A DNA stretch of 64,000 nucleotides from Diacronema lutheri (Eukaryota; Haptophyta; Pavlovophyceae; Pavlovales; Pavlovaceae). The position numbers and the translations under genes are program-made. This document shows, one piece after another, positions 1-64,000 of this stretch. The notes under the pieces were generated by a model that was not told the DNA's origin, searched no databases, and saw only the letters and a list, made by a program, of their open reading frames with translations. Positions within the stretch are counted from its first letter, which is position 1. Each line of letters opens with the position of its first letter. The DNA lies in contig JAGTXO010000028.1 of NCBI GenBank assembly GCA_019448385.1, forward strand, positions 124,001-188,000, in the 5' to 3' direction.

Positions 1-3000
1 CGTCGTGCTCCGACCCGGCGGTGGACACGCGCGCGCGGTGCGTCGGCACGTTCGTTGACGAGAGCGGCATCGAGCGCGAGCGCGGCTGGTTTCGCGCGCA
101 GCTCGCCTCGTTTGACAACTTTGCGTACGCGGCGATGGCCCTCTTCGAGCTCGCGCACTCGGAGATGTGGCCCGACGTGATGCTGCTCGCGATGGGCGCG
201 CGCGGCGTCGACGAGGCGCCGCTCGAGGACGTGCGCGACGCGCCCGCGTCTCAGATCGCGCTCTCGCTCTACTTTGTGGCGTGGACGCTGATCGGCGCCT
301 TCTTCGTGATCAACCTCTTCGTGGGCGTCGTGATCGACAACTTCAACGAGCTCAAGGAGGTGCGCGCCGCGCGCTGCGCGCGCATGCGGCACGCCGATCA
401 AAATTGGTCGGCAGCCATGGATGCTCCGCTTGCGTTGCGCCATTAATTGCGTTGCGCCCAAAATGCGCGGCGCGAGCACGCGTGTCGTCGTCGTAGCGCG
501 CGAGGTGCATGCGGGCCGGCGCACTGCGCACCGCGCGGCCAACGCCCGCCGTCCCCCTGCACGCCCGCGCGCCGCGCCGTGCCGCGCCCCCTCGCCGCGC
601 AGGCGCAAGACGGGTCGGGTCTGCTCACGGAGGGCCAGAAGGCGTGGTCCGACTCGCTGCGCACGATCGCCGTGCTCCGCGCCGCGCGCCTCGCCACTCC
701 GCCCCGCCAGGCGTGGCGCGTTCGCTTCTTCCTGGTGGTCAATTCGCCCGCATTCGAGGCGAGCATGCTTGCGCTCGTCACGGCAAACGTCGCATTCATG
801 GCTGCCGACCAATACCCGGGTTCGGTCGAGCTGACGCGCACGCTCACGCTGGCCAACTACGTGTTCACCGCCGCATTCACCGCCGAGCTCGCGCTCAAGC
901 TCATCGGGTTCGGCGTGCGCGGGTACGCACGCGACCGTTGGAACGCGTTCGATGCGCTCCTCGTGGCCGTGAGCTGGATCGACCTGCTGCTCGAGCAGCT
1001 GCTCGCGAGCAGCGGCCGTGTCGACGGCAGCGCCGTCCCGTTCTCGCCGATGGTGCTGCGTGCGCTCCGCGTCTTCCGCATCATGCGCATGCTTCGGTGC
1101 GCGCGCGCCGCGCCGCGCCGCGCCGCGCCGCGCAGCGCCGCGCAGCGCCGCGGGTGCCGCGCAGCGCACGCCGCGCGCGGCGCGCCCAACGCGGCGTGCG
1201 CGCACACGCCGGCGCTCGCGCTCAACAGGCTGGTCCGCTCGATGCGCTCAATCCGCAACCTGCTCGCCACGCTGCTCTACGCGCTGCCCGCGCTGGGCAA
1301 CGTGAGCGGGCTTCTGCTCCTCGTGATCTTCGTCTACTCGGCGCTGGGTGCGCAGCTCTTCCACCGCGTCGCGCGGCAGCCGGGCGGCTTTTTAAACGCG
1401 GGCGCCAATTTTGACAACTTTGGGTCTACATGCCTTCTCCTCTTCCGCTCGCTCACGGGCGAGTCATGGAACGGGCTGATGCGCGACTGCATGGTGCAGG
1501 AGGACGCGCGCGGGCTCTGCTCCGAGGCGGAGGGCACGTGCACGCCGCACCCGTTCGTGCCGATCGCCTACTTCTTCTCGTTCATCATCCTCTCGGTGAT
1601 CTGCCTCAACTTGGTGATCGCGGTCATCCTCGAGAAGAAGTCGGCGATGAGCTCGGACAACACGCTCACGCAGCAGGAGCTCGATCACTTCCAAGAGGCG
1701 CGCCGCGCCGCGCCGCGCCGCGCCGCGCCGCGCCGTGCCGCGCCGCGCCGTGCCGCGCCGTGCCGTGCATGTACCCATACCGCACCGTGTTCGCACGGGA
1801 AACAGAGGGACAGAGCGGGCGGGGCGGGGCCCAGACGCCGCGCCGCGCCGTGCTCGCGCCACGCCCTGCCGACGTGACGCTCCGCTCCGCTTGCATCCGC
1901 TGCGCTCGTGCGCAGGTCTGGTCCGACTTTGACCGGAAGGGGTCGTACACCATCCCTACGGTGCACTTTGCCGAGCTGCTGTGGAACTTGAGCGCGCCGC
2001 TCGGACTCGGCGACAGGCAGGCGATGCACCGCGTCGATGTGCTCCGCTTCCTCGACGAGCTCAACCTGCCCGAGCACGACGGTCTCGTGCACATGCACGA
2101 GGCGCTGCTCGCGCTCGCGCGCAACGCGCACGGCGTCGACGTTGAGCGGAGCCGAGCGCTCCGACGGCGCGTGCCGCTGCATCTCCCAAAATCCATCTTC
2201 ACCACCGAGCTAAACCGGCTCGTCGAGAGCTCGCTGCGCGCGCGCGGGCTCAACCGCCTCGCGTACGCGCGTCTCTCCGTCGCGCAGGTCTTCGCCGCGC
2301 AGCTCCTGCAGCGCCGCTGGCGGCAGGCGCGCACGCGTCGCATCTTCTCGCGCCTCACCGAGGATTCAGAGCGCGCCGGCCGGCAGATTGGGCTCAGCTT
2401 CTTCCGGCGGCTCTCGCGGCAGGGCAACGGCAAGGCGCCGCTGCAGCCAACGGAGCGCTCGCTCAAGGAGCTGGTGGGCGAGGAGGGCCCGCGCGTCCTC
2501 GTCGGGCTCGGTCGATCCAACTCGCAAGTCACGGCCGTTACTGCGCCCTCGGGCCCAGCAGGAGGCGCGGACGGCGCGCGCGCAGGAGGGCCAGCGCGCG
2601 CGCAGCGCCGCGGCATCTTTGGTTTCCGCTGGGTGCGGACCCCCGCGCGCACGCCGCCGCCATCGCCTCCACTCGTGCCGCCATCCTCACGCATGGGCCT
2701 CGTCGCAAAGGTGCGCGGCTCGGACGGTTTCGTCTCGTCCGCCGAGTGGATATCGGCGGAGACGCTAGCGCTCGCCGAAGAACGCGTCCGGCTCTCGCGG
2801 CTGTTCGGCATCAGCGGCAAGCAGAGCAGCAAATCGCCGCTTCACCTCGCGCCGGACGGGACGAGCTCCTTAAGGTGGCCGTGGCGCGCGCACGCGACGA
2901 TGACCCAGCGCCAGATGTCCACGTACCTCGGCTTCTCCTCCTTCCGCCGCGCCGACAGCCTCGACGTGGCCAACGACGCGCCGGGAACCGACGCGGACGA

Positions 3001-3778
3001 GGCGGAGGAGGAGCGCGACAGCGACGACGCGCCGAAGCGCATTCGTGTTGTCTCGCGCATCGTCGGCGAGACGGGCGCGCGCGAGCTCGCCGAGACGCTC
3101 GCCGTCGCGCTCGAGATGAACCGCGAGCACGCGCAAGCCGCGCTCTTCAAGCCGTTGCTCAACGGCTCGACGGCGGAGGACGGCGCGGCGCACATTGCGC
3201 GCGTCCCTGCGGGCGCGCTCCCGCCCGCCCTCCCGCCCATCACGCGCAGCTTGTCGCGCCAAAGGCGCACGCGTGGCCGGACGGTTGCCGAGACGTTTCC
3301 TCAGGCCGTTACACCCGAGGTCTACCTGCGCTCGGATGTGCGCCTCGCGCGCGGCGTGCGCTCGATCCGGCGCGCCTATTCGATGGCTGTCATGCAGCGT
3401 CTCGACGCGCAGCAGCGGCGCACGGTCATCACCCTCAGCCAATGGCTTGGCGCGCTTGGCGCCGCGCTCGGCCTGCGCGGCGCGCGCGCTGCGGCCCGCA
3501 GCGCCGCGCTTTCGGCCGACCTGCGCGCGGGCGCGCTCGACGGGGACGAGGACGAGCCATCACAGCGCGAGAAGTACCTCGCCGCGAGGCGCTCGCGCGG
3601 CGAGGAGCCGCGCGCGCGCGGCGAGGAGGACAGCTGGTGGCCGGCGGGCTGGCTGGGCACACAGCCGCAGATGCCGTCAGCGCGCGCCCCGCCCACGAGC
3701 ACGCGTGCTGCGCATGCACAGCCGCCGGTCGGAAATGGCGCCGGCTGGTTTGGCCGCGGCGGTGGCACGAGCGCGTGA
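1..3778 (+). CDS. Four-domain voltage-gated channel, Cav-like, C-terminal half (5' partial)
   Basis: The frame is open at the left edge, so domains I and II lie outside. Exons are 3-359, 603-1096, 1229-1697 and 1916-3778 (at least 1,060 residues). In order I see the domain III pore (FELAHSEMW, filter Glu at 162) and S6; domain IV S1-S4, with the S4 arginine ladder RVFRIMRMLRLVRSMRS rebuilt exactly across intron 1097-1228; the domain IV pore (LTGESWNGLM, Glu at 1461) and S6; then a Cav-type EF-hand/pre-IQ region from VWSDFDRKG at 1916 and an IQ-like QLLQRRWRQARTRR near 2310. Glu in both visible filters fits a calcium-selective plasma-membrane channel, although NALCN also has Glu in domain IV. 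The last intron (1698-1915) starts with GC and ends with AG. The tail of about 500 residues after the IQ region is unrecognised. Family confidence is high; ion selectivity is inferred. Confidence 0.9.
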
Positions 3779-3816
3779 AATTATCACCGTGCCACCGCCT
3801 AACCCTGTGTCATGCA

Positions 3817-3888
3817 GTTTGGTCAGTCGTCGTAGCAGGACGCGTTGGCGCCGCCCTGCGCTTGCCAGAGGCGCGCGATCGGCTCAGT
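3817..3888. repeat. Dispersed ~70-bp repeat, copy A
   Basis: This stretch, in the gap between two converging stop codons (3778 and 3888), matches 11716-11787 over its whole length. The only differences are two 3-bp length changes and a few substitutions. The longest exact run includes ggacgcgttggcgccgccct. The repeat begins directly after the stop codon of the minus-strand gene. Confidence 0.85.
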
Positions 3889-6800
3889 CAAACCCGCGCA
3901 GCGTCCGCCAGCTGTTGACGGCGATCGAGCGCGGCAGCGGCGCGGCTGAGCGCGAACGAGCCTGAGGCGAGTGACACGCCGACCGCGGCAAACGAGATCC
4001 AGCAGCCCGCTCCAAGCGTGGCGGTGACGCCGAAGCAGCGCGCGTCACCCTCGACGAGCGGCAGCAGATACTCGGCGACGAGCGCGTCGAGTGTGTCGCA
4101 CCTGCCGCGTAAAACGAACGCGACGAAGTGCTCCATCTCGCTCACGGCGGCGATGACCGCGAGCACAAACACGTCGAGCGCCGACCACGCGTTGGCCATC
4201 GACGCGGCGGTATACAGCGCGCGCTGCGTGCGCAGCGACAGGGGGAGCAGCCAAAGCGCGGCGAGCATCGGCGCGAGCGCGAGCGGCATGGCGAGGTGGA
4301 AGATCCAGAAGAGCGCGGTGACGAACCGAGTACCCGCTAGCTCGACGGCCGAGCTCGCTCCAGAGACAAATATCGCGCCAGGCAGCGCGGCACCCACGTC
4401 AAGCAGGCTCATCGACCGCACGCGCTGGTCCTCGCTCAGCACAGCGCGCGCCAGGCCTTCGAAGCGGAAGCGCACGATTTCGGCCCGCGCGCCGAGCACG
4501 GTCAGCGCGGCCGAGATGGGCACCGCGCCTATCGCGATGAGCGCGAGCGTGCGCTTGCGCCGGCCTTCGAGCGCTGCCGCGCGCAGGAGCGACTCAACGG
4601 GCGCTGACTGCCCCGCGGCCGGGCGCACGTTCTCAGCTGCCGCACCGCGCGCGCGCGCGCGCAGCTGCAGTACTCGATGCACAATGAGCGCCGCGTGCGA
4701 GACGAGGTTCTCAATGACGTTTGCGGCGGCGAGATTGTACAGCCCGCGCTCGGGCCGAACATACACGTCAAGTTTAGCAGCGCTCAGCCCACCAAGCCAG
4801 TGCGCGGGCAGCGCGAGCTCAAATCGGAAAGCAACGGCGAGCAGCTGAAGCACGCTCACGTCGACGATCGACCACTTGCCGCAATCGTGTAGCAGCGTGA
4901 GCAGCTGCCCGCGTCGACGTGGCGGCAGCCGGTGCGGCGGGGCGAGCCATGCAAGAAGGAGGAGCGACAATTTGATGTATGGCCAGCCTGCGACGAGCAA
5001 AAGGCGACGCACATGCAGGCGCTGGTCACGTTACACGCTCGAGCTCGTGCGCATGCGCCCGCGAGGCTTACCACCGACGTGCACGCGCAGGCAAAGGCAA
5101 CGCGTGCGCACACCTCCCGAAAAAAAGGCGATGATGACGGCGAGCGGGTAGGCACCTGACCGCCACATGTCGTCCACCGTGCTCTGCAGCGTCATTCGGA
5201 GGAGTGGCGGCGGCGCGAGCTCGAGACCAAACGGCGTCGTGACGAGCAGCAAAACCGACGCGCCCCCCTCCGCGTTTGCCCACACAAAGAGCGCAGCGCA
5301 CAGCACCGTGGCGGCCGCAACGCCGACACCCGTAGCGCGCCCCGCCTGCGCTGCTAGACTGTGTGACGCCCACGCGCGCGCCGCCTCGCCGATACCTTCG
5401 TCGGCGCCATCGCCGCCGTCGCTTGCACCTGGCTCGCCGGCTCCTGCGCCACCGTCGCGGCAACAGGCGCGGCTGCATGCGCCGCGCCCGCGCTCCAAGA
5501 GCCAAGACACATGAGCACTTGGGCCGTGCGCGCGACGGCGCGCGAGCTGCTGCCCGCTTTCCGAAGCGCCGCCTGCGGCGGCCGCCGCTTTGCGCGCCGC
5601 TCGGCGCGCGCGCGCAACATATAGGGCGAGGAGGAAGCACGGCGCGCAGACGATGCAGCTTGAGACGACGACGGTCCCGATGAGCAGGCCCCAGCGCGCG
5701 CCGGGCTCGTCCGTTCGCGCGCTCTTGGAGCCGAACTGCGGCGCGCGTTCGCGCGCGCAGCGCGCAGCCGCACGTGCGAGCGCGTGCGCGATCGCCTCGT
5801 TGAGCTGCGGAAGAAGCAACTCGGGCAGAGCGTAGCCGAGCGCGTCGCGCAGCAGCCGCGTGACGGTCTCGTCCGACGCGCGCAGCGCATCTGCGAGCGG
5901 CGCGAGGTCAAGACCGGAGCCGTTGCGCGCCGCAACGCCTGCCGATGTGAAGCGATCGATGCGCAGGCGCGCAATGTCGGGCTCCGCGCGAAGCTTGCCG
6001 ATACGCACTCCGCCCTCCGACGCGGTCGCGAGCAAGCATGCCTGGAGGCGCTCGACGTCGGCGTGGGCAGCGGTTGTCTCGCCGTTCGACTGCCGGTCGC
6101 TGCGCGTCGCGGTCGACGTGTCCAGTGCCAGCCTTGCCGTCGCGCCGAGCAGCTCCTCAAGCCCGAGAGAAAAGAGGCGCCGTACGTCCACGCGCGCGTC
6201 CACTTGCTCTGCAGCTGCGTCGAGCGCAACCAGGCTGAGCGAAACGTCGAGCGACGCGTGCAGGTCGGCGCCCATGCCCTCCAAGGCCATGCTCACGCGC
6301 AGCGAGCCACGCAGCGCGCGCGCGCCGCTGCCGCCGATGCGCACCGTGTTGTCGAGCAGCGCAGGCGCCTCCTGCCCGCCTTCGACAGTCCCGAGCAAGC
6401 TCGGTTTGAATAGCTCGACTGCTCGCAGCGAGTCGATGTTGGCGATCGTCAGTTCGTCAAGCCGCACGCGCAGCCGCCCAAATTCCGCTCCGAGGTCCAA
6501 GTCGAGCGACAGGAGTTCGCCGAGCCGCACAGCGCTGACGCCCTCGCCAGCAGCGCGCGGCAGACCGGACTCAATCTGCTGACCCCATGCCGCAGCGGGC
6601 CCCGATTCGTCGTCGCCTCCCTGCGCGAGCGCAGCGCCGAGCAGCGCCGAGATGCCGTCGGCCTGCAGCACGTCGTGTAGCAAGAAGCGGAGACCGTCCA
6701 GGAGGTCGCTTTGAGCCCAGTCGATGAAGAGAGGCTGCCGTGCCTGCTCCTGCAGCCGCCGAGCTCGCGAGCGCGCGGGCAAGGCGAGTGCCGGACATTC

Positions 6801-9800
6801 TGCCGCCGTCCCGTCGCCGCCGGCCCCAAGGCTGGCTGTCATACCGCTGAGCGCGCGCTGCAGCGCCCGGTTGGCGGCGGCGTCGTGCGCCGTGTCGAGC
6901 TCGAGCAGCCAGCGCGAGAGGCTCGGAACAAGCCAACCGCCAGCCCGTGCGTCTGCCGCCGCTAGCTCTGCGAGCGCGCCGTTGGCAGCCGCGAGCGCCA
7001 GCTCGACGACGGGTGTTGCCAAGGTCCACGTCGCGCCACCTCCATCTTGCGGCCCGGCTGGTGGCAACACCTCGCCGACGCCGTGGCGCGGCCCGGGCTC
7101 GGCGTCGGCGTGCGACGGGTCTGCCGTCTGCTGTGCCACAAGAAGGCGTGCGCCCACGTGCGCGTGCGTCAAACTGCCGTCCAGCTCCCAGCCGACGAGC
7201 TGCACGGCGCCAGCCATCAGCGCACTGACGCACGCGCCGCGCCAAGCCTCGTCGGCAATGTCTTCGACTGTCAGCGCGCGCGCCACCGTCTGATTGAGGC
7301 GGAGCACGCTCGTGCTCACATTTACGCTCGGCACGCGCAGGCCCACCGAAGCGAGGAGGGCCACCTCGAAGCTGGCCATTTCGGAGCTGCTCGCATCGTC
7401 GCGGGCGCGCCAGCGGCTTTTCGACGTGGGCATGTCGACGCGCATCGTGAGCCCGAGCTCGAGCTGCAGCTCCTTCCAGCCGACAAGTGTCCATGCATCG
7501 CCATCGCCGCCGCCCGCCTCGCGCGCGCGACCGCGCATGGGCACGAGCGGCAGCAGCCGATGTACTGGCAGGAGCCCGTGCACCGTCGCGTTTGCAAGCG
7601 CGATGCTCACGTTGCCCATGCCCAGCGGCAACGGAGCGGCCGCGAGCAGGACGACCGCAGACAAATCCGGCCACGCAGCAGTCGCGTGGCCATTGGCGCG
7701 GCTTGGCGCGAGTATCCGCCGAGCCCACTCTGTCGCTAAGCTCGGCAGCGCGTCCACGCGGCGCAGCAGCCGCGCGAGCTGCTCGAGCTGCGCACTCCCA
7801 AGCGCGCCCTCGGCATCGCGCGGCTTGCGAGCTGGCGCGGAGCTCAGGGGCACGTCCACGCCGAGCAAACCGGCGCACTCGCCACCGTGCGTAACGTCGA
7901 TGGCGAGCGGTACTAGCGACGCGAGCGCCGAGCTGAGACGTGCGAGCAGCGGGCTGGTAGGGGCGAGCAGCGAGCGGATCAAGCCGTCGGCATAGGGCTG
8001 AAGCGCGCCGAGCGCAGCCGCACCCGTGCGCTCGAGCGCAGCGCTAAACAGCGCGGCCAGCTCGCGCGCGGGCGCGGGCGTCGAGCTCCTACGGTCGAGC
8101 GAGATGTCAACGTGAGCCAAACCCAGCCCAACCACCTCTGCGACCAGCAGCGCGATCGAGGTGGGTTCGAGGATGCTGCCGACAAGGCAGGCAACAGCAG
8201 CCGAGAGCGAACCTTGGGCCGCCGCGCGTGCGAGAACGAGCGAGGCGTTGGCGAGCCGCGCGGAGAGCACAGGCACGGCGAGCGCGACAGACGTGCTCAC
8301 GTTGCGCGCGGAGACCAACACTCGCAACGGCCCACCAAGCGCGAGCAGCTCTGCCACACCATCGCCGCTGGCGCTAACGTTGAGCGCGAGCGTGAGCGAC
8401 ACGTTGAGCTCCGCGAGCGAGGCGCTCACGTACCATGCAGTCGCGAGCGCCTCCTTGCTTACACCGCTCAGAAGCGGCAGCTCGGGCTCCAGCGCCGCCG
8501 GCACGAGCCGTAGCGCGCGGAGCGTATTCAGCCCGGAGACTGCAGCGGCCGTCAAGCGGACGTTCGCGCGCAGCACGGGCGCTGGCCGCGCACGCCCGAA
8601 CCAGCTCGCGAGCTGCCAATCAAACGCGAGCTGCTGTGCCGGTTCGCCATGTACGCGTAGCACACTTGGCGAGAGCTCGTTGAGCAACGCGATGGTCGAA
8701 GTCTCGCCGAGCGCGCCGGCGAGCCCGATCAGCGGTGCGACCGCTGACCAGTCGATATACTCGTCGAGCGGGCTGACTGGAGGCGCGCTGGGGGGCGGTG
8801 GCGACACGCACCCGACAAGCGCCTGCTCACCGTCCATCGCAGCCTCTCCACCGTTTTGCGCACGAGTTGCGGCGAGCAGACGACCGACAGCGCCGTCGAT
8901 GGCCGCGTCCAGCGAGGGCACGGCGTGAAGCTCGGCGGCGGCTTGCCCGAGCGCGGCGAGCGCCGTCGCGCTGGCCTGCAGGAACAGCGGCAAGAGCTCA
9001 TTGATTGCGACCGCGAGCGCATCCCACACGGCCTGGCTTCGGGCGTCAGTCGTCGGCATGTGGAGGGTGGCTGCGCTGACGGCGCCAAACGACGCTGCGA
9101 CGCCCGCAACGCCGACAGCGGGCCAGTCGACGGCGGCGAGCAAGCAGCCGAGGGCCGCGCGCGAGGCGTCCCCGCCCGCGAAAAGTTGGCCCGCCGAGAC
9201 GTTGGCAAGGCGCGCCGCCTCGGCGGGCAGGTGCAGCGCGAGCGAGAAGGTCAGGTTGCGGAGCTCGATGTCCATGCGCGCGTCGCGCAGCAGCCATAGC
9301 TCTACCGGTGCGCCGACCGCGGCAACATTCCCAAGCAGCGCTGGGGGCGCCTCAAGCGCGAGCGAGAGGTTGCACGAGACGAGCATGCGCTCCATCGCCG
9401 CGGTGAGCGCGAGCGACGGTGCAATAAGCGCATCGGAAATGTTCACGGTGGACACGCCGTGCGAGATGAGCGAGCCAGCGAGCAAAGCGAGCTGCTCGAC
9501 CGTATCAAAGCCTCCGAGCGTGACTCCGCTCACGTTGATGAGCACGCGCGTCAAGTCAAGCACTGGAAGCGTGAGCGCGATCGGCTCGATGGCCTCCGGG
9601 ATTACGTTGAATGTTGCGCCGGCACCGACGACCGCACGCGCGAGCGTGCGCACGCCGTTCTGCTCGGCGTCGAGCGCCTCGTTGAGCGCCGCCGTGACCG
9701 CACCAACCGCACCACTTAGGTCGGAGCCCCAGTCGAGCGCAGCAGGCGACATCTCAGGCGCAGGCGGACGGCTTGTCGGTGCGCGCGCCTCGCACGTGTG

Positions 9801-11330
9801 CGCGAGCTGCGCGTCGGCGAGTGCGCTCTGCAGCGCGCGCGTGAGGTGCTCGCGCGCGGGCCCTCCAAGCGCGTTGCTGACGATCGCGGCGAGCGGAGTG
9901 CGGAGCGGCTCCTCGAGCGAGCGCACGGTCGTGCCAATCGCGCCGAGCGCGCCAAGGAGTACGGCTGGGCTACTCGATGGCGCGCTGAACTCAACGTCAA
10001 AGGACGCGAACGACGCGTCCAGCACGAGCGGCGCCGTCGAATTCGCGTCCAGCGCGCCGAGCGCGCAGCCGAGCGCGCGCGAGAGCGCGTCGCGGTCGAC
10101 GAGTTGGTCAGCGGCGAGGCGGTTCAGCCGCGCCTCAACAACAGGCAGCTGAACCACCGCGTAGATCGCTGGCTGCGCGATCGCCAGCCGCACCGCGAGC
10201 TGCTCGCACGCCGGCGCGAGGTCGGGCGTCTCGAAGGAGAGCGATGCAGAAAGCTCAACGACAAGCTCGCGCAGGTCGAGCTCGAGGACGAATGACGAGT
10301 TGGCATGCGCTCCGATGCGCGCGCGTGCGCGCTCGTCGAGCGCAGCGGGAAGGAGCCGCGCCGCCACGACGGTGTCAAGGCCGCGCACCCTCGCCGTCCT
10401 CGCCTCGACGCCGACGCGCCCGACAACTGCAGCGTCGACCTCGATGCCGACGGGCAGGAGCAGGAAGGACGGGATGAGGTCGACGATGGCGACTTCTGCG
10501 GTCGAGTTGCCCTCTATCAAGTCCGCATCCTCCTCCGGCCGAGCGAAGAGTGCGCGGGTGAGCGCGTTGAGGTCGAGCTCGCGCGCAACGAGCATCCGGT
10601 TCAGAAGCCCGAACGCGCGCCGAGCGACACCGTCCGCGCCCCAGTCGAAAGCGCCGGCGGGTGGCGCCTGTGGTGAGAGCTGCGCGCCGGGCGGCTGGTC
10701 GCCGAGCAAGGGCTCAAGCGCGCGTGCCGCAACCGCCAGTGCCGCCGGCAGCACCTCGCCGAAAAGCACGCGCTCGATGGCGTCGCACACCGCAGGCGAG
10801 AAGGCCTCGCCGAGCGCCGGCAGGAGTGCGCGGATGAGGAGGTTGGTCAGCAGATCGACGCCGATGCCCGTCACGCGCAGCTCGTCGAGTGCTAGTGCGA
10901 CGGAGCAGCCCGTTGCCGAAATCCCGTCGAGCATGCCCAAGCTGCCGCCAAACCCCCAACGCAGCTCGACGGCGAGAGACACGCTGTCTGCGAGCGACGC
11001 TGCGAGCGTGCCTGACGCGGTGATGAAGCCCGTAACCGAGTAGGAGCCGGCGCACGTCGCGTGGATGTTGGCCAAGGAAAGGCGCACGCCGCGTTCGCCC
11101 TCGAGCGGCGCGACCTCAACGGCGCCGAGCACGAACTCGGTGCACGTCGCGTCGCGCACGTCGACCGTGCCGCCAAGGAGCGGAACGGCGACCGTGGGGA
11201 TGGGCACATTGAGCGCGAAGAGCCACGTGTCAAATGGCTGCTGTCCGGCTAGGCCGCACTGCAGCGCTGCGCCGCGACGAGGGAGGAGGAGCGAAAGGAG
11301 GAGCGCAGCAAGGTCGCGGCGGCAGCTCAT
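3888..11330 (-). CDS. Giant secretory protein: tandem TULIP/BPI-like units plus LetA/PqiA-type membrane module
   Basis: Two exons (11330-5114 and 4987-3888) give 2,438 residues. The splice is confirmed by protein continuity (FFSGG joined to WPYIKL). The ATG at 11330 starts a signal peptide (MSCRRDLAALLLSLLLPRRG). The first unit resembles BPI/LBP-family lipid-binding domains, with alternating hydrophobic strands and a late cysteine helix. About five further units begin with an (F/L/I)DW motif after proline-rich linkers, near 10650, 9735, 8750 and 6720, plus one without the motif near 7800. A membrane span follows near 5680. The C-terminal part has two LetA/PqiA-like modules: one with FFSGGWPYIKLSLLLLAWL and CGKWSIVDV, the other with FWIFHLAMPLALAPML and NAWSALDVFVLAVI. 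Bacterial LetA/PqiA proteins work with MCE proteins in lipid transport between membranes. A similar role here, with TULIP units as the periplasm-like conduit, is inference. Membership of the TULIP superfamily also needs a profile search. Confidence 0.75.
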
Positions 11331-11647
11331 GTGCAACGACGTCCGACAGGTTCGGCTCGTTGGCCTTGCGTTTCGAAAACTGGTCGCTGGCTCGCCTTTG
11401 ATCAGCTCTGATTGCTGTGATCCCAAAATGGCCCAGCAGGCTGGGCGGACACAACGGACGCCTCCCGCTCGCCACCAAGTGGGCGCCTCCCGCCTGGTTG
11501 ATCTGATCCCGAGACGGAAGGGACACGCACAGACGGGCGCCTTTTGGCCCCATGCAGAGCCGATCCGCGTCGGCGTCACACGTGATGTCGTTCAAAGTCC
11601 TGCCGGCGCTCCGAGCATGACGCTGAGTGTGGTTCTTTGCGTGGGTG

Positions 11648-11681
<34 letters not shown>

Positions 11682-11721
11682 CGCAGTGTAGCCATCAGCG
11701 CGCGTTTCAGAAACTGTTTGG
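11331..11721. other. Intergenic region with poly-G tract
   Basis: This separates the start of the TULIP/LetA gene (11330) from the stop of the next minus-strand gene (11722). It must hold the promoter of the former and the 3' end of the latter. No TATA box is evident. The visible structure is an uninterrupted run of 31 G at 11651-11681 and the start of dispersed repeat copy B at 11716. Confidence 0.7.
11651..11681 (+). repeat. Poly-G tract, 31 bp
   Basis: An uninterrupted homopolymer preceded by gtgggtggga. It lies downstream of a minus-strand stop codon. Its true length is uncertain because homopolymers of this size are often mis-sequenced. Confidence 0.9.
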
Positions 11722-11787
11722 TCAGTCGTCGTCCATAACAGGACGCGTTGGCGCCGCCCTGCGCTTGCCAGCGGCGCACCGGCTCAG
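11716..11787. repeat. Dispersed ~70-bp repeat, copy B
   Basis: Second copy of the element at 3817-3888. Here it overlaps the last codons and the stop of the minus-strand TPR gene (11722), so it supplies that protein's C-terminus. In copy A the same sequence lies just beyond a stop codon. Confidence 0.85.
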
Positions 11788-11916
11788 TGCGCGGGCTCTT
11801 CCCCTGTCAGCGCTGCCCTCCTCAACCTCCTCCTTGTCGGGCTTTCCCCGCTCCTCGTCCTCGTCCCCGCCGCCTTGGCCCGCATCGGCACTGTCCTTCC
11901 CTTGCCCTTCATCGCA

Positions 11917-11949
<33 letters not shown>

Positions 11950-11973
11950 ATCGCCGTCGCCGTCGCCGTCGCC

Positions 11974-12009
<36 letters not shown>

Positions 12010-14660
12010 ATCGCCGTCGCCGTCGCCGTCGCTGTCGCCTTCCTCCGCCTCCTCCTCCTCCTCGCCGTCCTCGCCGTCGCTCTCGCCGTCCCTTGAGCCA
12101 TCCGCGTCCTCCCCTTCCTCTGCGTCCTCCCCTTCCTCTGCGTCCTCCCCTTCCTCCCCTTCCTCCATCGCAGCGTCGCTCCCCTTCGCGTCGTCGTCGG
12201 TGTCATTGCCGCCGCGACCGCCGCCATTATGAACGCCACCGTTGTGCCTTGCGCCGCCATTGAGCGCGCGCTTCGCGCCCGCAAGCACACCACCCACCCG
12301 CTCCCTTCCGGCTACGCGCCCTGCGACACGGCGGTCGCCACGCGCACCGCCGTGGCCACGGTGCGTGCCGCGCGCGCCGCCGCGACCGCCAGGCACCACC
12401 GACGAGCTGGCGGCGCATCCCCGCCCCCATTCTCGGCCGACGTGACCCGCCGTGCCGTCGGCCGCGCCTCGCGCACCGCCATCGGGCAGCGACGCGAGCT
12501 TGTCCAGCTTGTGCATGTTGGACAGCGCGCACTCGAGCGTTGGGTCAAGCTCGAGGGCGCGCGCGAACTGCGCGCGCGCGCGCGCCACGTGCCCGGTCTG
12601 CACGTACAGGAGCGCGAGGTTGTTGTACGCGAGCGCCATGCTCGGCTGCGCGCGAATCGCGCACAGGTACGTCTCCTCGGCCTGGGGTGCGGGCGGAGAA
12701 GGCGGGGCGCGCGAATAGACGGCGTGATAAGCCACGATGGCGGTCGGCGGCGTACGTGACATGCGCTGCCGTGTCCAAAGGGTCGCGTGGCGGCGCGCGC
12801 AGCGCGTGGTGGCGCAGCGCGAGCAGAGCGTGCGCGCGGCGTGCGCACTTTCACCCAACTGCGCCTCTGCCTGTACAGATTGCCCAAATTGTTTTGTAAC
12901 TGTGCCGAGTCCGGGTGCAGTTCGAGGCCGCGCATGTACGCCTTGAGCGCCTCGTCGCCCTGTCCGCCGAGGTGGAGCGCCATGCCCAGGTTGCACCAGC
13001 CAGAGACGAGGCGCGGCTGCTCGGTCAGCACTTGCAGGAAGTAACCCTGCCGCCATCCGACACCGCAGCGCGCGCGCGAGGCAAAGCAGCGCGCGCGTGC
13101 GCTCGGTGGCGCGCTCGGCTGCGCGCTCGGCCGCGCGCTTGGTCGCGCGCGCGCGCGCGCGCGAGCGGTTGCCCACACCTGCGCCTTTGCGTACAAGCCG
13201 TCGTGCAGCGCGCAGAGGCCCAGGTGCATCCACGCGACCACGTTGCCCTCGTCGATGGAGAGCGCCTTGGCCGACGCCTTGAGGCAGTCGTCGCGCAGCT
13301 CCTGCCGCGTCGCTGTCGGCACGCTCGCCGCGCCAAGCTCCCATCGCCGCATCCGTGTCGCGGCAATCGCGGCCCACGCGCGCGCGTCCGGCAGGAGCTC
13401 AGCCTGCGCCTCGACGCGCGCCTCAATCTCCTCCCTGCGGAGGCACGAGCGCGAGCGCGCGGCGGCGCTCGACGCACAAGGCGTCTCGTCGACCGCAGCG
13501 CGCGCCGCCTCCGCCGCGCTTTCAGCCACGTTCTGCGCCGCGCCCGGCTCGCCGGCGCCCGCCGGGTCAGCGCGCGTCTCACGCGGCTGCGGGCCCGCGG
13601 CGGCGGCGGCGGCGGCGGCAGCGGCGGCAGGCGTGGCGCTGGACGCGGCGGCGACGGCGTCGGGCATGCGCGAGAGCAGCGACGCCGCGTTCAGCCAGAT
13701 CGTCTCCCACTCGGGCGCAAGCTCGCACGCACGCGAGAGCGCCGCGCACGCCTCCGTGCGCATCCCAATGCGCGAGCAGGCGACTGCTAGATTCGACCAG
13801 ACGGCGGGCTGGGTGGCGTCCCACTGCAGGGCAGCACGGAGCATCGCGACGGCAAGCCTCGGCTCGCGCTGCTCCTCGATCAGCACCGTCGCGTAGTTGT
13901 TCAGGGCCTCGACGTGCGAGCGCGATGATGCGATGACGGCCTGGAGGCAGCGAACGGCGGCGTCTGATTGGCCGACGCCGAGCAGCGCGACGGCGAGGTT
14001 GGAGAGCGCGTCAATGTAGTCGGGCCAGCGCGCGACGACGGACTCAAGCACCACGCGCGCCGCGTCACACTCGCCCGCCTGCAGGTGCATCAGGGCGAGG
14101 TCGTTCCAGATGTGCGGCGCGTTGGCGTCCCACCGGAAGGCTTCGCCAAACGCGTCGACCGTCTGCGCGGACGAGAAGCGGTCGCCCTGCATCTCGATGG
14201 CGACGCGCACGACGTGCGCGGTGATGCGCGCGCAGAACGCCTGCGTGCGCGGGTTCTCGCGGATCGTCTCGCCCGTCATGTACATGACGAGCCAGCTTTT
14301 TGCGCACTCGAGCGCGCGCTGAAACTCGACATGCGCGCGCGTGAGGTCGCCGAGGCGGTGGAGGATGAGGGCGAGGTGGAAGCGGGCCATCGAGTTGCGC
14401 GGCATGCGCTTCGTCGCTGCCATCGTGCTCTGCCGCAGGAAGCGCATGTAGCCCGGCGAGTCGCGCGCGCGCAGCTCGAGCCGGCGCGCGGCGCCGAGTC
14501 CCGCCGGCGTCAGGCACCGGCCAGCCGCGCGGTCGGGCTCGCCGAGCGGGCGCTCCAGCGCGAAAGCGGCGAGCTCGGCCGAAGGCGCGTCGTCATCCTC
14601 CTCCAGCTCGATCGCGACCCCGGCGAGCGGTGCCGCGCCAGCCGCCCCCGCCTCGCGCAT
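11722..14660 (-). CDS. TPR-repeat protein with acidic Asp-Gly tail
   Basis: Exons 14660-13179, 13046-12849 and 12681-11722 give 879 residues. Tetratricopeptide repeats run through most of the protein, for example AHIWNDLALMHLQAGECDAA-type and SNLAVALLGVGQSDAAVRCL. The joins restore intact TPRs (AKAQ to GYFLQVL; SWVK to AEETYLCAI). An alanine run interrupts the repeat region near 13600. The last 250 residues are Gly/Arg-rich, then strongly acidic, with about 20 Asp-Gly pairs encoded by a hexanucleotide repeat. The ATG at 14660 is preferred over one at 14774 because the latter leaves only 18 bp to the divergent gene. TPR arrays are protein-binding scaffolds. The O-GlcNAc-transferase-like repeat spacing is suggestive, but no catalytic domain is present. 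Function unknown. Confidence 0.85.
11920..12034. repeat. Coding hexanucleotide repeat (gccgtc)n
   Basis: Nearly perfect gccgtc units, with a few gccatc variants, encode alternating Asp-Gly on the minus strand inside the TPR gene. The six-base unit preserves frame whatever the copy number, so the tail length can vary between strains. Confidence 0.85.
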
Positions 14661-14792
14661 CGTCGCGCTCGCCAGGCGACGACGCGTGGTGGGCGGCCTT
14701 TTTGCAGCGCTGGCGGAAAGGCGGAAAGGAGAACGCGACGACCCATGGAGATCAATCAAGACGACAGACCACACAAAGCCTAGTGCACTTGA

Positions 14793-15629
14793 ATGCCCCC
14801 GTCCGCCTCACTTTTCGCGGCGGCGCTAGCCGCGGGCTGCGGGGCGTGCCTCCTCTGGCGGCGGCTCGCCGCGCGGCGCGCGGCGCGCGCGCCGGCGCGC
14901 GCGCTTGCGAGCGCACCGCCCCACCCGTTGTGGGCGCCGCCGCAGCCCATGCCGCCGCCGTTCGCCGATGCGTCGCACGTCAGTCTCGATCCGACTGCGC
15001 TCGCGTCGTGCTACCCGCTGATGATCTCGGCGTTCGTGCCGCGCCCGATCGCGTTCGTTTCGACGCGCTCGGACAAGTACGGCGGCAACCTTGCGCCCTT
15101 CTCTTACGCCGGCCTCTTCAACCACGACCCACCGACGGTCGGCTTCTCGGTCGTCTCCAACGCGCGCGCGCCAGACGGCAAGAAGGACACACTGGCGAAC
15201 ATCGACGAGTCGGGCGAGTTTGTGGTGCACGTCATGTCTGAATGGTACGTTGAGGCCGCGAACCACTGCTGCGGCGCCTTCCCGCGCGGCGAGGACGAGT
15301 TTGATCTCTCGGGTCTCACGCGCGTGCCGTCGCTCAAGGTCGGGCCGCCGCGCGTGGGCGAGGCGGCCGTCGCGTTTGAGTGCAAGCTCGCGCACCGGCA
15401 CGAGATGCGCAATGCCAAGGGCGAGGTGAGCGCGACGTTGATCCTCGGCGAGGTCGTGATGATCCACCTCGCCGCCGGCGTCTGCGAGCTTGACGGCGCG
15501 GGCGCGGGCAAGCCGACCGTGCGCTTCGACGCACTGCAGCCCATGTCGCGGCTCGGCGGTAACACATACGGCCGCACGACAAGCACGTTCGACCTGCCCC
15601 GGCCCGACCGCAGCGTGCGCGCGACGTAG
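14793..15629 (+). CDS. Membrane-anchored flavin-reductase-like (FMN-binding split-barrel) protein
   Basis: A single exon of 278 residues. Residues 1-20 form a hydrophobic segment followed by Arg-rich sequence, resembling a signal anchor or organelle leader. From residue 60 the protein matches the flavin reductase-like/FMN-binding split-barrel family: RPIAFVSTRS, NLAPFSYAGLFNHDPPTVGF, TLANIDESGEFVVHVMSE and a C-terminal PMSRLGGNTYG. Family members bind FMN and reduce flavins or act as small oxidoreductases. The electron donor and substrate here are unknown. The start lies 132 bp from the divergent TPR gene. Family call is secure; enzymatic role is not. Confidence 0.85.
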   Translation: MPPSASLFAAALAAGCGACLLWRRLAARRAARAPARALASAPPHPLWAPPQPMPPPFADASHVSLDPTALASCYPLMISAFVPRPIAFVSTRSDKYGGNLAPFSYAGLFNHDPPTVGFSVVSNARAPDGKKDTLANIDESGEFVVHVMSEWYVEAANHCCGAFPRGEDEFDLSGLTRVPSLKVGPPRVGEAAVAFECKLAHRHEMRNAKGEVSATLILGEVVMIHLAAGVCELDGAGAGKPTVRFDALQPMSRLGGNTYGRTTSTFDLPRPDRSVRAT

Positions 15630-15733
15630 GCGGGGCATAAGCCGCAGTAGTGTCCGGGCGGTGCACCATAAAGTCCGGGCGGTCGCGGCAATTTTCGCCG
15701 GCGACGCGGACTTCATCAGCGCCGGGGGCCGCG

Positions 15734-18001
15734 ATGAGCGCGCTCGAGGACGGCCGCGTGTCCAAGCTACGCCCGCTGCTGCCCGCGTCGTGCGTGCTGG
15801 AGCAGTCTGCGTACAGCGACGCGGCGGCGTCGACCGTGCTCGCCGGCCGGCAGGCCGTGCGCACGCTCGGCGACAAGCTTCTCGTCGTCGTCGGCCCGTG
15901 CGCGCCGCACGACAGCGCGGCGACGCTCGAGTATGCGGCCAAGCTGGCGGAGGTGGCGAAGGCGCTGTCGTCTGACCTGGTGGTGCTTATGCGCTGCTGC
16001 TACGCCGCGCCCGACGCCTCCGAGTGGCGCGGCCTCGTGATGGACCCCGAGCTCGACGGCTCGCTCAACATCAACAAGGGCCTTCGGCAAATGCGCGAGC
16101 TGCTCGTCGCCGTCAACGCGCTCGGCCTGCCCGTCGCGTGCGAGTTTGTCGACACCATTGTGCCGCAATATCTCGCCGACCTCGTCAGTTGGGCGCAGGT
16201 CGGCCACGGCTCCGCCCTCCTTCGCGTCCACCGGCAGCTCGCGTCGGGCTTGTCGATGCCGGTCGGCTTCGAGGCGCCGTCGCCCACCGCCGTCGCCGCG
16301 GGCGCGAGCGCCGCGGACGCGATCAACGACGCGGCGCGCCCGCACCCGTTCATTGGTGTTTCCAAGCAGGGCGTCGCCGGTGTCGTGCACACCGCGGGCA
16401 ACAAGGACTGCCACGCGATCGTCGCGGGCGTCGCGCGAATCGACGAGGCGTGTGGCCAGCTGCGCGACGCGCGGCTGCCCGAGAGCACGGTCGTCGACTG
16501 TTCGACGGAGGCGGACCAGGGCGCGGCGGCACGGCACGTGGCTGAGCTCGTCGCGAGCGGCAGCACCGCCGCGTCTGGCGTGCTCCTCAAGTCCTTCCTC
16601 GTGTCGGGCACGCAGCCGCTCGCGCAGGCCCGCGCGGTGAGGGCCGCTGCCGCGGTCGCCGCCGGCGGCGCGGCGGCGACCGCGGCGGCGCCGCTCGGCC
16701 TCTCGGTGACGGAGCCGTGCATTGACTGGTCCGAGACGCACGCGCTTCTCGAGGCGCTCGCCGCCGCCGCGCGCACGCGCCGCGCGCGCGCCGCGAACGC
16801 GGCGCCGCCCGCGGCGTCGGCGGCCGCGGCCGGCCCCGCCGCTGGCGCGGGCGCGTCGCTCTTCCGCGAGTCGCACGCGCAGCTGCCGACGGACAATCTG
16901 CGCATCCGCGGCGTGCAGGCGCTCGTCCCCGCCGCCTGCTTGCAGGAAGAGTTGCCGCACTCGGGCCACGTCGCGTCGCTCGTGCGCTCGACGCGCGCAC
17001 TCGTGCGCGCGCTCGTCTGCGACGGCGGCGCCGACGGCCGACTGCTCGTCGTCGCGGGCCCGTGCTGCGTGCACGACGTGGGCGCGACGCTGCAGTACGC
17101 CGCGCGCCTCGCTGACGCGGCCAAGGCCTTTGCGGGCGAGCTCGTCGTGCTCCTGCGCTGCTGCTACGCCGCGCCGGACTCCTCGGAATGGCGGGGTGGC
17201 GTGATGGACCCGGACCTCAACGGCTCGCTCAACATCAACAAGGGCCTTGCGCAGACGCGCGAGCTGATGCAGGCGGTCAACCAGCTCGGCCTACCCGTCG
17301 CGTGCGAGTTTGTCGACACCATCGTGCCGCAGTACCTCGCTGACCTCGTCAGCTGGGCGCAGGTCGGCGCCGACAGGTCGCGTTCGCGCGTCTGCTCGGA
17401 GCTCGCGTCGGGCTTGTCGATGCCCGTTGGCTTCGAGGCGCCGGCGGGCGCGGCGGCGGCGGCGGTCGGTGCGATCACGCTCACCGCGCGCCCGCACCCG
17501 TTCATCGGCGTCTCCAAGGAGGGCGTCGCCGGCGTCGTGCACACGCTGGGCAACAAGGACTGCCACGCGATCGTCGCGGGCGACGGCGCGCTCGCCGACG
17601 TGTGCGCGCAGCTGCGCGACGCGGGCCTGCGCGGCGCGGCGGTCGTTGACTGCTCGGCCCGCGCGTCCGACGCGGTCGTGGCCGTGTCGCGCGTCGCCGC
17701 GAACGTCGCCGCGGGCTCAATGGACGTGAGCGGCGTTTTGCTCAAGTCCAATCTCGAGGCGGGCGCGCAGCCGGCGCCCGCGCAGGACGAGCGTCCGGGC
17801 GCGGCGAGCGGGCTCAAGCACGGCGTCTCGATTACCGAGCCGTGCGTCGGTTGGGAGGAGACGTACAGCGTACTCGAGGCGCTCGCCGCCGCTGTCAAGG
17901 CGCGCCGAGCCGCCACGGGCGACGGCGCTCCGGCCGCCGGCGCGGCCGGCGCCGGTGGCGGCACGGCCGGCTCCGCCAAGAAGGCGCGCCGCACGCGCTG
18001 A
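15734..18001 (+). CDS. Tandem double DAHP-synthase-like protein, probably non-catalytic
   Basis: One exon, 755 residues, two homologous halves (about 1-345 and 385-735) joined by an Ala-rich linker. Each half follows class I DAHP synthase (AroF/G/H) from end to end: GPC, LNINKGL, PQYLADLVSW, ASGLSMPVGFEAP, GNKDCHAIVAG, TEPC. Against E. coli AroG numbering both halves keep Cys61, Arg92 and Glu143. Both lose Lys97 (Ala), Arg99 (Asp), Arg165 (Gly or Asp), Lys186 (Glu) and Arg234 (Ala), and the metal ligands His268 (Thr/Ala) and Glu302 (Lys); Asp326 is Glu. These residues bind phosphoenolpyruvate, erythrose-4-phosphate and the metal, so normal DAHP synthesis looks impossible. Because the two halves share most changes, the new function probably predates the fusion. 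The ATG at 15734 precedes the conserved N-terminal helix. The protein could be a regulatory pseudoenzyme or act on another substrate. Confidence 0.9.
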   Translation: MSALEDGRVSKLRPLLPASCVLEQSAYSDAAASTVLAGRQAVRTLGDKLLVVVGPCAPHDSAATLEYAAKLAEVAKALSSDLVVLMRCCYAAPDASEWRGLVMDPELDGSLNINKGLRQMRELLVAVNALGLPVACEFVDTIVPQYLADLVSWAQVGHGSALLRVHRQLASGLSMPVGFEAPSPTAVAAGASAADAINDAARPHPFIGVSKQGVAGVVHTAGNKDCHAIVAGVARIDEACGQLRDARLPESTVVDCSTEADQGAAARHVAELVASGSTAASGVLLKSFLVSGTQPLAQARAVRAAAAVAAGGAAATAAAPLGLSVTEPCIDWSETHALLEALAAAARTRRARAANAAPPAASAAAAGPAAGAGASLFRESHAQLPTDNLRIRGVQALVPAACLQEELPHSGHVASLVRSTRALVRALVCDGGADGRLLVVAGPCCVHDVGATLQYAARLADAAKAFAGELVVLLRCCYAAPDSSEWRGGVMDPDLNGSLNINKGLAQTRELMQAVNQLGLPVACEFVDTIVPQYLADLVSWAQVGADRSRSRVCSELASGLSMPVGFEAPAGAAAAAVGAITLTARPHPFIGVSKEGVAGVVHTLGNKDCHAIVAGDGALADVCAQLRDAGLRGAAVVDCSARASDAVVAVSRVAANVAAGSMDVSGVLLKSNLEAGAQPAPAQDERPGAASGLKHGVSITEPCVGWEETYSVLEALAAAVKARRAATGDGAPAAGAAGAGGGTAGSAKKARRTR

Positions 18002-18240
18002 GCTGCACGGGAGCCCATCGGCCGGCTGCGCGCGTGCCGCGCGTGCCGCGCGTCCGCGTGCAATGCCGAGGTGCCCGTGTGCCTGCATGCCCGGACTGCA
18101 CGTTGATCAGCCATCGCGTCGCTCGGCCCGGCTCGCGTAGGGTTGGCATGCCGCGCGCCGGCCTGTGTTTGCACGATGGCCAGAGCCTCGCCTAGGTTTG
18201 TGTGAGCGAAAAGGTGAAGCTGGTAGGCTTGGGCCCTTCG

Positions 18241-21200
18241 TTAGGTGCCAATGGGTGGCAGGGTGGCGAGCCGCGTACGTAGCGGCCGCTCGTCGCGCTC
18301 AAGTGACCCGTCGCTGCGCGCGGGTACATTGGCTCTTCCCACCACCGCCGCCGGGCTTGAACGTGTCGCCGCAAGCCGTGCAAGCCCTGAGGCGGCACTT
18401 GCGCTGCCGCAGTCGCCGCTCCCCGGCATTGCGCGGCAGGCCGGCTGCGGCGGCGCGACGGACGCTGGCATCGAAGACGGCGGCGAGACGAGGCTGAGCT
18501 CGAGCGCGCGCCGTGCCTTCGCAACGGGTGTTACGATCCCGCCAAGAATCCCTGCCGAGGCGCCTCGTGCAGCGGCCTGCCACAGGGGGCGCGCACGGCC
18601 CGGCGTGTGGACGGGCAACGCGCCTCCGTCACGCGAAGCGGCCGCGCTGTCGATGTCAGGAAGCAGCGCGCTACCGCCATCCTCGCCGCGCCCGCGACCG
18701 TCCGCGTGCGGCATCTCAGCGAGCTCGCGCTCGAGCACCGCGCACGCAACCGCAAGGGCGGCAGCGCGCGCTGCGAGCGCCGCGCAGCGCGCGGCCGCGC
18801 CGTCGCGCACAGCGGCGACGCTGTCGCGAGCGGCCTCGAGCGCGGCGACGCGCGCGCGCAGCGCGTCCACCGACGCGAGGGCTCCCGCAAAGTCCACCTC
18901 CGAGCTGTGGCGAGCGGGAAGCGGGAAGCGGCGCGCGCGTGCGCACGTTTGCGATTGGTCCAAACTTTCAACAAGTTCGCGCATTCTGCGCTCGCGAATG
19001 CAAGGCGGGGGCGCGCGCGCGGCGCGCGCGCGAGGCACCCGCCCGTGCGCGCGCCGCGTTCCGCGCGCGCACAGAACCCACTCGAGCAGCGGCCGAACGG
19101 CCTTGCTCGCCTTACCCGCGCGCTCGAGCGCTCCGCGCGCGCCCGACGCGCCGTCCAAGTTGGCGGCGAGGAGGCGCGTGACGATGGGGTCAGAGAGGCC
19201 TCCGGAGGGGAATGCGCCAACCCGCGCCATCGTCTCCGGGCGCAGCACAAAGGCGCGCGTCTCCTCCCACGGCGGCACGAGCGCGCGCCATGTGCTCGCC
19301 GCGAGGGCGTCGACCACGCCGCCGGCAACCGTGCCGACCGCCGCGGATGCCGAGGAGACGGACGAGGACGCGCGGCGCAGGGGCGGCTGCTCGAGCGGTG
19401 GCTGCGGCTGCGGTAGCGATGGCGCCAACTCGCCGCTCCCGCCCGCCTTGCCGCCGCCAGCCGCAGCAGCCAACGGCATAGCCGCAGCAGCCGGCGGAGC
19501 CCGCCGCACCGTCCCCACGCCCGCACGCAGCGACGGACGGAGGAGCGACGCACGCACCGAGCCGCGCCGCAGCAGCACTCGCGTCGCCGCCGCTTCTGGT
19601 GGCGAAGCGGTGGGTGGCGGCGGACGCGCTCCGACGCCCGCACCACCGCCGGCGTCGGCGCCCGCCGCGCCGTCGGCCGGCGTCGCCGCGTCGGCCGGCG
19701 CGCTTTGCGCCGGCTCGGGCCGAGCGGCCGCAAACGCGGCGATCGCGGCGCGCGCCACGCGGCTCTGCGGCACGCCGTCGAGCACGAGCTTGAGCGCCTC
19801 AAGCGCCCTACGCACAGCCTCGGGCGGCCTGTCAAGCGACTTGATCTCCTCGACAAAGTTGCGTGGCACCGTGACCGCGCCCGCGCGCGCGGCGTCGAGC
19901 GCAACGATCGCGCCCGCGAGTGCCTCACGCTCTCCAGCGAGCATCCGCCCGATGCCATCCGTTCTGCCTCGCTCGGAGCACAGCTCGGCAGCGGCGCGCG
20001 CCTCTTCCGCGTTCGCCGCGTTACGCTCGTCGCGCGCGGCGGTGAGCTCACGCTCGAGCGCCGCGAGCGCCGCGCGCACCGCAGCACAGTCCGCGTCGTG
20101 CAGCGCGGCGTGCCGCGCGGCGGCGTCGCGCCGCGCGGCGTCCGCCTCGCGCATGCGCCGCCGCTCTGCCGCGAGTTGCGCGTTGCGCGTCATCCCTTCC
20201 ACCTCGCGCTGCGAGCGTTCTGCAAGCGTGAGCGAGGGCCCGCCGCTGCTCATCGCGCCCTTGACGGCGGCCTGCACCGTCGTCTCCCACGTCGCGCGCT
20301 CGCGCGCGGCGTGCACGCCGTGCGCGCGCTCGGCCGCATCCCGCGCGCGCTCCGCGGCGACCGACGACGCGGCGACCGCGCCTGTGCGCTCGTCCTCCTC
20401 GGCGTCGCGCAGCCAGCCGAGCACCGCCTGTGCGGCAGGTGGGCGGGTGGGCGGGCGCCGTGTGACGCGCGCGCGCGCGTGCGCGCCACGCGCCTCATTC
20501 AAAATGAGAGCACGTGCGGCGCGGCGCGCGCCACGCGCGGCCCCGGACCGGCGCGCCACGCGCGGCCCCGGACCGGCGCGCCACGCGCGGCCCCGGACCG
20601 GCGTGCGCACCTTGGTGCCCAGCGCGACGACGAGGGGCGGCGGGCGGGTGAGAAGCGGGTTATCGCCAAGCGGCATCGTATGCAGCGCGCGCGCGCGCCC
20701 TAGCGCGAGCGGGAGCGCGCGCAGCCGATTGGCGACGAGCGCGAGGTGCTCGAGTTCGTGCATCGCGCCCAGGTCCGGGGGCACGTCCGGGAGGCGGTTG
20801 TGCGAAAGGTCGAGCTTGCGCAACACGGCGCAGTGGGCGAGGAGGGTGGGCACGCGCACCATACCGTTGTGCGAGAGGTCGAGCGTCGTGAGGCACGCCC
20901 ATGGCGCCGGCGCATCGCCGGCGGCCGGATGGACGGCGGTGGCCCGAAGCGTCGAATGCTCCATTCGATTGCGACTCAGGTCAAGCCGCTGCAGCGCGGG
21001 CAGGCCGAGGAGGCCTTCGGGCAGAAACGCGAGGCGATTGTTCGACAGGTCGAGCTCGCGCAGCCGCCGCAGGCCGAGCGCCATCTCTTCCGCGGTTGGG
21101 ACGTTCGGTGCGAGAATCATGTTGCGATTCATGTTGAGTTCCTCGAGCGCCTCGAGCTGGCAGATGGCGGGTGGGATGTGCTCGAGCTGATTGGCGGACA

Positions 21201-21507
21201 GGTCGAGCACGGTGAGCGCACGCAGCGAGAGCAGCTCGCTGTGGCTCAGCTCTGAAATTCGGTTGCCGCTCAGGTCGAGGTCGAGCACGAGCGTCGCCGA
21301 GTTGGGCGCGAGCCGCGCGAGCTGTAGCTGCGAGACGGCCGTAATGTCGCGCTCGGAGAGGCACAAGATGCCCGACTCAGAGAACGTGACGACGTGGCGC
21401 TCGATTGCAGTGAGCGGCGTCTGGTCAAGCGGCACGAGCGCCGCACGCCCCGCTGGCGTCGCGTCGAGCCCAACCTCCGAATCGAGCGCCTTCCCCACCG
21501 GCGCCAT
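18241..21507 (-). CDS. Leucine-rich-repeat protein with dynein-stalk-like coiled-coil module
   Basis: Exons 21507-20611, 20427-19073, 18985-18947 (39 nt) and 18904-18241 give 984 residues. Exon 1 encodes about ten leucine-rich repeats (LTVLDLSANQLEHIPPAI, LRELDLSNNRLAFLPEGL, LRKLDLSHNRLPDVPPDL). Exon 2 begins a long Ala/Glu/Arg coiled coil, then VPRNFVEEIKSLDRPPEAV, and after a low-complexity insert WEETRAFVLRPETMARV and ASKAVRPLLEWV. These match, in order, the dynein heavy-chain stalk and microtubule-binding region (the EIKS..PP, W..AK..L and SKA...L..WV motifs). A second coiled coil follows. No AAA motor domain is visible. A role in binding microtubules or axonemes is plausible. The start lies 43 bp from the divergent neighbour's start. 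Confidence 0.8.
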   Translation of the reverse strand: MAPVGKALDSEVGLDATPAGRAALVPLDQTPLTAIERHVVTFSESGILCLSERDITAVSQLQLARLAPNSATLVLDLDLSGNRISELSHSELLSLRALTVLDLSANQLEHIPPAICQLEALEELNMNRNMILAPNVPTAEEMALGLRRLRELDLSNNRLAFLPEGLLGLPALQRLDLSRNRMEHSTLRATAVHPAAGDAPAPWACLTTLDLSHNGMVRVPTLLAHCAVLRKLDLSHNRLPDVPPDLGAMHELEHLALVANRLRALPLALGRARALHTMPLGDNPLLTRPPPLVVALGTKVRTPVRGRAWRAGPGPRVARRSGAARGARRAARALILNEARGAHARARVTRRPPTRPPAAQAVLGWLRDAEEDERTGAVAASSVAAERARDAAERAHGVHAARERATWETTVQAAVKGAMSSGGPSLTLAERSQREVEGMTRNAQLAAERRRMREADAARRDAAARHAALHDADCAAVRAALAALERELTAARDERNAANAEEARAAAELCSERGRTDGIGRMLAGEREALAGAIVALDAARAGAVTVPRNFVEEIKSLDRPPEAVRRALEALKLVLDGVPQSRVARAAIAAFAAARPEPAQSAPADAATPADGAAGADAGGGAGVGARPPPPTASPPEAAATRVLLRRGSVRASLLRPSLRAGVGTVRRAPPAAAAMPLAAAAGGGKAGGSGELAPSLPQPQPPLEQPPLRRASSSVSSASAAVGTVAGGVVDALAASTWRALVPPWEETRAFVLRPETMARVGAFPSGGLSDPIVTRLLAANLDGASGARGALERAGKASKAVRPLLEWVLCARGTRRAHGRVPRARAARAPPPCIRERRMRELVESLDQSQTCARARRFPLPARHSSEVDFAGALASVDALRARVAALEAARDSVAAVRDGAAARCAALAARAAALAVACAVLERELAEMPHADGRGRGEDGGSALLPDIDSAAASRDGGALPVHTPGRARPLWQAAARGASAGILGGIVTPVAKARRALELSLVSPPSSMPASVAPPQPACRAMPGSGDCGSASAASGLARLAATRSSPAAVVGRANVPARSDGSLERDERPLRTRLATLPPIGT
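20526..20600. repeat. 3 x 25-bp tandem repeat in LRR-gene intron 1
   Basis: Three consecutive identical 25-bp units, each ending ccccggaccg, fill most of the first intron of the LRR gene (20428-20610). Confidence 0.9.
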
Positions 21508-21550
21508 TCTGGCCGGGTGGGCGTGGAGGCCCTTCGAAGCCGCCTCGCCG

Positions 21551-24500
21551 ATGGAGAGCGAGCGGCACGCGGCCGAGGCCTTCCTCAAGTCAGCCCTCGG
21601 AATAGGAGCGGGGCCGCCACCCGAGCACACGGAGGCGGTTGCTCCGGCGCCCGGCCAGTGCGTGTGGCGCTCGGCGGCCGCCACCCCGCCCGCCGAGCCA
21701 CAGGGCGGGCCGTACGGCGTGCCGCCTCAGCGGCCCAACGTCCAGCAGCGCTCGCAGCCGCCGCCCGGGCTCTCGCCCGCGCCTGCGGGCGTCGTGTCGG
21801 CGAGCGACGTGGCAGCTTTAGCGTACAACGTCAACCAGCTCGCGCAGCTCCAGGCGCGGATCGCGAGCGCGCACGGCGAGCTGCGCGCATCGTTTCAGCA
21901 CACGCCGCCCGAGGCTGCGCAGCAGCGCGCCGCGCTCGAGATGCGCGCCGCTGAGCTGGTGCAGCGGCACGCAGCCGTCACGCAGCAGTTGGCCGCGAGC
22001 CACCAGGCGCACCAAAAGCTCTTTGCCGCGCTGCAGCAGTCGCAGCAGCAGCCGCCGCCGCAGCAGCGGCCACCGCAGGAGTCGCCACAACCGCAGGCGC
22101 CGCAATCGCGCCAGCCACACGCCGCCTCAAATTCGCCGCTCTACGCGCGCACGGCGCAACCGCGGCCGCAGCAGCAAGTGCAGCTGCCCGCCGGGCCTGA
22201 CGCCAACGCGTGGGCCGCACAGCTCAACCCTGCAACCGCCAACGCGGCCGGCCAGCCGCGCCAGCCGCCGCCGCAGCCGCCACCGTCCGCCCCGTTCGTC
22301 CCACCGCCGCCCGGCCTCGGCCCGGCGCCCGCGTCCAAGCTTTTGGCCGACGCGCCATACGCTGAGCACCTCACCGCCGCGATCGGCGAGCTGCACGCCG
22401 CGCGCCTGCCACCTGCCGACGATGCGCGATGGCGGCGTGCAGTCGTTGAGCACGTGAATTCAATTGCGGCGCGTCTGTGGCGCGGCGCGCAAGTGCGCAT
22501 GTTTGGCTCGTCCGCCTCGGGCCTGCACACGCGTGGCGCCGATCTCGATCTGTGCCTCCTCCCGCCGCGCCCGCCGCACATCAACGCCGCTCGGCGAATG
22601 ATTTCGTCAATCGGCGTCGAGCTCGAGGCACAGGGCATGCTCGAGGTGAGAGATCGCGCGCTCGCGCAGCGTGCGCTCGCGCGCTTTCTGCGCGCGCGCA
22701 CGCCGCGCGCGGCGCAGCCGGCTGCGCGCGCGCACAGAATCTGGGCTACGGTTGGCCCCGCACGGGCGTGTGGCCGCTCCTGGCGCTGCGCGCGCGCGCG
22801 CTCGTGGGCGCGGCTGGTTGTGCGCGCGCGAGCGCTCACAAGCGCGACCCGATCAGCCCCGCAAAGACGGTACGCCTCGTTCGCGCTTGCCGCTGGCACT
22901 GATCGTTTTTGGCAAGGCTGGGCTCTGCTGGTCCGGATGGGCCGAACCCCGAGCGTTCGGCACTCGCCGCGCGTTCGACGAGCGCGTCGCTTCCATGCGC
23001 CGCGCGCGCTCACGCAGCACCCGCTCGCCCGCACGCCCGCACGCTTGCACGCCCGCCCCATCCGCCTCACGCTGCGCGCACAGGTGCTGCCGCTACCGTC
23101 CGCGCGCGTGCCGATCGTCAAATTTGTCGACCGCGCCTCGCGTCTGCAGTGCGACATTTGCGTGAACAACCTGCTGGCGCTCAACAACACCGCGCTGCTC
23201 GGCGCGTACGCGCGCGCCGACGGCCGCGTCCGCCCGCTCGTCGCCACCGTCAAGTACTGGGCTGCGCAGCGTAAGGTCAACGAGCCGTACAGGGGCACGC
23301 TCTCCTCGTGCGCGCTGCGCTGCGCGCGGCCGCGTCGGCTGGGCATCGGCTGGGCATCGGCTGGGCATCGGCTGAGCATCGGCTGGGCATCGGCTGGGTC
23401 GCCTCGCCGCGTTGGCGCGCCGCATTTAAACGTGTGGGCGAGCGCGCATCGCCAAACGGGCGCCCCGACCCTCGCCTTGGCCCTCCTTCCGTGGCATGTG
23501 CCCTGCCCCGCCATCGTGCGCGCAGATACGCTTACGTGCTTCTCATGATCGGCTACCTGCAGACGACGGACCCGCCCGTCGTGCCGTCCCTGCAGCAGCT
23601 GGGACGACTGGACGGCGTCGAGCGCATCGTAGACGTGCGCGCACCCGCTCCCATTTTGGCGTGCCCCCTCCTCGCCCCTTCCTCCGTCCGCCATCACACA
23701 CGCGACCCACTCATCCACTTGCCTTACTCACTTACCCACTCTACCCGCGCGCCCAGGGCTACGATGTCTGGTTTTGCGACGACCCCGGGGCGCACGGCTG
23801 GAGCGGCTCGGCGAACACGCAGTCGATCGGCGAGCTTCTGCTCGGCTTCTTCGCGAGGTGCGCGTCGCGCGCGCGGCACAATGCGCGCGTGCGTGCGTGT
23901 GTGAGAGGCGACCACGGCGAGAACACGCGGGCGCGGCACGGCGTGCGGGCGCTGTCCTCGCCGCGCGCCTCCGCGCGGCCTCGCCGCACGGTACCGCGGC
24001 GGTGTGCGTCGCCTCGCTGTGCCCTCGCCCTGAGACGTGGCCTCGAGTCCTCCTCCCTCCCAACCCTACCGAACCCGACGCCCTGCGTGGCACGCAGGTA
24101 TGCGACCGAATTCGACGACGCCAAGCACGTGGTCAGTGTGCGCCTCGGCCGGATGCTCGAGCGCGCGGGCAAAGTGTGGGGCGAGCAGCAGACGGCGGCC
24201 GCGCGCAAGGGCAGGCGTGCAGACCGCCACCTCTTCTGCATCGAGGACCCGTTCGAGATCACGCACGACTTGGGCCGCGTGATGGACACGACGTCCCTCG
24301 GCTGGACGCGCGCCGAGTTCTCGCGCGCCCACGCGCTCATGCAGGCGCGCGCGCCGCTGGCCGAGGTGTGCGCGGCGTGGAGCGACGCGGAGGAGAAGGC
24401 CACGGCGCGCGAGGCGGGGGGCGGCGCCGCGGCGCGCGCTGCCGTCGAAGACGCAACGGCGGCGGCGGACGCGGCGGCGGGCGTGCGAGCGGATGACGCG

Positions 24501-24758
24501 CGCGCGCACGCGGAGCCGGTGGTGGCGGACGGCGGCGCGGGCTCGGACGGCGCGGCGCGGGTCGACGAGCCGGAGGCCGAGGAGGCCGAGGCCGCCGCCG
24601 TCGCCGAGCTCAGCCGCAAGCTCGCGACCGCCGCGCTGGTGGATGGCAACGCCAACGGCGCGGCACCGGCAAGCGGAGGGCTTGATCTGCTCGGCGAGGC
24701 GGAGGGCGAGGGCGAGCCGGACGAGAGCGCAGTGCAGCTGCCGTCCGGCCTCTTCTGA
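21551..24758 (+). CDS. Terminal nucleotidyltransferase (non-canonical poly(A)/poly(U) polymerase, Cid1-like)
   Basis: Exons 21551-22645, 23084-23307, 23526-23634, 23757-23857 and 24098-24758 give 729 residues with all phases consistent. The N-terminal 290 residues are Gln/Pro/Ala-rich and low complexity. The catalytic core has MFGSSASGLHTRGADLDLCL (two catalytic Asp), then VPIVKFVDRASRLQCDICVN with the third Asp in CDI, then VKYWAAQRKVNEPYRGTLSS joined to YAYVLLMIGYLQ, and a PAP-associated region around SIGELLLGFF, with IEDPFEITHDLGR after it. The family adds A or U tails to RNA 3' ends. Nuclear or cytoplasmic action and nucleotide preference cannot be told. The tail is acidic and Ala-rich. 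Confidence 0.9.
23339..23399. repeat. 11-bp tandem repeat in nucleotidyltransferase intron 2
   Basis: Five to six copies of an 11-bp unit, gggcatcggct with one gagcatcggct variant, lie inside the intron 23308-23525. Confidence 0.85.
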
Positions 24759-24852
24759 CCACCTTCGGACACTGGGGAAAACGATGTAGCTCCCCTCGCG
24801 GCCCGGACTCGGTTTTTTTTCGGGCCTTTCCTGGACGGTGCTCACGATCGAG

Positions 24853-26211
24853 ATGCAGGCGAACGAGACGCGCATTGTCGTGGTCGGCGGCGGCCTGGGC
24901 TCGGAGGCGACCGTACGCCGTCTTGCAAAGCAGAAGCGCGCTGGCGTCACGATCGTTTACGTGCGCGGAATGCCGTACGTCGAGCACCTGTGGGCCTCGC
25001 CCAGCCTCATCTGCGAGCCGTCGACGCTGGCGCGCTCGATCTCGCCGAACAAGGCGAGCTTTGAAATCCCGGGCGTGCAATACGTGTACGGGCTCGCGCA
25101 GGCGGTGCGCGATAGGCAGGTGCTCGAGGTGAAGCTGCTCGGCGCCGACGTCGCCGAGCCCGCGCTGCTTCGCTTCGACTACCTCGTCGCGGCGACTGGC
25201 TTTGACATGGCTCTGTCGGCGCGCCCGGGCACGACGCTGTCCGAGCGCCGCGCGTGGCTCGAAAAGGTGCACAACGCGCTGAAAGCGGCGACGAATACGG
25301 TGCTTATTGCCGGCGGCGGTTCGATCGGCGTCGAGACCGCCGGCTACATCGCATCGTGGGGCATCCTGAAGGCCGGCACAACCGTGACGCTCGTGTCCGC
25401 GTCAGACAGCATCCTGCCCGGCGACGCCACGCAGACGCAGGAGGCGGCGGCGGCGGAGCTGCGCAGGCTCGGCGTGCGCGTGATTACCGGCGCGCGTGTC
25501 ATCGCCGACGCCGCCGCGCTCGCCGACCAGGTCGCCCTCGCGCCGGGAAGCCGTTACGCCCTGTCGAATGGCGAAACGGTCGTCGCGGACGTCTACGTCC
25601 CTGCGTATGCGTCGGGTCCGCGCACGCGCTGGCTCGAGTCGGGTGCGTTCGGCGGCGCGTTGGACGGCAAGACGCGCCGGATCGTCGTCGACCAGACGCT
25701 GCGCAGCACGAGCCACCCCGCGCTCTTCGCCGTGGGCGCCGTCTCATCGGCTCACGTGCTCGGCTCCCTGCCCAACGTGGAGGAGGAGGCAAAGACCGTC
25801 GCGGCCAACATCCTCACGCTGTGCGCGGCGGCGTCGGCGGGCGCGAAGCCGGCGGTGCTGCAACCACTCGCCAAGCCGATGTTGAGCTCGACGCCGTACC
25901 AGCGCGTGTCCAAAACCTTCGGCATGTTCAAGACCGAGTCGTTCGGCGGGGGCGGCATGCTGTGGTTGTGCGGCTTCCCGTGCGTGATGGCGTGCCCGTG
26001 TGTATGCCTGCTCGAGGGCATCAACCCGATGGTGTGCGGCTGGTGCTGCGCAAGACCTGAGGGCAAGGGCACCGCCGATCTGCTCATCGCGATTGGCCAT
26101 GGCGTCGGTGTCGCGGCCGACACGTTCAAAGGGTGGGGCGAGAAGCCTCACGAGGATGGCGGCGCGCCGCCTGCTGCGCCTGCGGCGTCGACGATGGGCC
26201 GGTTGCACTGA
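24853..26211 (+). CDS. AIFM2/FSP1-like FAD-dependent NAD(P)H oxidoreductase with Cys-rich tail
   Basis: A single exon of 452 residues starting at the ATG at 24853, directly ahead of the dinucleotide fold. Visible are an N-terminal Rossmann fold (IVVVGGGLGSEATVRRLAK), a second NAD(P)H-binding fold (VLIAGGGSIGVETAGYI), the ATG motif (LVAATGFD) and ALFAVGAVSSAHV where family members normally read A.GD, so the FAD-contacting Asp is Ala here. Human FSP1 (AIFM2) reduces ubiquinone and vitamin K at membranes. After the core comes a tail with nine cysteines in about 35 residues (from WLCGFPCVMACPCVCLL to GWCCARPEG), which could bind metal, be acylated, or insert in a membrane. The stop is 39 bp from the converging gene's stop. 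Confidence 0.85.
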   Translation: MQANETRIVVVGGGLGSEATVRRLAKQKRAGVTIVYVRGMPYVEHLWASPSLICEPSTLARSISPNKASFEIPGVQYVYGLAQAVRDRQVLEVKLLGADVAEPALLRFDYLVAATGFDMALSARPGTTLSERRAWLEKVHNALKAATNTVLIAGGGSIGVETAGYIASWGILKAGTTVTLVSASDSILPGDATQTQEAAAAELRRLGVRVITGARVIADAAALADQVALAPGSRYALSNGETVVADVYVPAYASGPRTRWLESGAFGGALDGKTRRIVVDQTLRSTSHPALFAVGAVSSAHVLGSLPNVEEEAKTVAANILTLCAAASAGAKPAVLQPLAKPMLSSTPYQRVSKTFGMFKTESFGGGGMLWLCGFPCVMACPCVCLLEGINPMVCGWCCARPEGKGTADLLIAIGHGVGVAADTFKGWGEKPHEDGGAPPAAPAASTMGRLH

Positions 26212-26250
26212 AGAGTGAGCGCCGTTCAGACGCGCGCCTCCGAGACCGAA

Positions 26251-27564
26251 TTACACCCTATGAAAAAATGACGAAATGCCCGGCTGGGTCCGATTGGCAC
26301 TCGCAGGGCGCGTGCGCGGCATGGCCGCGGGCGCCTTCCGACGCGCCAATTGGGGCGGCGTGTCGGGCGGCGCGCCCGCGCGCGCCAAGCTCGCGCCAGC
26401 GCCAGAAGCGTCGGCCTCCGTGCGCTTGAACCGCTTGCTCTCCGATCGCAGCTCCGTCGGCGGCGAGGCGGCCGGTGCCTCGGCGCCCTGCGACGTGGGG
26501 GTGCTCGGCGAACGCGCAGCGCTTGAGCGCTCGGGCGAGCGAGGTGCATGGGCGGCCTCGTCCGCCATGCCCGCCTCCGCATCCTCCTCTGCCAACGCCA
26601 GAGCTTCCGGCCAGCGCGCGTGCTGTCCGCCACGCAAGCCGACCGGCCCGCAGGCGCCCGGCGTTCGCCCTTCAGCAGGGTGCGGAGCAGTTTGACGTTC
26701 GTCACTCTGCAGCTCCGATGTCGGCACCTTGTTGGGCGTGGCGTCGGCATCCACGCGCGCGCCCGCGGCGTCGTCCGTGCGCGCCGCCGGCGCGGGCGCG
26801 GGCGTCGCCTCGCCCTTTGGCGGCATGCGCTCAAAGAAAGCCGTGATGGGCGTGGGCGTCCAAGGCAAGTGCGCATCGTCGCCATCGTACTTGACGACAC
26901 TCATCCGAGGGTGCACCTTGTGCCAGCGCAGCTCAATCGGTGACGCGCGTAGGCACGTGCGCAGCGCGTCGAGCGGATCGGTGCCGCCCACGTCGAGCCA
27001 TGCGCGCGCCGACTTGGCGTCGAGCACGACGGGCATCCGGTCGTGCAGCCACGCGAGCTCGGGCGAGACGTCGCGCGTGAGGAGCGCGTACGTCGGTAGC
27101 TCGGTGCCATCCTGCGCGTGCCACACGTCCCAAAGCGCCGCGATCCAGAGAAGCTGCGGCTCGCCGGCCCGGTCGCCGGCGCACGCCGCGCTCGAGATGT
27201 AAAACGGCTGCTTGCGCTGCGGCTCGGGCAGCCACTCGTAGAAGCCGTCGATGGGAACGACGCAGCGGCGGTGCGCGAGGAGCCGGCGGAACGCAGGCTG
27301 AGCGCTCACCGTCTCGCTCCGCGCGTTCGCCATCCGGAAGAAGTCTGGACGCGCGGCCTTGTCGGTGTACGACGGCACAAGCCCGAACGCCATCGTCGTG
27401 AGCTCCAGCTCGCCCGGGGCGTCGCCGCGGTGGAGCGCAGGGCTCTGCCGGCCAGGGCAGAGGTTGTTCGACGGCCGGTAGTGCTCCCGCCGCCGCCACC
27501 GCTTCGCGCCCGTCGCCCCCATCACCGACTCCGGCGAGGCCCCCAACCGCGTCCGCCCGCACAT
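26251..27564 (-). CDS. SRAP-domain protein, HMCES/YedK-like, with C-terminal PIP box
   Basis: A single exon of 437 residues. The ATG at 27564 places Cys at position 2 (MCGRTRLG), the residue that becomes the N-terminal nucleophile linking to abasic sites in SRAP proteins. Other family marks are the conserved Asn in YRPSNNLCPG, the active-site Glu in PIDGFYEWLPE, and the His in WLHDRMPVVL. The SRAP domain covers residues 2-250. The rest is Pro/Ala-rich and ends QPGISSFFHRV, a good fit to the PCNA-interacting PIP box (Q..h..FF). The protein should shield single-stranded abasic sites at replication forks in the nucleus. It is 124 bp from the divergent phosphofructokinase start. Confident call. 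Confidence 0.93.
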   Translation of the reverse strand: MCGRTRLGASPESVMGATGAKRWRRREHYRPSNNLCPGRQSPALHRGDAPGELELTTMAFGLVPSYTDKAARPDFFRMANARSETVSAQPAFRRLLAHRRCVVPIDGFYEWLPEPQRKQPFYISSAACAGDRAGEPQLLWIAALWDVWHAQDGTELPTYALLTRDVSPELAWLHDRMPVVLDAKSARAWLDVGGTDPLDALRTCLRASPIELRWHKVHPRMSVVKYDGDDAHLPWTPTPITAFFERMPPKGEATPAPAPAARTDDAAGARVDADATPNKVPTSELQSDERQTAPHPAEGRTPGACGPVGLRGGQHARWPEALALAEEDAEAGMADEAAHAPRSPERSSAARSPSTPTSQGAEAPAASPPTELRSESKRFKRTEADASGAGASLARAGAPPDTPPQLARRKAPAAMPRTRPASANRTQPGISSFFHRV

Positions 27565-27688
27565 TCCTCGGGCTCCGCTGCTGGTGCAGCAGTGACAGTG
27601 ACGATCACACGCCCGTCCGGCATCCTCCGGCCCAACCTTTCTTCGGGGGTGGGCGGCCGACCTCGCCAAGCGTCAGCGAAAGGGGAAG

Positions 27689-28828
27689 ATGGCATCGCTC
27701 GACGCGCGCGAGTTCACCGTGGGCGCGGCGGCGGGGTTCGCGCTGGCCATGTGCGCGGCCTATGCGTACCAGCAGCGCGAGCGCAAGCGCGACACCGCGC
27801 GCAAGCCCATCGGCCGCCGGCGCAGCCTCACGTCCGACCAGTCGTACCTGCAAGGCCAGCGCTCCGACGCGCGCCCGCACCACACGGCGGCGGTCAAGGC
27901 GTGGCAGCGGGCCAAGGACGACGTGCTGTCGCAGTTCCGAGCCAAGTACCCGGCCGGCTTTGGCTCGGAGCTGGTCCTCCTCTCGCAGATCAAGGTGGAC
28001 AACGTGTTCCTCCTGCCCGTGCCGCACCTCTCGGACTACCACGAGGGCGCCGACCTGCCCAACCGGATGGGCATCGGCTGCGCGAACAAGGAGGAGCTGC
28101 AGCAGTCGTACAACAAGCTGATGGGTGACCAGGACGTGATCATCCACGACATCGTGCGCAAGCCCAACGCCGATCCCGTCACGACCGCGTACCTGCGCGC
28201 CGGCCCTCGCGACGTCACCCACTTCAATCCGTGCAAGGCACGCAGCGCACAGCAGCGTGCGCCGCGCGCGGCAGCGTGGCCCGCGCGCGTGGGCGTGCGC
28301 AGCGCAGCATGTACCGCGCAGCGCAGCATGTACCGCGCAGCGCAGCATGTACCGCGCAGCGCAGCATGTACCGCGCAGCGCAGCATATACCGCGCAGCGC
28401 AGCATGTACCGCGCAGCGCAGCATGTACCGCGCAGCGCAGCATGTACCGCGCAGCGCGCGCGCGCGCGCGCAGCGCGCGTGCGGCCGCCTTCACGCCCGA
28501 CCCTTACGAGGTGGCGCGCGCGTCGGGGCATGCGCGCGCTCAGGTGCGCGCGGCGATCGTCACGTGCGGCGGGCTTTGCCCTGGGCTGAACAACGTGATC
28601 CAGGGCATCGTGCGCGCGCTCATCTCGCTGTACGGCGCCGAGAAGGTCTACGGCGTGCGCGGCGGCTACCAGGGCTTCTCAGACCCGAATTTCCCGCCGG
28701 TCGAATTGACGCTGGCAAATGTGGTCGGTCTGCAGCACAAGGGCGGCACCATGATCGGTGAGCGCGGTGTGGGTGGTGCGGTGTGGGTGTGGGTGGGCCA
28801 AGTATGTGGGGTTGAGGGGAGAAGGGAA

Positions 28829-28872
<44 letters not shown>

Positions 28873-29827
28873 GGGGATGCGTCGGGGGTAGAGGCTTGGG
28901 GTTTGAGGCCACACCGCGCTGCAGCCCCGCCTCATGCTCGCAGCGTATCGGCCCACGCGCGCGTCCGTGCGGCCGCCCCTCGCCTACCCGCAGGCACTGG
29001 TCGGGGCTCATTTGACTTGGATAAGACGATGGGTTTCCTCAAGCAGAACCGCATCTCGCAGCTGTACGTCGTCGGCGGAGACGGCACGCACCGCGCGGCG
29101 AATAAGATTGCTGAGGAGGCGCGCCGTTTAAAATTGAACATCGCGGTGCGCGCGCGCGCTGCGTGCGCGCGCGTAGGCGCGCGCGTCGCCGCGTGCGGAA
29201 GGCGGAACGTGCGATGCGTGCGGTGTGTGCGCTCGAGCCGAATGGGCGCGGTGGGAGGCGGCGCGCGTGCGTCGCTGGTTGAGCGTGCGTCGCGCATTGC
29301 GCGCGCGGCTGCCGCCTGCTGCCGCACGCCGTGCCCCACGTGCCCTGCGCTCTCGTGAAGGTGTGCGGCATCCCCAAGACGATCGACAACGATATTGACC
29401 TGATCGACCGCGCCTTTGGCTTCAACACGGCCGTCGAGGAAGCGCAGGCGGCGATCGAGTCGGCGCAGACCGAGGCGCGGTGCAACTTGCCCAACGGGAT
29501 CGGGATCGTCAAGCTGATGGGGCGGCACTCGGGGTTCATCGCCGTGCACGCCACCATGTGCTCGGGCGATGTGCGCGCCAAACCCCCCGCCGTCATCTTC
29601 TCGGCCCGCATGCCCGCGTTCGCGTCGGCGCACGCGCGCGCGCGTGGATGCGGCGGCTGGGGCCCGTGGCTGCACCCCGAACCCTTGGCGGGCACGCGCC
29701 TTCGGCATTTCTGCCCCCCCCCCCCCCCCCTCCCCCCCCCCCCCGGCTACCTGCACACCCAACGCGTGCGCTCGCACCCCCCCCCCCCCCCCCCCCGGCT
29801 ACTTGCACACCTAACGCGTGCGCTCGC

Positions 29828-29865
<38 letters not shown>

Positions 29866-30858
29866 GGCGTGTGAACGCGAGCCGTTGCGGTGCACAGGTC
29901 GATTTGTGCCTCGTGCCAGAGGTGCCGGTGGTAATGGACGGTCCGAAGGGCTGCCTGCCGCACCTCGAGCGCGTGCTCGATCGCAAGGGCTTTGCCGTCA
30001 TCGTCGTCGCCGAGGGCGCGGGCGAGGAGATCCTCGGGCGTGCCGTCGAGGTGGACAAGGGCGGGAACCGCAAGCTGCCCGAGCTTGGCAAGTGGCTCAA
30101 GGACGAGATTGGCACCTTCTTCGACAAGAGGCGCGTGCGCGCGCGCGTGCGCCCTCCGTGCGTGCGGCGCCTGTCCGCCCACCGCCTTGGCGTCAGTGTT
30201 GCGCGAAAGCGAAAGCGAAAGCGAGCGGCCGGCAGCTCTCGCCCACTCATCCGGACTCATCCGGACTCAACTCATCCGGACTCATGCGGCCACCGCCGCC
30301 CGCCCGTGCGCGCACTTGCCCGCCCGCGCGCGCGCCGGCGCCCCCGCGGCGCGCAGGGGCAAGCCGACGACAGTCAAGTACATCGACCCGTCGTATATGA
30401 TTCGCTCTGTACCCGCAAATGCGTCCGATGCCATTTACACGGCGCTGCTCGCGCAGAACGCCGTGCACGGCGCGATGGTGCGATCGCACCGCGCGCGGCG
30501 CGCGTGTGCGGGGGCGTGCACCGCTCTATGCGCGCGCGAGCGGCGCTGAGAGGCGCAGGGTGGAAGGAAGAAGTTCAAAAGCGGCGCGGGGCGTGCGTGG
30601 GGGTGCGCACGGGCGTGCGCTGAAGTAAGTCCGCGCCGCCGCGCGCGCGCGCAGGCCGGATACACGGCCTTCTCCGTCGGGATGGCGAACAATCGGCTCG
30701 TGTACATCCCGATCTCGTCGCTCGTCAAGAACTCGCCGCGCATCATGGACCCGATGGGCCGCACGTGGGAGCGTGTGCTCTCGGTGACAGGCCAGCCCAA
30801 CACGGCCGTCAAGATCGACTCGACGTCGGCAGCCATCTCGACGCGCACGATCATCTGA
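27689..30858 (+). CDS. 6-phosphofructokinase, plant-type (group with PKTIDND)
   Basis: Seven exons (27689-28237, 28544-28757, 28994-29145, 29361-29570, 29898-30130, 30357-30477, 30655-30858) give 560 residues with all phases consistent. An N-terminal hydrophobic stretch ([17 protein letters not shown]) could be a membrane anchor or targeting leader. The core reads [62 protein letters not shown] and [16 protein letters not shown]. It phosphorylates fructose 6-phosphate in glycolysis. Gly in GGDGT predicts ATP as donor, while Lys in PKTIDND is shared with PPi enzymes. Plant ATP-PFKs show this same combination. Introns 1 and 5 start with GC. Introns 2 and 4 hold long G or C runs. Family certain; phosphoryl donor probable. 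Confidence 0.93.
28308..28459. repeat. 8 x 19-bp tandem repeat in phosphofructokinase intron 1
   Basis: Eight units of 19 bp (catgtaccgcgcagcgcag; one reads catatac) begin at 28308 and recur exactly every 19 bp to 28441. They lie inside the GC-AG intron 28238-28543. Confidence 0.92.
28829..28871 (+). repeat. Poly-G tract, 43 bp, in phosphofructokinase intron 2
   Basis: An uninterrupted G run in the sense strand of intron 28758-28993, preceded by G-rich sequence. Such a run could form a G-quadruplex in the transcript. Confidence 0.9.
29714..29861 (+). repeat. Poly-C tracts within a 50-65-bp repeat, phosphofructokinase intron 4
   Basis: C runs at 29714-29730, 29732-29744, 29777-29796 and 29829-29861 are separated by two copies of a 32-bp spacer beginning ggctac and ending cgctcgcac. 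The unit is therefore spacer plus C run, duplicated in tandem within the intron 29571-29897. Confidence 0.9.
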
Positions 30859-30932
30859 TCAACCGCAGCCGAGCGCGCCGTCGTGCGCGCGAGGACGGCG
30901 CGCGGGGCCCGTTTGTCCGGTTCTCCCGCAAT

Positions 30933-31376
30933 ATGTCAGCCATCGTACGCGTTTTTGAAATCCGAAACGGCCCGTATTGGGCCTGGGACCCGAAACGGCT
31001 GGTCCTTGTGGAGGGAGGTTCGACCGAGACCAGTGACCAGTTCCGCGCCATGAGTTTCAACCGCGCGTTCGATCACCACGGCGGCGAGAAGGCGACGGTG
31101 AACGACTACATGCCGAGCACAGGGTCGGCACACATGGGCATCGTCAACGTCGCCTTCGAGGACGACGTTATGAGCGTGCAGCTCGCGCCGACCGCGACGG
31201 TGAAGGCGCTCAAGGCGCTCGTCTATGAGCAGACCTTTTTGCCACCGTCGATGCAGAGCCTCTACGCGTGCATCGGCGGCACGCCGGCGGAGGTTCCCGA
31301 TTACGAGCAGATCGGCATGGTTCCGACCTCAAAGCCCCTTGCGCTCGTGATGGCGGGCGAGAGTCCGACGTGCTAG
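30933..31376 (+). CDS. Small ubiquitin-fold-like protein, function unknown
   Basis: A single exon of 147 residues whose ATG lies 75 bp after the phosphofructokinase stop on the same strand. The C-terminal 65 residues resemble a ubiquitin-like beta-grasp fold: a strand (MSVQLAPT), a helix (TVKALKALVYEQTFLPPS), QSLYACIGGTPAEVPDY and a final strand (PLALVMAG). The N-terminal half is unrecognised. There is no C-terminal Gly-Gly, so conjugation is not indicated. The coding look is good (G/C third positions, balanced composition). Fold assignment is tentative. Confidence 0.6.
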   Translation: MSAIVRVFEIRNGPYWAWDPKRLVLVEGGSTETSDQFRAMSFNRAFDHHGGEKATVNDYMPSTGSAHMGIVNVAFEDDVMSVQLAPTATVKALKALVYEQTFLPPSMQSLYACIGGTPAEVPDYEQIGMVPTSKPLALVMAGESPTC

Positions 31377-31488
31377 CGGGCGGGACGTGGCCGTCGGCTC
31401 GGCGCCACGCCGCCACATTTGCTCGGCGCGAGCGCCGCGTTTGAGCGCGCGAGCGCGCGCGCGTCATGCGCCGTGCGCTCCTCCCACA

Positions 31489-31815
31489 ATGTACAACGTC
31501 ATTCCGCCCCGCGCTGTCCTCGGTAACCCCTGCACCGGGACAAGCGCCCTCGCGCTGCTGGCCAAAGCCGTTTTCGCGTCGGGATCGCGCGCCGCGCGCG
31601 ACGAGCTCCACGCCACGCACAAGCTGGGCACGAGCTTCTCGCGCGCCGATGTGCTGCATGCCCTGCTCCGTCTTTCGCGCAGCCTGGCCACCCCGAGCGC
31701 GCGACGGGATGGAGCGGCGCGCGGCCCGTACCGTTGGCGCGCGGTGCAGCTTGCACCACGCACCGACAGACAGCTCAATCCGCGGCGCACGACGTGCGAG
31801 CGTGCCTCAGAGTGA
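31489..31815 (+). CDS. Possible small protein, unrecognised
   Basis: An ATG-initiated frame of 108 codons. The first 70 residues look protein-like (TSALALLAKAVFASGS, HKLGTSFSRADVLHALLRL), with helix-compatible composition. The last 35 are Arg-rich and ordinary for random GC-rich frames. No family recognised. It may be a real short gene, the last exon of something else, or chance. Confidence 0.3.
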   Translation: MYNVIPPRAVLGNPCTGTSALALLAKAVFASGSRAARDELHATHKLGTSFSRADVLHALLRLSRSLATPSARRDGAARGPYRWRAVQLAPRTDRQLNPRRTTCERASE

Positions 31816-31900
31816 GCCGCCCACGCGCTGCGCAGCGCACCACTTCTCTCCAGCCAGCATCTCGCCAGCCATTTTGTGAGCGAACGCCTCCGCGCCGATG

Positions 31901-31904
<4 letters not shown>

Positions 31905-31933
<29 letters not shown>
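31905..31933 (+). repeat. Poly-C tract, 29 bp
   Basis: An uninterrupted C run 76 bp beyond the stop of the minus-strand acyl-CoA synthetase gene. In transcript sense it is a G run just after the coding end. Confidence 0.9.
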
Positions 31934-31935
<2 letters not shown>

Positions 31936-32009
31936 TCCTTTCCCCCGCCGTCTCCGACGTCCAACCGGCCATTGACAACGCCCCGCCTGACAAATTCCGT
32001 CCTGAGCGC

Positions 32010-34133
32010 CTAGACGCGCATCCGGCCTAGCTCAAGGTCGCGCGCGAGCCCCGCTGTGAGCGGCGTGAATGTGCGTAGAGCGTCGTCCCGAACGAGGAGC
32101 GTGTCGCCATCCGCCATGGCCAAGTCCCAGCCCGCGGCCTCCAGCGCCCCCTTCTGGTGCTTGAACGTGCCGGTGAGCGCGAGGCCGCCGCGGTCGGCGC
32201 GCAGCACGCGCACGAAGAGTGGGCGCGCGTACGGCGGCAGCTCGGCCTCGCAGTGCCGGAAGAGCGCGGCGCCGTCCAGCCGGCCGTGCGCCGACGCGTG
32301 CAGCTCGATGGCAGCCATGCCCGCGCGGCCCTCGCAGCCGGGCACGCGCGCGCCGAAAACGGTCGCGTCGGCAATGCCGTCGGCGAGCGCGAGCGCGCCC
32401 GCCACCTCGGCGGTGCTCGCGTTCTCGCCTTTCCAGCGGAACGTGTCGCCCGCTCGATCGACCCAAAAATAAAAGCCGAAACGGTCGCGCGCGAGGAGGT
32501 CGCCGGACGCGAACCACGCGTCGCCCGCGCGCCGGACACCGCGCGCGACTTTGGACGCGGTCGCGCGCTCGTCCGTGTACCCGTCGAACGCGCGCAGCGG
32601 ATCGTCCGCGCGGATGAGCCCAAGCAGCTGCCCGGGCTCATGCGGTGCGCACGGGATGCACAGGCCGCGCGCATCGCGCGTGAGCGCCAGGCTCGCGCCC
32701 GCGCCGTCGTCCGCCGCGTCCCGCTCGGCGCCGGGTGCGTCGGCGCGCTCGACGTCTGCGCGCTCGCGCTCGGCGAGCGCAGCGCCGCCACCCACGCGCG
32801 CGAGGAGGATGGGGTAGATTGCAAATGGGACGAAACTGGGCACGATGCCCACCGCTCCGGTCCGGCCCGTGTTGTTAAAGAGGTTGACGTTTCCTTCCGT
32901 CGACGCGTAAAACTCGACAATGCGCGCGCCGCCGAGCGCGGCGCGAAACGGCTCCCACAGACGCGGCTGCAGCCCGTTGCCTAGCGCGACGCGCACGCGT
33001 AGGCCGCGCTCGGCGCGCGCGCCGCGTCCGGCCTTGCCGCCGGCCGCGCCGCCGTCGCGCTCGCTCGCGACGACGTAGCGCGCCATCTCGCCAATGTACT
33101 GCACGGCCGTCGCGCCGTGCAGCGCGCAGTCGTCGAGAAAGCTGCTCGCCGAGAAGCGCTCCGGGATGAGCAGACACGCGCCCGATAGAATGGCCGCCGA
33201 AACGGCCAGCATGCCGCCGGAGGCGTGGTGCAACGGAAGCGCGCAGTAGAGCCGGTCTGTCGGGCCGAGGCGGCAGAGCACGTGCGCAGCCTTACCCGCC
33301 ATCCAACAGCGCAGGTGCGAGAACCGGCTCGCTTTGGGCAGGCCCGTCGTGCCCGACGTGTAGATGAGCGCGAGCGCGCCGCCAGCCGCGCGGGCGTCAC
33401 CTGTGCCGCCGCCGGCGTCGGGCGCGCGCGACGGCTGCGCGCAGAGCAAGCGCTCGAGATCGAGCGCGCCGTCCACACCGTCACTTGTCGCACGCGCTGC
33501 ACCGCCCGACTCACCAATCGCGCCGCCGCCGCCGGCCAACGCGCACCGCGCGCACGCATACTCAAACAGTGCCGCGTCAGGAAACACAGAGCGGACGCCA
33601 GCCCTCGCGAGCTCGTCGAGCGCGTCGCGGTCGCAGACGATGAGGTGGCGCGCGCTCGGCGTACCGTCGAGCGCGACGCGCAGCGCGTGCAGCAGCGCCC
33701 CGCCGCGCAGCTGCGCATTGATGAGCGCAGCGGTCGCGCGCGCCTTCGCGACGCCGAGCCACAGCGCGACGTACCGCGGGCAGCCGCACCGCACGATCGG
33801 CACGACGTCGCCGGGGCAGATGCCCGCGACGATGAGCCAGTGTGCGACTTGGTTGGACAGCTCGTCCAGCTCGCGGAAAGTGAGGGCCTCGCCCGACGCC
33901 GTGCTCACGAGCGCGCGCGCGTCAGGCGTCTGCGCAGCGCGCGTGGCGAGCTCGTCCGCCATGCCCGCCCACGGTGGCGCGACGGCGCCGGCGGTGGCGC
34001 GCACGCTCGCGCTCTTGAGGCGGATGCAAACGAGCAACCACAGCAGCTCGAGCAGCGCGCGCACGAGCTCCAGCACGCGCAGCGGGCCCCATCGGTACTT
34101 TGGGATGGCGTGACCGTCCATCCCGGCGGCCAT
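32010..34133 (-). CDS. Very-long-chain acyl-CoA synthetase / fatty acid transport protein (FATP/SLC27-like)
   Basis: A single exon of 707 residues. An N-terminal hydrophobic helix (LVRALLELLWLLVCIRL) suggests an ER or peroxisomal anchor. The AMP-binding motif reads ALIYTSGTTGLPKASRFSH. Further family marks are the adenylate-contacting YASTEGNVNLFN, the FATP hallmark RTGAVGIVPSF, and the motor/hinge region ASGDLLARDRFGFYFWVDRAGDTFRWKGEN, followed by the C-terminal lid TGTFKHQK. It activates long or very long fatty acids with ATP and CoA, possibly coupled to uptake. The ATG at 34133 lies 12 bp from the ATG of the divergent gene; ATG 34121 is an alternative. Confident family call. Confidence 0.93.
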   Translation of the reverse strand: MAAGMDGHAIPKYRWGPLRVLELVRALLELLWLLVCIRLKSASVRATAGAVAPPWAGMADELATRAAQTPDARALVSTASGEALTFRELDELSNQVAHWLIVAGICPGDVVPIVRCGCPRYVALWLGVAKARATAALINAQLRGGALLHALRVALDGTPSARHLIVCDRDALDELARAGVRSVFPDAALFEYACARCALAGGGGAIGESGGAARATSDGVDGALDLERLLCAQPSRAPDAGGGTGDARAAGGALALIYTSGTTGLPKASRFSHLRCWMAGKAAHVLCRLGPTDRLYCALPLHHASGGMLAVSAAILSGACLLIPERFSASSFLDDCALHGATAVQYIGEMARYVVASERDGGAAGGKAGRGARAERGLRVRVALGNGLQPRLWEPFRAALGGARIVEFYASTEGNVNLFNNTGRTGAVGIVPSFVPFAIYPILLARVGGGAALAERERADVERADAPGAERDAADDGAGASLALTRDARGLCIPCAPHEPGQLLGLIRADDPLRAFDGYTDERATASKVARGVRRAGDAWFASGDLLARDRFGFYFWVDRAGDTFRWKGENASTAEVAGALALADGIADATVFGARVPGCEGRAGMAAIELHASAHGRLDGAALFRHCEAELPPYARPLFVRVLRADRGGLALTGTFKHQKGALEAAGWDLAMADGDTLLVRDDALRTFTPLTAGLARDLELGRMRV

Positions 34134-34154
34134 CGTGTGGCCACGATGGCTAGA
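34124..34154. promoter_or_regulatory. Symmetric divergent start region
   Basis: Two genes start 12 bp apart, at ATG 34133 (-) and ATG 34146 (+). Both ATGs sit inside the arms of a 9-bp inverted repeat (gccatcgtg and cacgatggc) around a 4-bp spacer, so each gene has the same start context CACGATGGC or its close equivalent. Any promoter must lie within, or be shared with, the opposite coding region. Confidence 0.85.
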
Positions 34155-35288
34155 TTGGGGACGAACGCCCTGACGGCGTACCTTCTGGGGGCGACGGTGG
34201 CGAGGGCGGGTCTCTCGGAGCTGTGGGGCGGGGACAGCTGCCTGGACGTGGAGATCGTGCGGCTGCTGCACAGCTCGCTCGTCTCGGACGTGCGGCGCGA
34301 GTGCCTCAACGCGCTCTCCGCGCCGGCCGAGCAGGGCGGCATGGACGCGGGCGTCGGCGGGATTCGCGGCGGCGGCGCCAGTGCGGCCGCGCGCGCCAGC
34401 CTCTGCCCGGCTTCGTGCCGGCGCGCGGTCGAAGCGCTCACGTCGGCGCGATGCTACGCCGATGTGTCGCGCTCGCAGGCGCTCCGTCCGCGCGCGGCTG
34501 CGTCGTCGGTGCTCGCGCTGCCGGGCACATGGCTCGGACTTTACCCGTCGTCCGGGCTCGAGCTCGTGCGCGTGGCGGTTGAAGAGCCAGGCGCGCGTAC
34601 CGATCCCGCCGATCCGGAGCCGACGACCGGCGCGCGCCGGCCGGCCGGCGCGGCCGAGCAGCGCCGCCTCGTCGCGACCAAGTTGACGGGGAACGCGTGG
34701 ATGAGGGCCGGGCGGCAGACGTGGGAGGTGGGGCTCGCGCCGGGGTTCGGTGCTGGCGCGCTTGCCGTCGGCGATGGCGGCCTCGCCGACGGCGTCGCTA
34801 TAGAGTGGTGCCGCATGCAGTCTTCCGAGTTCGCAGGCGCGTTCTCGCCTCGCTGGGACTCGTGCGAACTCCATGTGCTCGACGCTGACCACATCACCGT
34901 CCGGCTGGCGAGCGAGCACGTCCACTTTGTGCGCGCCGAGCGCCGGCGCATCTTTGACTGGGCGCGCGCGGAGGCGCCGACGCGCGGCGTCGGCGGCGCG
35001 CTGCGCGCGTGCGGCCTGGACGACGATGGCAGCGCGTGGCTCGATGCGCTTGATGTGGGCTCGCGCGCCGTCGTTGTCGACCAGCTGCTCGCGTGCGCGC
35101 CGCTCGCGCTGCTCGGCGCGTGGCGCGCGCTCGCGCGCTGGCCGCCAGGCCGACGGCGCGCGCTCGTGCAGCTCGGCGTGCCGGCGTACGCGTTCTTGCT
35201 TGCGCGCAGGCTGCGCGCCGTGGGCGCGTGGGGCCACGTCGTCTGGGCGTGGCGCGCGGTGATGCACGGGCCGCGCGTTCGGCTGTGA
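34146..35288 (+). CDS. FBXO31/EXECUTER-like beta-domain protein
   Basis: A single exon of 380 residues. After an N-terminal helical region the protein shows a pattern known from FBXO31 and plant EXECUTER proteins: GTWLGLYPSSGLELVRVAVE, then LVATKLTGNAWMRAGRQTWE, then ELHVLDADHITVRL. In those proteins this region is a substrate-binding or signalling beta-barrel. I do not see a clear F-box, although an F-box-like helix could lie around residues 35-60. A hydrophobic, Arg-flanked C-terminus (VPAYAFLLARRLRAVGAWGH) could associate with membranes. A role in ubiquitin ligase targeting or plastid signalling is possible but not shown. Confidence 0.6.
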   Translation: MARLGTNALTAYLLGATVARAGLSELWGGDSCLDVEIVRLLHSSLVSDVRRECLNALSAPAEQGGMDAGVGGIRGGGASAAARASLCPASCRRAVEALTSARCYADVSRSQALRPRAAASSVLALPGTWLGLYPSSGLELVRVAVEEPGARTDPADPEPTTGARRPAGAAEQRRLVATKLTGNAWMRAGRQTWEVGLAPGFGAGALAVGDGGLADGVAIEWCRMQSSEFAGAFSPRWDSCELHVLDADHITVRLASEHVHFVRAERRRIFDWARAEAPTRGVGGALRACGLDDDGSAWLDALDVGSRAVVVDQLLACAPLALLGAWRALARWPPGRRRALVQLGVPAYAFLLARRLRAVGAWGHVVWAWRAVMHGPRVRL

Positions 35289-35401
35289 GCCTGTGACGCG
35301 GCAGACACTGCCCCGCTAAGCCGCGTTTTTTACTAGGTGCGAATAGAAAAAATCATGAGAAGTCGACGACTGCCCGGAAAGTTCCGGAGTGCCGCGGTGC
35401 G

Positions 35402-38400
35402 ATGCCGGGACCGCGCCGGATGATGTCGGCGCGCCGTTTGAAGAGCGGCTCGGTGCAGCTGAGCGAATTGGTCGAGCGCGAGTCGTCGATGCTGGCGGGA
35501 TACGAGTCGCCCGCGCCGTCGCCGAGCCGCCTCGGCTCGGAGACGGTCAGGCGCAAGCGCGCGTCGGCGCTCATCGCCGCGTACAACACCGTCTATGCGG
35601 TGCAGAATGCCATCTTCCAGGGGTCTGACCACCGTGAGACGGGCGTTATCGAGGAGGCGCACACGACGGAGGTTTTTTGCGCCGTCTATGTTGGGGACTA
35701 CATGGTTTCGTGCGCGCTCGACGGCTCGATCGCGCTGTGGGACGCGCACACGCACCGCCGGATCGCGACGCGCGAGCGCGGCTCGGACGGCGCGCACACG
35801 GACGGCGTGTTCCAGCTAGCAGGGTGCACGTCGGCGAACCATGAGGGGTGCGTGCTTTCCATCGATTGGGGCGGCGTCGTCAAGGTCTGGTCCGTCCCCG
35901 ACCTCGATCTGTGCTCGACAACCGACGCGCACCCAAAGGTGCTCGACCCGTCCGCGCGCTACGGCGGCTTCTCGATCGCGGCGACGCCGAGCGGCGACTA
36001 CGTGGCGACGGGCGGCGGCGATGGATGTAGGCGGCTCAAGCTCTGGCGTCTCGATGCCGACGACTTCACCCTCTCGCTCATCGAGCAGGTTGAGGTTGCG
36101 CATGCCGTCGTCTACCACCTTGATTTTGCGCCGCAGGGCGATGTGCTTGCATCCATCGGGTCGGACCACACTATCAAGCTGTGGAGCGTGCCCGAGCTCG
36201 CGCCGGTGTGCGAGAAGGCCGACGGCAACGGCGGCTCGAACAAGCACGCGCTCTTCTCGCCGTCGGGCGAGTCGCTCGCGACGTGCGGCTCGGACCTGCA
36301 CATCAAGTTGTGGGCGGTGCCCGACCTCGAGCTGCAAGCGTCTCGCGACAACGCGCACTCGTCCGAGGTGCGGCGGATCGCGTTTACGCCGGACGGCTCA
36401 ACCCTCGCATCCTGTTCGCTCGACGCGAGCATACGCCTCTGGTCCGCCTCGGCGCTTTCGCCAATCGGCGTGCTCCCGAACGCGCACGCGGGCAAAATCT
36501 TCCATCTCGTGTTCGCGCCATACGATGGCGGGCGCACGCTCACGTCGTGCGGCGCGGACCACGAGATCAAGGTCTGGGCGACACCAACGCTCGCGATGAG
36601 CGCGGGCTCGAAGAGCGGCGCGTTCGCGAAGGGCGTCGTGGGCGTCGGCTTTCTCGGCGACGCGCAGACGGTCCTCGCGGTCTCATCCGACCTCGCGATT
36701 AAAATGTGGCACCTGCCCGCCTTCGCCGAGATCGGGCGCGAGGGCGAGAGCGAGCGACTGCGCTCGCTGCAGGCCGAGTCGCGCAAGGCGACGCTCTCGC
36801 CCGACGGCACGCTCCTCGCCGCCATGCACGGCCGAGAAGGGCACGTGCGGATGTGGGCGCTGGGCGCGCTCCCGCACCCGACGGTTACGAGGCTCTTCGA
36901 CCAGCGGCTGCATCACGTGCCCTCGTACGCGGTGTGCTTCACGCACGACTCGAAGGGCCTGATCACCGGCTCGGAGGACGGCTCGATCTGCTCGTGGACA
37001 CTCAGGCCCGACTCCACCGGCTGTGAGTCGCTCGATGTCGAATGGAAAGCGCATGGCGGCGACTACATCGCCAACCTCGCGTGCCACCCGGACGGCGACC
37101 TGCTCGCGTCCATGTCGGTGCTCTCGAGCCTCAAGCTGTGGCGGCTCAACGAGGGCAAGATCGGGCAGCAACTTTTCGAGCTTCGCCGCTCGCACGTGCA
37201 CGACGCGAACGCGCACCTGCACGGCGGCCTCGCGTTCGCGCCGTCCGGTTCGATGCTCGCCTCGTCCGGCGACGTGCTGAAGATCTGGGCCGTGAAGACA
37301 CACTCTCTCGAGGAAGTTTCGCAGATGCAGCTCTCCACGCGCTCCTCCGTCGCCTTCTCGCCCGACTCAAAGACCATCGCGCTCGCGCGCGACGACGGCG
37401 CGATCGCCTGTTACTTCGCGCAGCACCTGCCGGAGTCGGACCTCGGCCTTTTCGAGCGCGGGCTCGAGGCGGTGGTGAGCGGTGACATGGCGGCGCTGCG
37501 CGCGCTGCCCGAGGGCGTGCTTGGCGCGCGCGACGTGCGCCGCGCCACCTTTGGCTGGACATTGCTACACCACGCGTGCAAGCTGCTCGACATGGAGGCG
37601 GTCGAGGCGCTCATCGAGGCGCAACCTGCGACGCTCATCGATGCGCTCGCGCCGCCCTTCGACTCGGTGATGCGCGGGAAGAACCACACGCTGCGCATCC
37701 GCTCCACGCCCACCACCCGCCCCGCGTGGGCCCACGTACGCGCGCCCGACCTGCCCATCGTCCCGTCGGTGCTTGAGGTCGCGCTCCGCGCCGACGCGAA
37801 GGGGTGTATCGGGGTCATCCTCGAGGCGCTGACGCGGCTCGTGCACCACGACCCGAACAACGCAACCTGTGCGCGCGCCGCGCCGCGCCGCGCGCACGCG
37901 CGCGCGCGGTGGCCGACCGGGCGTGTCGCGCGCCGCTGCTCCGCCGCGCGCAGCGTTCACGCGCACGAGGGCGGGCGAGCGCTTCATGCAGCAGCTGGTG
38001 GCAATCGGCGAGCGCTACCCCGCGCTCCTCTCCGCGCTCCTTCCCGCCCTCGGCTTTGCGCACCAGCCGTCGGGCAAGTGCACGGCCAACGTCGTCGGTT
38101 CAAAGATGATGTATGTATGCTTTTCAAATGAGGCGACGCCGTACGCGCTGGCGCGCTCGCTCGGGCAGCCGGGCACGCGAGAGGGGGTCAAGCGCTTCTG
38201 GGCGACGGCTGCGCCGCGTCCGAGGCCGCACCTGCGCTTCGGCGAGGACGAGCGCGCGCAGGCGAACTGGGGCAAGGTGCGTCGCGCGGTCAAACTGTAC
38301 CGCAAGCCGAGCGGCACCAACTACACGTCGTGCGTCGTGCCGTTCTGTGGCGACTTTGTCGACTTCCTCGTCTGTCTCGAACGCCTCAACGGCAGGTCGA

Positions 38401-39626
38401 CGCGCGCCGGCCTGTACGACAACGCCATCACGCTGGCGATCGTGAAGGCGTTTTGGCGCAACGGGGCCGGCCGGATTCACGTCGCGCTCTTCGCAGCGTA
38501 CGGCGCGCTGCTCACGGTGGTCGTGGCGTACTCGGTGGTGCCCGACCTCATCTCCTCCTCGCTCCTCATCGTCTTCGCCGCGCCCTTCATCCTTATGGAG
38601 GTCTTCACGTTTGTGACGTCCGAGTCGGCGGCGGTTTACTTCCTGTCGGCGGCCAACTGGGCGGACCTTATCAACTACGTGCTCATCTTCGTCGTCGGCT
38701 TCCCAAACTTGGTGGTCGTGGAAGACACGCGTCGCTGTCTCCTCGCCACGCTCGTCGTGCTGATGGGCTTCAAAGTACTCTTCTACATGCGCGCGTACAC
38801 GACGCTCGTCCGGACAGTCCTGCAGGCGATCAGCGACATCCGCGCGTTCGTGCTCATCGTGCTGCTCATCCTCGTCTCCTTTGCGATCGCGTTCGACGTG
38901 CTGACCACGACGCGCGTCTCCGAGAACTCGGTGCTCACCCTCTTCGGCCTGATGCTCGGTAACTTTGAGACGGAGTCGTACGCGATCGGCTCGCCCGCGA
39001 CGGACACGTCGATCGTGCTGCAGGTGGCCTTCTACCTCTTCGCGCTGCTCGTCGCGATCGTGCTGCTCAACCTGCTCATCGCCATCCTCGGCGACTCGTA
39101 CGACGTCGTCACCGAGAAGAAGAAGGCCGAGTACGTGCGGATGCGCGCACAGCTCGTGATCGAGTACGTGCGGCTCTTCCCGTTCCTCATCCGACAGCAG
39201 GGCAAGTGGCTGCACGTGCTCGTGCGCACGGCGCTGACCAACGAGCAGCGCATCTTCGAGCTCGAGGAGGAGTCGACCATCGACGACGAGTGGTCCTCGC
39301 GCCTGACGATGCTCAAGAACTCCGTCGCCGCGATGCGCAAGGACCAGGACGACACGCGGTTGCGCACCGAGTGGAAGCTCGACCTGCTCAAGACGGACGT
39401 GCACAGCCGCGTGGACGGGATCCGGCTCGAGCTCTCCGCAAAGCTCGACTCGGTGCTCGAGCAGCTCGGCCGCCTCAAGCCGCTCGCCAAGGACGAGCCG
39501 CAGAGCGCTCGCCGGCGCAAGCGCAACACGGAGGCGACGATGGCGATGCCGCCAACGCCGGGCGCAATGTCGCTCGGCAACCCGTACTCGTGGTCGCTCG
39601 CCACGCTGCCGGGCATCTTGCACTGA
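35402..39626 (+). CDS. WD40-ankyrin-ion channel fusion, TRP-like
   Basis: Exons 35402-37868 and 37954-39626 give 1,379 residues. Residues 80-680 hold about ten WD40-like blades (VLASIGSDHTIKLWSVP, LATCGSDLHIKLWAVP, LASCSLDASIRLWSAS). Around 720 is ankyrin-like sequence (FGWTLLHHACKLLDMEAVEA). After the splice comes a six-span channel domain: spans near 38470-38545, 38555-38615, 38650-38715, 38740-38790 and 38845-38910, a pore loop (LTLFGLMLGNFETESY) and S6 (AIVLLNLLIAILGDSYD), followed by a TRP-box-like helix and a coiled coil. The S6 ending LLNLLIAILGDSYD is typical of TRPV/TRPA-like channels. The short intron (85 nt) joins in phase. An N-terminal beta-propeller on such a channel is unusual and may recruit a signalling partner. 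Ion selectivity and gating unknown. Confidence 0.88.
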
Positions 39627-39680
39627 CGCGCGTCAGGAGGGGTTGGGGGAGAACTACGGAGGGAGCGGGCACCGCTGGCG

Positions 39681-42600
39681 CTACGCAGTCTGTTCGACAG
39701 TCTTGACAACGGTCTCGACAATCTCGTCGGTGATCGTGTACTCGTCGTCCTGGTCAGACTCGCGCCCGCCGTCCCCGCGCAGCGCCGCGCGCTCCGCTTT
39801 GCGAGCGCGCCACGCGCTGTTCTTCGCGTCGACAAGCTGGTAGAAGAGCGACTTCATCTCCTTACGCTTCTCGAGCTTCTCAATCTCGGCGGCAAACTTG
39901 ATCTTCAGGTCCTCCGCCTCAAAACGCCTGCGGAGCGGCGGAAGGCGGGGCGTTCCGCGGTTCGGAGCGTGAGAGAGGCCAGCCGCTGCGCGCAGCGGCG
40001 CGCGTCGGCGCTTGGCGCGCGTGCGGCGCGGCGGCGGCGCACGGCGCGACGGCACACGCACCTTGACGCCTCGCGCAGGTTCTTGCGCACCTCGCGCTCC
40101 TGGTCGTCGTCGAGCATGGACGGCGGGCGCGGCCTCCACTGAAGCGCGTAGAACTTCTCCTTGAGGTGCCGGCCGAGCAACTTGCCCTGCGACGACCACA
40201 GATTGTACCCGTTCTCAGTCTGGTGCCGGAAGTGCGAGACGCCAGTGGCCACGTACCGGCCCGTCGGATCCCACTCAATGTCGGTGCACATGAAATGCTC
40301 GTCGGCGCCGATCGTCTGCGACGGTGCGTGTGCACACGCGGGGAAAAGGGGGGAAAAGATGGGGACGTGAGGAGGAGGTGAGGGCGCGACGGCGGCGCGC
40401 ACGGCGGCGCGCAGGCAGGTCGGCAGGGCGCGCGCGCGCGACGCAAAGGACGGGCGGCTTGCGCCCCGGCGCTTACCTGCAGCTCGTTGACGTTGTACCA
40501 CTCCAGATCGCCGCCGACCGCCTGCAAGGCCGCGAGCAGCAGCGTGCCTCCCACGGGCGACCAGAAGAGCGTGTTCGCTGCTCTCTTCTCCAGTTTCGTC
40601 AAGAGGCGCACCTTGCCCATCCCCTTCACCGTCTCCATCGTGAAGAGCGACACGTCGTATTTCGGACCCTCGCCCGAGATGAGCGCGAAGCGCACACCCT
40701 TGGGCTCCCACGCGAACGCGATGATCCTCGTCTCCTTGGGCTCGAGCTCGAGCACCTCGATCGCAACGTTGCGGTCGCGCACGCGGAAGAGCTCGAAGGT
40801 GGTGTAGATGGTCTTCTTCGTCTTGGTGTGCCGGTCGATGCGCACGCCGAGGAAATCGCCCTGCGGGTGCCAGTGCAAATTGCACTCCTGCAGGTTGAAC
40901 AGGTTCTTCTGCCGCACCTCTGTTCGGGACGGCAGGTCCAGGATCGTCACGCGCGCCTGCGCGCCAGGCCGTGCGGGGGGCGTGTTTGCAGAGTCGCACG
41001 CGCAGCAAGCGTCCCTGAGTATGGAGGATCGGGCACCAGGCAAAGTCCTTCATCCGCGACGGGACGTCGGCGACGAGGACCGCGCATGGAGGCCTCCATG
41101 CGCGTCAGGGACGTCGGCGACGAGGCCACGTTGGCGCGGTGGCTGGCCCGTCACAACCCGCTCGCCGCACAAAGCCGCACGTGCGCCGCGCGCGCAGATC
41201 GCCGCGCGCGCGCTCCTGCACGCGCGCGCGCGCGAAAGAAGGCAGCGCCGGCCGTGCGCCGCGCGCGCGCGCAGGCATGTCTCGCGCGCGCCGCGCGCGC
41301 GCGAGACGCACCGGCGCGTTCTCAAGCTCGGGCACCCAGTAAGCAATCCGCTTCTCCGTCGGGCACCAGGCAAAGTCCTTCACGCCGTCGATCTTGAGCG
41401 ACGAACGCTTGCCGGCGGCGTCGGGGAGCAGCTTCATCGTCGCGCTCTCGTACACGTGGATGCAGTCGTCGCCGAGGCGGGCGAGCAGCACGTCGTCGTG
41501 CGACCAGCGGAAGACGGGCCATTTCACCTGCGCAAGGTCCTTCGGGCCGGCGAACGCGCGCACCCGCGTGCCAGACGCCACCTCCCAGACCTGCGAGGGC
41601 GAGCAATGGCGGCCAAAGGGCGCGCGCACGCAGAAGCAGGACGCGGGATGGAGCGAAGCGCGCACATGAGCAGGTGTGTTCGGGGGGGGGGGGGGGGCGT
41701 GCAAAGGCGCCGGTGGCGCCTGTGCAGACCCGTGCAAAGCGCTGCCGCGCAGCGCTGCCCGCCTCGCGCAGCGCTGCCCGCCTCGCGCGTGCGCTCGCGG
41801 CACGGCGCGCCCACAATGGCAAGGGGGGGGGGGGGGGGGGGGGCTAAGGGGGAAAAGAAAGGGGGGGCTCAGAGTATGCCGCACCTGCACGGACGAGGCC
41901 TGCTCGGTGAGCGGCGACCACGTGACGACGAAACGCTCGCACGGCGAGAAGTCGACGAGCTTGACGCCCTCGTGCCCAAACTTCATCAGCTTCTTCCACG
42001 ACGGGCCGCCCCACAAAATGATGCCCAGCCGGTGGAAGCAAGCGAGGTAGCGCCCCTGGGGCGACCACACGACGTGGGTGTCCGTCCAGCCCTTCTTGCC
42101 GTACCTGCGCGCGCGGTGGCGGTGGCGGCGTCATCAGCGCCAGCGCGGCGGACGCGGCGTGCAAAGCTCGCAGCTCGCGGCGACGAGGGGCGGGGCTGCG
42201 CGCGCGTGCGAGGGCGGCGGCTGCCACGCGGGCGGCGGCGCGCAGAGCGAGGTGGCGGCCGCATGGCGCGCGCACGTTGGCTCGAGCTTGGCGACGGTCG
42301 GGTCGTTCCAGTAGATCTCCGTATTGTCCGCCCAGCGGAGAGCGTACTGGTCGCGCGCCTTCGCGTCGAGCAGCCACGAGGTCAAGTCCTCCTGCGGCAC
42401 GTACTCGGGCGGCACGATGGCGGGCGCGAGGTCGGGCACGGCGAGGAAGTCGTTCACCTGCTGGAAGGTGTTCACCTGCGCGGCGCGGCGCGCACCGGGC
42501 GAGCAAGGCGCGCTCAGCGCTTCGGTGCGCGGCCCAGCGGAGTGGGCGCACAATCCGTTCCGCTGTGGAGCAGCCATGGCCGTCGCGGAGCGCGCGACAC

Positions 42601-43402
42601 AGCGCATGGCCCGCCGGCGTGCCGCATCGGCGCGGTGCGCGCGGTGCGAGTCCACGCAGACTGCGACCGCGGCCAGCCTCGGTTCACGGCCAGCTTTTCC
42701 GGACGCTCGTCCAAGACGCACACCCACGGGTCCGACGCGCCCGCCCGCCGCCGCGCGCGCGTGCCCAACGCAAGGCCGTAGCGGGGCTAGTGCCGGGGCG
42801 TAGGCGCGTCGCGCCCCCCGCCCCGTCCCGCTCAGGGCTCCGCGCGCCGCGCCGCGCGCCGTACGACGAGCGTGTGGTTCTTGTCGAGCTTGTAGCCCTG
42901 CGTCTTCTTGAGCGCATCCTCCGCCGCCTCGCGGCGCGCGTACTCGACGAAGGCGAAGCTGCGCGGCGGCAAACGCGACGGCGAGCACGGCGGCGGAACA
43001 GCGTCCGGGCGCCGCGCGGGTCAGCGCGGCTGTTCGCGCGCTCGGTGGTCGGCTGCCCGGCGGCTTCTGGCGCTTCGCGGCGCGCGAGCGCACGCGCGCC
43101 GCGGGCGGCGCGGCGCTATACCCCTTGCTGAGCCCAGTGCTCTCGTCCTGCGGCATCATGATGCCGTCCTCCGCAAGCGTCCCCACCTGCGTGAAGATCT
43201 TCTCCACCAGCTTGAAGAGCTTCTCGTACTTCTCCTGCGGCACCTGCGGCAGCCCATCGACGACGATCGCATTGTCGAGCGTGTCTTTCATGACGGGCAT
43301 GGGGAAGCGCGACTCGAGCTCGCCGTCCGACTCGTCGTCCTCAGGAAGGTACGGCTCCTCTGCCGCGTCCGCATCATCCACGATCTCATGGTCCTCGGGC
43401 AT
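39681..43402 (-). CDS. EIF3B: Translation initiation factor eIF3 subunit B
   Basis: Eight exons (43402-43122, 42958-42865, 42475-42276, 42104-41885, 41590-41312, 40956-40477, 40315-40062, 39927-39681) give 684 residues with every phase consistent. The N-terminal RRM reads NAIVVDGLPQVPQEKYEKL, then SKG joined to FAFVEYARREAAEDALKK and HTLVVNTFQQVNDF. The propeller that follows carries the eIF3b signature blocks GRYLACFHRLGIILWGG, VDFSPCERFVVTWSP, FRWSHDDVLLARLGDD, WHPQGDFLGVRIDRHTK and FWSPVGGTLLLAAL. The tail is the usual charged helix (FEAEDLKIKFAAEIEKL). eIF3b scaffolds the eIF3 complex on the 40S ribosome. Exon 1 ends with a GTATAG donor. Converging stops with the channel gene are 54 bp apart. 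Confidence 0.96.
41061..41125. repeat. 24-bp perfect palindrome between 18-bp direct repeats in eIF3b intron 5
   Basis: The palindrome at 41081-41104 has the half-site cgcgcatggagg and is self-complementary over all 24 bp. It is flanked by identical direct repeats gggacgtcggcgacgagg at 41061-41078 and 41108-41125. Confidence 0.92.
41682..41697 (+). repeat. Poly-G tract, 16 bp, in eIF3b intron 4
   Basis: A G run on the plus strand, hence a C run in the eIF3b transcript, within the intron 41591-41884. Confidence 0.9.
41823..41843 (+). repeat. Poly-G tract, 21 bp, in eIF3b intron 4
   Basis: Second G run in the same intron, close to the 5' splice site at 41884. Between the two runs a short gcgctgcccgcctcgc unit is duplicated. 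Confidence 0.9.
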
Positions 43403-43513
43403 GGCCGAGCGTACACCGCTGCTGCTCGCGCGCTAGACGACGGTCCGCGCGATGGCGGGCGACGTGCGCGAGGGCCAATATTTATCTGACACCGGAGATT
43501 TTGAAATGCGGCG

Positions 43514-44599
43514 CTACGGCTCGAGCTGAGCGAGGCGCTCCTGCAGCGCGCGCGCGGCGGCGCGAGGCCAGCGCTTGGGCTTGCGCGCGAGGCGCTCGGC
43601 CGAGCGGAAGGGCGCCGGGTCGCGCACAAGCCGCCACTGCTCGCGTGCGGCGGCGTCGCGTCCCTCCTGCGCGAGCGTGAGCGCGAGCGCGGCGTGCACA
43701 TCGTCCGCGCTCCGAAATTTGGCCTCGAGCCTGCGGAGCACGCCGGTCGCCTCCGAGACGGGCGCGCGCTCCGCGAGAAGGAGCGCATAGATCAGCCAAA
43801 ACGGCTCGACGGCCGTCGGGCCGGCGGTCGCGACAAGCGGGCGGAGCGCAGCGAACGCGTCGTCCTCGCGGTCGAGGTCGAGCAGCGCGAGCGCCCGGTT
43901 GAGTGCGGCGAGGCGATTGCCGCGATCGAGCGCGAGCGAGCGGTCGAGGTCAACGAGCGCGTCGGCCGGACGGCCGACGGCGATGAGCACGACGCCGCGG
44001 TTGAGCCTGATCACGCCCTCCTCGCCCTCGACGGCGCCCAGCTCGAGCGCTGCGTCATAATCGGCGAGCGCGCCGGCATAGTCGCCGCGCTGCACCGCGA
44101 GGCTAGCGCGCGCCGAGAAGCCACCCGCGTAGCGCGGCTGCAGCTCAATGACCTGCGCCGTCAGGCGCGCCGCCTCGTCGAGCCGCCCTTCGGCTGCCGC
44201 GAGCGCGGCCTTCGCCAGCCGGTCGGCCGACTGTGCGGTCGGCGCGACCGCCGTGCCCGCAAACGCCGGCGCGCGGAGCGCGCCGAGCGCGCCGAGCGCC
44301 GCACCAGCCCCAACGACGCACGCGCGCCGTCCGAACGCGAAGGCCGCGCGCGCGGCGGGCGGCGCACCGAGCGCGTCGTCGCCTGCGATCCCACCCCCGC
44401 GCCCACGGTGCGCTGACGCAGCGCGCGCGGCGCGTGGCGCGCCGAGCGCCTCGCCGGCCGTGATCCCATGCAGGTGTCGACCAAACGCCAACGCGGTGAC
44501 GGCACGTGCCGGTCCACGCGCCGCGCGGGCCGCGGTCCCACCCCCGCGCCCACCCACTGCCGGCGCGATCGCGAACGCAAACAGGACGAGCGCCGCCAT
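43514..44599 (-). CDS. TPR protein with plastid/thylakoid-type leader
   Basis: A single exon of 361 residues. It starts with a signal-peptide-like stretch (MAALVLFAFAIAPAVGG), followed by an Ala/Arg/Gly-rich transit-like region, then a twin-arginine segment (GRRACVVGAGAALGALGAL) ending APAFAGTA, a plausible thylakoid processing site. The mature part, from about residue 120, has three to four TPRs (LAKAALAAAEGRLDEAARL, ALADYDAALELG, ALVDLDRSLALDRGNRLAAL). This arrangement matches lumenal TPR proteins involved in photosystem assembly and implies a plastid surrounded by extra membranes. Targeting is inferred from composition only. Confidence 0.8.
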   Translation of the reverse strand: MAALVLFAFAIAPAVGGRGGGTAARAARGPARAVTALAFGRHLHGITAGEALGAPRAARAASAHRGRGGGIAGDDALGAPPAARAAFAFGRRACVVGAGAALGALGALRAPAFAGTAVAPTAQSADRLAKAALAAAEGRLDEAARLTAQVIELQPRYAGGFSARASLAVQRGDYAGALADYDAALELGAVEGEEGVIRLNRGVVLIAVGRPADALVDLDRSLALDRGNRLAALNRALALLDLDREDDAFAALRPLVATAGPTAVEPFWLIYALLLAERAPVSEATGVLRRLEAKFRSADDVHAALALTLAQEGRDAAAREQWRLVRDPAPFRSAERLARKPKRWPRAAARALQERLAQLEP

Positions 44600-44796
44600 T
44601 ATTATAATAATTATATTCGCGATGGCAGAAATTGCGGAACTATTCAGATTCAGACGAGTCTTGTGTCAATTTTGTGATTTTTGATTTTTCCTTGTCGGAG
44701 AGCCGCGACCGCTGGAAAAGCGCGGGCGCTCTCTCGCTCTCCCTCCCCCCCGGGTCAAGGCTTTTCGCGCCGCCGCCCGGGCCGCACCGCGGCGCG
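44600..44796. promoter_or_regulatory. AT-rich divergent promoter region
   Basis: A 197-bp gap between divergent start codons. It stands out from the surrounding GC-rich DNA through a near-palindromic AT block at 44600-44618 (attattataataattatat) and a T-rich stretch near 44680-44695. It probably serves both the TPR gene and the myosin gene. No defined factor site is claimed. Confidence 0.5.
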
Positions 44797-47700
44797 ATGA
44801 GCGCGGAGGAGATGCTGGACGGTGGGCTCGCCGACGAGGACTGCGACGATATGGTCAATCTGCAGGTCCTTGACGCGGGCACCATCCTGCGTAACCTCGA
44901 ATCGCGCTTCGGCATGACCAAGCCGTACACGTACGTCGGGCGGATCGTGATCTCGACCAACCCGTTCCAGTGGATCGAAGGGCTGTACTCGGACGAGACG
45001 ATCGTGGCGTACTCGCGAGTGCCCGACGTGTTTGCGGACCTGCGCCCGCACGTCTACGCCGTCGCGCGCGACGCGCTCGACAACCTGACGCAGCAGCAGG
45101 TGCGCGCGCGGCTCGGCGCGCGCGCGCCGCACGCCGGCAGGCCTCCGCCGCGAGGCGACGGGCGAGCGCGCGCTCGCTGCGCGCGCGCGCTGCGCGGCCA
45201 ATTCGCCACGATGGATTGCACTGTTGCCCGCCGCGCCGCGTGCCTGAGTGCCGCCGTCCGACGCGGCCGCGCTCGGCCGAGCGGAGCGAGCAACGGCTCG
45301 TGGCACGGCGGACGGGCGGGCGCGCCTCGGCCGCCGCGCGGCCGCGGCATGCGTTGCACGCGTGCATTGGGCGCCTGCGGGGTCGTCATGGCGAGACGCG
45401 CGCCTCGCGCGTGCTGTGCCCAACCGAGGGGCCGGCCGCCTGCGGCCGCGCCGTGAGAGCGCGCGCGCGTGTGGGCCGGCGCGCGAGCGCAGCCCTCACC
45501 GCTGCTCTGCTGCTGCCGTGCGCAACTCGTCGCTCGTTCGGCGCGCGCGCGCGCGCAGGAGTCTCAATCGATCCTGATCTCGGGTGAGTCGGGCGCGGGC
45601 AAGACGGAGAATACGAAGATCTGCATGTCGTATCTGGCGGCCGTTGACATGCGGGCGGGCGGCGCGAGCGCTGGCGTCGTGGAGGTGACGACGAGAGTGC
45701 TTCAGACGAACCCGCTGCTCGAGGCGTTCGGCAACGCGTCGACGACGCGTAACGACAACTCGTCGCGCTTCGGCAAGTTCATCAAGCTGCAGTACAACGC
45801 GCTCGGCAAGCAGGTCGGAGCGCACATCGACACGTACCTCCTCGAGCGAAGCCGCGTCGTTCGGCAGGCGCCGCTCGAGCGAAACTTTCACGTCTTCCAC
45901 GCGCTCACGGGCGGCATCTCGGCGGTGGAGCGCGAGGAGCTGGGCGTGGGCGATGCGCCCACGTACCACTACCTCGGCCGCCGCCCGCTCGAAGAGATCG
46001 CGCTCAAGAAGACCTCCGAGTTCGCCGATGACGCCGAGGTGTGGGGCCGGACGCTGCGCGCGCTCTCGGCGCTCGGCTGCTCCGACGCCGACATCGGCGA
46101 GGTGTCCAACGTGCTCGCGACGGTGCTCGCGCTCGGCGAACTCACGTTCGCCGGCGAGGAGACCAACGAAGGCCACACCTCCACGCCCGCCGATGCCGAC
46201 GTCCTCGCGCGCGCGGCCGCGCGGCTAGGCGTCGAGCCCGCGGAACTCTCGGCGAAAATGTGCACGCGGTACGTGGCCGCGCCAGACGGCTGGTTCACGG
46301 TGCACTTGACGGTGCAGCAGTGCTGCAACGCGCGCGACGCGCTCGCCAAGGCGCTCTACGGCCGCCTCTTCGACTGGCTCGTCGCGCGCGCCAACGAGAC
46401 GATCTGCCCGAACGCGGTGTACGACGCGGACGCGGACGCGGACGGGCCGCGCGCGGGCGCGGGCGCGCGCCGCTCGGAGGGGCTCGACGGTGGGTTCATC
46501 GGGATCCTCGACATCTTCGGCTTCGAGTCGTTCGTCGTCAACTCCTTCGAGCAGCTGTGCATCAACTACGCGAACGAGGCGCTGCAGGCGCAGTTCAACG
46601 CTTATGTGTTCCGGCAGCAGCAGGCAGAGTACGAGACGGAGGGCGTGCCATGGCAACGGATCGATTTCTCGGACAATGCGCAGGTGCTCAACATGATCGA
46701 GGACAAGCGGCAGGGCGTGCTCACGCTGCTCGACGAGGAGTGCATGCTCGGCCAGGGCACCGTCGCCGGCTTCTTCACGAAGCTCAAGAGCGCACAGGAC
46801 AAGTGCCCCAACTTCTCCGTCCCGCGGATCGCGCGCGAGTCGCTCGCCTTCACGATCGAGCACTACGCCGGGCCCGTCACGTGCGCGCCGCGAGGCGACG
46901 TGCGGATCGAGCGGCTAAGCTGCCGCGCGCCATCGCTGCCGCTGGCCGCGCGCCGCCTGCCGCGCCACCGCACGCCGCGCCTCACGCGCGCCCGCTCGCG
47001 CTGCCGGCGCCGCGCCGCGCGCCGCGCTGCGCGCCGCGCTACGGCACAGGTATGACCTCGAGGGCTTCCTCGAGAAGAACAACGACACGCTGCACCCCGA
47101 CCTCGTGCTGCTCATGCAGGGATCGTCGCGCACTCTCCTCTCCGCCTTCTTCGAGATCGCGGGCGGGGGCACCGAGGAGGGCACGGCCGCGCACAGCGGC
47201 GCGGGCGCGCGCAAGGGCGCCAAGAAGCGGATGGAGACGGTCTCGAGCCGCTTCCGCGCGCAGCTGCACGGCCTGAGTGAGGAGATCTCGTCGACTGGCA
47301 TCCACTATGTGCGGTGCATCAAGCCGAACGCCTCCGCGTCCGCCGTCGACTTTGACTCGGCGATGGTCGCCAACCAGCTGCAGTACGCCGGCGTCCTCGA
47401 GGCCATCCGCATCTCGCGCGCCGCGTACCCGCACCGCATGCCGCACGCCAGGTTCATCGGCGCGTTCGCCGCGCTGCACGCCGTCGTGACGGGCGGCGCG
47501 CGCGCGCGCGCGCGCGCCGCCGGCCGCGCGGGCAAGACGGGCAGCGATGCGGCGACACGCGGCGCGCTGGACTCGAAGGTGCGCGCGGCGGACGACGAGG
47601 CGGACCGCGCGACGTCCAAGGCGATGCTCGAGGCGCTGCTGCCCGGCGAGCAGGACGGCGCCGGGTACTGGCACGCGCAGTCCAAGGTCTTCTTCAGGCC

Positions 47701-50700
47701 GCGCGTGCACGAGCGCCTCACCCTGCGCCTCAAGGAGTCGCTCGGCCGTGCAGCAATCGTCGCGCAAAAGTGCTGGCGATCTCTCACCGCGCGGCGCGCG
47801 TATGCGCGCGTGCGCGCGAGTGGCCTCGTCGCGCAGCGGCTCGTGCGCGGCTTTCTCGCGCGCGCGACGCACCGCCGGCTGCACGCCGCGCGCGCGCTGC
47901 AGGCCGCCGAGCGCCGGCGCGTCGCGCGCGCGGCGTTCGTCGCGCGCCGGCGCGCAGCGGTCGCCGTGCAGCGCCTCGTGCGCGGCTGGTTGGCGCGGCG
48001 CATGTGCAAGACGCTCGTCGAGACGCGCGCCGCGTCGCTCGTGCAGGCGCACTGGAAGGGCCTCACGCAGAAGCGTTACTTCCGCGGCCTGCGCGTCGCG
48101 GCGATCCGAGCGCAGGGCCTGGTGCGCACGCGCCGCGCCGTCGTGCGGTACCGCCGCAGGCTGAAGGACGCGAAGGCGCGCGGCATGTTCGAGTTCCAGC
48201 TGAGCAAGCTGCGCGAGAAGCTCATGTTCGAGGAGACGTCACGCTCCGACCTCGAGTCGAAGAACCGCGAGCTCCAGTCGGAGATCGAGCGCGCGCATCA
48301 GGTGCGCCGTGCGCGCGGCGCGCGAGCGCCCACGGGCCAGGCGTGCGTCGAGCGCCTCGCGAACCTGCGCAAAGTCGAACGTGTCGCGTCACACGTGACG
48401 CGCCGGTTCACGGCCGATGAATCGGCGCGAAACCCCCGCGCGCTGCGCCTTGGCGCGCGCATGTGCCGCGCGCGAGCCACGCGCCTTGCGCGCGCGCTCG
48501 CGCCGCGCCGATTCATCGGCCGTGACCCGGCGCGTCACGTGTGACGCGCCATGCGCAACTTTGCGCAGGTTCGCGAGGCGCTCGACGCGCAGGAGGCGCA
48601 GATGAACGAGCTCGCGGCGCAGCTGCGCGCGGCGAACGACGGCATTGCGCGCGAGCACTCGGCGCGCCAGCGACTGGAGCGCGAACACGAGCAGGTGCGT
48701 GTGACGCGCGGTGTGTGTCGTGGGAACGCGTGCGGCGGTCGCGGCCGCACCTTCTCGCCTCCTCGCGCCGCTCGCACCCGTTCCATGCCGCGTCATGCTC
48801 GCGTCGGCTTTCACACGTGCACGAACGCCGTGTCAACGCTTGTGCCAACGCCCGTGCGAACGCGCGCGAAAATGCGCCCACCGCGCGCACGTTCGCTCGT
48901 ACCAGTCGATCGTCAAGCTGCGGATGGAGCGCGACGCGGCAAAGAAGGCGGCGGTCGGGCACCTACGCGAGGAGCGCTTGGACAAGATGAAGGAGGAGCA
49001 GAAGCGCATCTTTTTAAATCACGAGGCCGAGTTGAAGGAGCTGCGCGCGCAGGTCGCGCAGGCGCGCCGCGAGCTGCGCGCTGTTCAAAAAGAGCGCGAT
49101 GACCTCTTTTTGCAGGACCGCGTCAAGACGTGCCAGCTCGAGGACATGCGCGCGGAGCTCCGCGAGCTTGGCCAGTGCGCGCCGCGAGCTGCCCCCGCGC
49201 GCGTGTCAGTGCGAGCCGTCGAGCGTGCCACTGCCGCCTGCCACTGCCGCCTGCCACTGCCGCCTGCCACTGCCGCGCTGCGCCGTGCACGTGCACCACT
49301 CACCCACTCAGCTCACCCACCACTCGCCCACTCACACACTCACACACTCGCCCACTCACACACTCACACACTCGCCCACTCACACACTCACACACTCGCC
49401 CATTCACACACTCACACACTCGCCCACTCACACACTCGCCCACTCACGGCGCTCGTGCGCACCACCAGATATGCGGGCGCGGGCGCCGCGAGCCGCGCAA
49501 AGGCGGCTCGCGCGGGCAAGGCCGCACAGCTTGACTCGCCGGAGCTAGCGGCCAACGACGCCGCACGCCGTGGCTCCCGCGGCGTCGGCACCTACATCCC
49601 GAAGCGCGCGCCGGGTGGGCCGCGGCATTTCCGCCACCTGACGGAGATGCGCATTTCGGAGGAATGCGTGCACGCCGTCGCAATCACGCCGGACAAGAGC
49701 CGGATTGTCACCTCGTCCGACGACCGGCGCGTGCGCGTGTGGGACATCACGACCGGTGCGCACGCGCGCCGTGTGGGCCGCGCGTCGGCCATGCGGGACG
49801 GCACGCGCGGCGTGGAGCGGCCCGCGCGAGCCAAGCGGCTCGTGCGGCCGCGCGATCGCCGTTGTGGCGCCCACGGCGCAGTTCGACGGGCAGCGCCGCG
49901 CCGCGCTGGCGCGCAGCGCTCGCGCGGCCCGACAATCCCACGCCCAGCGGCAGCCGCCGCCTGCGCACATTGCGCCTGCTGCGCCAAGCGGCGCTCACCC
50001 CGCCGCGCGGCACGGCACGTGCGCTCGCGCCCCTGCCCTTGCCCGAGCGCGCCAAGCGCGTGCCAGGCCTATGCGAGCACTCGTGGGAGTATGACTCGAC
50101 GCCGCGCGCGCTCGCGACCGACGCGCTGCACGTCTACGCCGGCTTTGGCGACGCGTCGATCGTCAAATACGATGTCGCGACATGGGAGGCGACGCCATTC
50201 GCATCCGGCCACGCATTTACCGTTTACGTGCTGCTGTTCGCAAAGGGCGCGCCGCCCGTCGGCGAGCGCCAATCGACACCAATGGTGTCGGGCGCGGGCG
50301 ACGGCGAGCTGCGCGTCTTCGACGCGGCCGCGTGTCAGCTCGTGCACGCGCTCCGCGGGCACAACGCGGCGGTCAAGGCGCTCGCCATTGTGCATGGTGC
50401 GCGCGGCGCGCGCTCCGCCGCGGCGCGGCGCGGCGCGCTGCGCTGCGTCGACGCGCGGCGCGGCGCGCGCTCGACGCGGCCATGCTGCGCGCCCTTCGTT
50501 GCGCGCCTTTCGTTGCGCGCCTTTCGTTGCGCGCCTTTCGTTGCGCGCGCGCGCGCTCGCAGGCGCACCGCTCAACTCGGCGGTGATGCTGAGCGGCGGG
50601 GACGACGGCGAGGTGCGCGTGTGGGAGATGGCCGCGTGGACATGCCTGCACACTATTGCCGGCCGCGGCTCGGGCATTAACGCGATCGTCTCGCTCGGCT

Positions 50701-52021
50701 CGTCCGCGCCGACGGCCGACAAGCCGGCGTGCGTGCGCGTCGCGTGCGCGTCGGATGACGGGTACATTTACTCACATGAGTACCAAAAGGAGGCGGGTTG
50801 GTCCGTTGCGCGCAACGGCCTCGCGCGACGGGCGCGCGCGCACTGTGCCTGCCGCGCTCACCGCGCGCACTGTGCCTGCTGCGCTCACCGCGCGCACTGT
50901 GCCTGCTGCGCTCACCGCGCGCACTGTGCCTGCTGCGCTCACCGCGCGCACTGTGCCTGCTGCGCTCACCGCGCACACTGTGCCTGCCGCGCTCACCGCG
51001 CGCACTGTGCCTGCTGCGCTCACCGCGCGCACCGTGCCTGCCGCGCTCACCGCGCGCACCGTGCCTGCCGCGCTCACCGCGCGCACTGTGCCTGCCGCGC
51101 TCACCGCGCGCACCGTGCCTGCTGCGCTCACCGCGCGCACTGTGCCTGCCGCGCTCACCGCGCGCACTGTGCCTGCTGCGCTCACCGCGCGCACTGTGCC
51201 TGCCGCGCTCACCGCGCGCACTGTGCCTGCCGCGCTCACCGCGCGCACCGTGCCTGCCGCGCTCACCGCGCGCACTGTGCCTGCCGCGCTCACCGCGCGC
51301 ACTGTGCCTGCCGCGCTCACCGCGCGCACCGTGCCTGCCGCGCTCACCGCGCGCACTGTGCCTGCTGCGCTCACCGCGCGCACCGTGCCTGCCGCGCTCA
51401 CCGCGCGCACCGTGCCTGCTGCGCTCACCGCGCGCACTGTGCCTGCCGCGCTCACCGCGCGCACTGTGCCTGCCGCGCTCACCGCGCGCACTGTGCCTGC
51501 TGCGCTCACCGCGCGCACTGTGCTTGCCGCGCTCACCGCGCCTGCGCCCGCTGCACGCCCCTGCACCGCACCTGCACCGCACCTGCTCGCACGGCGCGCA
51601 GGGGCGACTGCGCGGCCGTGAGCGCGCACAAGGACGTCGTGTGGGCGCTCGGCTCCATCTCCGGCCTGGTCGTCTCCGCGTCCGAGGACAAGGTGTGCTC
51701 GACGCCGCGTGCCATAGCTCGCGCCGCACCTGCCGCGCGGCTCTTCGCCGCGCCCGCAGTGCGCGCGCGACGTGCGCGCCACCGCGACCGCACCACACGC
51801 GCCTCACGCGCTGCCGGCGCCGTGCGGCCCGCGCCGACCGCGCCCCTGCGCCGCGCGGCATGCAGCTAATCAAGGTTTGGCCGGCGCAATCGCCCCCGCC
51901 GTGGGAGTGCGTCGAGACGCTCACTGGCCATGGCGACGCTGTATGCTGCCTGGCGGTCACGCAGAACCACGTCTTCTCCGCGTCATCGGACGGGATGCTG
52001 CACATGTGGAAGCTCGTATAG
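44797..52021 (+). CDS. Myosin heavy chain with IQ motifs, coiled coil and C-terminal WD40 tail
   Basis: Ten exons (44797-45099, 45559-46880, 47050-48301, 48569-48694, 48906-49174, 49469-49755, 50067-50396, 50563-50800, 51602-51692, 51866-52021) give 1,457 residues, all in phase. The motor has the P-loop [12 protein letters not shown], switch [11 protein letters not shown], switch [19 protein letters not shown], and HYVRCIKPN near the converter. About six IQ-like repeats follow ([36 protein letters not shown]), then a coiled coil ([19 protein letters not shown]), then WD40 blades ([61 protein letters not shown]). It is an actin-based motor with a propeller that probably binds cargo. Apicomplexan MyoF (class XXII) has a comparable tail. 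Intron 8 is an 801-nt minisatellite. Confidence 0.92.
48345..48588. repeat. Long inverted repeat spanning a myosin 3' splice site
   Basis: Arms 48345-48429 and 48504-48588 are reverse complements over 85 bp with about six mismatches, separated by a 74-bp C/G-rich loop. The right arm contains the end of intron 3, the AG acceptor (48567-48568) and the first 20 nt of exon 4. The left arm is an inverted copy of that junction, wholly inside the intron. Confidence 0.9.
49303..49446. repeat. 24-bp-class tandem repeat in myosin intron 5
   Basis: About five imperfect units built from cactcacacactcacacact plus cgcc fill the middle of the intron 49175-49468. The bases are mostly C, A and T, giving a strand asymmetry unlike the surrounding C/G sequence. 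Confidence 0.85.
50491..50548. repeat. ~15-bp tandem repeat in myosin intron 7
   Basis: Four copies of a 14-15-bp unit, cctttcgttgcgcgc (the first reads cccttcg), lie near the 3' end of the intron 50397-50562. Confidence 0.85.
50841..51540. repeat. Minisatellite of 26 x 27 bp in myosin intron 8
   Basis: Twenty-six consecutive units of exactly 27 bp; the first begins cactgtgcctgccgcgctca at 50841 and the last at 51516. Variation is almost limited to two sites: act/acc in the first half and gccgcg/gctgcg in the second. The unit is a multiple of three and lacks stops in several frames, so long spurious open frames cross it on both strands. Placement in the intron (50801-51601) follows from the WD40 reading frame on either side. 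Confidence 0.95.
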
Positions 52022-52128
52022 ATTTGCAGGGCCGCGCTCGACGCTCGGCACACGCCAAGCAGTCGCCCTCAGCCTTGAGCAAATACAAGTAGGTGCTCAC
52101 TGAGTGACCGGCTCCGACCCTTGGCGAC

Positions 52129-52875
52129 TCACCGCCGGCCCCGCCCACCGCCGCGCCCACCGCCGCGCCCGCCGCCGCGCTTGCCTCGCCCAGCCCCGCC
52201 GCGCCCGCCGCCGCGCCCGCCGCCGCGCCCGCCGCCGCGCCCGCCGCCGCGCCCGCCGCCGCGCCCGCCGCCGCGCGCGCCGCGCTTGCCCGCGCCCGAG
52301 CCGCGCGCGCGCCCGCCGCCGCGCCCGACGCCCTCGGCGCGCGACTCGTCGAGGAGCGACTTGTACGCGTTCCCGTGCGCGGACGACTTGATCCGGTCGA
52401 CATCGGCAGCGCGGATCTTGAGCACGCCGCCCGAGAAGACGCCGAGCTGCGCGTTGATCCCCAGGTCGCGTGGCGCGTCCTTTTTGGCGCGCTCCAGCTT
52501 CCGCTGCTTGCGCATCGCCGCGTGCGCGCCGGTGCCCGAGGCGAGCGCGTCGGCCTCGGCCTTGGCGGAGCGCTCGTCGCGCTTGCGCTTCATGCCCATC
52601 ATCATGGGCAGCGGCGTTTTGATCCCCTTGGGCGCGCGAAAGCCTCTCTCCGCGAGCTGCTTGGCGTCGTGCGCCTTCTTGCTCCGCCCCTGCAGCTGCG
52701 ACGCACCGAGCGCTTCGACCTCGCGCTTGATCGCGCGGAGCTGCGGGTTGTCGAGCGCGGCCAGCTCGAGTAGCCGCTCCGTCTCGCTCTCGCTGCGCGC
52801 CTCCGCCGCCGGTCGCGCCGGGCGCGGCCTCGACCGCCGGCGCACTGCGTCGGGCTCGTCGAACGGGACCTCCAT
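52129..52875 (-). CDS. Gly-Arg-rich (GAR) protein, possibly nucleolar
   Basis: A single exon of 248 residues. The first 160 residues are charged and helical (AAEARSESETERLLELAAL, RGFRAPKGIKTPLPMMMG, AMRKQRKLERAKKDAPRDLG). A short ordered-looking motif follows (LGVFSGGVLKIRAADVDRIK), which recalls the conserved block of C1orf131-like (DUF4602) ribosome-biogenesis proteins. The last 65 residues are RGGG repeats, a GAR domain of the kind found in nucleolar proteins and methylated on arginine. The ATG at 52875 is the first in frame. It lies 38 bp from the divergent carrier gene. Function is a guess; the GAR domain is plain. Confidence 0.75.
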   Translation of the reverse strand: MEVPFDEPDAVRRRSRPRPARPAAEARSESETERLLELAALDNPQLRAIKREVEALGASQLQGRSKKAHDAKQLAERGFRAPKGIKTPLPMMMGMKRKRDERSAKAEADALASGTGAHAAMRKQRKLERAKKDAPRDLGINAQLGVFSGGVLKIRAADVDRIKSSAHGNAYKSLLDESRAEGVGRGGGRARGSGAGKRGARGGGRGGGRGGGRGGGRGGGRGGGRGGAGRGKRGGGRGGGRGGGRGRR

Positions 52876-52913
52876 CGTGCGCTGCACGTGCCAGGCCAGG
52901 TCGCCCGTCCAAA

Positions 52914-53858
52914 ATGAGCACAGCCGAGCGGCGCAAGGAGTTCACGTCGTCGCTGCTCGCGGGCAGCGTGGCGGGCCTCTCGGTCGACCTGGCATTGTTC
53001 CCGATCGACACGCTGAAGACGCGCCTGCAGAGCGCCGACGGCTTCTGGAAGTCGGGCGGCTTCCGCGGCGTGTACACGGGCGTGTCCGCCGCGGCGGCCG
53101 GGTCGATGCCCGGCGCGGCGCTCTTCTTCGGGACGTACACGCTGGCGAAGGGCGAACTGCACCAGCTGAGCCCGAGCACGCCGGACCCGGTCATACATAT
53201 GACAGCCGCATCGATGGGCGAGGTCGCCGCGTGCATCGTCCGCGTGCCCACGGAGATTGTGAAGCAGCGGATGCAGGCGGGCCGGTACGCGAGCGCGCCC
53301 ATCGCCATACGCGACATCGTCTCGGTGAGCGGCGTGCGCGGGCTCTTCCGTGGGTACATGTCGACGCTCGCGCGCGAGATCCCTTTTGCACTCATCCAGT
53401 TCCCGCTCTACGAGAACTTCAAACTGCGTTACAGCCGCATTGTCGAGCGGCCGCCCGACCCCTGGGAGTCGGCGCTCAGCGGTTCCGTCGCCGGTGCGAT
53501 CGCCGCGGCGATCACGACGCCACTCGACGTGGCCAAGACGCGCATCATGCTCAGCACAGAGCCGTCGGTGTGTGCGCTCGTCACTCCGCGGCCATCGCAC
53601 GCAACGTTCGGCTCGCGCGCGAGGCGCACGGCGCGCGGCGCGCGCGCACCCCTGACCTGCGCGCGCGCACTCGCCCACACACACCCATGCGCGCAGATGA
53701 ATGCGGTCACGATGCTGCGCAAGATCCACGCCGAGGAGGGCGCAGGCAAGCTCTTCGCCGGCATCGTGCCACGTGTCTTTTGGATCTCAGTCGGAGGCTT
53801 TGTATTCTTCGGCAGCTTTGAGGCAGCCAACAAGGCCCTACATAGGCTACTCGTATAG
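52914..53858 (+). CDS. Mitochondrial S-adenosylmethionine carrier (SLC25A26-like)
   Basis: Exons 52914-53567 and 53697-53858 give 271 residues. All three mitochondrial-carrier signatures are present: PIDTLKTRLQ, PTEIVKQRMQ and PLDVAKTRIM. So are the six spans and the pattern typical of SAM carriers: LLAGSVAGLSVDLALFPIDT near the start, GGFRGVYTGVSAAAAGSMPG, FALIQFPLYENFK and a final GGFVFFGSFEAA. It exchanges cytosolic S-adenosylmethionine for S-adenosylhomocysteine across the mitochondrial (or plastid) inner membrane. The length is normal for the family. The intron donor reads GTGTGT. Substrate assignment is by overall resemblance to SLC25A26 and is probable. Confidence 0.9.
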   Translation: MSTAERRKEFTSSLLAGSVAGLSVDLALFPIDTLKTRLQSADGFWKSGGFRGVYTGVSAAAAGSMPGAALFFGTYTLAKGELHQLSPSTPDPVIHMTAASMGEVAACIVRVPTEIVKQRMQAGRYASAPIAIRDIVSVSGVRGLFRGYMSTLAREIPFALIQFPLYENFKLRYSRIVERPPDPWESALSGSVAGAIAAAITTPLDVAKTRIMLSTEPSVCALVTPRPSHATFGSRARRTARGARAPLTCARALAHTHPCAQMNAVTMLRKIHAEEGAGKLFAGIVPRVFWISVGGFVFFGSFEAANKALHRLLV

Positions 53859-54434
53859 ATGGTCAAGCCAAATCCGATCAGGGGCACGGTTGAGCGCCCC
53901 GAGCGCAGCGCGGGCCGTTCGTAAGGACGTCCTCGTGAGGGAGCTCTTCGCTTTTGGCGAGCGCGGGAGCACGACGCGCAGCGTTGCTGCGGCGGCGTGC
54001 GGGCGGCGAGCAGCGGTCGGGCTGCTCGAGACGAGGCCGGAGCAGACGGCGCCGTGGCCGCCGGGCGCCGGCGCAGGTGACGCGCGCCGACGAGCCGTAG
54101 CGAGCGTCCGTGATCCGCTCGGCGGTTGGAGCGGGCCGGCTGGTGCGGCGCGCTCGGCCATGGGCGGCGGCATAACTGACGTTCCCGTCAGTCTGCTCGC
54201 TAGTCATCGGCTCGTTTGGCGAGTGGTCGGCAGGCCTCGCCAACGTTTTCGCTTGTAAGCGCGGACGCGTGGATGGCGCGCATGAGCCCGCCATCACGCA
54301 GCGTCGTCCACGCGGCGATTGAGCGCAACATGCGTCTTCAGCTCGCCGCAGCGCCGAGCATGGTGGGGGGGGGGGGGGGGGGGGGGGGGGGGAAAGGGGG
54401 GGGGGGGGGGGAGAGAAATTCGAAAAGCAGACCA
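53859..54434. other. Intergenic region between converging genes, with poly-G tracts
   Basis: No convincing gene. Short frames here lack protein-like composition. The visible structure is two G runs (54365-54392 and 54396-54411) separated by aaa, 24 bp beyond the stop of the minus-strand protease. Confidence 0.6.
54365..54411 (+). repeat. Poly-G tracts, 28 + 16 bp
   Basis: G runs at 54365-54392 and 54396-54411. In the sense of the nearby protease gene they are C runs just after the stop codon. Confidence 0.9.
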
Positions 54435-57395
54435 TTACAACCCAGTCCTGCCCGCTGCGCCTTGTTCCTCGTCTCGCGGCGCGCGCGCACGACTCGCGGT
54501 GACGCTGACCAGCTCGCGCTTGGGCGCGTGCCACGCGCGCATCGAACGCGAAGGCAAGGACGACGGCGCGTGCCCCGTGACGGCCACCATCCGAGCCATG
54601 GCTCGCCTGCGCCAGTACACAGCGAGCGCGATTGCGCACGCGCACGTGCCCAGCACGGCGACGACGACTGGCATGACGTACGTTTGCGCGCTGGAACGGT
54701 TCGGTGCGCTCGCGTCATCGCCGCCGACAACGTCGGTGCTGCCGCTGCCATCGTCGTCGACGCCATTGTCCTTGCCACCGTTGGTGGCCGCGCTTGGCGA
54801 TGCGCTCGGAGGCGGCGAGTTGAGGTCAATCACGACGGGCTCGCTGGCCACGTGCACGACAAGGCTCCGTGCGCTCAGTATCGCCTGCATGTCCGCCGCG
54901 CTCTTTGACCGGAAAAAAGCTCGAACGTCCGACCCAAACGCGCTTGGGTCGGGGTAGAGGATGCGCGTGCTCACCGAGAGAGAAGCGCTCGAAATGGCAG
55001 AGATTGAGACGTACGATCGCGGCACACCCGCGCTATCCGCAATCGCCCGCAAAAAGCTCTCCTCCATCTGGCTGAACTCGTCCACCGTCGCGCCGAGCAC
55101 GAGCGTGAGCAGGAAGGAGTCGTTTGGCATGGGAGGTGGGCTCGGCGGTGGGCGCGGCGGCATCGCGCAGCTGAGACCGAGGTCAAACTGGCCCTCGATG
55201 CTCCGGTAGCCTTCGACGACGACATACCACGCCTCCTGCCCCGCCGTCTGCGCAGGCACGGTCACGCTCACGCGTGACGACAGGCCGCAGCTGTCGTCGT
55301 CCTCCTTGTGCAGCTCGCCGGTGTCGAGCGGGCATCCCGCGTAGACGCGCAGGTAGGTGTCGTAGTTTGTCCCGTCGGCGCACGTGTCGAGCTCGATGGC
55401 CCCGGCCGCGCTCGGGTTGCGCGCGTCGATGCGGAAGATGCGCTCGCCCGACGCGCTGCCCACGCGGCTCGGGGCGCCCACGGTCGAGCCGACCAGCTGA
55501 TCGCCGCACCTGATTGTCGGCAGCTCGTCGCACGTGAGCGGAGGCGGGCTTGGCGGGCTTGGCGGCGATGGCGGACTCGACGGAGGCGGGGTCTGCACGG
55601 GCGCCGGTGGCGGGCTTGGTGGCGGTGGGTGCGGCGGCGGGATCGGCGGGACCGGCGGCGAGGAAGGACTTGACGGTGGCGCGCTTTGCACGGGCGCCGG
55701 TGGCGGGCTGGGTGGCCGTGGGCGTGGCTGCGTGCTCGGCGGCGGGCGCGGCAACGTGGTTTGCGGCGCGCAGCTGAGGCCAAGGTCAAATTGGCCCTCG
55801 AAGCTCTGGTAGCCCTCGACGACGACGTACCACGCCTCCTGCCCCGCCGTCTGCGCAGGCACGGTCACGCTCACGCGTGATGACAGTTCACAGCTGTCAT
55901 CGTTCAACCTGCGCAGCTCGCCGGTGTCGAGCGGGCATCCCGCGTAGACGCGCAGGTAGGTGTCGTAGTTGGTCCCGTCCGCGCACGTGTCGAGCTCGAT
56001 GCCCACGGCCGCGCTTGGGTTGCGCGCGTCGATGCGGAAGATGCGCTCGCCCGACGCGCTGCCCACGCGGCTCGGGGCGCCCACGGTCGAGCCGACGAGC
56101 CGATCGCCGCACCCGATCGTCGGCAGATCGTCGCACGTGAGCGGAGGCGGGCTCGGCGGCGATGGCGGCGAGGACGGGTTCGGTGGCGGCGCGGGAGGAC
56201 GCACCTGGAACGCCTGCAAGAAAAGCGCGCTGTCGGCACCCGGAAAAGACTGCCCGCGGAGCACGTTGCGCGTCGCCGACGCCGTGATGCGCGCGAGCAC
56301 CTGCGCGGGCGTCGCTCCGGTCCCCAGCATGCCCAGGTGCTGCGCGACGACGCCGGTCACGTGCGGCGCGGCCATGCTCGTGCCCGAGATCGTGTTGGAC
56401 GCGTCCCTTCCCGGCACCCAGGCGGAGAGGATGCTCGAGCCGGGCGCATACATGTCGACGCACGGCCCGGTGTTGCTGAACCATGAGAGGATGTCCGCTT
56501 GCTCGGCGCCCGAGCCCGATAGCGCCGTCGAGCCGACGGTGATGGCGGTCGGCGCGCGCGCGGGCCAAAACTTGCACGCGTCCGATTGGTCGTTACCCGC
56601 GGCGACCACGACGGTGACGCCGGCATTGACGAGGTTTGCGACGAAGCCGTCGAGCTGCGTGCTTCCTCCCGGCCCGCCGAGCGACATGGATGCCACCTTG
56701 AGCTCGGCGGGATGCGCGGCGACCCAGTCCATGCCGGCGACCACGTCGGACGTCGAGCCACCGTTTGGACCAAGCACGCGCACGCCGTGCACCGTCGCGT
56801 TGCGCGCGACGCCGAACGAGGCGCCGGCCGCCGTGCCCGCGCAGTGCGTGCCGTGCCCGTCAGGATCGTCCGGCTGGTCGTCGTCGTCGACGAGATCGAT
56901 CCCGTCGCCGATGCGGCTCGTGCCGTCGGCGCGCACGAACTGCTCGTGTTGCATGTTCAGCCCCGTGTCGATGATGAAGATGTGCACGCCCGTGCCGTCG
57001 GCCGGCGTCGAGAAGGCGCCGTCGAGCGGGAGCGTCGGCGAGTCGATCCGGTCGAGACCCCATGGCAGCGTCGTCGGCAGCGCGGCCGCGCGCGTCTCGC
57101 CGTATGCGTGCACTCGCCCGTTTGGCACGATCGTGGCGCCGTGCGCCTCGTAGTAAGCGCGTGCCTCGGGCGAGAGCTTCGCGGCAAAGCCACGCGCGAC
57201 CGTGCCGTACGTGCGCAGCACCTCGACCGCGCCGGCCGGCGCGCCGCTCAGCCGCCACGCTGAGACCGACGCAGCCGTCGGGGTGTCGTCCGGCCGGTTG
57301 AACGTGACGATGAATTCCGCGCCGTCGTCCTCGACCGCAGCGCCTACACCGTCGCCGAGTAGGCCGGCGACGAGCAGCGCGGCGAGTCGGCACAT
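54435..57395 (-). CDS. Subtilase (S8) with two PPC-like repeats and membrane anchor, copy 1
   Basis: A single exon of 986 residues. It has a signal peptide (MCRLAALLVAGLLGDGVGA), an inhibitor-like propeptide, then an S8A proteinase K-like domain with catalytic Asp (IFIIDTGLN), His (DGHGTHCAGTA), oxyanion Asn (VVAAGNDQSD) and Ser (SGTSMAAPHVTGV). Two PPC-like beta domains of about 120 residues follow (CDDLPTIGCGDRLVGSTVGA to EAWYVVVEGYQSFEGQFDLG), joined by proline-rich PPSPPP linkers. Then come a 110-residue domain near 55100 and a transmembrane span (YVMPVVVAVLGTCACAIALA). This predicts a cell-surface or scale/wall-associated protease. The ATG at 57395 matches the start of copy 2. The gene is a tandem duplicate of 57651-62846. 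Confidence 0.93.
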   Translation of the reverse strand: MCRLAALLVAGLLGDGVGAAVEDDGAEFIVTFNRPDDTPTAASVSAWRLSGAPAGAVEVLRTYGTVARGFAAKLSPEARAYYEAHGATIVPNGRVHAYGETRAAALPTTLPWGLDRIDSPTLPLDGAFSTPADGTGVHIFIIDTGLNMQHEQFVRADGTSRIGDGIDLVDDDDQPDDPDGHGTHCAGTAAGASFGVARNATVHGVRVLGPNGGSTSDVVAGMDWVAAHPAELKVASMSLGGPGGSTQLDGFVANLVNAGVTVVVAAGNDQSDACKFWPARAPTAITVGSTALSGSGAEQADILSWFSNTGPCVDMYAPGSSILSAWVPGRDASNTISGTSMAAPHVTGVVAQHLGMLGTGATPAQVLARITASATRNVLRGQSFPGADSALFLQAFQVRPPAPPPNPSSPPSPPSPPPLTCDDLPTIGCGDRLVGSTVGAPSRVGSASGERIFRIDARNPSAAVGIELDTCADGTNYDTYLRVYAGCPLDTGELRRLNDDSCELSSRVSVTVPAQTAGQEAWYVVVEGYQSFEGQFDLGLSCAPQTTLPRPPPSTQPRPRPPSPPPAPVQSAPPSSPSSPPVPPIPPPHPPPPSPPPAPVQTPPPSSPPSPPSPPSPPPLTCDELPTIRCGDQLVGSTVGAPSRVGSASGERIFRIDARNPSAAGAIELDTCADGTNYDTYLRVYAGCPLDTGELHKEDDDSCGLSSRVSVTVPAQTAGQEAWYVVVEGYRSIEGQFDLGLSCAMPPRPPPSPPPMPNDSFLLTLVLGATVDEFSQMEESFLRAIADSAGVPRSYVSISAISSASLSVSTRILYPDPSAFGSDVRAFFRSKSAADMQAILSARSLVVHVASEPVVIDLNSPPPSASPSAATNGGKDNGVDDDGSGSTDVVGGDDASAPNRSSAQTYVMPVVVAVLGTCACAIALAVYWRRRAMARMVAVTGHAPSSLPSRSMRAWHAPKRELVSVTASRARAPRDEEQGAAGRTGL

Positions 57396-57650
57396 CGTGG
57401 AGGCTATAAATATGTTCATCCAGCGTCGGCGCTTAAAATAAAATAAAAATCCCAACGCCTCACCGGCTGCCAAAAGATATCAATTAGTGGGCTACAAAAA
57501 TAATTGAAAAAGTAGGAAAGCAGGGCCTCTGTGAAAATTGAAAAGCCAAAAAGCGAGGTGCGCTAGCGTCCTCGCCGCCGCCAGCGCCGCTGTCGTCAGG
57601 TCCATCGCTGCCATCGTCAACGACGGCGCACCCCACTTGGAGCTGCACAC
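57396..57650. promoter_or_regulatory. AT-rich promoter of protease copy 1
   Basis: An AT-rich island in GC-rich DNA. On the minus strand it offers a TATA-like element at 57433-57450 (plus strand ttaaaataaaataaaaat) next to aacgcct. The same order, an A/T element then ccaacgcct, occurs at 62915-62932 upstream of copy 2. A second tataaatat at 57405-57413 is probably too close to the ATG to act as a core promoter. Confidence 0.5.
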
Positions 57651-60600
57651 TCACCACGTCCTGTCCGCTGATTGCGCACGAACGCCGAGCTCGCCCTCCC
57701 AGCGAGCCCCCTCTTCCCAGTCCAGCGGCGCGCGCGCACGACTCGCGGTGACGCTGACCAGCTCGCGCTTGGGCGCGTGCCACGCGCGCATCGAACGCGA
57801 AGGCAAGGACGACGGCGCGTACCCCGCAATGGCCACCATCCGAGCGAGGGCTCTCCCGCGTAAGTGCACAGCGAGCGCGATTGCGCACGCGCACGTGCCC
57901 AGCACGGCGACGACGACTGGCATGACGTACGTTTGCGCGCTGGAACGGTTCGGTGCGCTCGCGTCATCGCCGCCGCCAGCGTCGGTGCTGCCGCTGCCGC
58001 CATCGTCGTCGACGCCATTGTCCTTGCCACCGCTGGTAGCCGCGCTTGGCGATGCGCTCGGAGGCGGCGAGTTGAGGTCGATCACGACGGGCTCGCTGGC
58101 CACGTGCACGACGAGGCTCCGTGCGCTCAGTATCGTCTGCATGTCCGCCGCGCTCTTTGACCGGAAAAAAGCTCGAACGTCCGACCCAAACGCGCTTGGG
58201 TCGGGGTAGAGGATGCGCGTGCTCACCGAGAGAGAAGCGCTCGAAATGGCAGAGATTGAGACGTACGATCGCGGCACGCCCGCTCCATCCGCAATCGCCT
58301 GCAAAAAGCTCTCCTGCATCTGGCTGAACTCGTCAATTGTCGCGCCGAGCACGAGCGTGAGCAGGAAGGAGTCGTTTGGCATGGGAGGTGGGCTCGGCGG
58401 TGGGCGCGGCGGCGGGCGAGGCGGCGGGCGCAATGGCGGTGCGTGTGGAGGGCTCGATGGTGGTGCACCCGGCGGAGGCGCCGGTGGCAAGCTCGGAGGC
58501 GGCAGCGGCGGCGGCGGGCGAGGCGGCGGGCGCAATGGCGGTGCGTGTGGAGGGCTCGATGGTGGCGTGCCCGGCGGAGGCGCCGGTGGCAAGCTCGGAG
58601 GCGGCAGCGGCGGCGGCGGGCGAGGCGGCGGGCGCAATGGCGGTGCGTGTGGAGGGCTCGATGGTGGCGCGCCCGGCGGAGGCGCCGGTGGCAAGCTCGG
58701 AGGCGGCAGCGGCGGCGGCGGGCGAGGCGGCGGGCGCAATGGCGGTGCGTGTGGAGGGCTCGACGGCGGCGCGCCCGGCGGAGGCGCCGGTGGCAAGCTC
58801 GGAGGCGGCAGCGGCGGCGGCGGGCGAGGCGGCGGGCGCAATGGCGGTGCGTGTGGAGGGCTCGATGGTGGCGCGCCCGGCGGAGGCGCCGGTGGCTTGT
58901 TCGGTGGCGGCAGCGGCGGCGGCGGTCGCGGCGGCGGGTGCGGCTTTGAGCGCGATGGTGGTGCGCGTGGAGGAGTGCTTGGTGGCGTCTGCGGCAGAGG
59001 CGCCGGGGGCTTGTTTGGTGGCGGTAGGGGCAGCGGCGGGCGCAGCGGTGGCGGGCACGGAGGGCTCGACGGCGGCACGCCCGGTGAAGCTATCGGTGGC
59101 GAGCGAGGGGGTGGAAGCGGCGGCGGCGGGCGAGGCGGCGGGCGCAATGGCGGTGCGTGTGGAGGGCTCGATGGTGGCGCGCGCGGCAAAGGCGCTGGTG
59201 GCGAGCTATGTGGCGAAAGCGCGGGCGGGCGAAGCTGTGGAGGGCTCGATGGTGGGCGCGACGGCGGTGCGTGTGGAGAATCCAACGGCGGCGCGCTTGG
59301 CATGGGCGCCGGTGGCGTACTTGGTGGCGACAGCGGCGGGTTCGGCGGCGGGCGCAGCAGCGGGGCACGTGGAGGGCTGGACGGTGGCGTTTGCGGCAAA
59401 GGCGACGGTGGCGCGCGCGGCAAAGGCGACGGTGGCGAGCTCGGTGGCGGAAGCGGCAGCGGCGGGCTGGACGGCGCGGACAGCGGTGGGCTCAATGGCG
59501 CACGTGGCGGCGAGCTTGGCGGCATCGCGCAGCTGACGCCGAGGTCAAACTGGCCCTCACGGTTCTGGTAGCCCTCGACGACGACGTACCACGCCTCCTG
59601 CCCCGCCGTCTGCGCAGGCACGGTCACGCTCACGCGTGACGAGAGGCCGCAGCTGTCGTCGTTCACCGTGCGCAGCTCGCCGGTGTCGAGCGGGCAGCCC
59701 TCGAAAATACGCAGGTAGGTGTCGTAGTCGGTCCCGTTGGCGCACGTGTCGAGCTCGATGCGCATGGCCCCGCCCGGGTTGCGCGCGTCGATGCGGAAGA
59801 TGCGCTCGCCCGACGCGCTGCCCACGCGGCTCGGGGCGCCCACGGTCGAGCCGACCAGCTGATCGCCGCACCCGATCGTGGGCATTTCGTCGCACGTGAG
59901 CAACGGCGGGGATGGCGGCGATGGCGGCGACGTGCTTGGCGGCGCGCAGCTGAGGCCAAGATCAAATTGGCCCTCGAAGCTCTGGTAACCCTCGACGACG
60001 ACGTACCACGCCTCCTGCCCCGCCGTCTGCGCAGGCACGGTCACGCTCACGCGTGACGAGAGGCCGCAGCTGTCGTCGTTCACCGTGCGCAGCTCGCCGG
60101 TGTCGAGCGGGCAGCCCTCGAAAATACGCAGGTAGGTGTCGTAGTTGGTCCCGTCGGCGCACGTGTCGAGCTCGATGCCCACGGCCGCGCTCGGGTTGCG
60201 CGCGTCGATGCGGAAGATGCGCTCGCCCGACGCGCTGCCCACGCGGCTCGGGGCGCCCACGGTCGAGCCGACGAGCCGATCGCCGCACCCGATCGTCGGC
60301 AGGTCATCGCACGCGAGCAACGGAGGGGATGGCGGCGGGTGCGGCAGGGGCGGGCTGGACGGAGGCGCGCTCTGCACAGGCGCCGGTGGAGGGCTTGATG
60401 GTGGAGGAAGTGGCGGCGGTATCGGCGGCGGGCGTGGCGGCGAGCGCGGTGGCGGTGCGCCTGGAGGACTCGATGGCGACGGGCGCGGCGGCGGCAAAGG
60501 TGGCAGACTTGGCGACGGGAGCGGCGGTGGCGGCAACGGTGGCAGACTCGGTGGCGGCAGCGGCGGCGGTGGGCGATGCGGCGGGCTCGACGGCGGCTGC

Positions 60601-62846
60601 GGCGGTAAGCTTGGCGGCATCGCGCAGCTGAGGCCGAGGTCAAACTGGCCCTCGATGCTCCGGTAGCCTTCGACGACGACATACCACGCCTCCTGCCCCG
60701 CCGTCTGCGCTGGCACGGTCACGCTCACGCGTGACGACAGGCCGCAGCTGTCGTCGTTCTCCTTGCGCAGCGCGCCGGTGTCGAGCGGGCAGCCCTCGAA
60801 AATACGCAGGTAGGTGTCGTAGTCGGTCCCGTCGGCGCACGTGTCGAGCTCGATGCCCACGGCCGCGCTCGGGTTGCGCGCGTCGATGCGGAAGATGCGC
60901 TCGCCCGACGCGCTGCCCACGCGGCTCGGGGCGCCCACGGTCGAGCCGACCAGCTGATCGCCGCACATGATTATCGGCAGCTCGTCGCACGTGAGCGGAG
61001 GCGGGCTTGGCGGGCTTGGCGGCGATGGCGGACTCGACGGAGGCGGGGTCTGCACGGGCGTCGGTGGCGGGCTTGGTGGCGGTGGGTGCGGCGGCGGGAT
61101 CGGCGGGACCGGCGGCGAGGAAGGACTTGACGGTGGCGCGCTTTGCACGGGCGCCGGTGGCGGGCTGGGTGGCCGTGGCTGCGTGCTCGGCGGCGGGCGC
61201 GGCAACGTGGTTTGCGGCGCGCAGCTGAGGCCGAGGTCAAATTGGCCCTCGAAGCTCTGGTAGCCCTCGACGACGACGTACCACGCCTCCTGCCCCGCCG
61301 TCTGCGCAGGCACGGTCACGCTCACGCGTGATGACAGGTCACAGCTGTCATCGTTCAACCTGCGCAGCTCGCCGGTGTCGAGCGGGCATCCCGCGTAGAC
61401 GCGCAGGTAGGTGTCGTAGTTGGTCCCGTCCGCGCACGTGTCGAGCTCGATGCCCACGGCCGCGCTCGGGTTGCGCGCGTCGATGCGGAAGATGCGCTCG
61501 CCCGACGCGCTGCCCACGCGGCTCGGGGCGCCCACGGTCGAGCCGACGAGCCGATCGCCGCACCCGATCGTCGGCAGATCGTCGCACGTGAGCGGAGGCG
61601 GGCTCGGCGGCGATGGCGGCGAGGACGGGTTCGGTGGCGGCGCGGGAGGACGCACCTGGAACGCCTGCAGGAAAAGCGCGCTGTCGGCACCCGGAAAAGA
61701 TTGCCCGCGGAGCACGTTGCGCGTCGCCGACGCCGTGATGCGCGCGAGCACCTGCGCGGGCGTCGCTCCGGTCCCCAGCATGCCCAGGTGCTGCGCGACG
61801 ACGCCGGTCACGTGCGGCGCGGCCATGCTCGTGCCCGAGATCGTGTTGGACGCGTCTCTTCCCGGCACCCAGGCGGAGAGGATGCTCGAGCCGGGCGCAT
61901 ACATGTCGACGCACGGCCCGGTGTTGCTGAACCATGAGAGGATGTCCGCTTGCTCGGCGCCCGAGCCCGATAGCGCCGTCGAGCCGACGGTGATGGCGGT
62001 CGGCGCGCGCGCGGGCCAAAACTTGCACGCGTCCGATTGGTCGTTACCCGCGGCGACCACGACGGTGACGCCGGCATTGACGAGGTTTGCGACGAAGCCG
62101 TCGAGCTGCGTGCTTCCTCCCGGCCCGCCGAGCGACATGGATGCCACCTTGAGCTCGGCGGGATGCGCGGCGACCCAGTCCATGCCGGCGACCACGTCGG
62201 ACGTCGAGCCACCGTTTGGACCAAGCACGCGCACGCCGTGCACCGTCGCGTTGCGCGCGACGCCGAACGAGGCGCCGGCCGCCGTGCCCGCGCAGTGCGT
62301 GCCGTGCCCGTCAGGATCGTCCGGCTGGTCGTCGTCGTCGACGAGATCGATCCCGTCGCCGATGCGGCTCGTGCCGTCGGCGCGCACAAACTGCTCGTGC
62401 TGCATGTTCAGCCCCGTGTCGATGATGAAGATGTGCACGCCCGTGCCGTCGGCCGGCGTCGAGAAGGCGCCGTCGAGCGGGAGCGTCGGCGAGTCGATCC
62501 GGTCGAGACCCCATGGCAGCGTCGTCGGCAGCGCGGCCGCGCGCGTCTCGCCGTATGCGTGCACTCGCCCGTTTGGCACGATCGTGGCGCCGTGCGCCTC
62601 GTAGTAAGCGCGTGCCTCGGGCGAGAGCTTCGCGGCAAAGCCGCGCGCGACCGTGCCGTACGTGCGCAGCACCTCGACCGCGCCGGCCGGCGCGCCGCTC
62701 AGCCGCCACGCCGAGACCGACGCAGCCGTCGGGTTGTCGTCCGGCCGGTTGAACGTGACGATGAATTCCGCGCCGTCGTCCTCGATCGCGGCGCCCACGC
62801 CGTCGCCGAGCAGGCCGGCGACGAGCAGCGCGACGAGTCGGCACAT
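57651..62846 (-). CDS. Subtilase (S8) with four PPC-like repeats and long proline-rich stalk, copy 2
   Basis: A single exon of 1,731 residues. Signal peptide, propeptide and S8A catalytic domain are almost identical to copy 1, with the same Asp, His and Ser motifs. There are four PPC-like domains instead of two, at roughly 61590-61230, 60990-60620, 60310-59950 and 59900-59530. A proline-rich stalk of about 380 residues (59520-58390) resembles pherophorin or extensin rods and includes five 34-residue tandem units. The membrane-proximal domain and transmembrane span match copy 1; the cytoplasmic tail ends differently. This predicts a surface protease held far from the membrane on a rigid rod. 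Copy 2 may be the ancestral form or an expanded one. Confidence 0.93.
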   Translation of the reverse strand: MCRLVALLVAGLLGDGVGAAIEDDGAEFIVTFNRPDDNPTAASVSAWRLSGAPAGAVEVLRTYGTVARGFAAKLSPEARAYYEAHGATIVPNGRVHAYGETRAAALPTTLPWGLDRIDSPTLPLDGAFSTPADGTGVHIFIIDTGLNMQHEQFVRADGTSRIGDGIDLVDDDDQPDDPDGHGTHCAGTAAGASFGVARNATVHGVRVLGPNGGSTSDVVAGMDWVAAHPAELKVASMSLGGPGGSTQLDGFVANLVNAGVTVVVAAGNDQSDACKFWPARAPTAITVGSTALSGSGAEQADILSWFSNTGPCVDMYAPGSSILSAWVPGRDASNTISGTSMAAPHVTGVVAQHLGMLGTGATPAQVLARITASATRNVLRGQSFPGADSALFLQAFQVRPPAPPPNPSSPPSPPSPPPLTCDDLPTIGCGDRLVGSTVGAPSRVGSASGERIFRIDARNPSAAVGIELDTCADGTNYDTYLRVYAGCPLDTGELRRLNDDSCDLSSRVSVTVPAQTAGQEAWYVVVEGYQSFEGQFDLGLSCAPQTTLPRPPPSTQPRPPSPPPAPVQSAPPSSPSSPPVPPIPPPHPPPPSPPPTPVQTPPPSSPPSPPSPPSPPPLTCDELPIIMCGDQLVGSTVGAPSRVGSASGERIFRIDARNPSAAVGIELDTCADGTDYDTYLRIFEGCPLDTGALRKENDDSCGLSSRVSVTVPAQTAGQEAWYVVVEGYRSIEGQFDLGLSCAMPPSLPPQPPSSPPHRPPPPLPPPSLPPLPPPPLPSPSLPPLPPPRPSPSSPPGAPPPRSPPRPPPIPPPLPPPSSPPPAPVQSAPPSSPPLPHPPPSPPLLACDDLPTIGCGDRLVGSTVGAPSRVGSASGERIFRIDARNPSAAVGIELDTCADGTNYDTYLRIFEGCPLDTGELRTVNDDSCGLSSRVSVTVPAQTAGQEAWYVVVEGYQSFEGQFDLGLSCAPPSTSPPSPPSPPLLTCDEMPTIGCGDQLVGSTVGAPSRVGSASGERIFRIDARNPGGAMRIELDTCANGTDYDTYLRIFEGCPLDTGELRTVNDDSCGLSSRVSVTVPAQTAGQEAWYVVVEGYQNREGQFDLGVSCAMPPSSPPRAPLSPPLSAPSSPPLPLPPPSSPPSPLPRAPPSPLPQTPPSSPPRAPLLRPPPNPPLSPPSTPPAPMPSAPPLDSPHAPPSRPPSSPPQLRPPALSPHSSPPAPLPRAPPSSPPHAPPLRPPPRPPPPLPPPRSPPIASPGVPPSSPPCPPPLRPPLPLPPPNKPPAPLPQTPPSTPPRAPPSRSKPHPPPRPPPPLPPPNKPPAPPPGAPPSSPPHAPPLRPPPRPPPPLPPPSLPPAPPPGAPPSSPPHAPPLRPPPRPPPPLPPPSLPPAPPPGAPPSSPPHAPPLRPPPRPPPPLPPPSLPPAPPPGTPPSSPPHAPPLRPPPRPPPPLPPPSLPPAPPPGAPPSSPPHAPPLRPPPRPPPRPPPSPPPMPNDSFLLTLVLGATIDEFSQMQESFLQAIADGAGVPRSYVSISAISSASLSVSTRILYPDPSAFGSDVRAFFRSKSAADMQTILSARSLVVHVASEPVVIDLNSPPPSASPSAATSGGKDNGVDDDGGSGSTDAGGGDDASAPNRSSAQTYVMPVVVAVLGTCACAIALAVHLRGRALARMVAIAGYAPSSLPSRSMRAWHAPKRELVSVTASRARAPLDWEEGARWEGELGVRAQSADRTW
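58400..58910. repeat. 5 x 102-bp coding repeat, proline-rich stalk
   Basis: Five near-identical 102-bp units, each starting close to gaggcggcgggcgcaatggc, encode a 34-residue Pro-rich block (PPAPPPGAPPSSPPHAPPLR and continuation) in protease copy 2. Differences between units are single bases. Confidence 0.9.
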
Positions 62847-63046
62847 CCTCGATGCTAAACCTAGCGAGCGTTGGCGCCCTAAACCTACGCTCTGAGTGCC
62901 TCCCAGCGCCCGCTATATAAAAGCCAACGCCTGCGGTCGGAAAGCCCAATCATTGACTACCCGCACTCCCGTCGGGAGTCTCCACTCCCCGGACTCCGCT
63001 TTCTTTATTTGCGCCGACACACCGTCGTCGAGCGCGGGGTCGTCGG
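62847..63046. promoter_or_regulatory. Promoter region of protease copy 2 with TATA-like element
   Basis: A 200-bp gap upstream of ATG 62846 (-). A TATA-like element (tatataaaag on the plus strand) lies at 62915-62924, about 70 bp before the start codon, followed by ccaacgcct, which is shared with the copy 1 upstream region. The far end holds the 3' flank of the next minus-strand gene. Confidence 0.5.
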
Positions 63047-64000
63047 TCACTTGTTGCCATATTGCGCGCCCGACTCGCTGTCGACCTCGGCGAGCCGCAC
63101 GTAAAGCGCGTGCGCAGCCTGCGAGCCGCGCCACGAGACGCAGAGGATCGTCGACCACTCGCCTGGCATGTGCTGCGCAACGACGACGCCCTCGACGAAC
63201 TCCGCCGCGCACTGCCGCTCGTCGCTCGGCTCGCGCGTCGCCGACGCGGCACGGAAAAGGAGGCCGCATGCCTTGAGCACGCCGACAAACTCGTCCAGCG
63301 TTTCAGCGGGGTGCGGCCGTCGGTAGCACGTGAGCTGCGTGAGCACGGCGCACGACGAGGCCGCATCGGCGGGCGGCCGTTGCAGCGAGCGCCAGAGGAA
63401 GTAGGCGAGCGAGCCGTTCGGCCGGCCCATATTCAAATCGACGATGACGGGCGTGTGCGCGTCACCGCCCGCGCTCAGACGCGAATCGAGCACGAAGTCC
63501 ATGCCCCACTGCCCGTTGAGCCCGAGGTACGAGCCGATCGCCACGCCGGCGCGTGCCATTGCCTGCACGGCCTCGTCGGAAAGGACGCTTGGCGTCAGAT
63601 TGCCGTTGTTGAGCGAATCCACGAGCATCTGCCGGGCGGCGCGGCGGACGAGCGCCGCGACTTGGGACATGGTGAGGGCCGCGCGGATGCATGAGGCGCG
63701 GCACTCATCAGCCTTGTTGCGCGGCACGGCGCGGCGGCGGACCTGGTCAGCAATGGCAAGCACGCGCGAGCCGACCATGTAAATCGTAGGCGAGGGTCCG
63801 CCAGCCTCGCCGACCATTTCTTCCACGATCATCGACGCGGTAGGCGCGGCGACATGCGGCCTGGGCACGAGCGCGTTAGGCGCGAGTGCGTCGGGCGCGC
63901 CCGCGCCCGCGCCGACGGCGGGGTGCGCCGTGGCCACGGCGGTTGCGGCGTCGTCGCCAACTGCAGGCAGGCTGAGCGCATTGAGCGGCGAAGGCGGCGC
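63047..64000 (-). CDS. ATP-grasp-like protein, C-terminal part (runs off the right edge)
   Basis: The frame is open from the right edge to the stop at 63047 (317 residues visible; the start is outside). The most family-like block is GLNGQWGMDFVLD followed by VIVDLNMGRPNGSLAYFLW. It fits the end of an ATP-grasp fold, where an acidic residue and an Asn of the D.N.GR type bind Mg-ATP. ATP-grasp enzymes ligate carboxylates to amines or thiols. The substrate is not predictable. The region after it (CAVLTQLTCYRRPHPAETLD to the end) is unrecognised. The upstream Ala/Pro-rich part may be a linker. The ATP-grasp assignment is tentative. Confidence 0.6.
   Translation of the reverse strand, partial: APPSPLNALSLPAVGDDAATAVATAHPAVGAGAGAPDALAPNALVPRPHVAAPTASMIVEEMVGEAGGPSPTIYMVGSRVLAIADQVRRRAVPRNKADECRASCIRAALTMSQVAALVRRAARQMLVDSLNNGNLTPSVLSDEAVQAMARAGVAIGSYLGLNGQWGMDFVLDSRLSAGGDAHTPVIVDLNMGRPNGSLAYFLWRSLQRPPADAASSCAVLTQLTCYRRPHPAETLDEFVGVLKACGLLFRAASATREPSDERQCAAEFVEGVVVAQHMPGEWSTILCVSWRGSQAAHALYVRLAEVDSESGAQYGNK

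What the first reader, a model, noticed from the sequence alone, without database searches (positions are those of the whole stretch)
3888..11330. Candidate eukaryotic lipid-transport protein: tandem TULIP-like units fused to a LetA/PqiA membrane module
Seen: one 2,438-residue frame with signal peptide, about six related units with proline-rich linkers, then two hydrophobic modules reading WPYIKLSLLLLAWL..KWSIVDV and FWIFHLAMPLALAP..WSALDVFVL. Known: bacterial LetA/PqiA membrane proteins pair with separate MCE-family proteins that bridge the periplasm and carry lipids. Inference: here the conduit is built from TULIP-type lipid-binding units in the same polypeptide, which would replace MCE with an unrelated fold.
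Basis: partly seen in the sequence, partly recalled or inferred. Interest (0 to 1): 0.88.

Follow-up and report, generated by a model that had tools for sequence, protein, structure and literature searches.

The report
Algal lipid-binding chain on PqiA permease
A nuclear gene, probably of a microalga, encodes one huge protein in which a string of probable lipid-binding domains is joined to a bacterial-type lipid-permease membrane module, so it may move lipids across a watery gap; the basic pairing is already in print, but the long string looks unusual.

Summary
The gene is real: two minus-strand exons joined over a 126-nt GT-AG intron give 2,438 residues, and a LetA/PqiA match runs across the junction. 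The C-terminus is a two-module PqiA-domain protein (PF04403, 33.5 bits, cut-off 23.8; LetA/PqiA profile 22.4 bits, at most 5.1 in 264 scoring shuffles of 300) without LetA's zinc ribbons. Unit 1 resembles the BPI N-domain (0 of 300 shuffles for BPI and for LBP, but 87 of 300 for CETP), with a cysteine pair at the BPI position and spacing. Units 2-4 are mutual repeats; unit 6 joins through unit 4; unit 5 is not shown to be one. A TULIP fold of units 2-6 is likely but unproven: both AlphaFold models are poor; the first-ranked, weak PDB match of unit 4 is a Der f 7 entry, the other model found none. The BPI-PqiA fusion was described in 2017 (PMC5507252); only the six-unit length seems new, and no eukaryotic collection could be searched. 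Most likely it works like LetAB, with TULIP units in place of MCE rings. New variant of a known kind.

The parts
5114..11330 (-). exon 1 (residues 1-2072 plus 1 nt)
   Evidence: open frame and splice model
4988..5113 (-). 126-nt GT-AG intron
   Evidence: reading through gives a stop; LetA/PqiA match spans the junction
3888..4987 (-). exon 2 (rest of residue 2073 to 2438 and stop TGA)
   Evidence: PF04403 above curated cut-off
11262..11330 (-). hydrophobic N-terminus, probable signal peptide (residues 1-23)
   Evidence: sequence; hydropathy maximum only 1.31; no signal-peptide program was available
10656..11261 (-). U1, BPI-N-like unit (residues 24-225), Cys142/Cys182
9741..10655 (-). U2, repeat unit (226-530), Cys422/Cys513
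8763..9740 (-). U3, repeat unit (531-856), Cys729/Cys841
7827..8762 (-). U4, repeat unit (857-1168), Cys1048/Cys1152
   Evidence: low-confidence model, first PDB match a Der f 7 entry
6732..7826 (-). U5, position and two cysteines fit a unit (1169-1533), but relatedness not significant
5721..6731 (-). U6, unit (1534-1870) related to U4; residues 1826-1847 resemble BPI 400-421
   Evidence: leave-one-out profile weak
5616..5672 (-). TM0, transmembrane helix (1887-1905) between units and permease
   Evidence: hydropathy 2.44, the highest of the scanned peaks
5337..5615 (-). basic, probably cytosolic loop (1906-1998), no zinc-ribbon CxxC
4677..5333 (-). PqiA module 1 (about 2000-2176, interrupted by the intron); keeps P-x-x-K and KWSIVD
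   Evidence: LetA/PqiA profile match 2048-2123
3948..4547 (-). PqiA module 2 (about 2220-2419)
   Evidence: profile match 2283-2365

Best explanation
It is a membrane-anchored lipid-transfer protein of a GC-rich, alga-like eukaryote. A signal peptide sends an array of BPI/TULIP-type lipid-binding units to the luminal or extracellular side; one helix (TM0) returns the chain to the cytosol; a two-module PqiA-type permease sits in the membrane. Lipids would be passed between the permease and the far end of the array, unit to unit or by flexible carriers, as LetA is thought to pass them to the MCE tunnel LetB (recalled). Shown here: gene model by sequence, PqiA homology of both modules, BPI-N similarity of U1, repeats U2-U4 with U6 linked to U4. 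Supported by composition: array on the glycosylated side. Inferred: TULIP fold of U2-U6, lipid cargo, hand-off, direction, location.
For: PF04403 hit above cut-off. LetA/PqiA profile matches both modules (9.4 and 13.1 bits, 22.4 in all, at most 5.1 in the 264 of 300 shuffles that scored), one match spanning the intron. U1 scores 71 against BPI and 67 against LBP, 0 of 300 shuffles each; a three-sequence BPI-N profile gives U1 11.7 bits, at most 5.1 in the 279 of 500 shuffles that scored, and the best of 235 window frames other than the one holding U1 gives 1.2. U1 Cys142/Cys182 align with BPI Cys135/Cys175 at the same spacing of 40. 17 sequons in residues 24-1879 against 4.6 expected, 0 of 5000 shuffles. 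K+R 35 in the loops (191 residues) I assigned to the cytosol, 13 in those (142 residues) assigned to the lumen (residues 2284-2303 were left out and hold one more); PqiA domains are predicted to have both ends in the cytoplasm (PMC5561183 passages). Published precedent for the pairing.
Against: No Pfam BPI model matches U1 or U6 at E 10 or any of the five rows of A2. U1 does not score against CETP (87 of 300); hhalign of the BPI/LBP/CETP alignment with U1 gives a probability of only 15% (E 4e-4 for one comparison). phmmer of residues 1-230 shows globins in all 60 rows shown of 72, no TULIP protein. Both AlphaFold models are poor; none of the 50 matches listed for the U1-U2 model is a TULIP protein. 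U5 is not shown to be a unit. The cysteine spacing in U2-U6 is 91-145, not 40. LetA's zinc ribbons are missing. The flanks of TM0 do not decide its direction (K+R 6 outside, 5 inside). Hydropathy is not specific here: a stretch inside U2 reaches 2.04 and other stretches of the array pass 1.6. No transcript, localisation or lipid data.
Confidence: 0.55

Rival explanations
1. Antenna, not bridge: the protein sits in the plasma membrane and the TULIP units act independently as beads on proline-rich strings that catch lipids or amphipathic molecules outside and deliver them to the permease. No second membrane and no continuous groove are needed.
For: Proline-rich linkers between units argue for flexibility; Wong and Levine place the related fusions in the plasma membrane and describe CETP/BPI proteins as extracellular lipid carriers.
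Against: Nothing found here excludes it; the number of units suits a span but also an antenna.
Confidence: 0.3
2. Only U1 is a TULIP domain; units 2-6 are another repeated beta/alpha domain (adhesion or surface coat) hung on a PqiA-type membrane anchor with no lipid transport.
For: U2-U5 show no convincing direct similarity to BPI, LBP or CETP (U3-CETP with 3 of 300 is the best); no Pfam BPI hit; poor models; no TULIP listed for the U1-U2 model.
Against: Foldseek puts a Der f 7 entry first for the U4 model (probability 0.87, E 0.036, TM-score 0.34 by target), with CETP at rank 26 and Der p 7 at rank 32, both of probability below 0.05. U1-U2 similarity is reached by 2 of 200 shuffles. U6 carries a BPI-C-like helix, 0 of 300, though the BPI-C profile hardly separates it (2.4 against 1.7 bits).
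Confidence: 0.15

Closest known systems
CETP/BPI proteins with C-terminal PqiA domain in protists and amoebae (Wong and Levine 2017, PMC5507252)
   Same: BPI-type unit(s) on the outside, C-terminal PqiA domain in the membrane, proposed shared lipid ligand
   Different: Here up to six units in tandem and 2,438 residues; the section read does not say how many TULIP units the known ones have, and the figure is not held
LetA-LetB and PqiA-PqiB (bacterial PqiA-domain permease with MCE protein)
   Same: Two PqiA modules plus a multi-unit array on the far side of the membrane
   Different: Array fused in the same chain and, by U1, not MCE; zinc ribbons absent; the P-x-x-K motif kept in module 1 here, in module 2 in E. 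coli (read by eye)
BPI / LBP / CETP (TULIP)
   Same: U1 resembles the N-terminal domain of BPI and LBP, with the cysteine pair
   Different: Secreted two-unit proteins without a membrane module; no similarity of U1 to CETP above shuffles
Bridge-like lipid transfer proteins (VPS13, ATG2; recalled, and PMC7613979 seen only as a search listing)
   Same: Long multi-unit lipid conduit idea
   Different: Those are cytosolic beta-groove proteins; here the array is probably luminal or extracellular and of BPI type

Membership tests
PqiA domain (PF04403) | Pfam score above gathering cut-off | tested here: met
   33.5 bits against 23.8
PqiA domain (PF04403) | two modules, as in LetA and PqiA | tested here: met
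   both modules match the LetA/PqiA profile and Pfam counts two stretches; hhalign aligned module 1 only, probability 47%
PqiA domain (PF04403) | four membrane helices per module | tested here: inconclusive
   eight hydropathy peaks fit, four of them only 1.28-1.67; two more weak peaks were read as loops, and the array also has peaks above 1.6
LetA/PqiA of Enterobacteriaceae | two cytosolic zinc ribbons (CxxC pairs) | tested here: not met
   the only CxxC are two overlapping ones inside TM0; E. coli LetA has four CxxC and PqiA five. So: PqiA-domain protein, not LetA proper
LetA/PqiA of Enterobacteriaceae | MCE partner protein encoded next to it | not testable with these tools
   eukaryotic window, whole genome not held
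CETP/BPI (TULIP), unit 1 | sequence similarity to the CETP/BPI N-domain | tested here: met
   0 of 300 shuffles for BPI and for LBP, but 87 of 300 for CETP; profile 11.7 bits; hhalign probability 15%
CETP/BPI (TULIP), unit 1 | cysteines of the BPI disulfide 135-175 (disulfide recalled) | tested here: met
   Cys142 and Cys182 aligned, same spacing of 40; the bond itself not shown
CETP/BPI (TULIP), unit 1 | match to a Pfam BPI/LBP/CETP model | tested here: not met
   no family at E up to 10; hence called BPI-N-like, not filed as a member
TULIP fold, units 2-6 | confident structure with tubular fold | tested here: inconclusive
   U4 model pLDDT 41.6, first match a Der f 7 entry, E 0.036, TM 0.22/0.34; U1-U2 model pLDDT 35.7, no TULIP among the 50 listed of 465; U3, U5 and U6 not modelled
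TULIP fold, units 2-6 | lipid binding | not testable with these tools
   needs experiment

The most novel reading that the evidence does not exclude
A single-chain lipid bridge built from BPI-type TULIP units on the luminal or extracellular side: six units stacked into a conduit of tens of nanometres (length recalled from TULIP sizes) fed by a PqiA-type permease, the topological mirror of cytosolic VPS13-type bridges. In an alga with a four-membrane plastid it could even span the ER-lumen-like gap between the outermost plastid membrane and the periplastid membrane: the BPI-like domain begins soon after the signal peptide (at residue 24 by hhalign, 37 or 55 by local alignment), which leaves little room for a plastid transit peptide.
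Probability: 0.22. Interest if true: 0.8.

Novelty: new variant of a known kind. Interest (0 to 1): 0.5.

Why it matters
Bacteria pair a PqiA-type permease with MCE tunnels that are thought to carry lipids across an aqueous gap. If a eukaryote has put a chain of an unrelated lipid-binding fold on the same permease, that would show that the permease, not the tunnel, is the constant part, and would give a one-gene system in which to test whether PqiA modules load lipids into a conduit. It would also be a bridge on the non-cytosolic side of a membrane.

Tried and rejected
Looking for relatives: viral contigs with exon 1, exon 2 and the LetA/PqiA alignment gave no confirmed relative (9, 10 and 22 pattern matches). 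Plasmids by tblastn at E up to 10 gave 3 records, best E 4. Genome contigs with the LetA/PqiA alignment gave 195 confirmed relatives; the 80 kept are Enterobacterales LetA, so the profile is narrow. It used 81 of 82 sequences (L045 was lost to my length rule), frames chosen mechanically as the longest forward one and not checked one by one. The window holds no second copy at E 0.01. PDB sequence search with exon 2 and with unit alignment A2: no match at E 10; with residues 1-230: 72 matches, the 60 shown all globins. HrpB7 (E 0.0035, 18.2 bits, cut-off 29.7; 1 of 5 units) rejected as chance. AlphaFold of the U1-U2 pair was uninformative. The spliced C-terminus was not modelled: both jobs went to the units, and it is not contiguous in the DNA. 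A3 was replaced by A4, with rows trimmed, because A3 scattered repeat rows over U1; U5 was left out of both.

Der f 7 hit: the row is chain E of a complex with a designed binder (9haf); I take the 180-residue chain for the allergen by its length and did not check. Ranks 2 and 3 are gasdermins.

Organism: not identified. Mean GC of about 71% and one short GT-AG intron would suit a pavlovophyte such as Diacronema lutheri (73.25% GC, passages of PMC8379373); a lead only.

Literature: nine searches, on the organism only. Listings were capped (20 of 20,951, 20 of 597, 20 of 81), and I saw no multi-unit TULIP array on a PqiA domain in them. Subscription papers, preprints and figures are not held, so this is no proof of absence.
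Full report
GENE. The longest open run of the stretch, 2,182 codons, compares with a mean of 326 and a maximum of 486 in 100 base-shuffled copies. GC by codon position is uneven, 0.76, 0.54 and 0.81. Reading through the intron ends in a stop, and a LetA/PqiA profile match runs from residue 2048 to 2123, over the junction at residue 2073; on its own it is modest, 9.4 bits. No whole genome is held.

MEMBRANE MODULE. Exon 2 alone hits PF04403 PqiA with 33.5 bits (cut-off 23.8, E 4.7e-8, two stretches); the two NCBIfam models listed score far below their cut-offs. A profile of E. coli PqiA and LetA plus LetA relatives (81 of 82 sequences) matches both modules of residues 1871-2438, in total 22.4 bits, against at most 5.1 in the 264 of 300 shuffles that scored (residues shuffled in blocks of 10). 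hhalign with the same alignment finds module 1 only, probability 47%, E 1.9e-4 for one comparison. Eight hydropathy peaks fit two modules of four helices, but four are only 1.28-1.67, two further weak peaks had to be read as loops, and stretches of the array also pass 1.6, so the helix count is not settled. The zinc-ribbon cysteines of E. coli LetA and PqiA are absent. The P-x-x-K motif is kept in module 1 here but in module 2 in E. coli (by eye).

UNITS. My unit bounds, set by eye, are U1 24-225, U2 226-530, U3 531-856, U4 857-1168, U5 1169-1533, U6 1534-1870. Local alignment against 200 block shuffles: 4 of 15 pairs exceed all (U2-U3, U2-U4, U3-U4, U4-U6); U1-U2 is reached by 2; the five pairs with U5 by 8 or more. 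Leave-one-out profiles recover U2, U3 and U4 (0 of 300 each), U6 weakly (17 of 295), not U5 (56 of 300) or U1 (34 of 296). In each of the six units I can pick a cysteine pair in the second half, but the spacing is 40 in U1 and 91-145 in the others, and there are further cysteines at 25, 63, 93, 375 and 653.

IS IT TULIP? U1 aligns with BPI (score 71, shuffles 32.2 +- 4.8) and LBP (67, shuffles 34.7 +- 5.4), 0 of 300 shuffles each, but not with CETP (87 of 300). A three-sequence BPI-N profile gives U1 11.7 bits, at most 5.1 in the 279 of 500 shuffles that scored; among 235 window frames the one that holds U1 comes next (6.6), and the best other gives 1.2. hhalign aligns 194 columns with E 4e-4 for one comparison, but a probability of only 15%. 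Cys142 and Cys182 lie on the columns of BPI Cys135 and Cys175 (that these form BPI's disulfide is recalled). U2-U5 show no convincing direct match; U6 residues 1826-1847 match BPI 400-421, 0 of 300 shuffles, but the BPI-C profile hardly separates U6 (2.4 bits) from unrelated frames (1.7). AlphaFold of U4 with the five units as alignment is poor (pLDDT 41.6, pTM 0.35), so its matches count little; still, of 164 PDB matches (none at E 0.001) the first is a Der f 7 entry (probability 0.87, E 0.036, TM 0.22/0.34), with gasdermins next, CETP at rank 26 and Der p 7 at rank 32 of the 50 listed, both below probability 0.05 (that Der f 7 and Der p 7 are TULIP-like is recalled). The U1-U2 model is worse (35.7) and shows no TULIP in its 50 listed of 465 matches. 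Pfam finds no BPI domain at E 10, and phmmer of residues 1-230 no TULIP protein among the 60 of 72 rows shown.

TOPOLOGY. 17 N-glycosylation sequons lie in residues 24-1879 (all in U2-U6) against 4.6 expected, 0 of 5000 shuffles reaching 17; none follow TM0, where only 0.57 were expected, so that absence says nothing. Basic residues are 35 in the loops I assigned to the cytosol (191 residues) and 13 in those assigned to the lumen (142 residues; 2284-2303 left out, one more). The flanks of TM0 itself do not decide (K+R 6 outside, 5 inside). PqiA domains are predicted to have both ends in the cytoplasm (passages of PMC5561183), which the extra helix TM0 would allow. So the array is most likely luminal or extracellular.

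PRIOR ART. Wong and Levine 2017 (PMC5507252; [quoted passage not shown] The central idea of the finding is therefore in print. What I did not see, in the listings, is an array of about six units; those listings are capped. Leishmania adleri has a gene annotated PqiA (passages of PMC5335649), while a survey reports no LBP/BPI/CETP-domain homologue in L. donovani (passages of PMC10341546).

VERDICT. A real gene, correctly read in outline; PqiA module sound; first unit BPI-N-like; the rest of the array probably but not provably TULIP; the bridge is a good hypothesis, not a result. New variant of a known kind, interest 0.5.

Noticed in passing
window 15650-18001 (+): One 783-aa open frame with two stretches matching DAHP synthase class I (PF00793, 232.8 bits), apparently in tandem.
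   Followed up: no
window 3836-3867 and 11739-11770 (-): An exact 32-nt sequence occurs twice in the window (mean 0 in 100 shuffles): just after the stop of this gene and just before the stop of the neighbouring minus-strand frame 11722-13377.
   Followed up: partly
window 54435-57473 and 57651-62846 (-): Two adjacent subtilase reading frames (PF00082); GC skew is +0.229 in 58001-60000, the largest of the 32 blocks.
   Followed up: no
window 11643-11677 and 11849-11994: Run of G on the + strand and a tandem repeat that reads as an Asp/Gly tail of the minus-strand frame 11722-13377, both just upstream of this gene's start.
   Followed up: no
window 447-1877 (+): Ion channel frame (Ion_trans, 172.4 bits) on the opposite strand, about 2 kb from the 3' end of this gene; the frame 1430-3778 between them has no Pfam family.
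   Followed up: no
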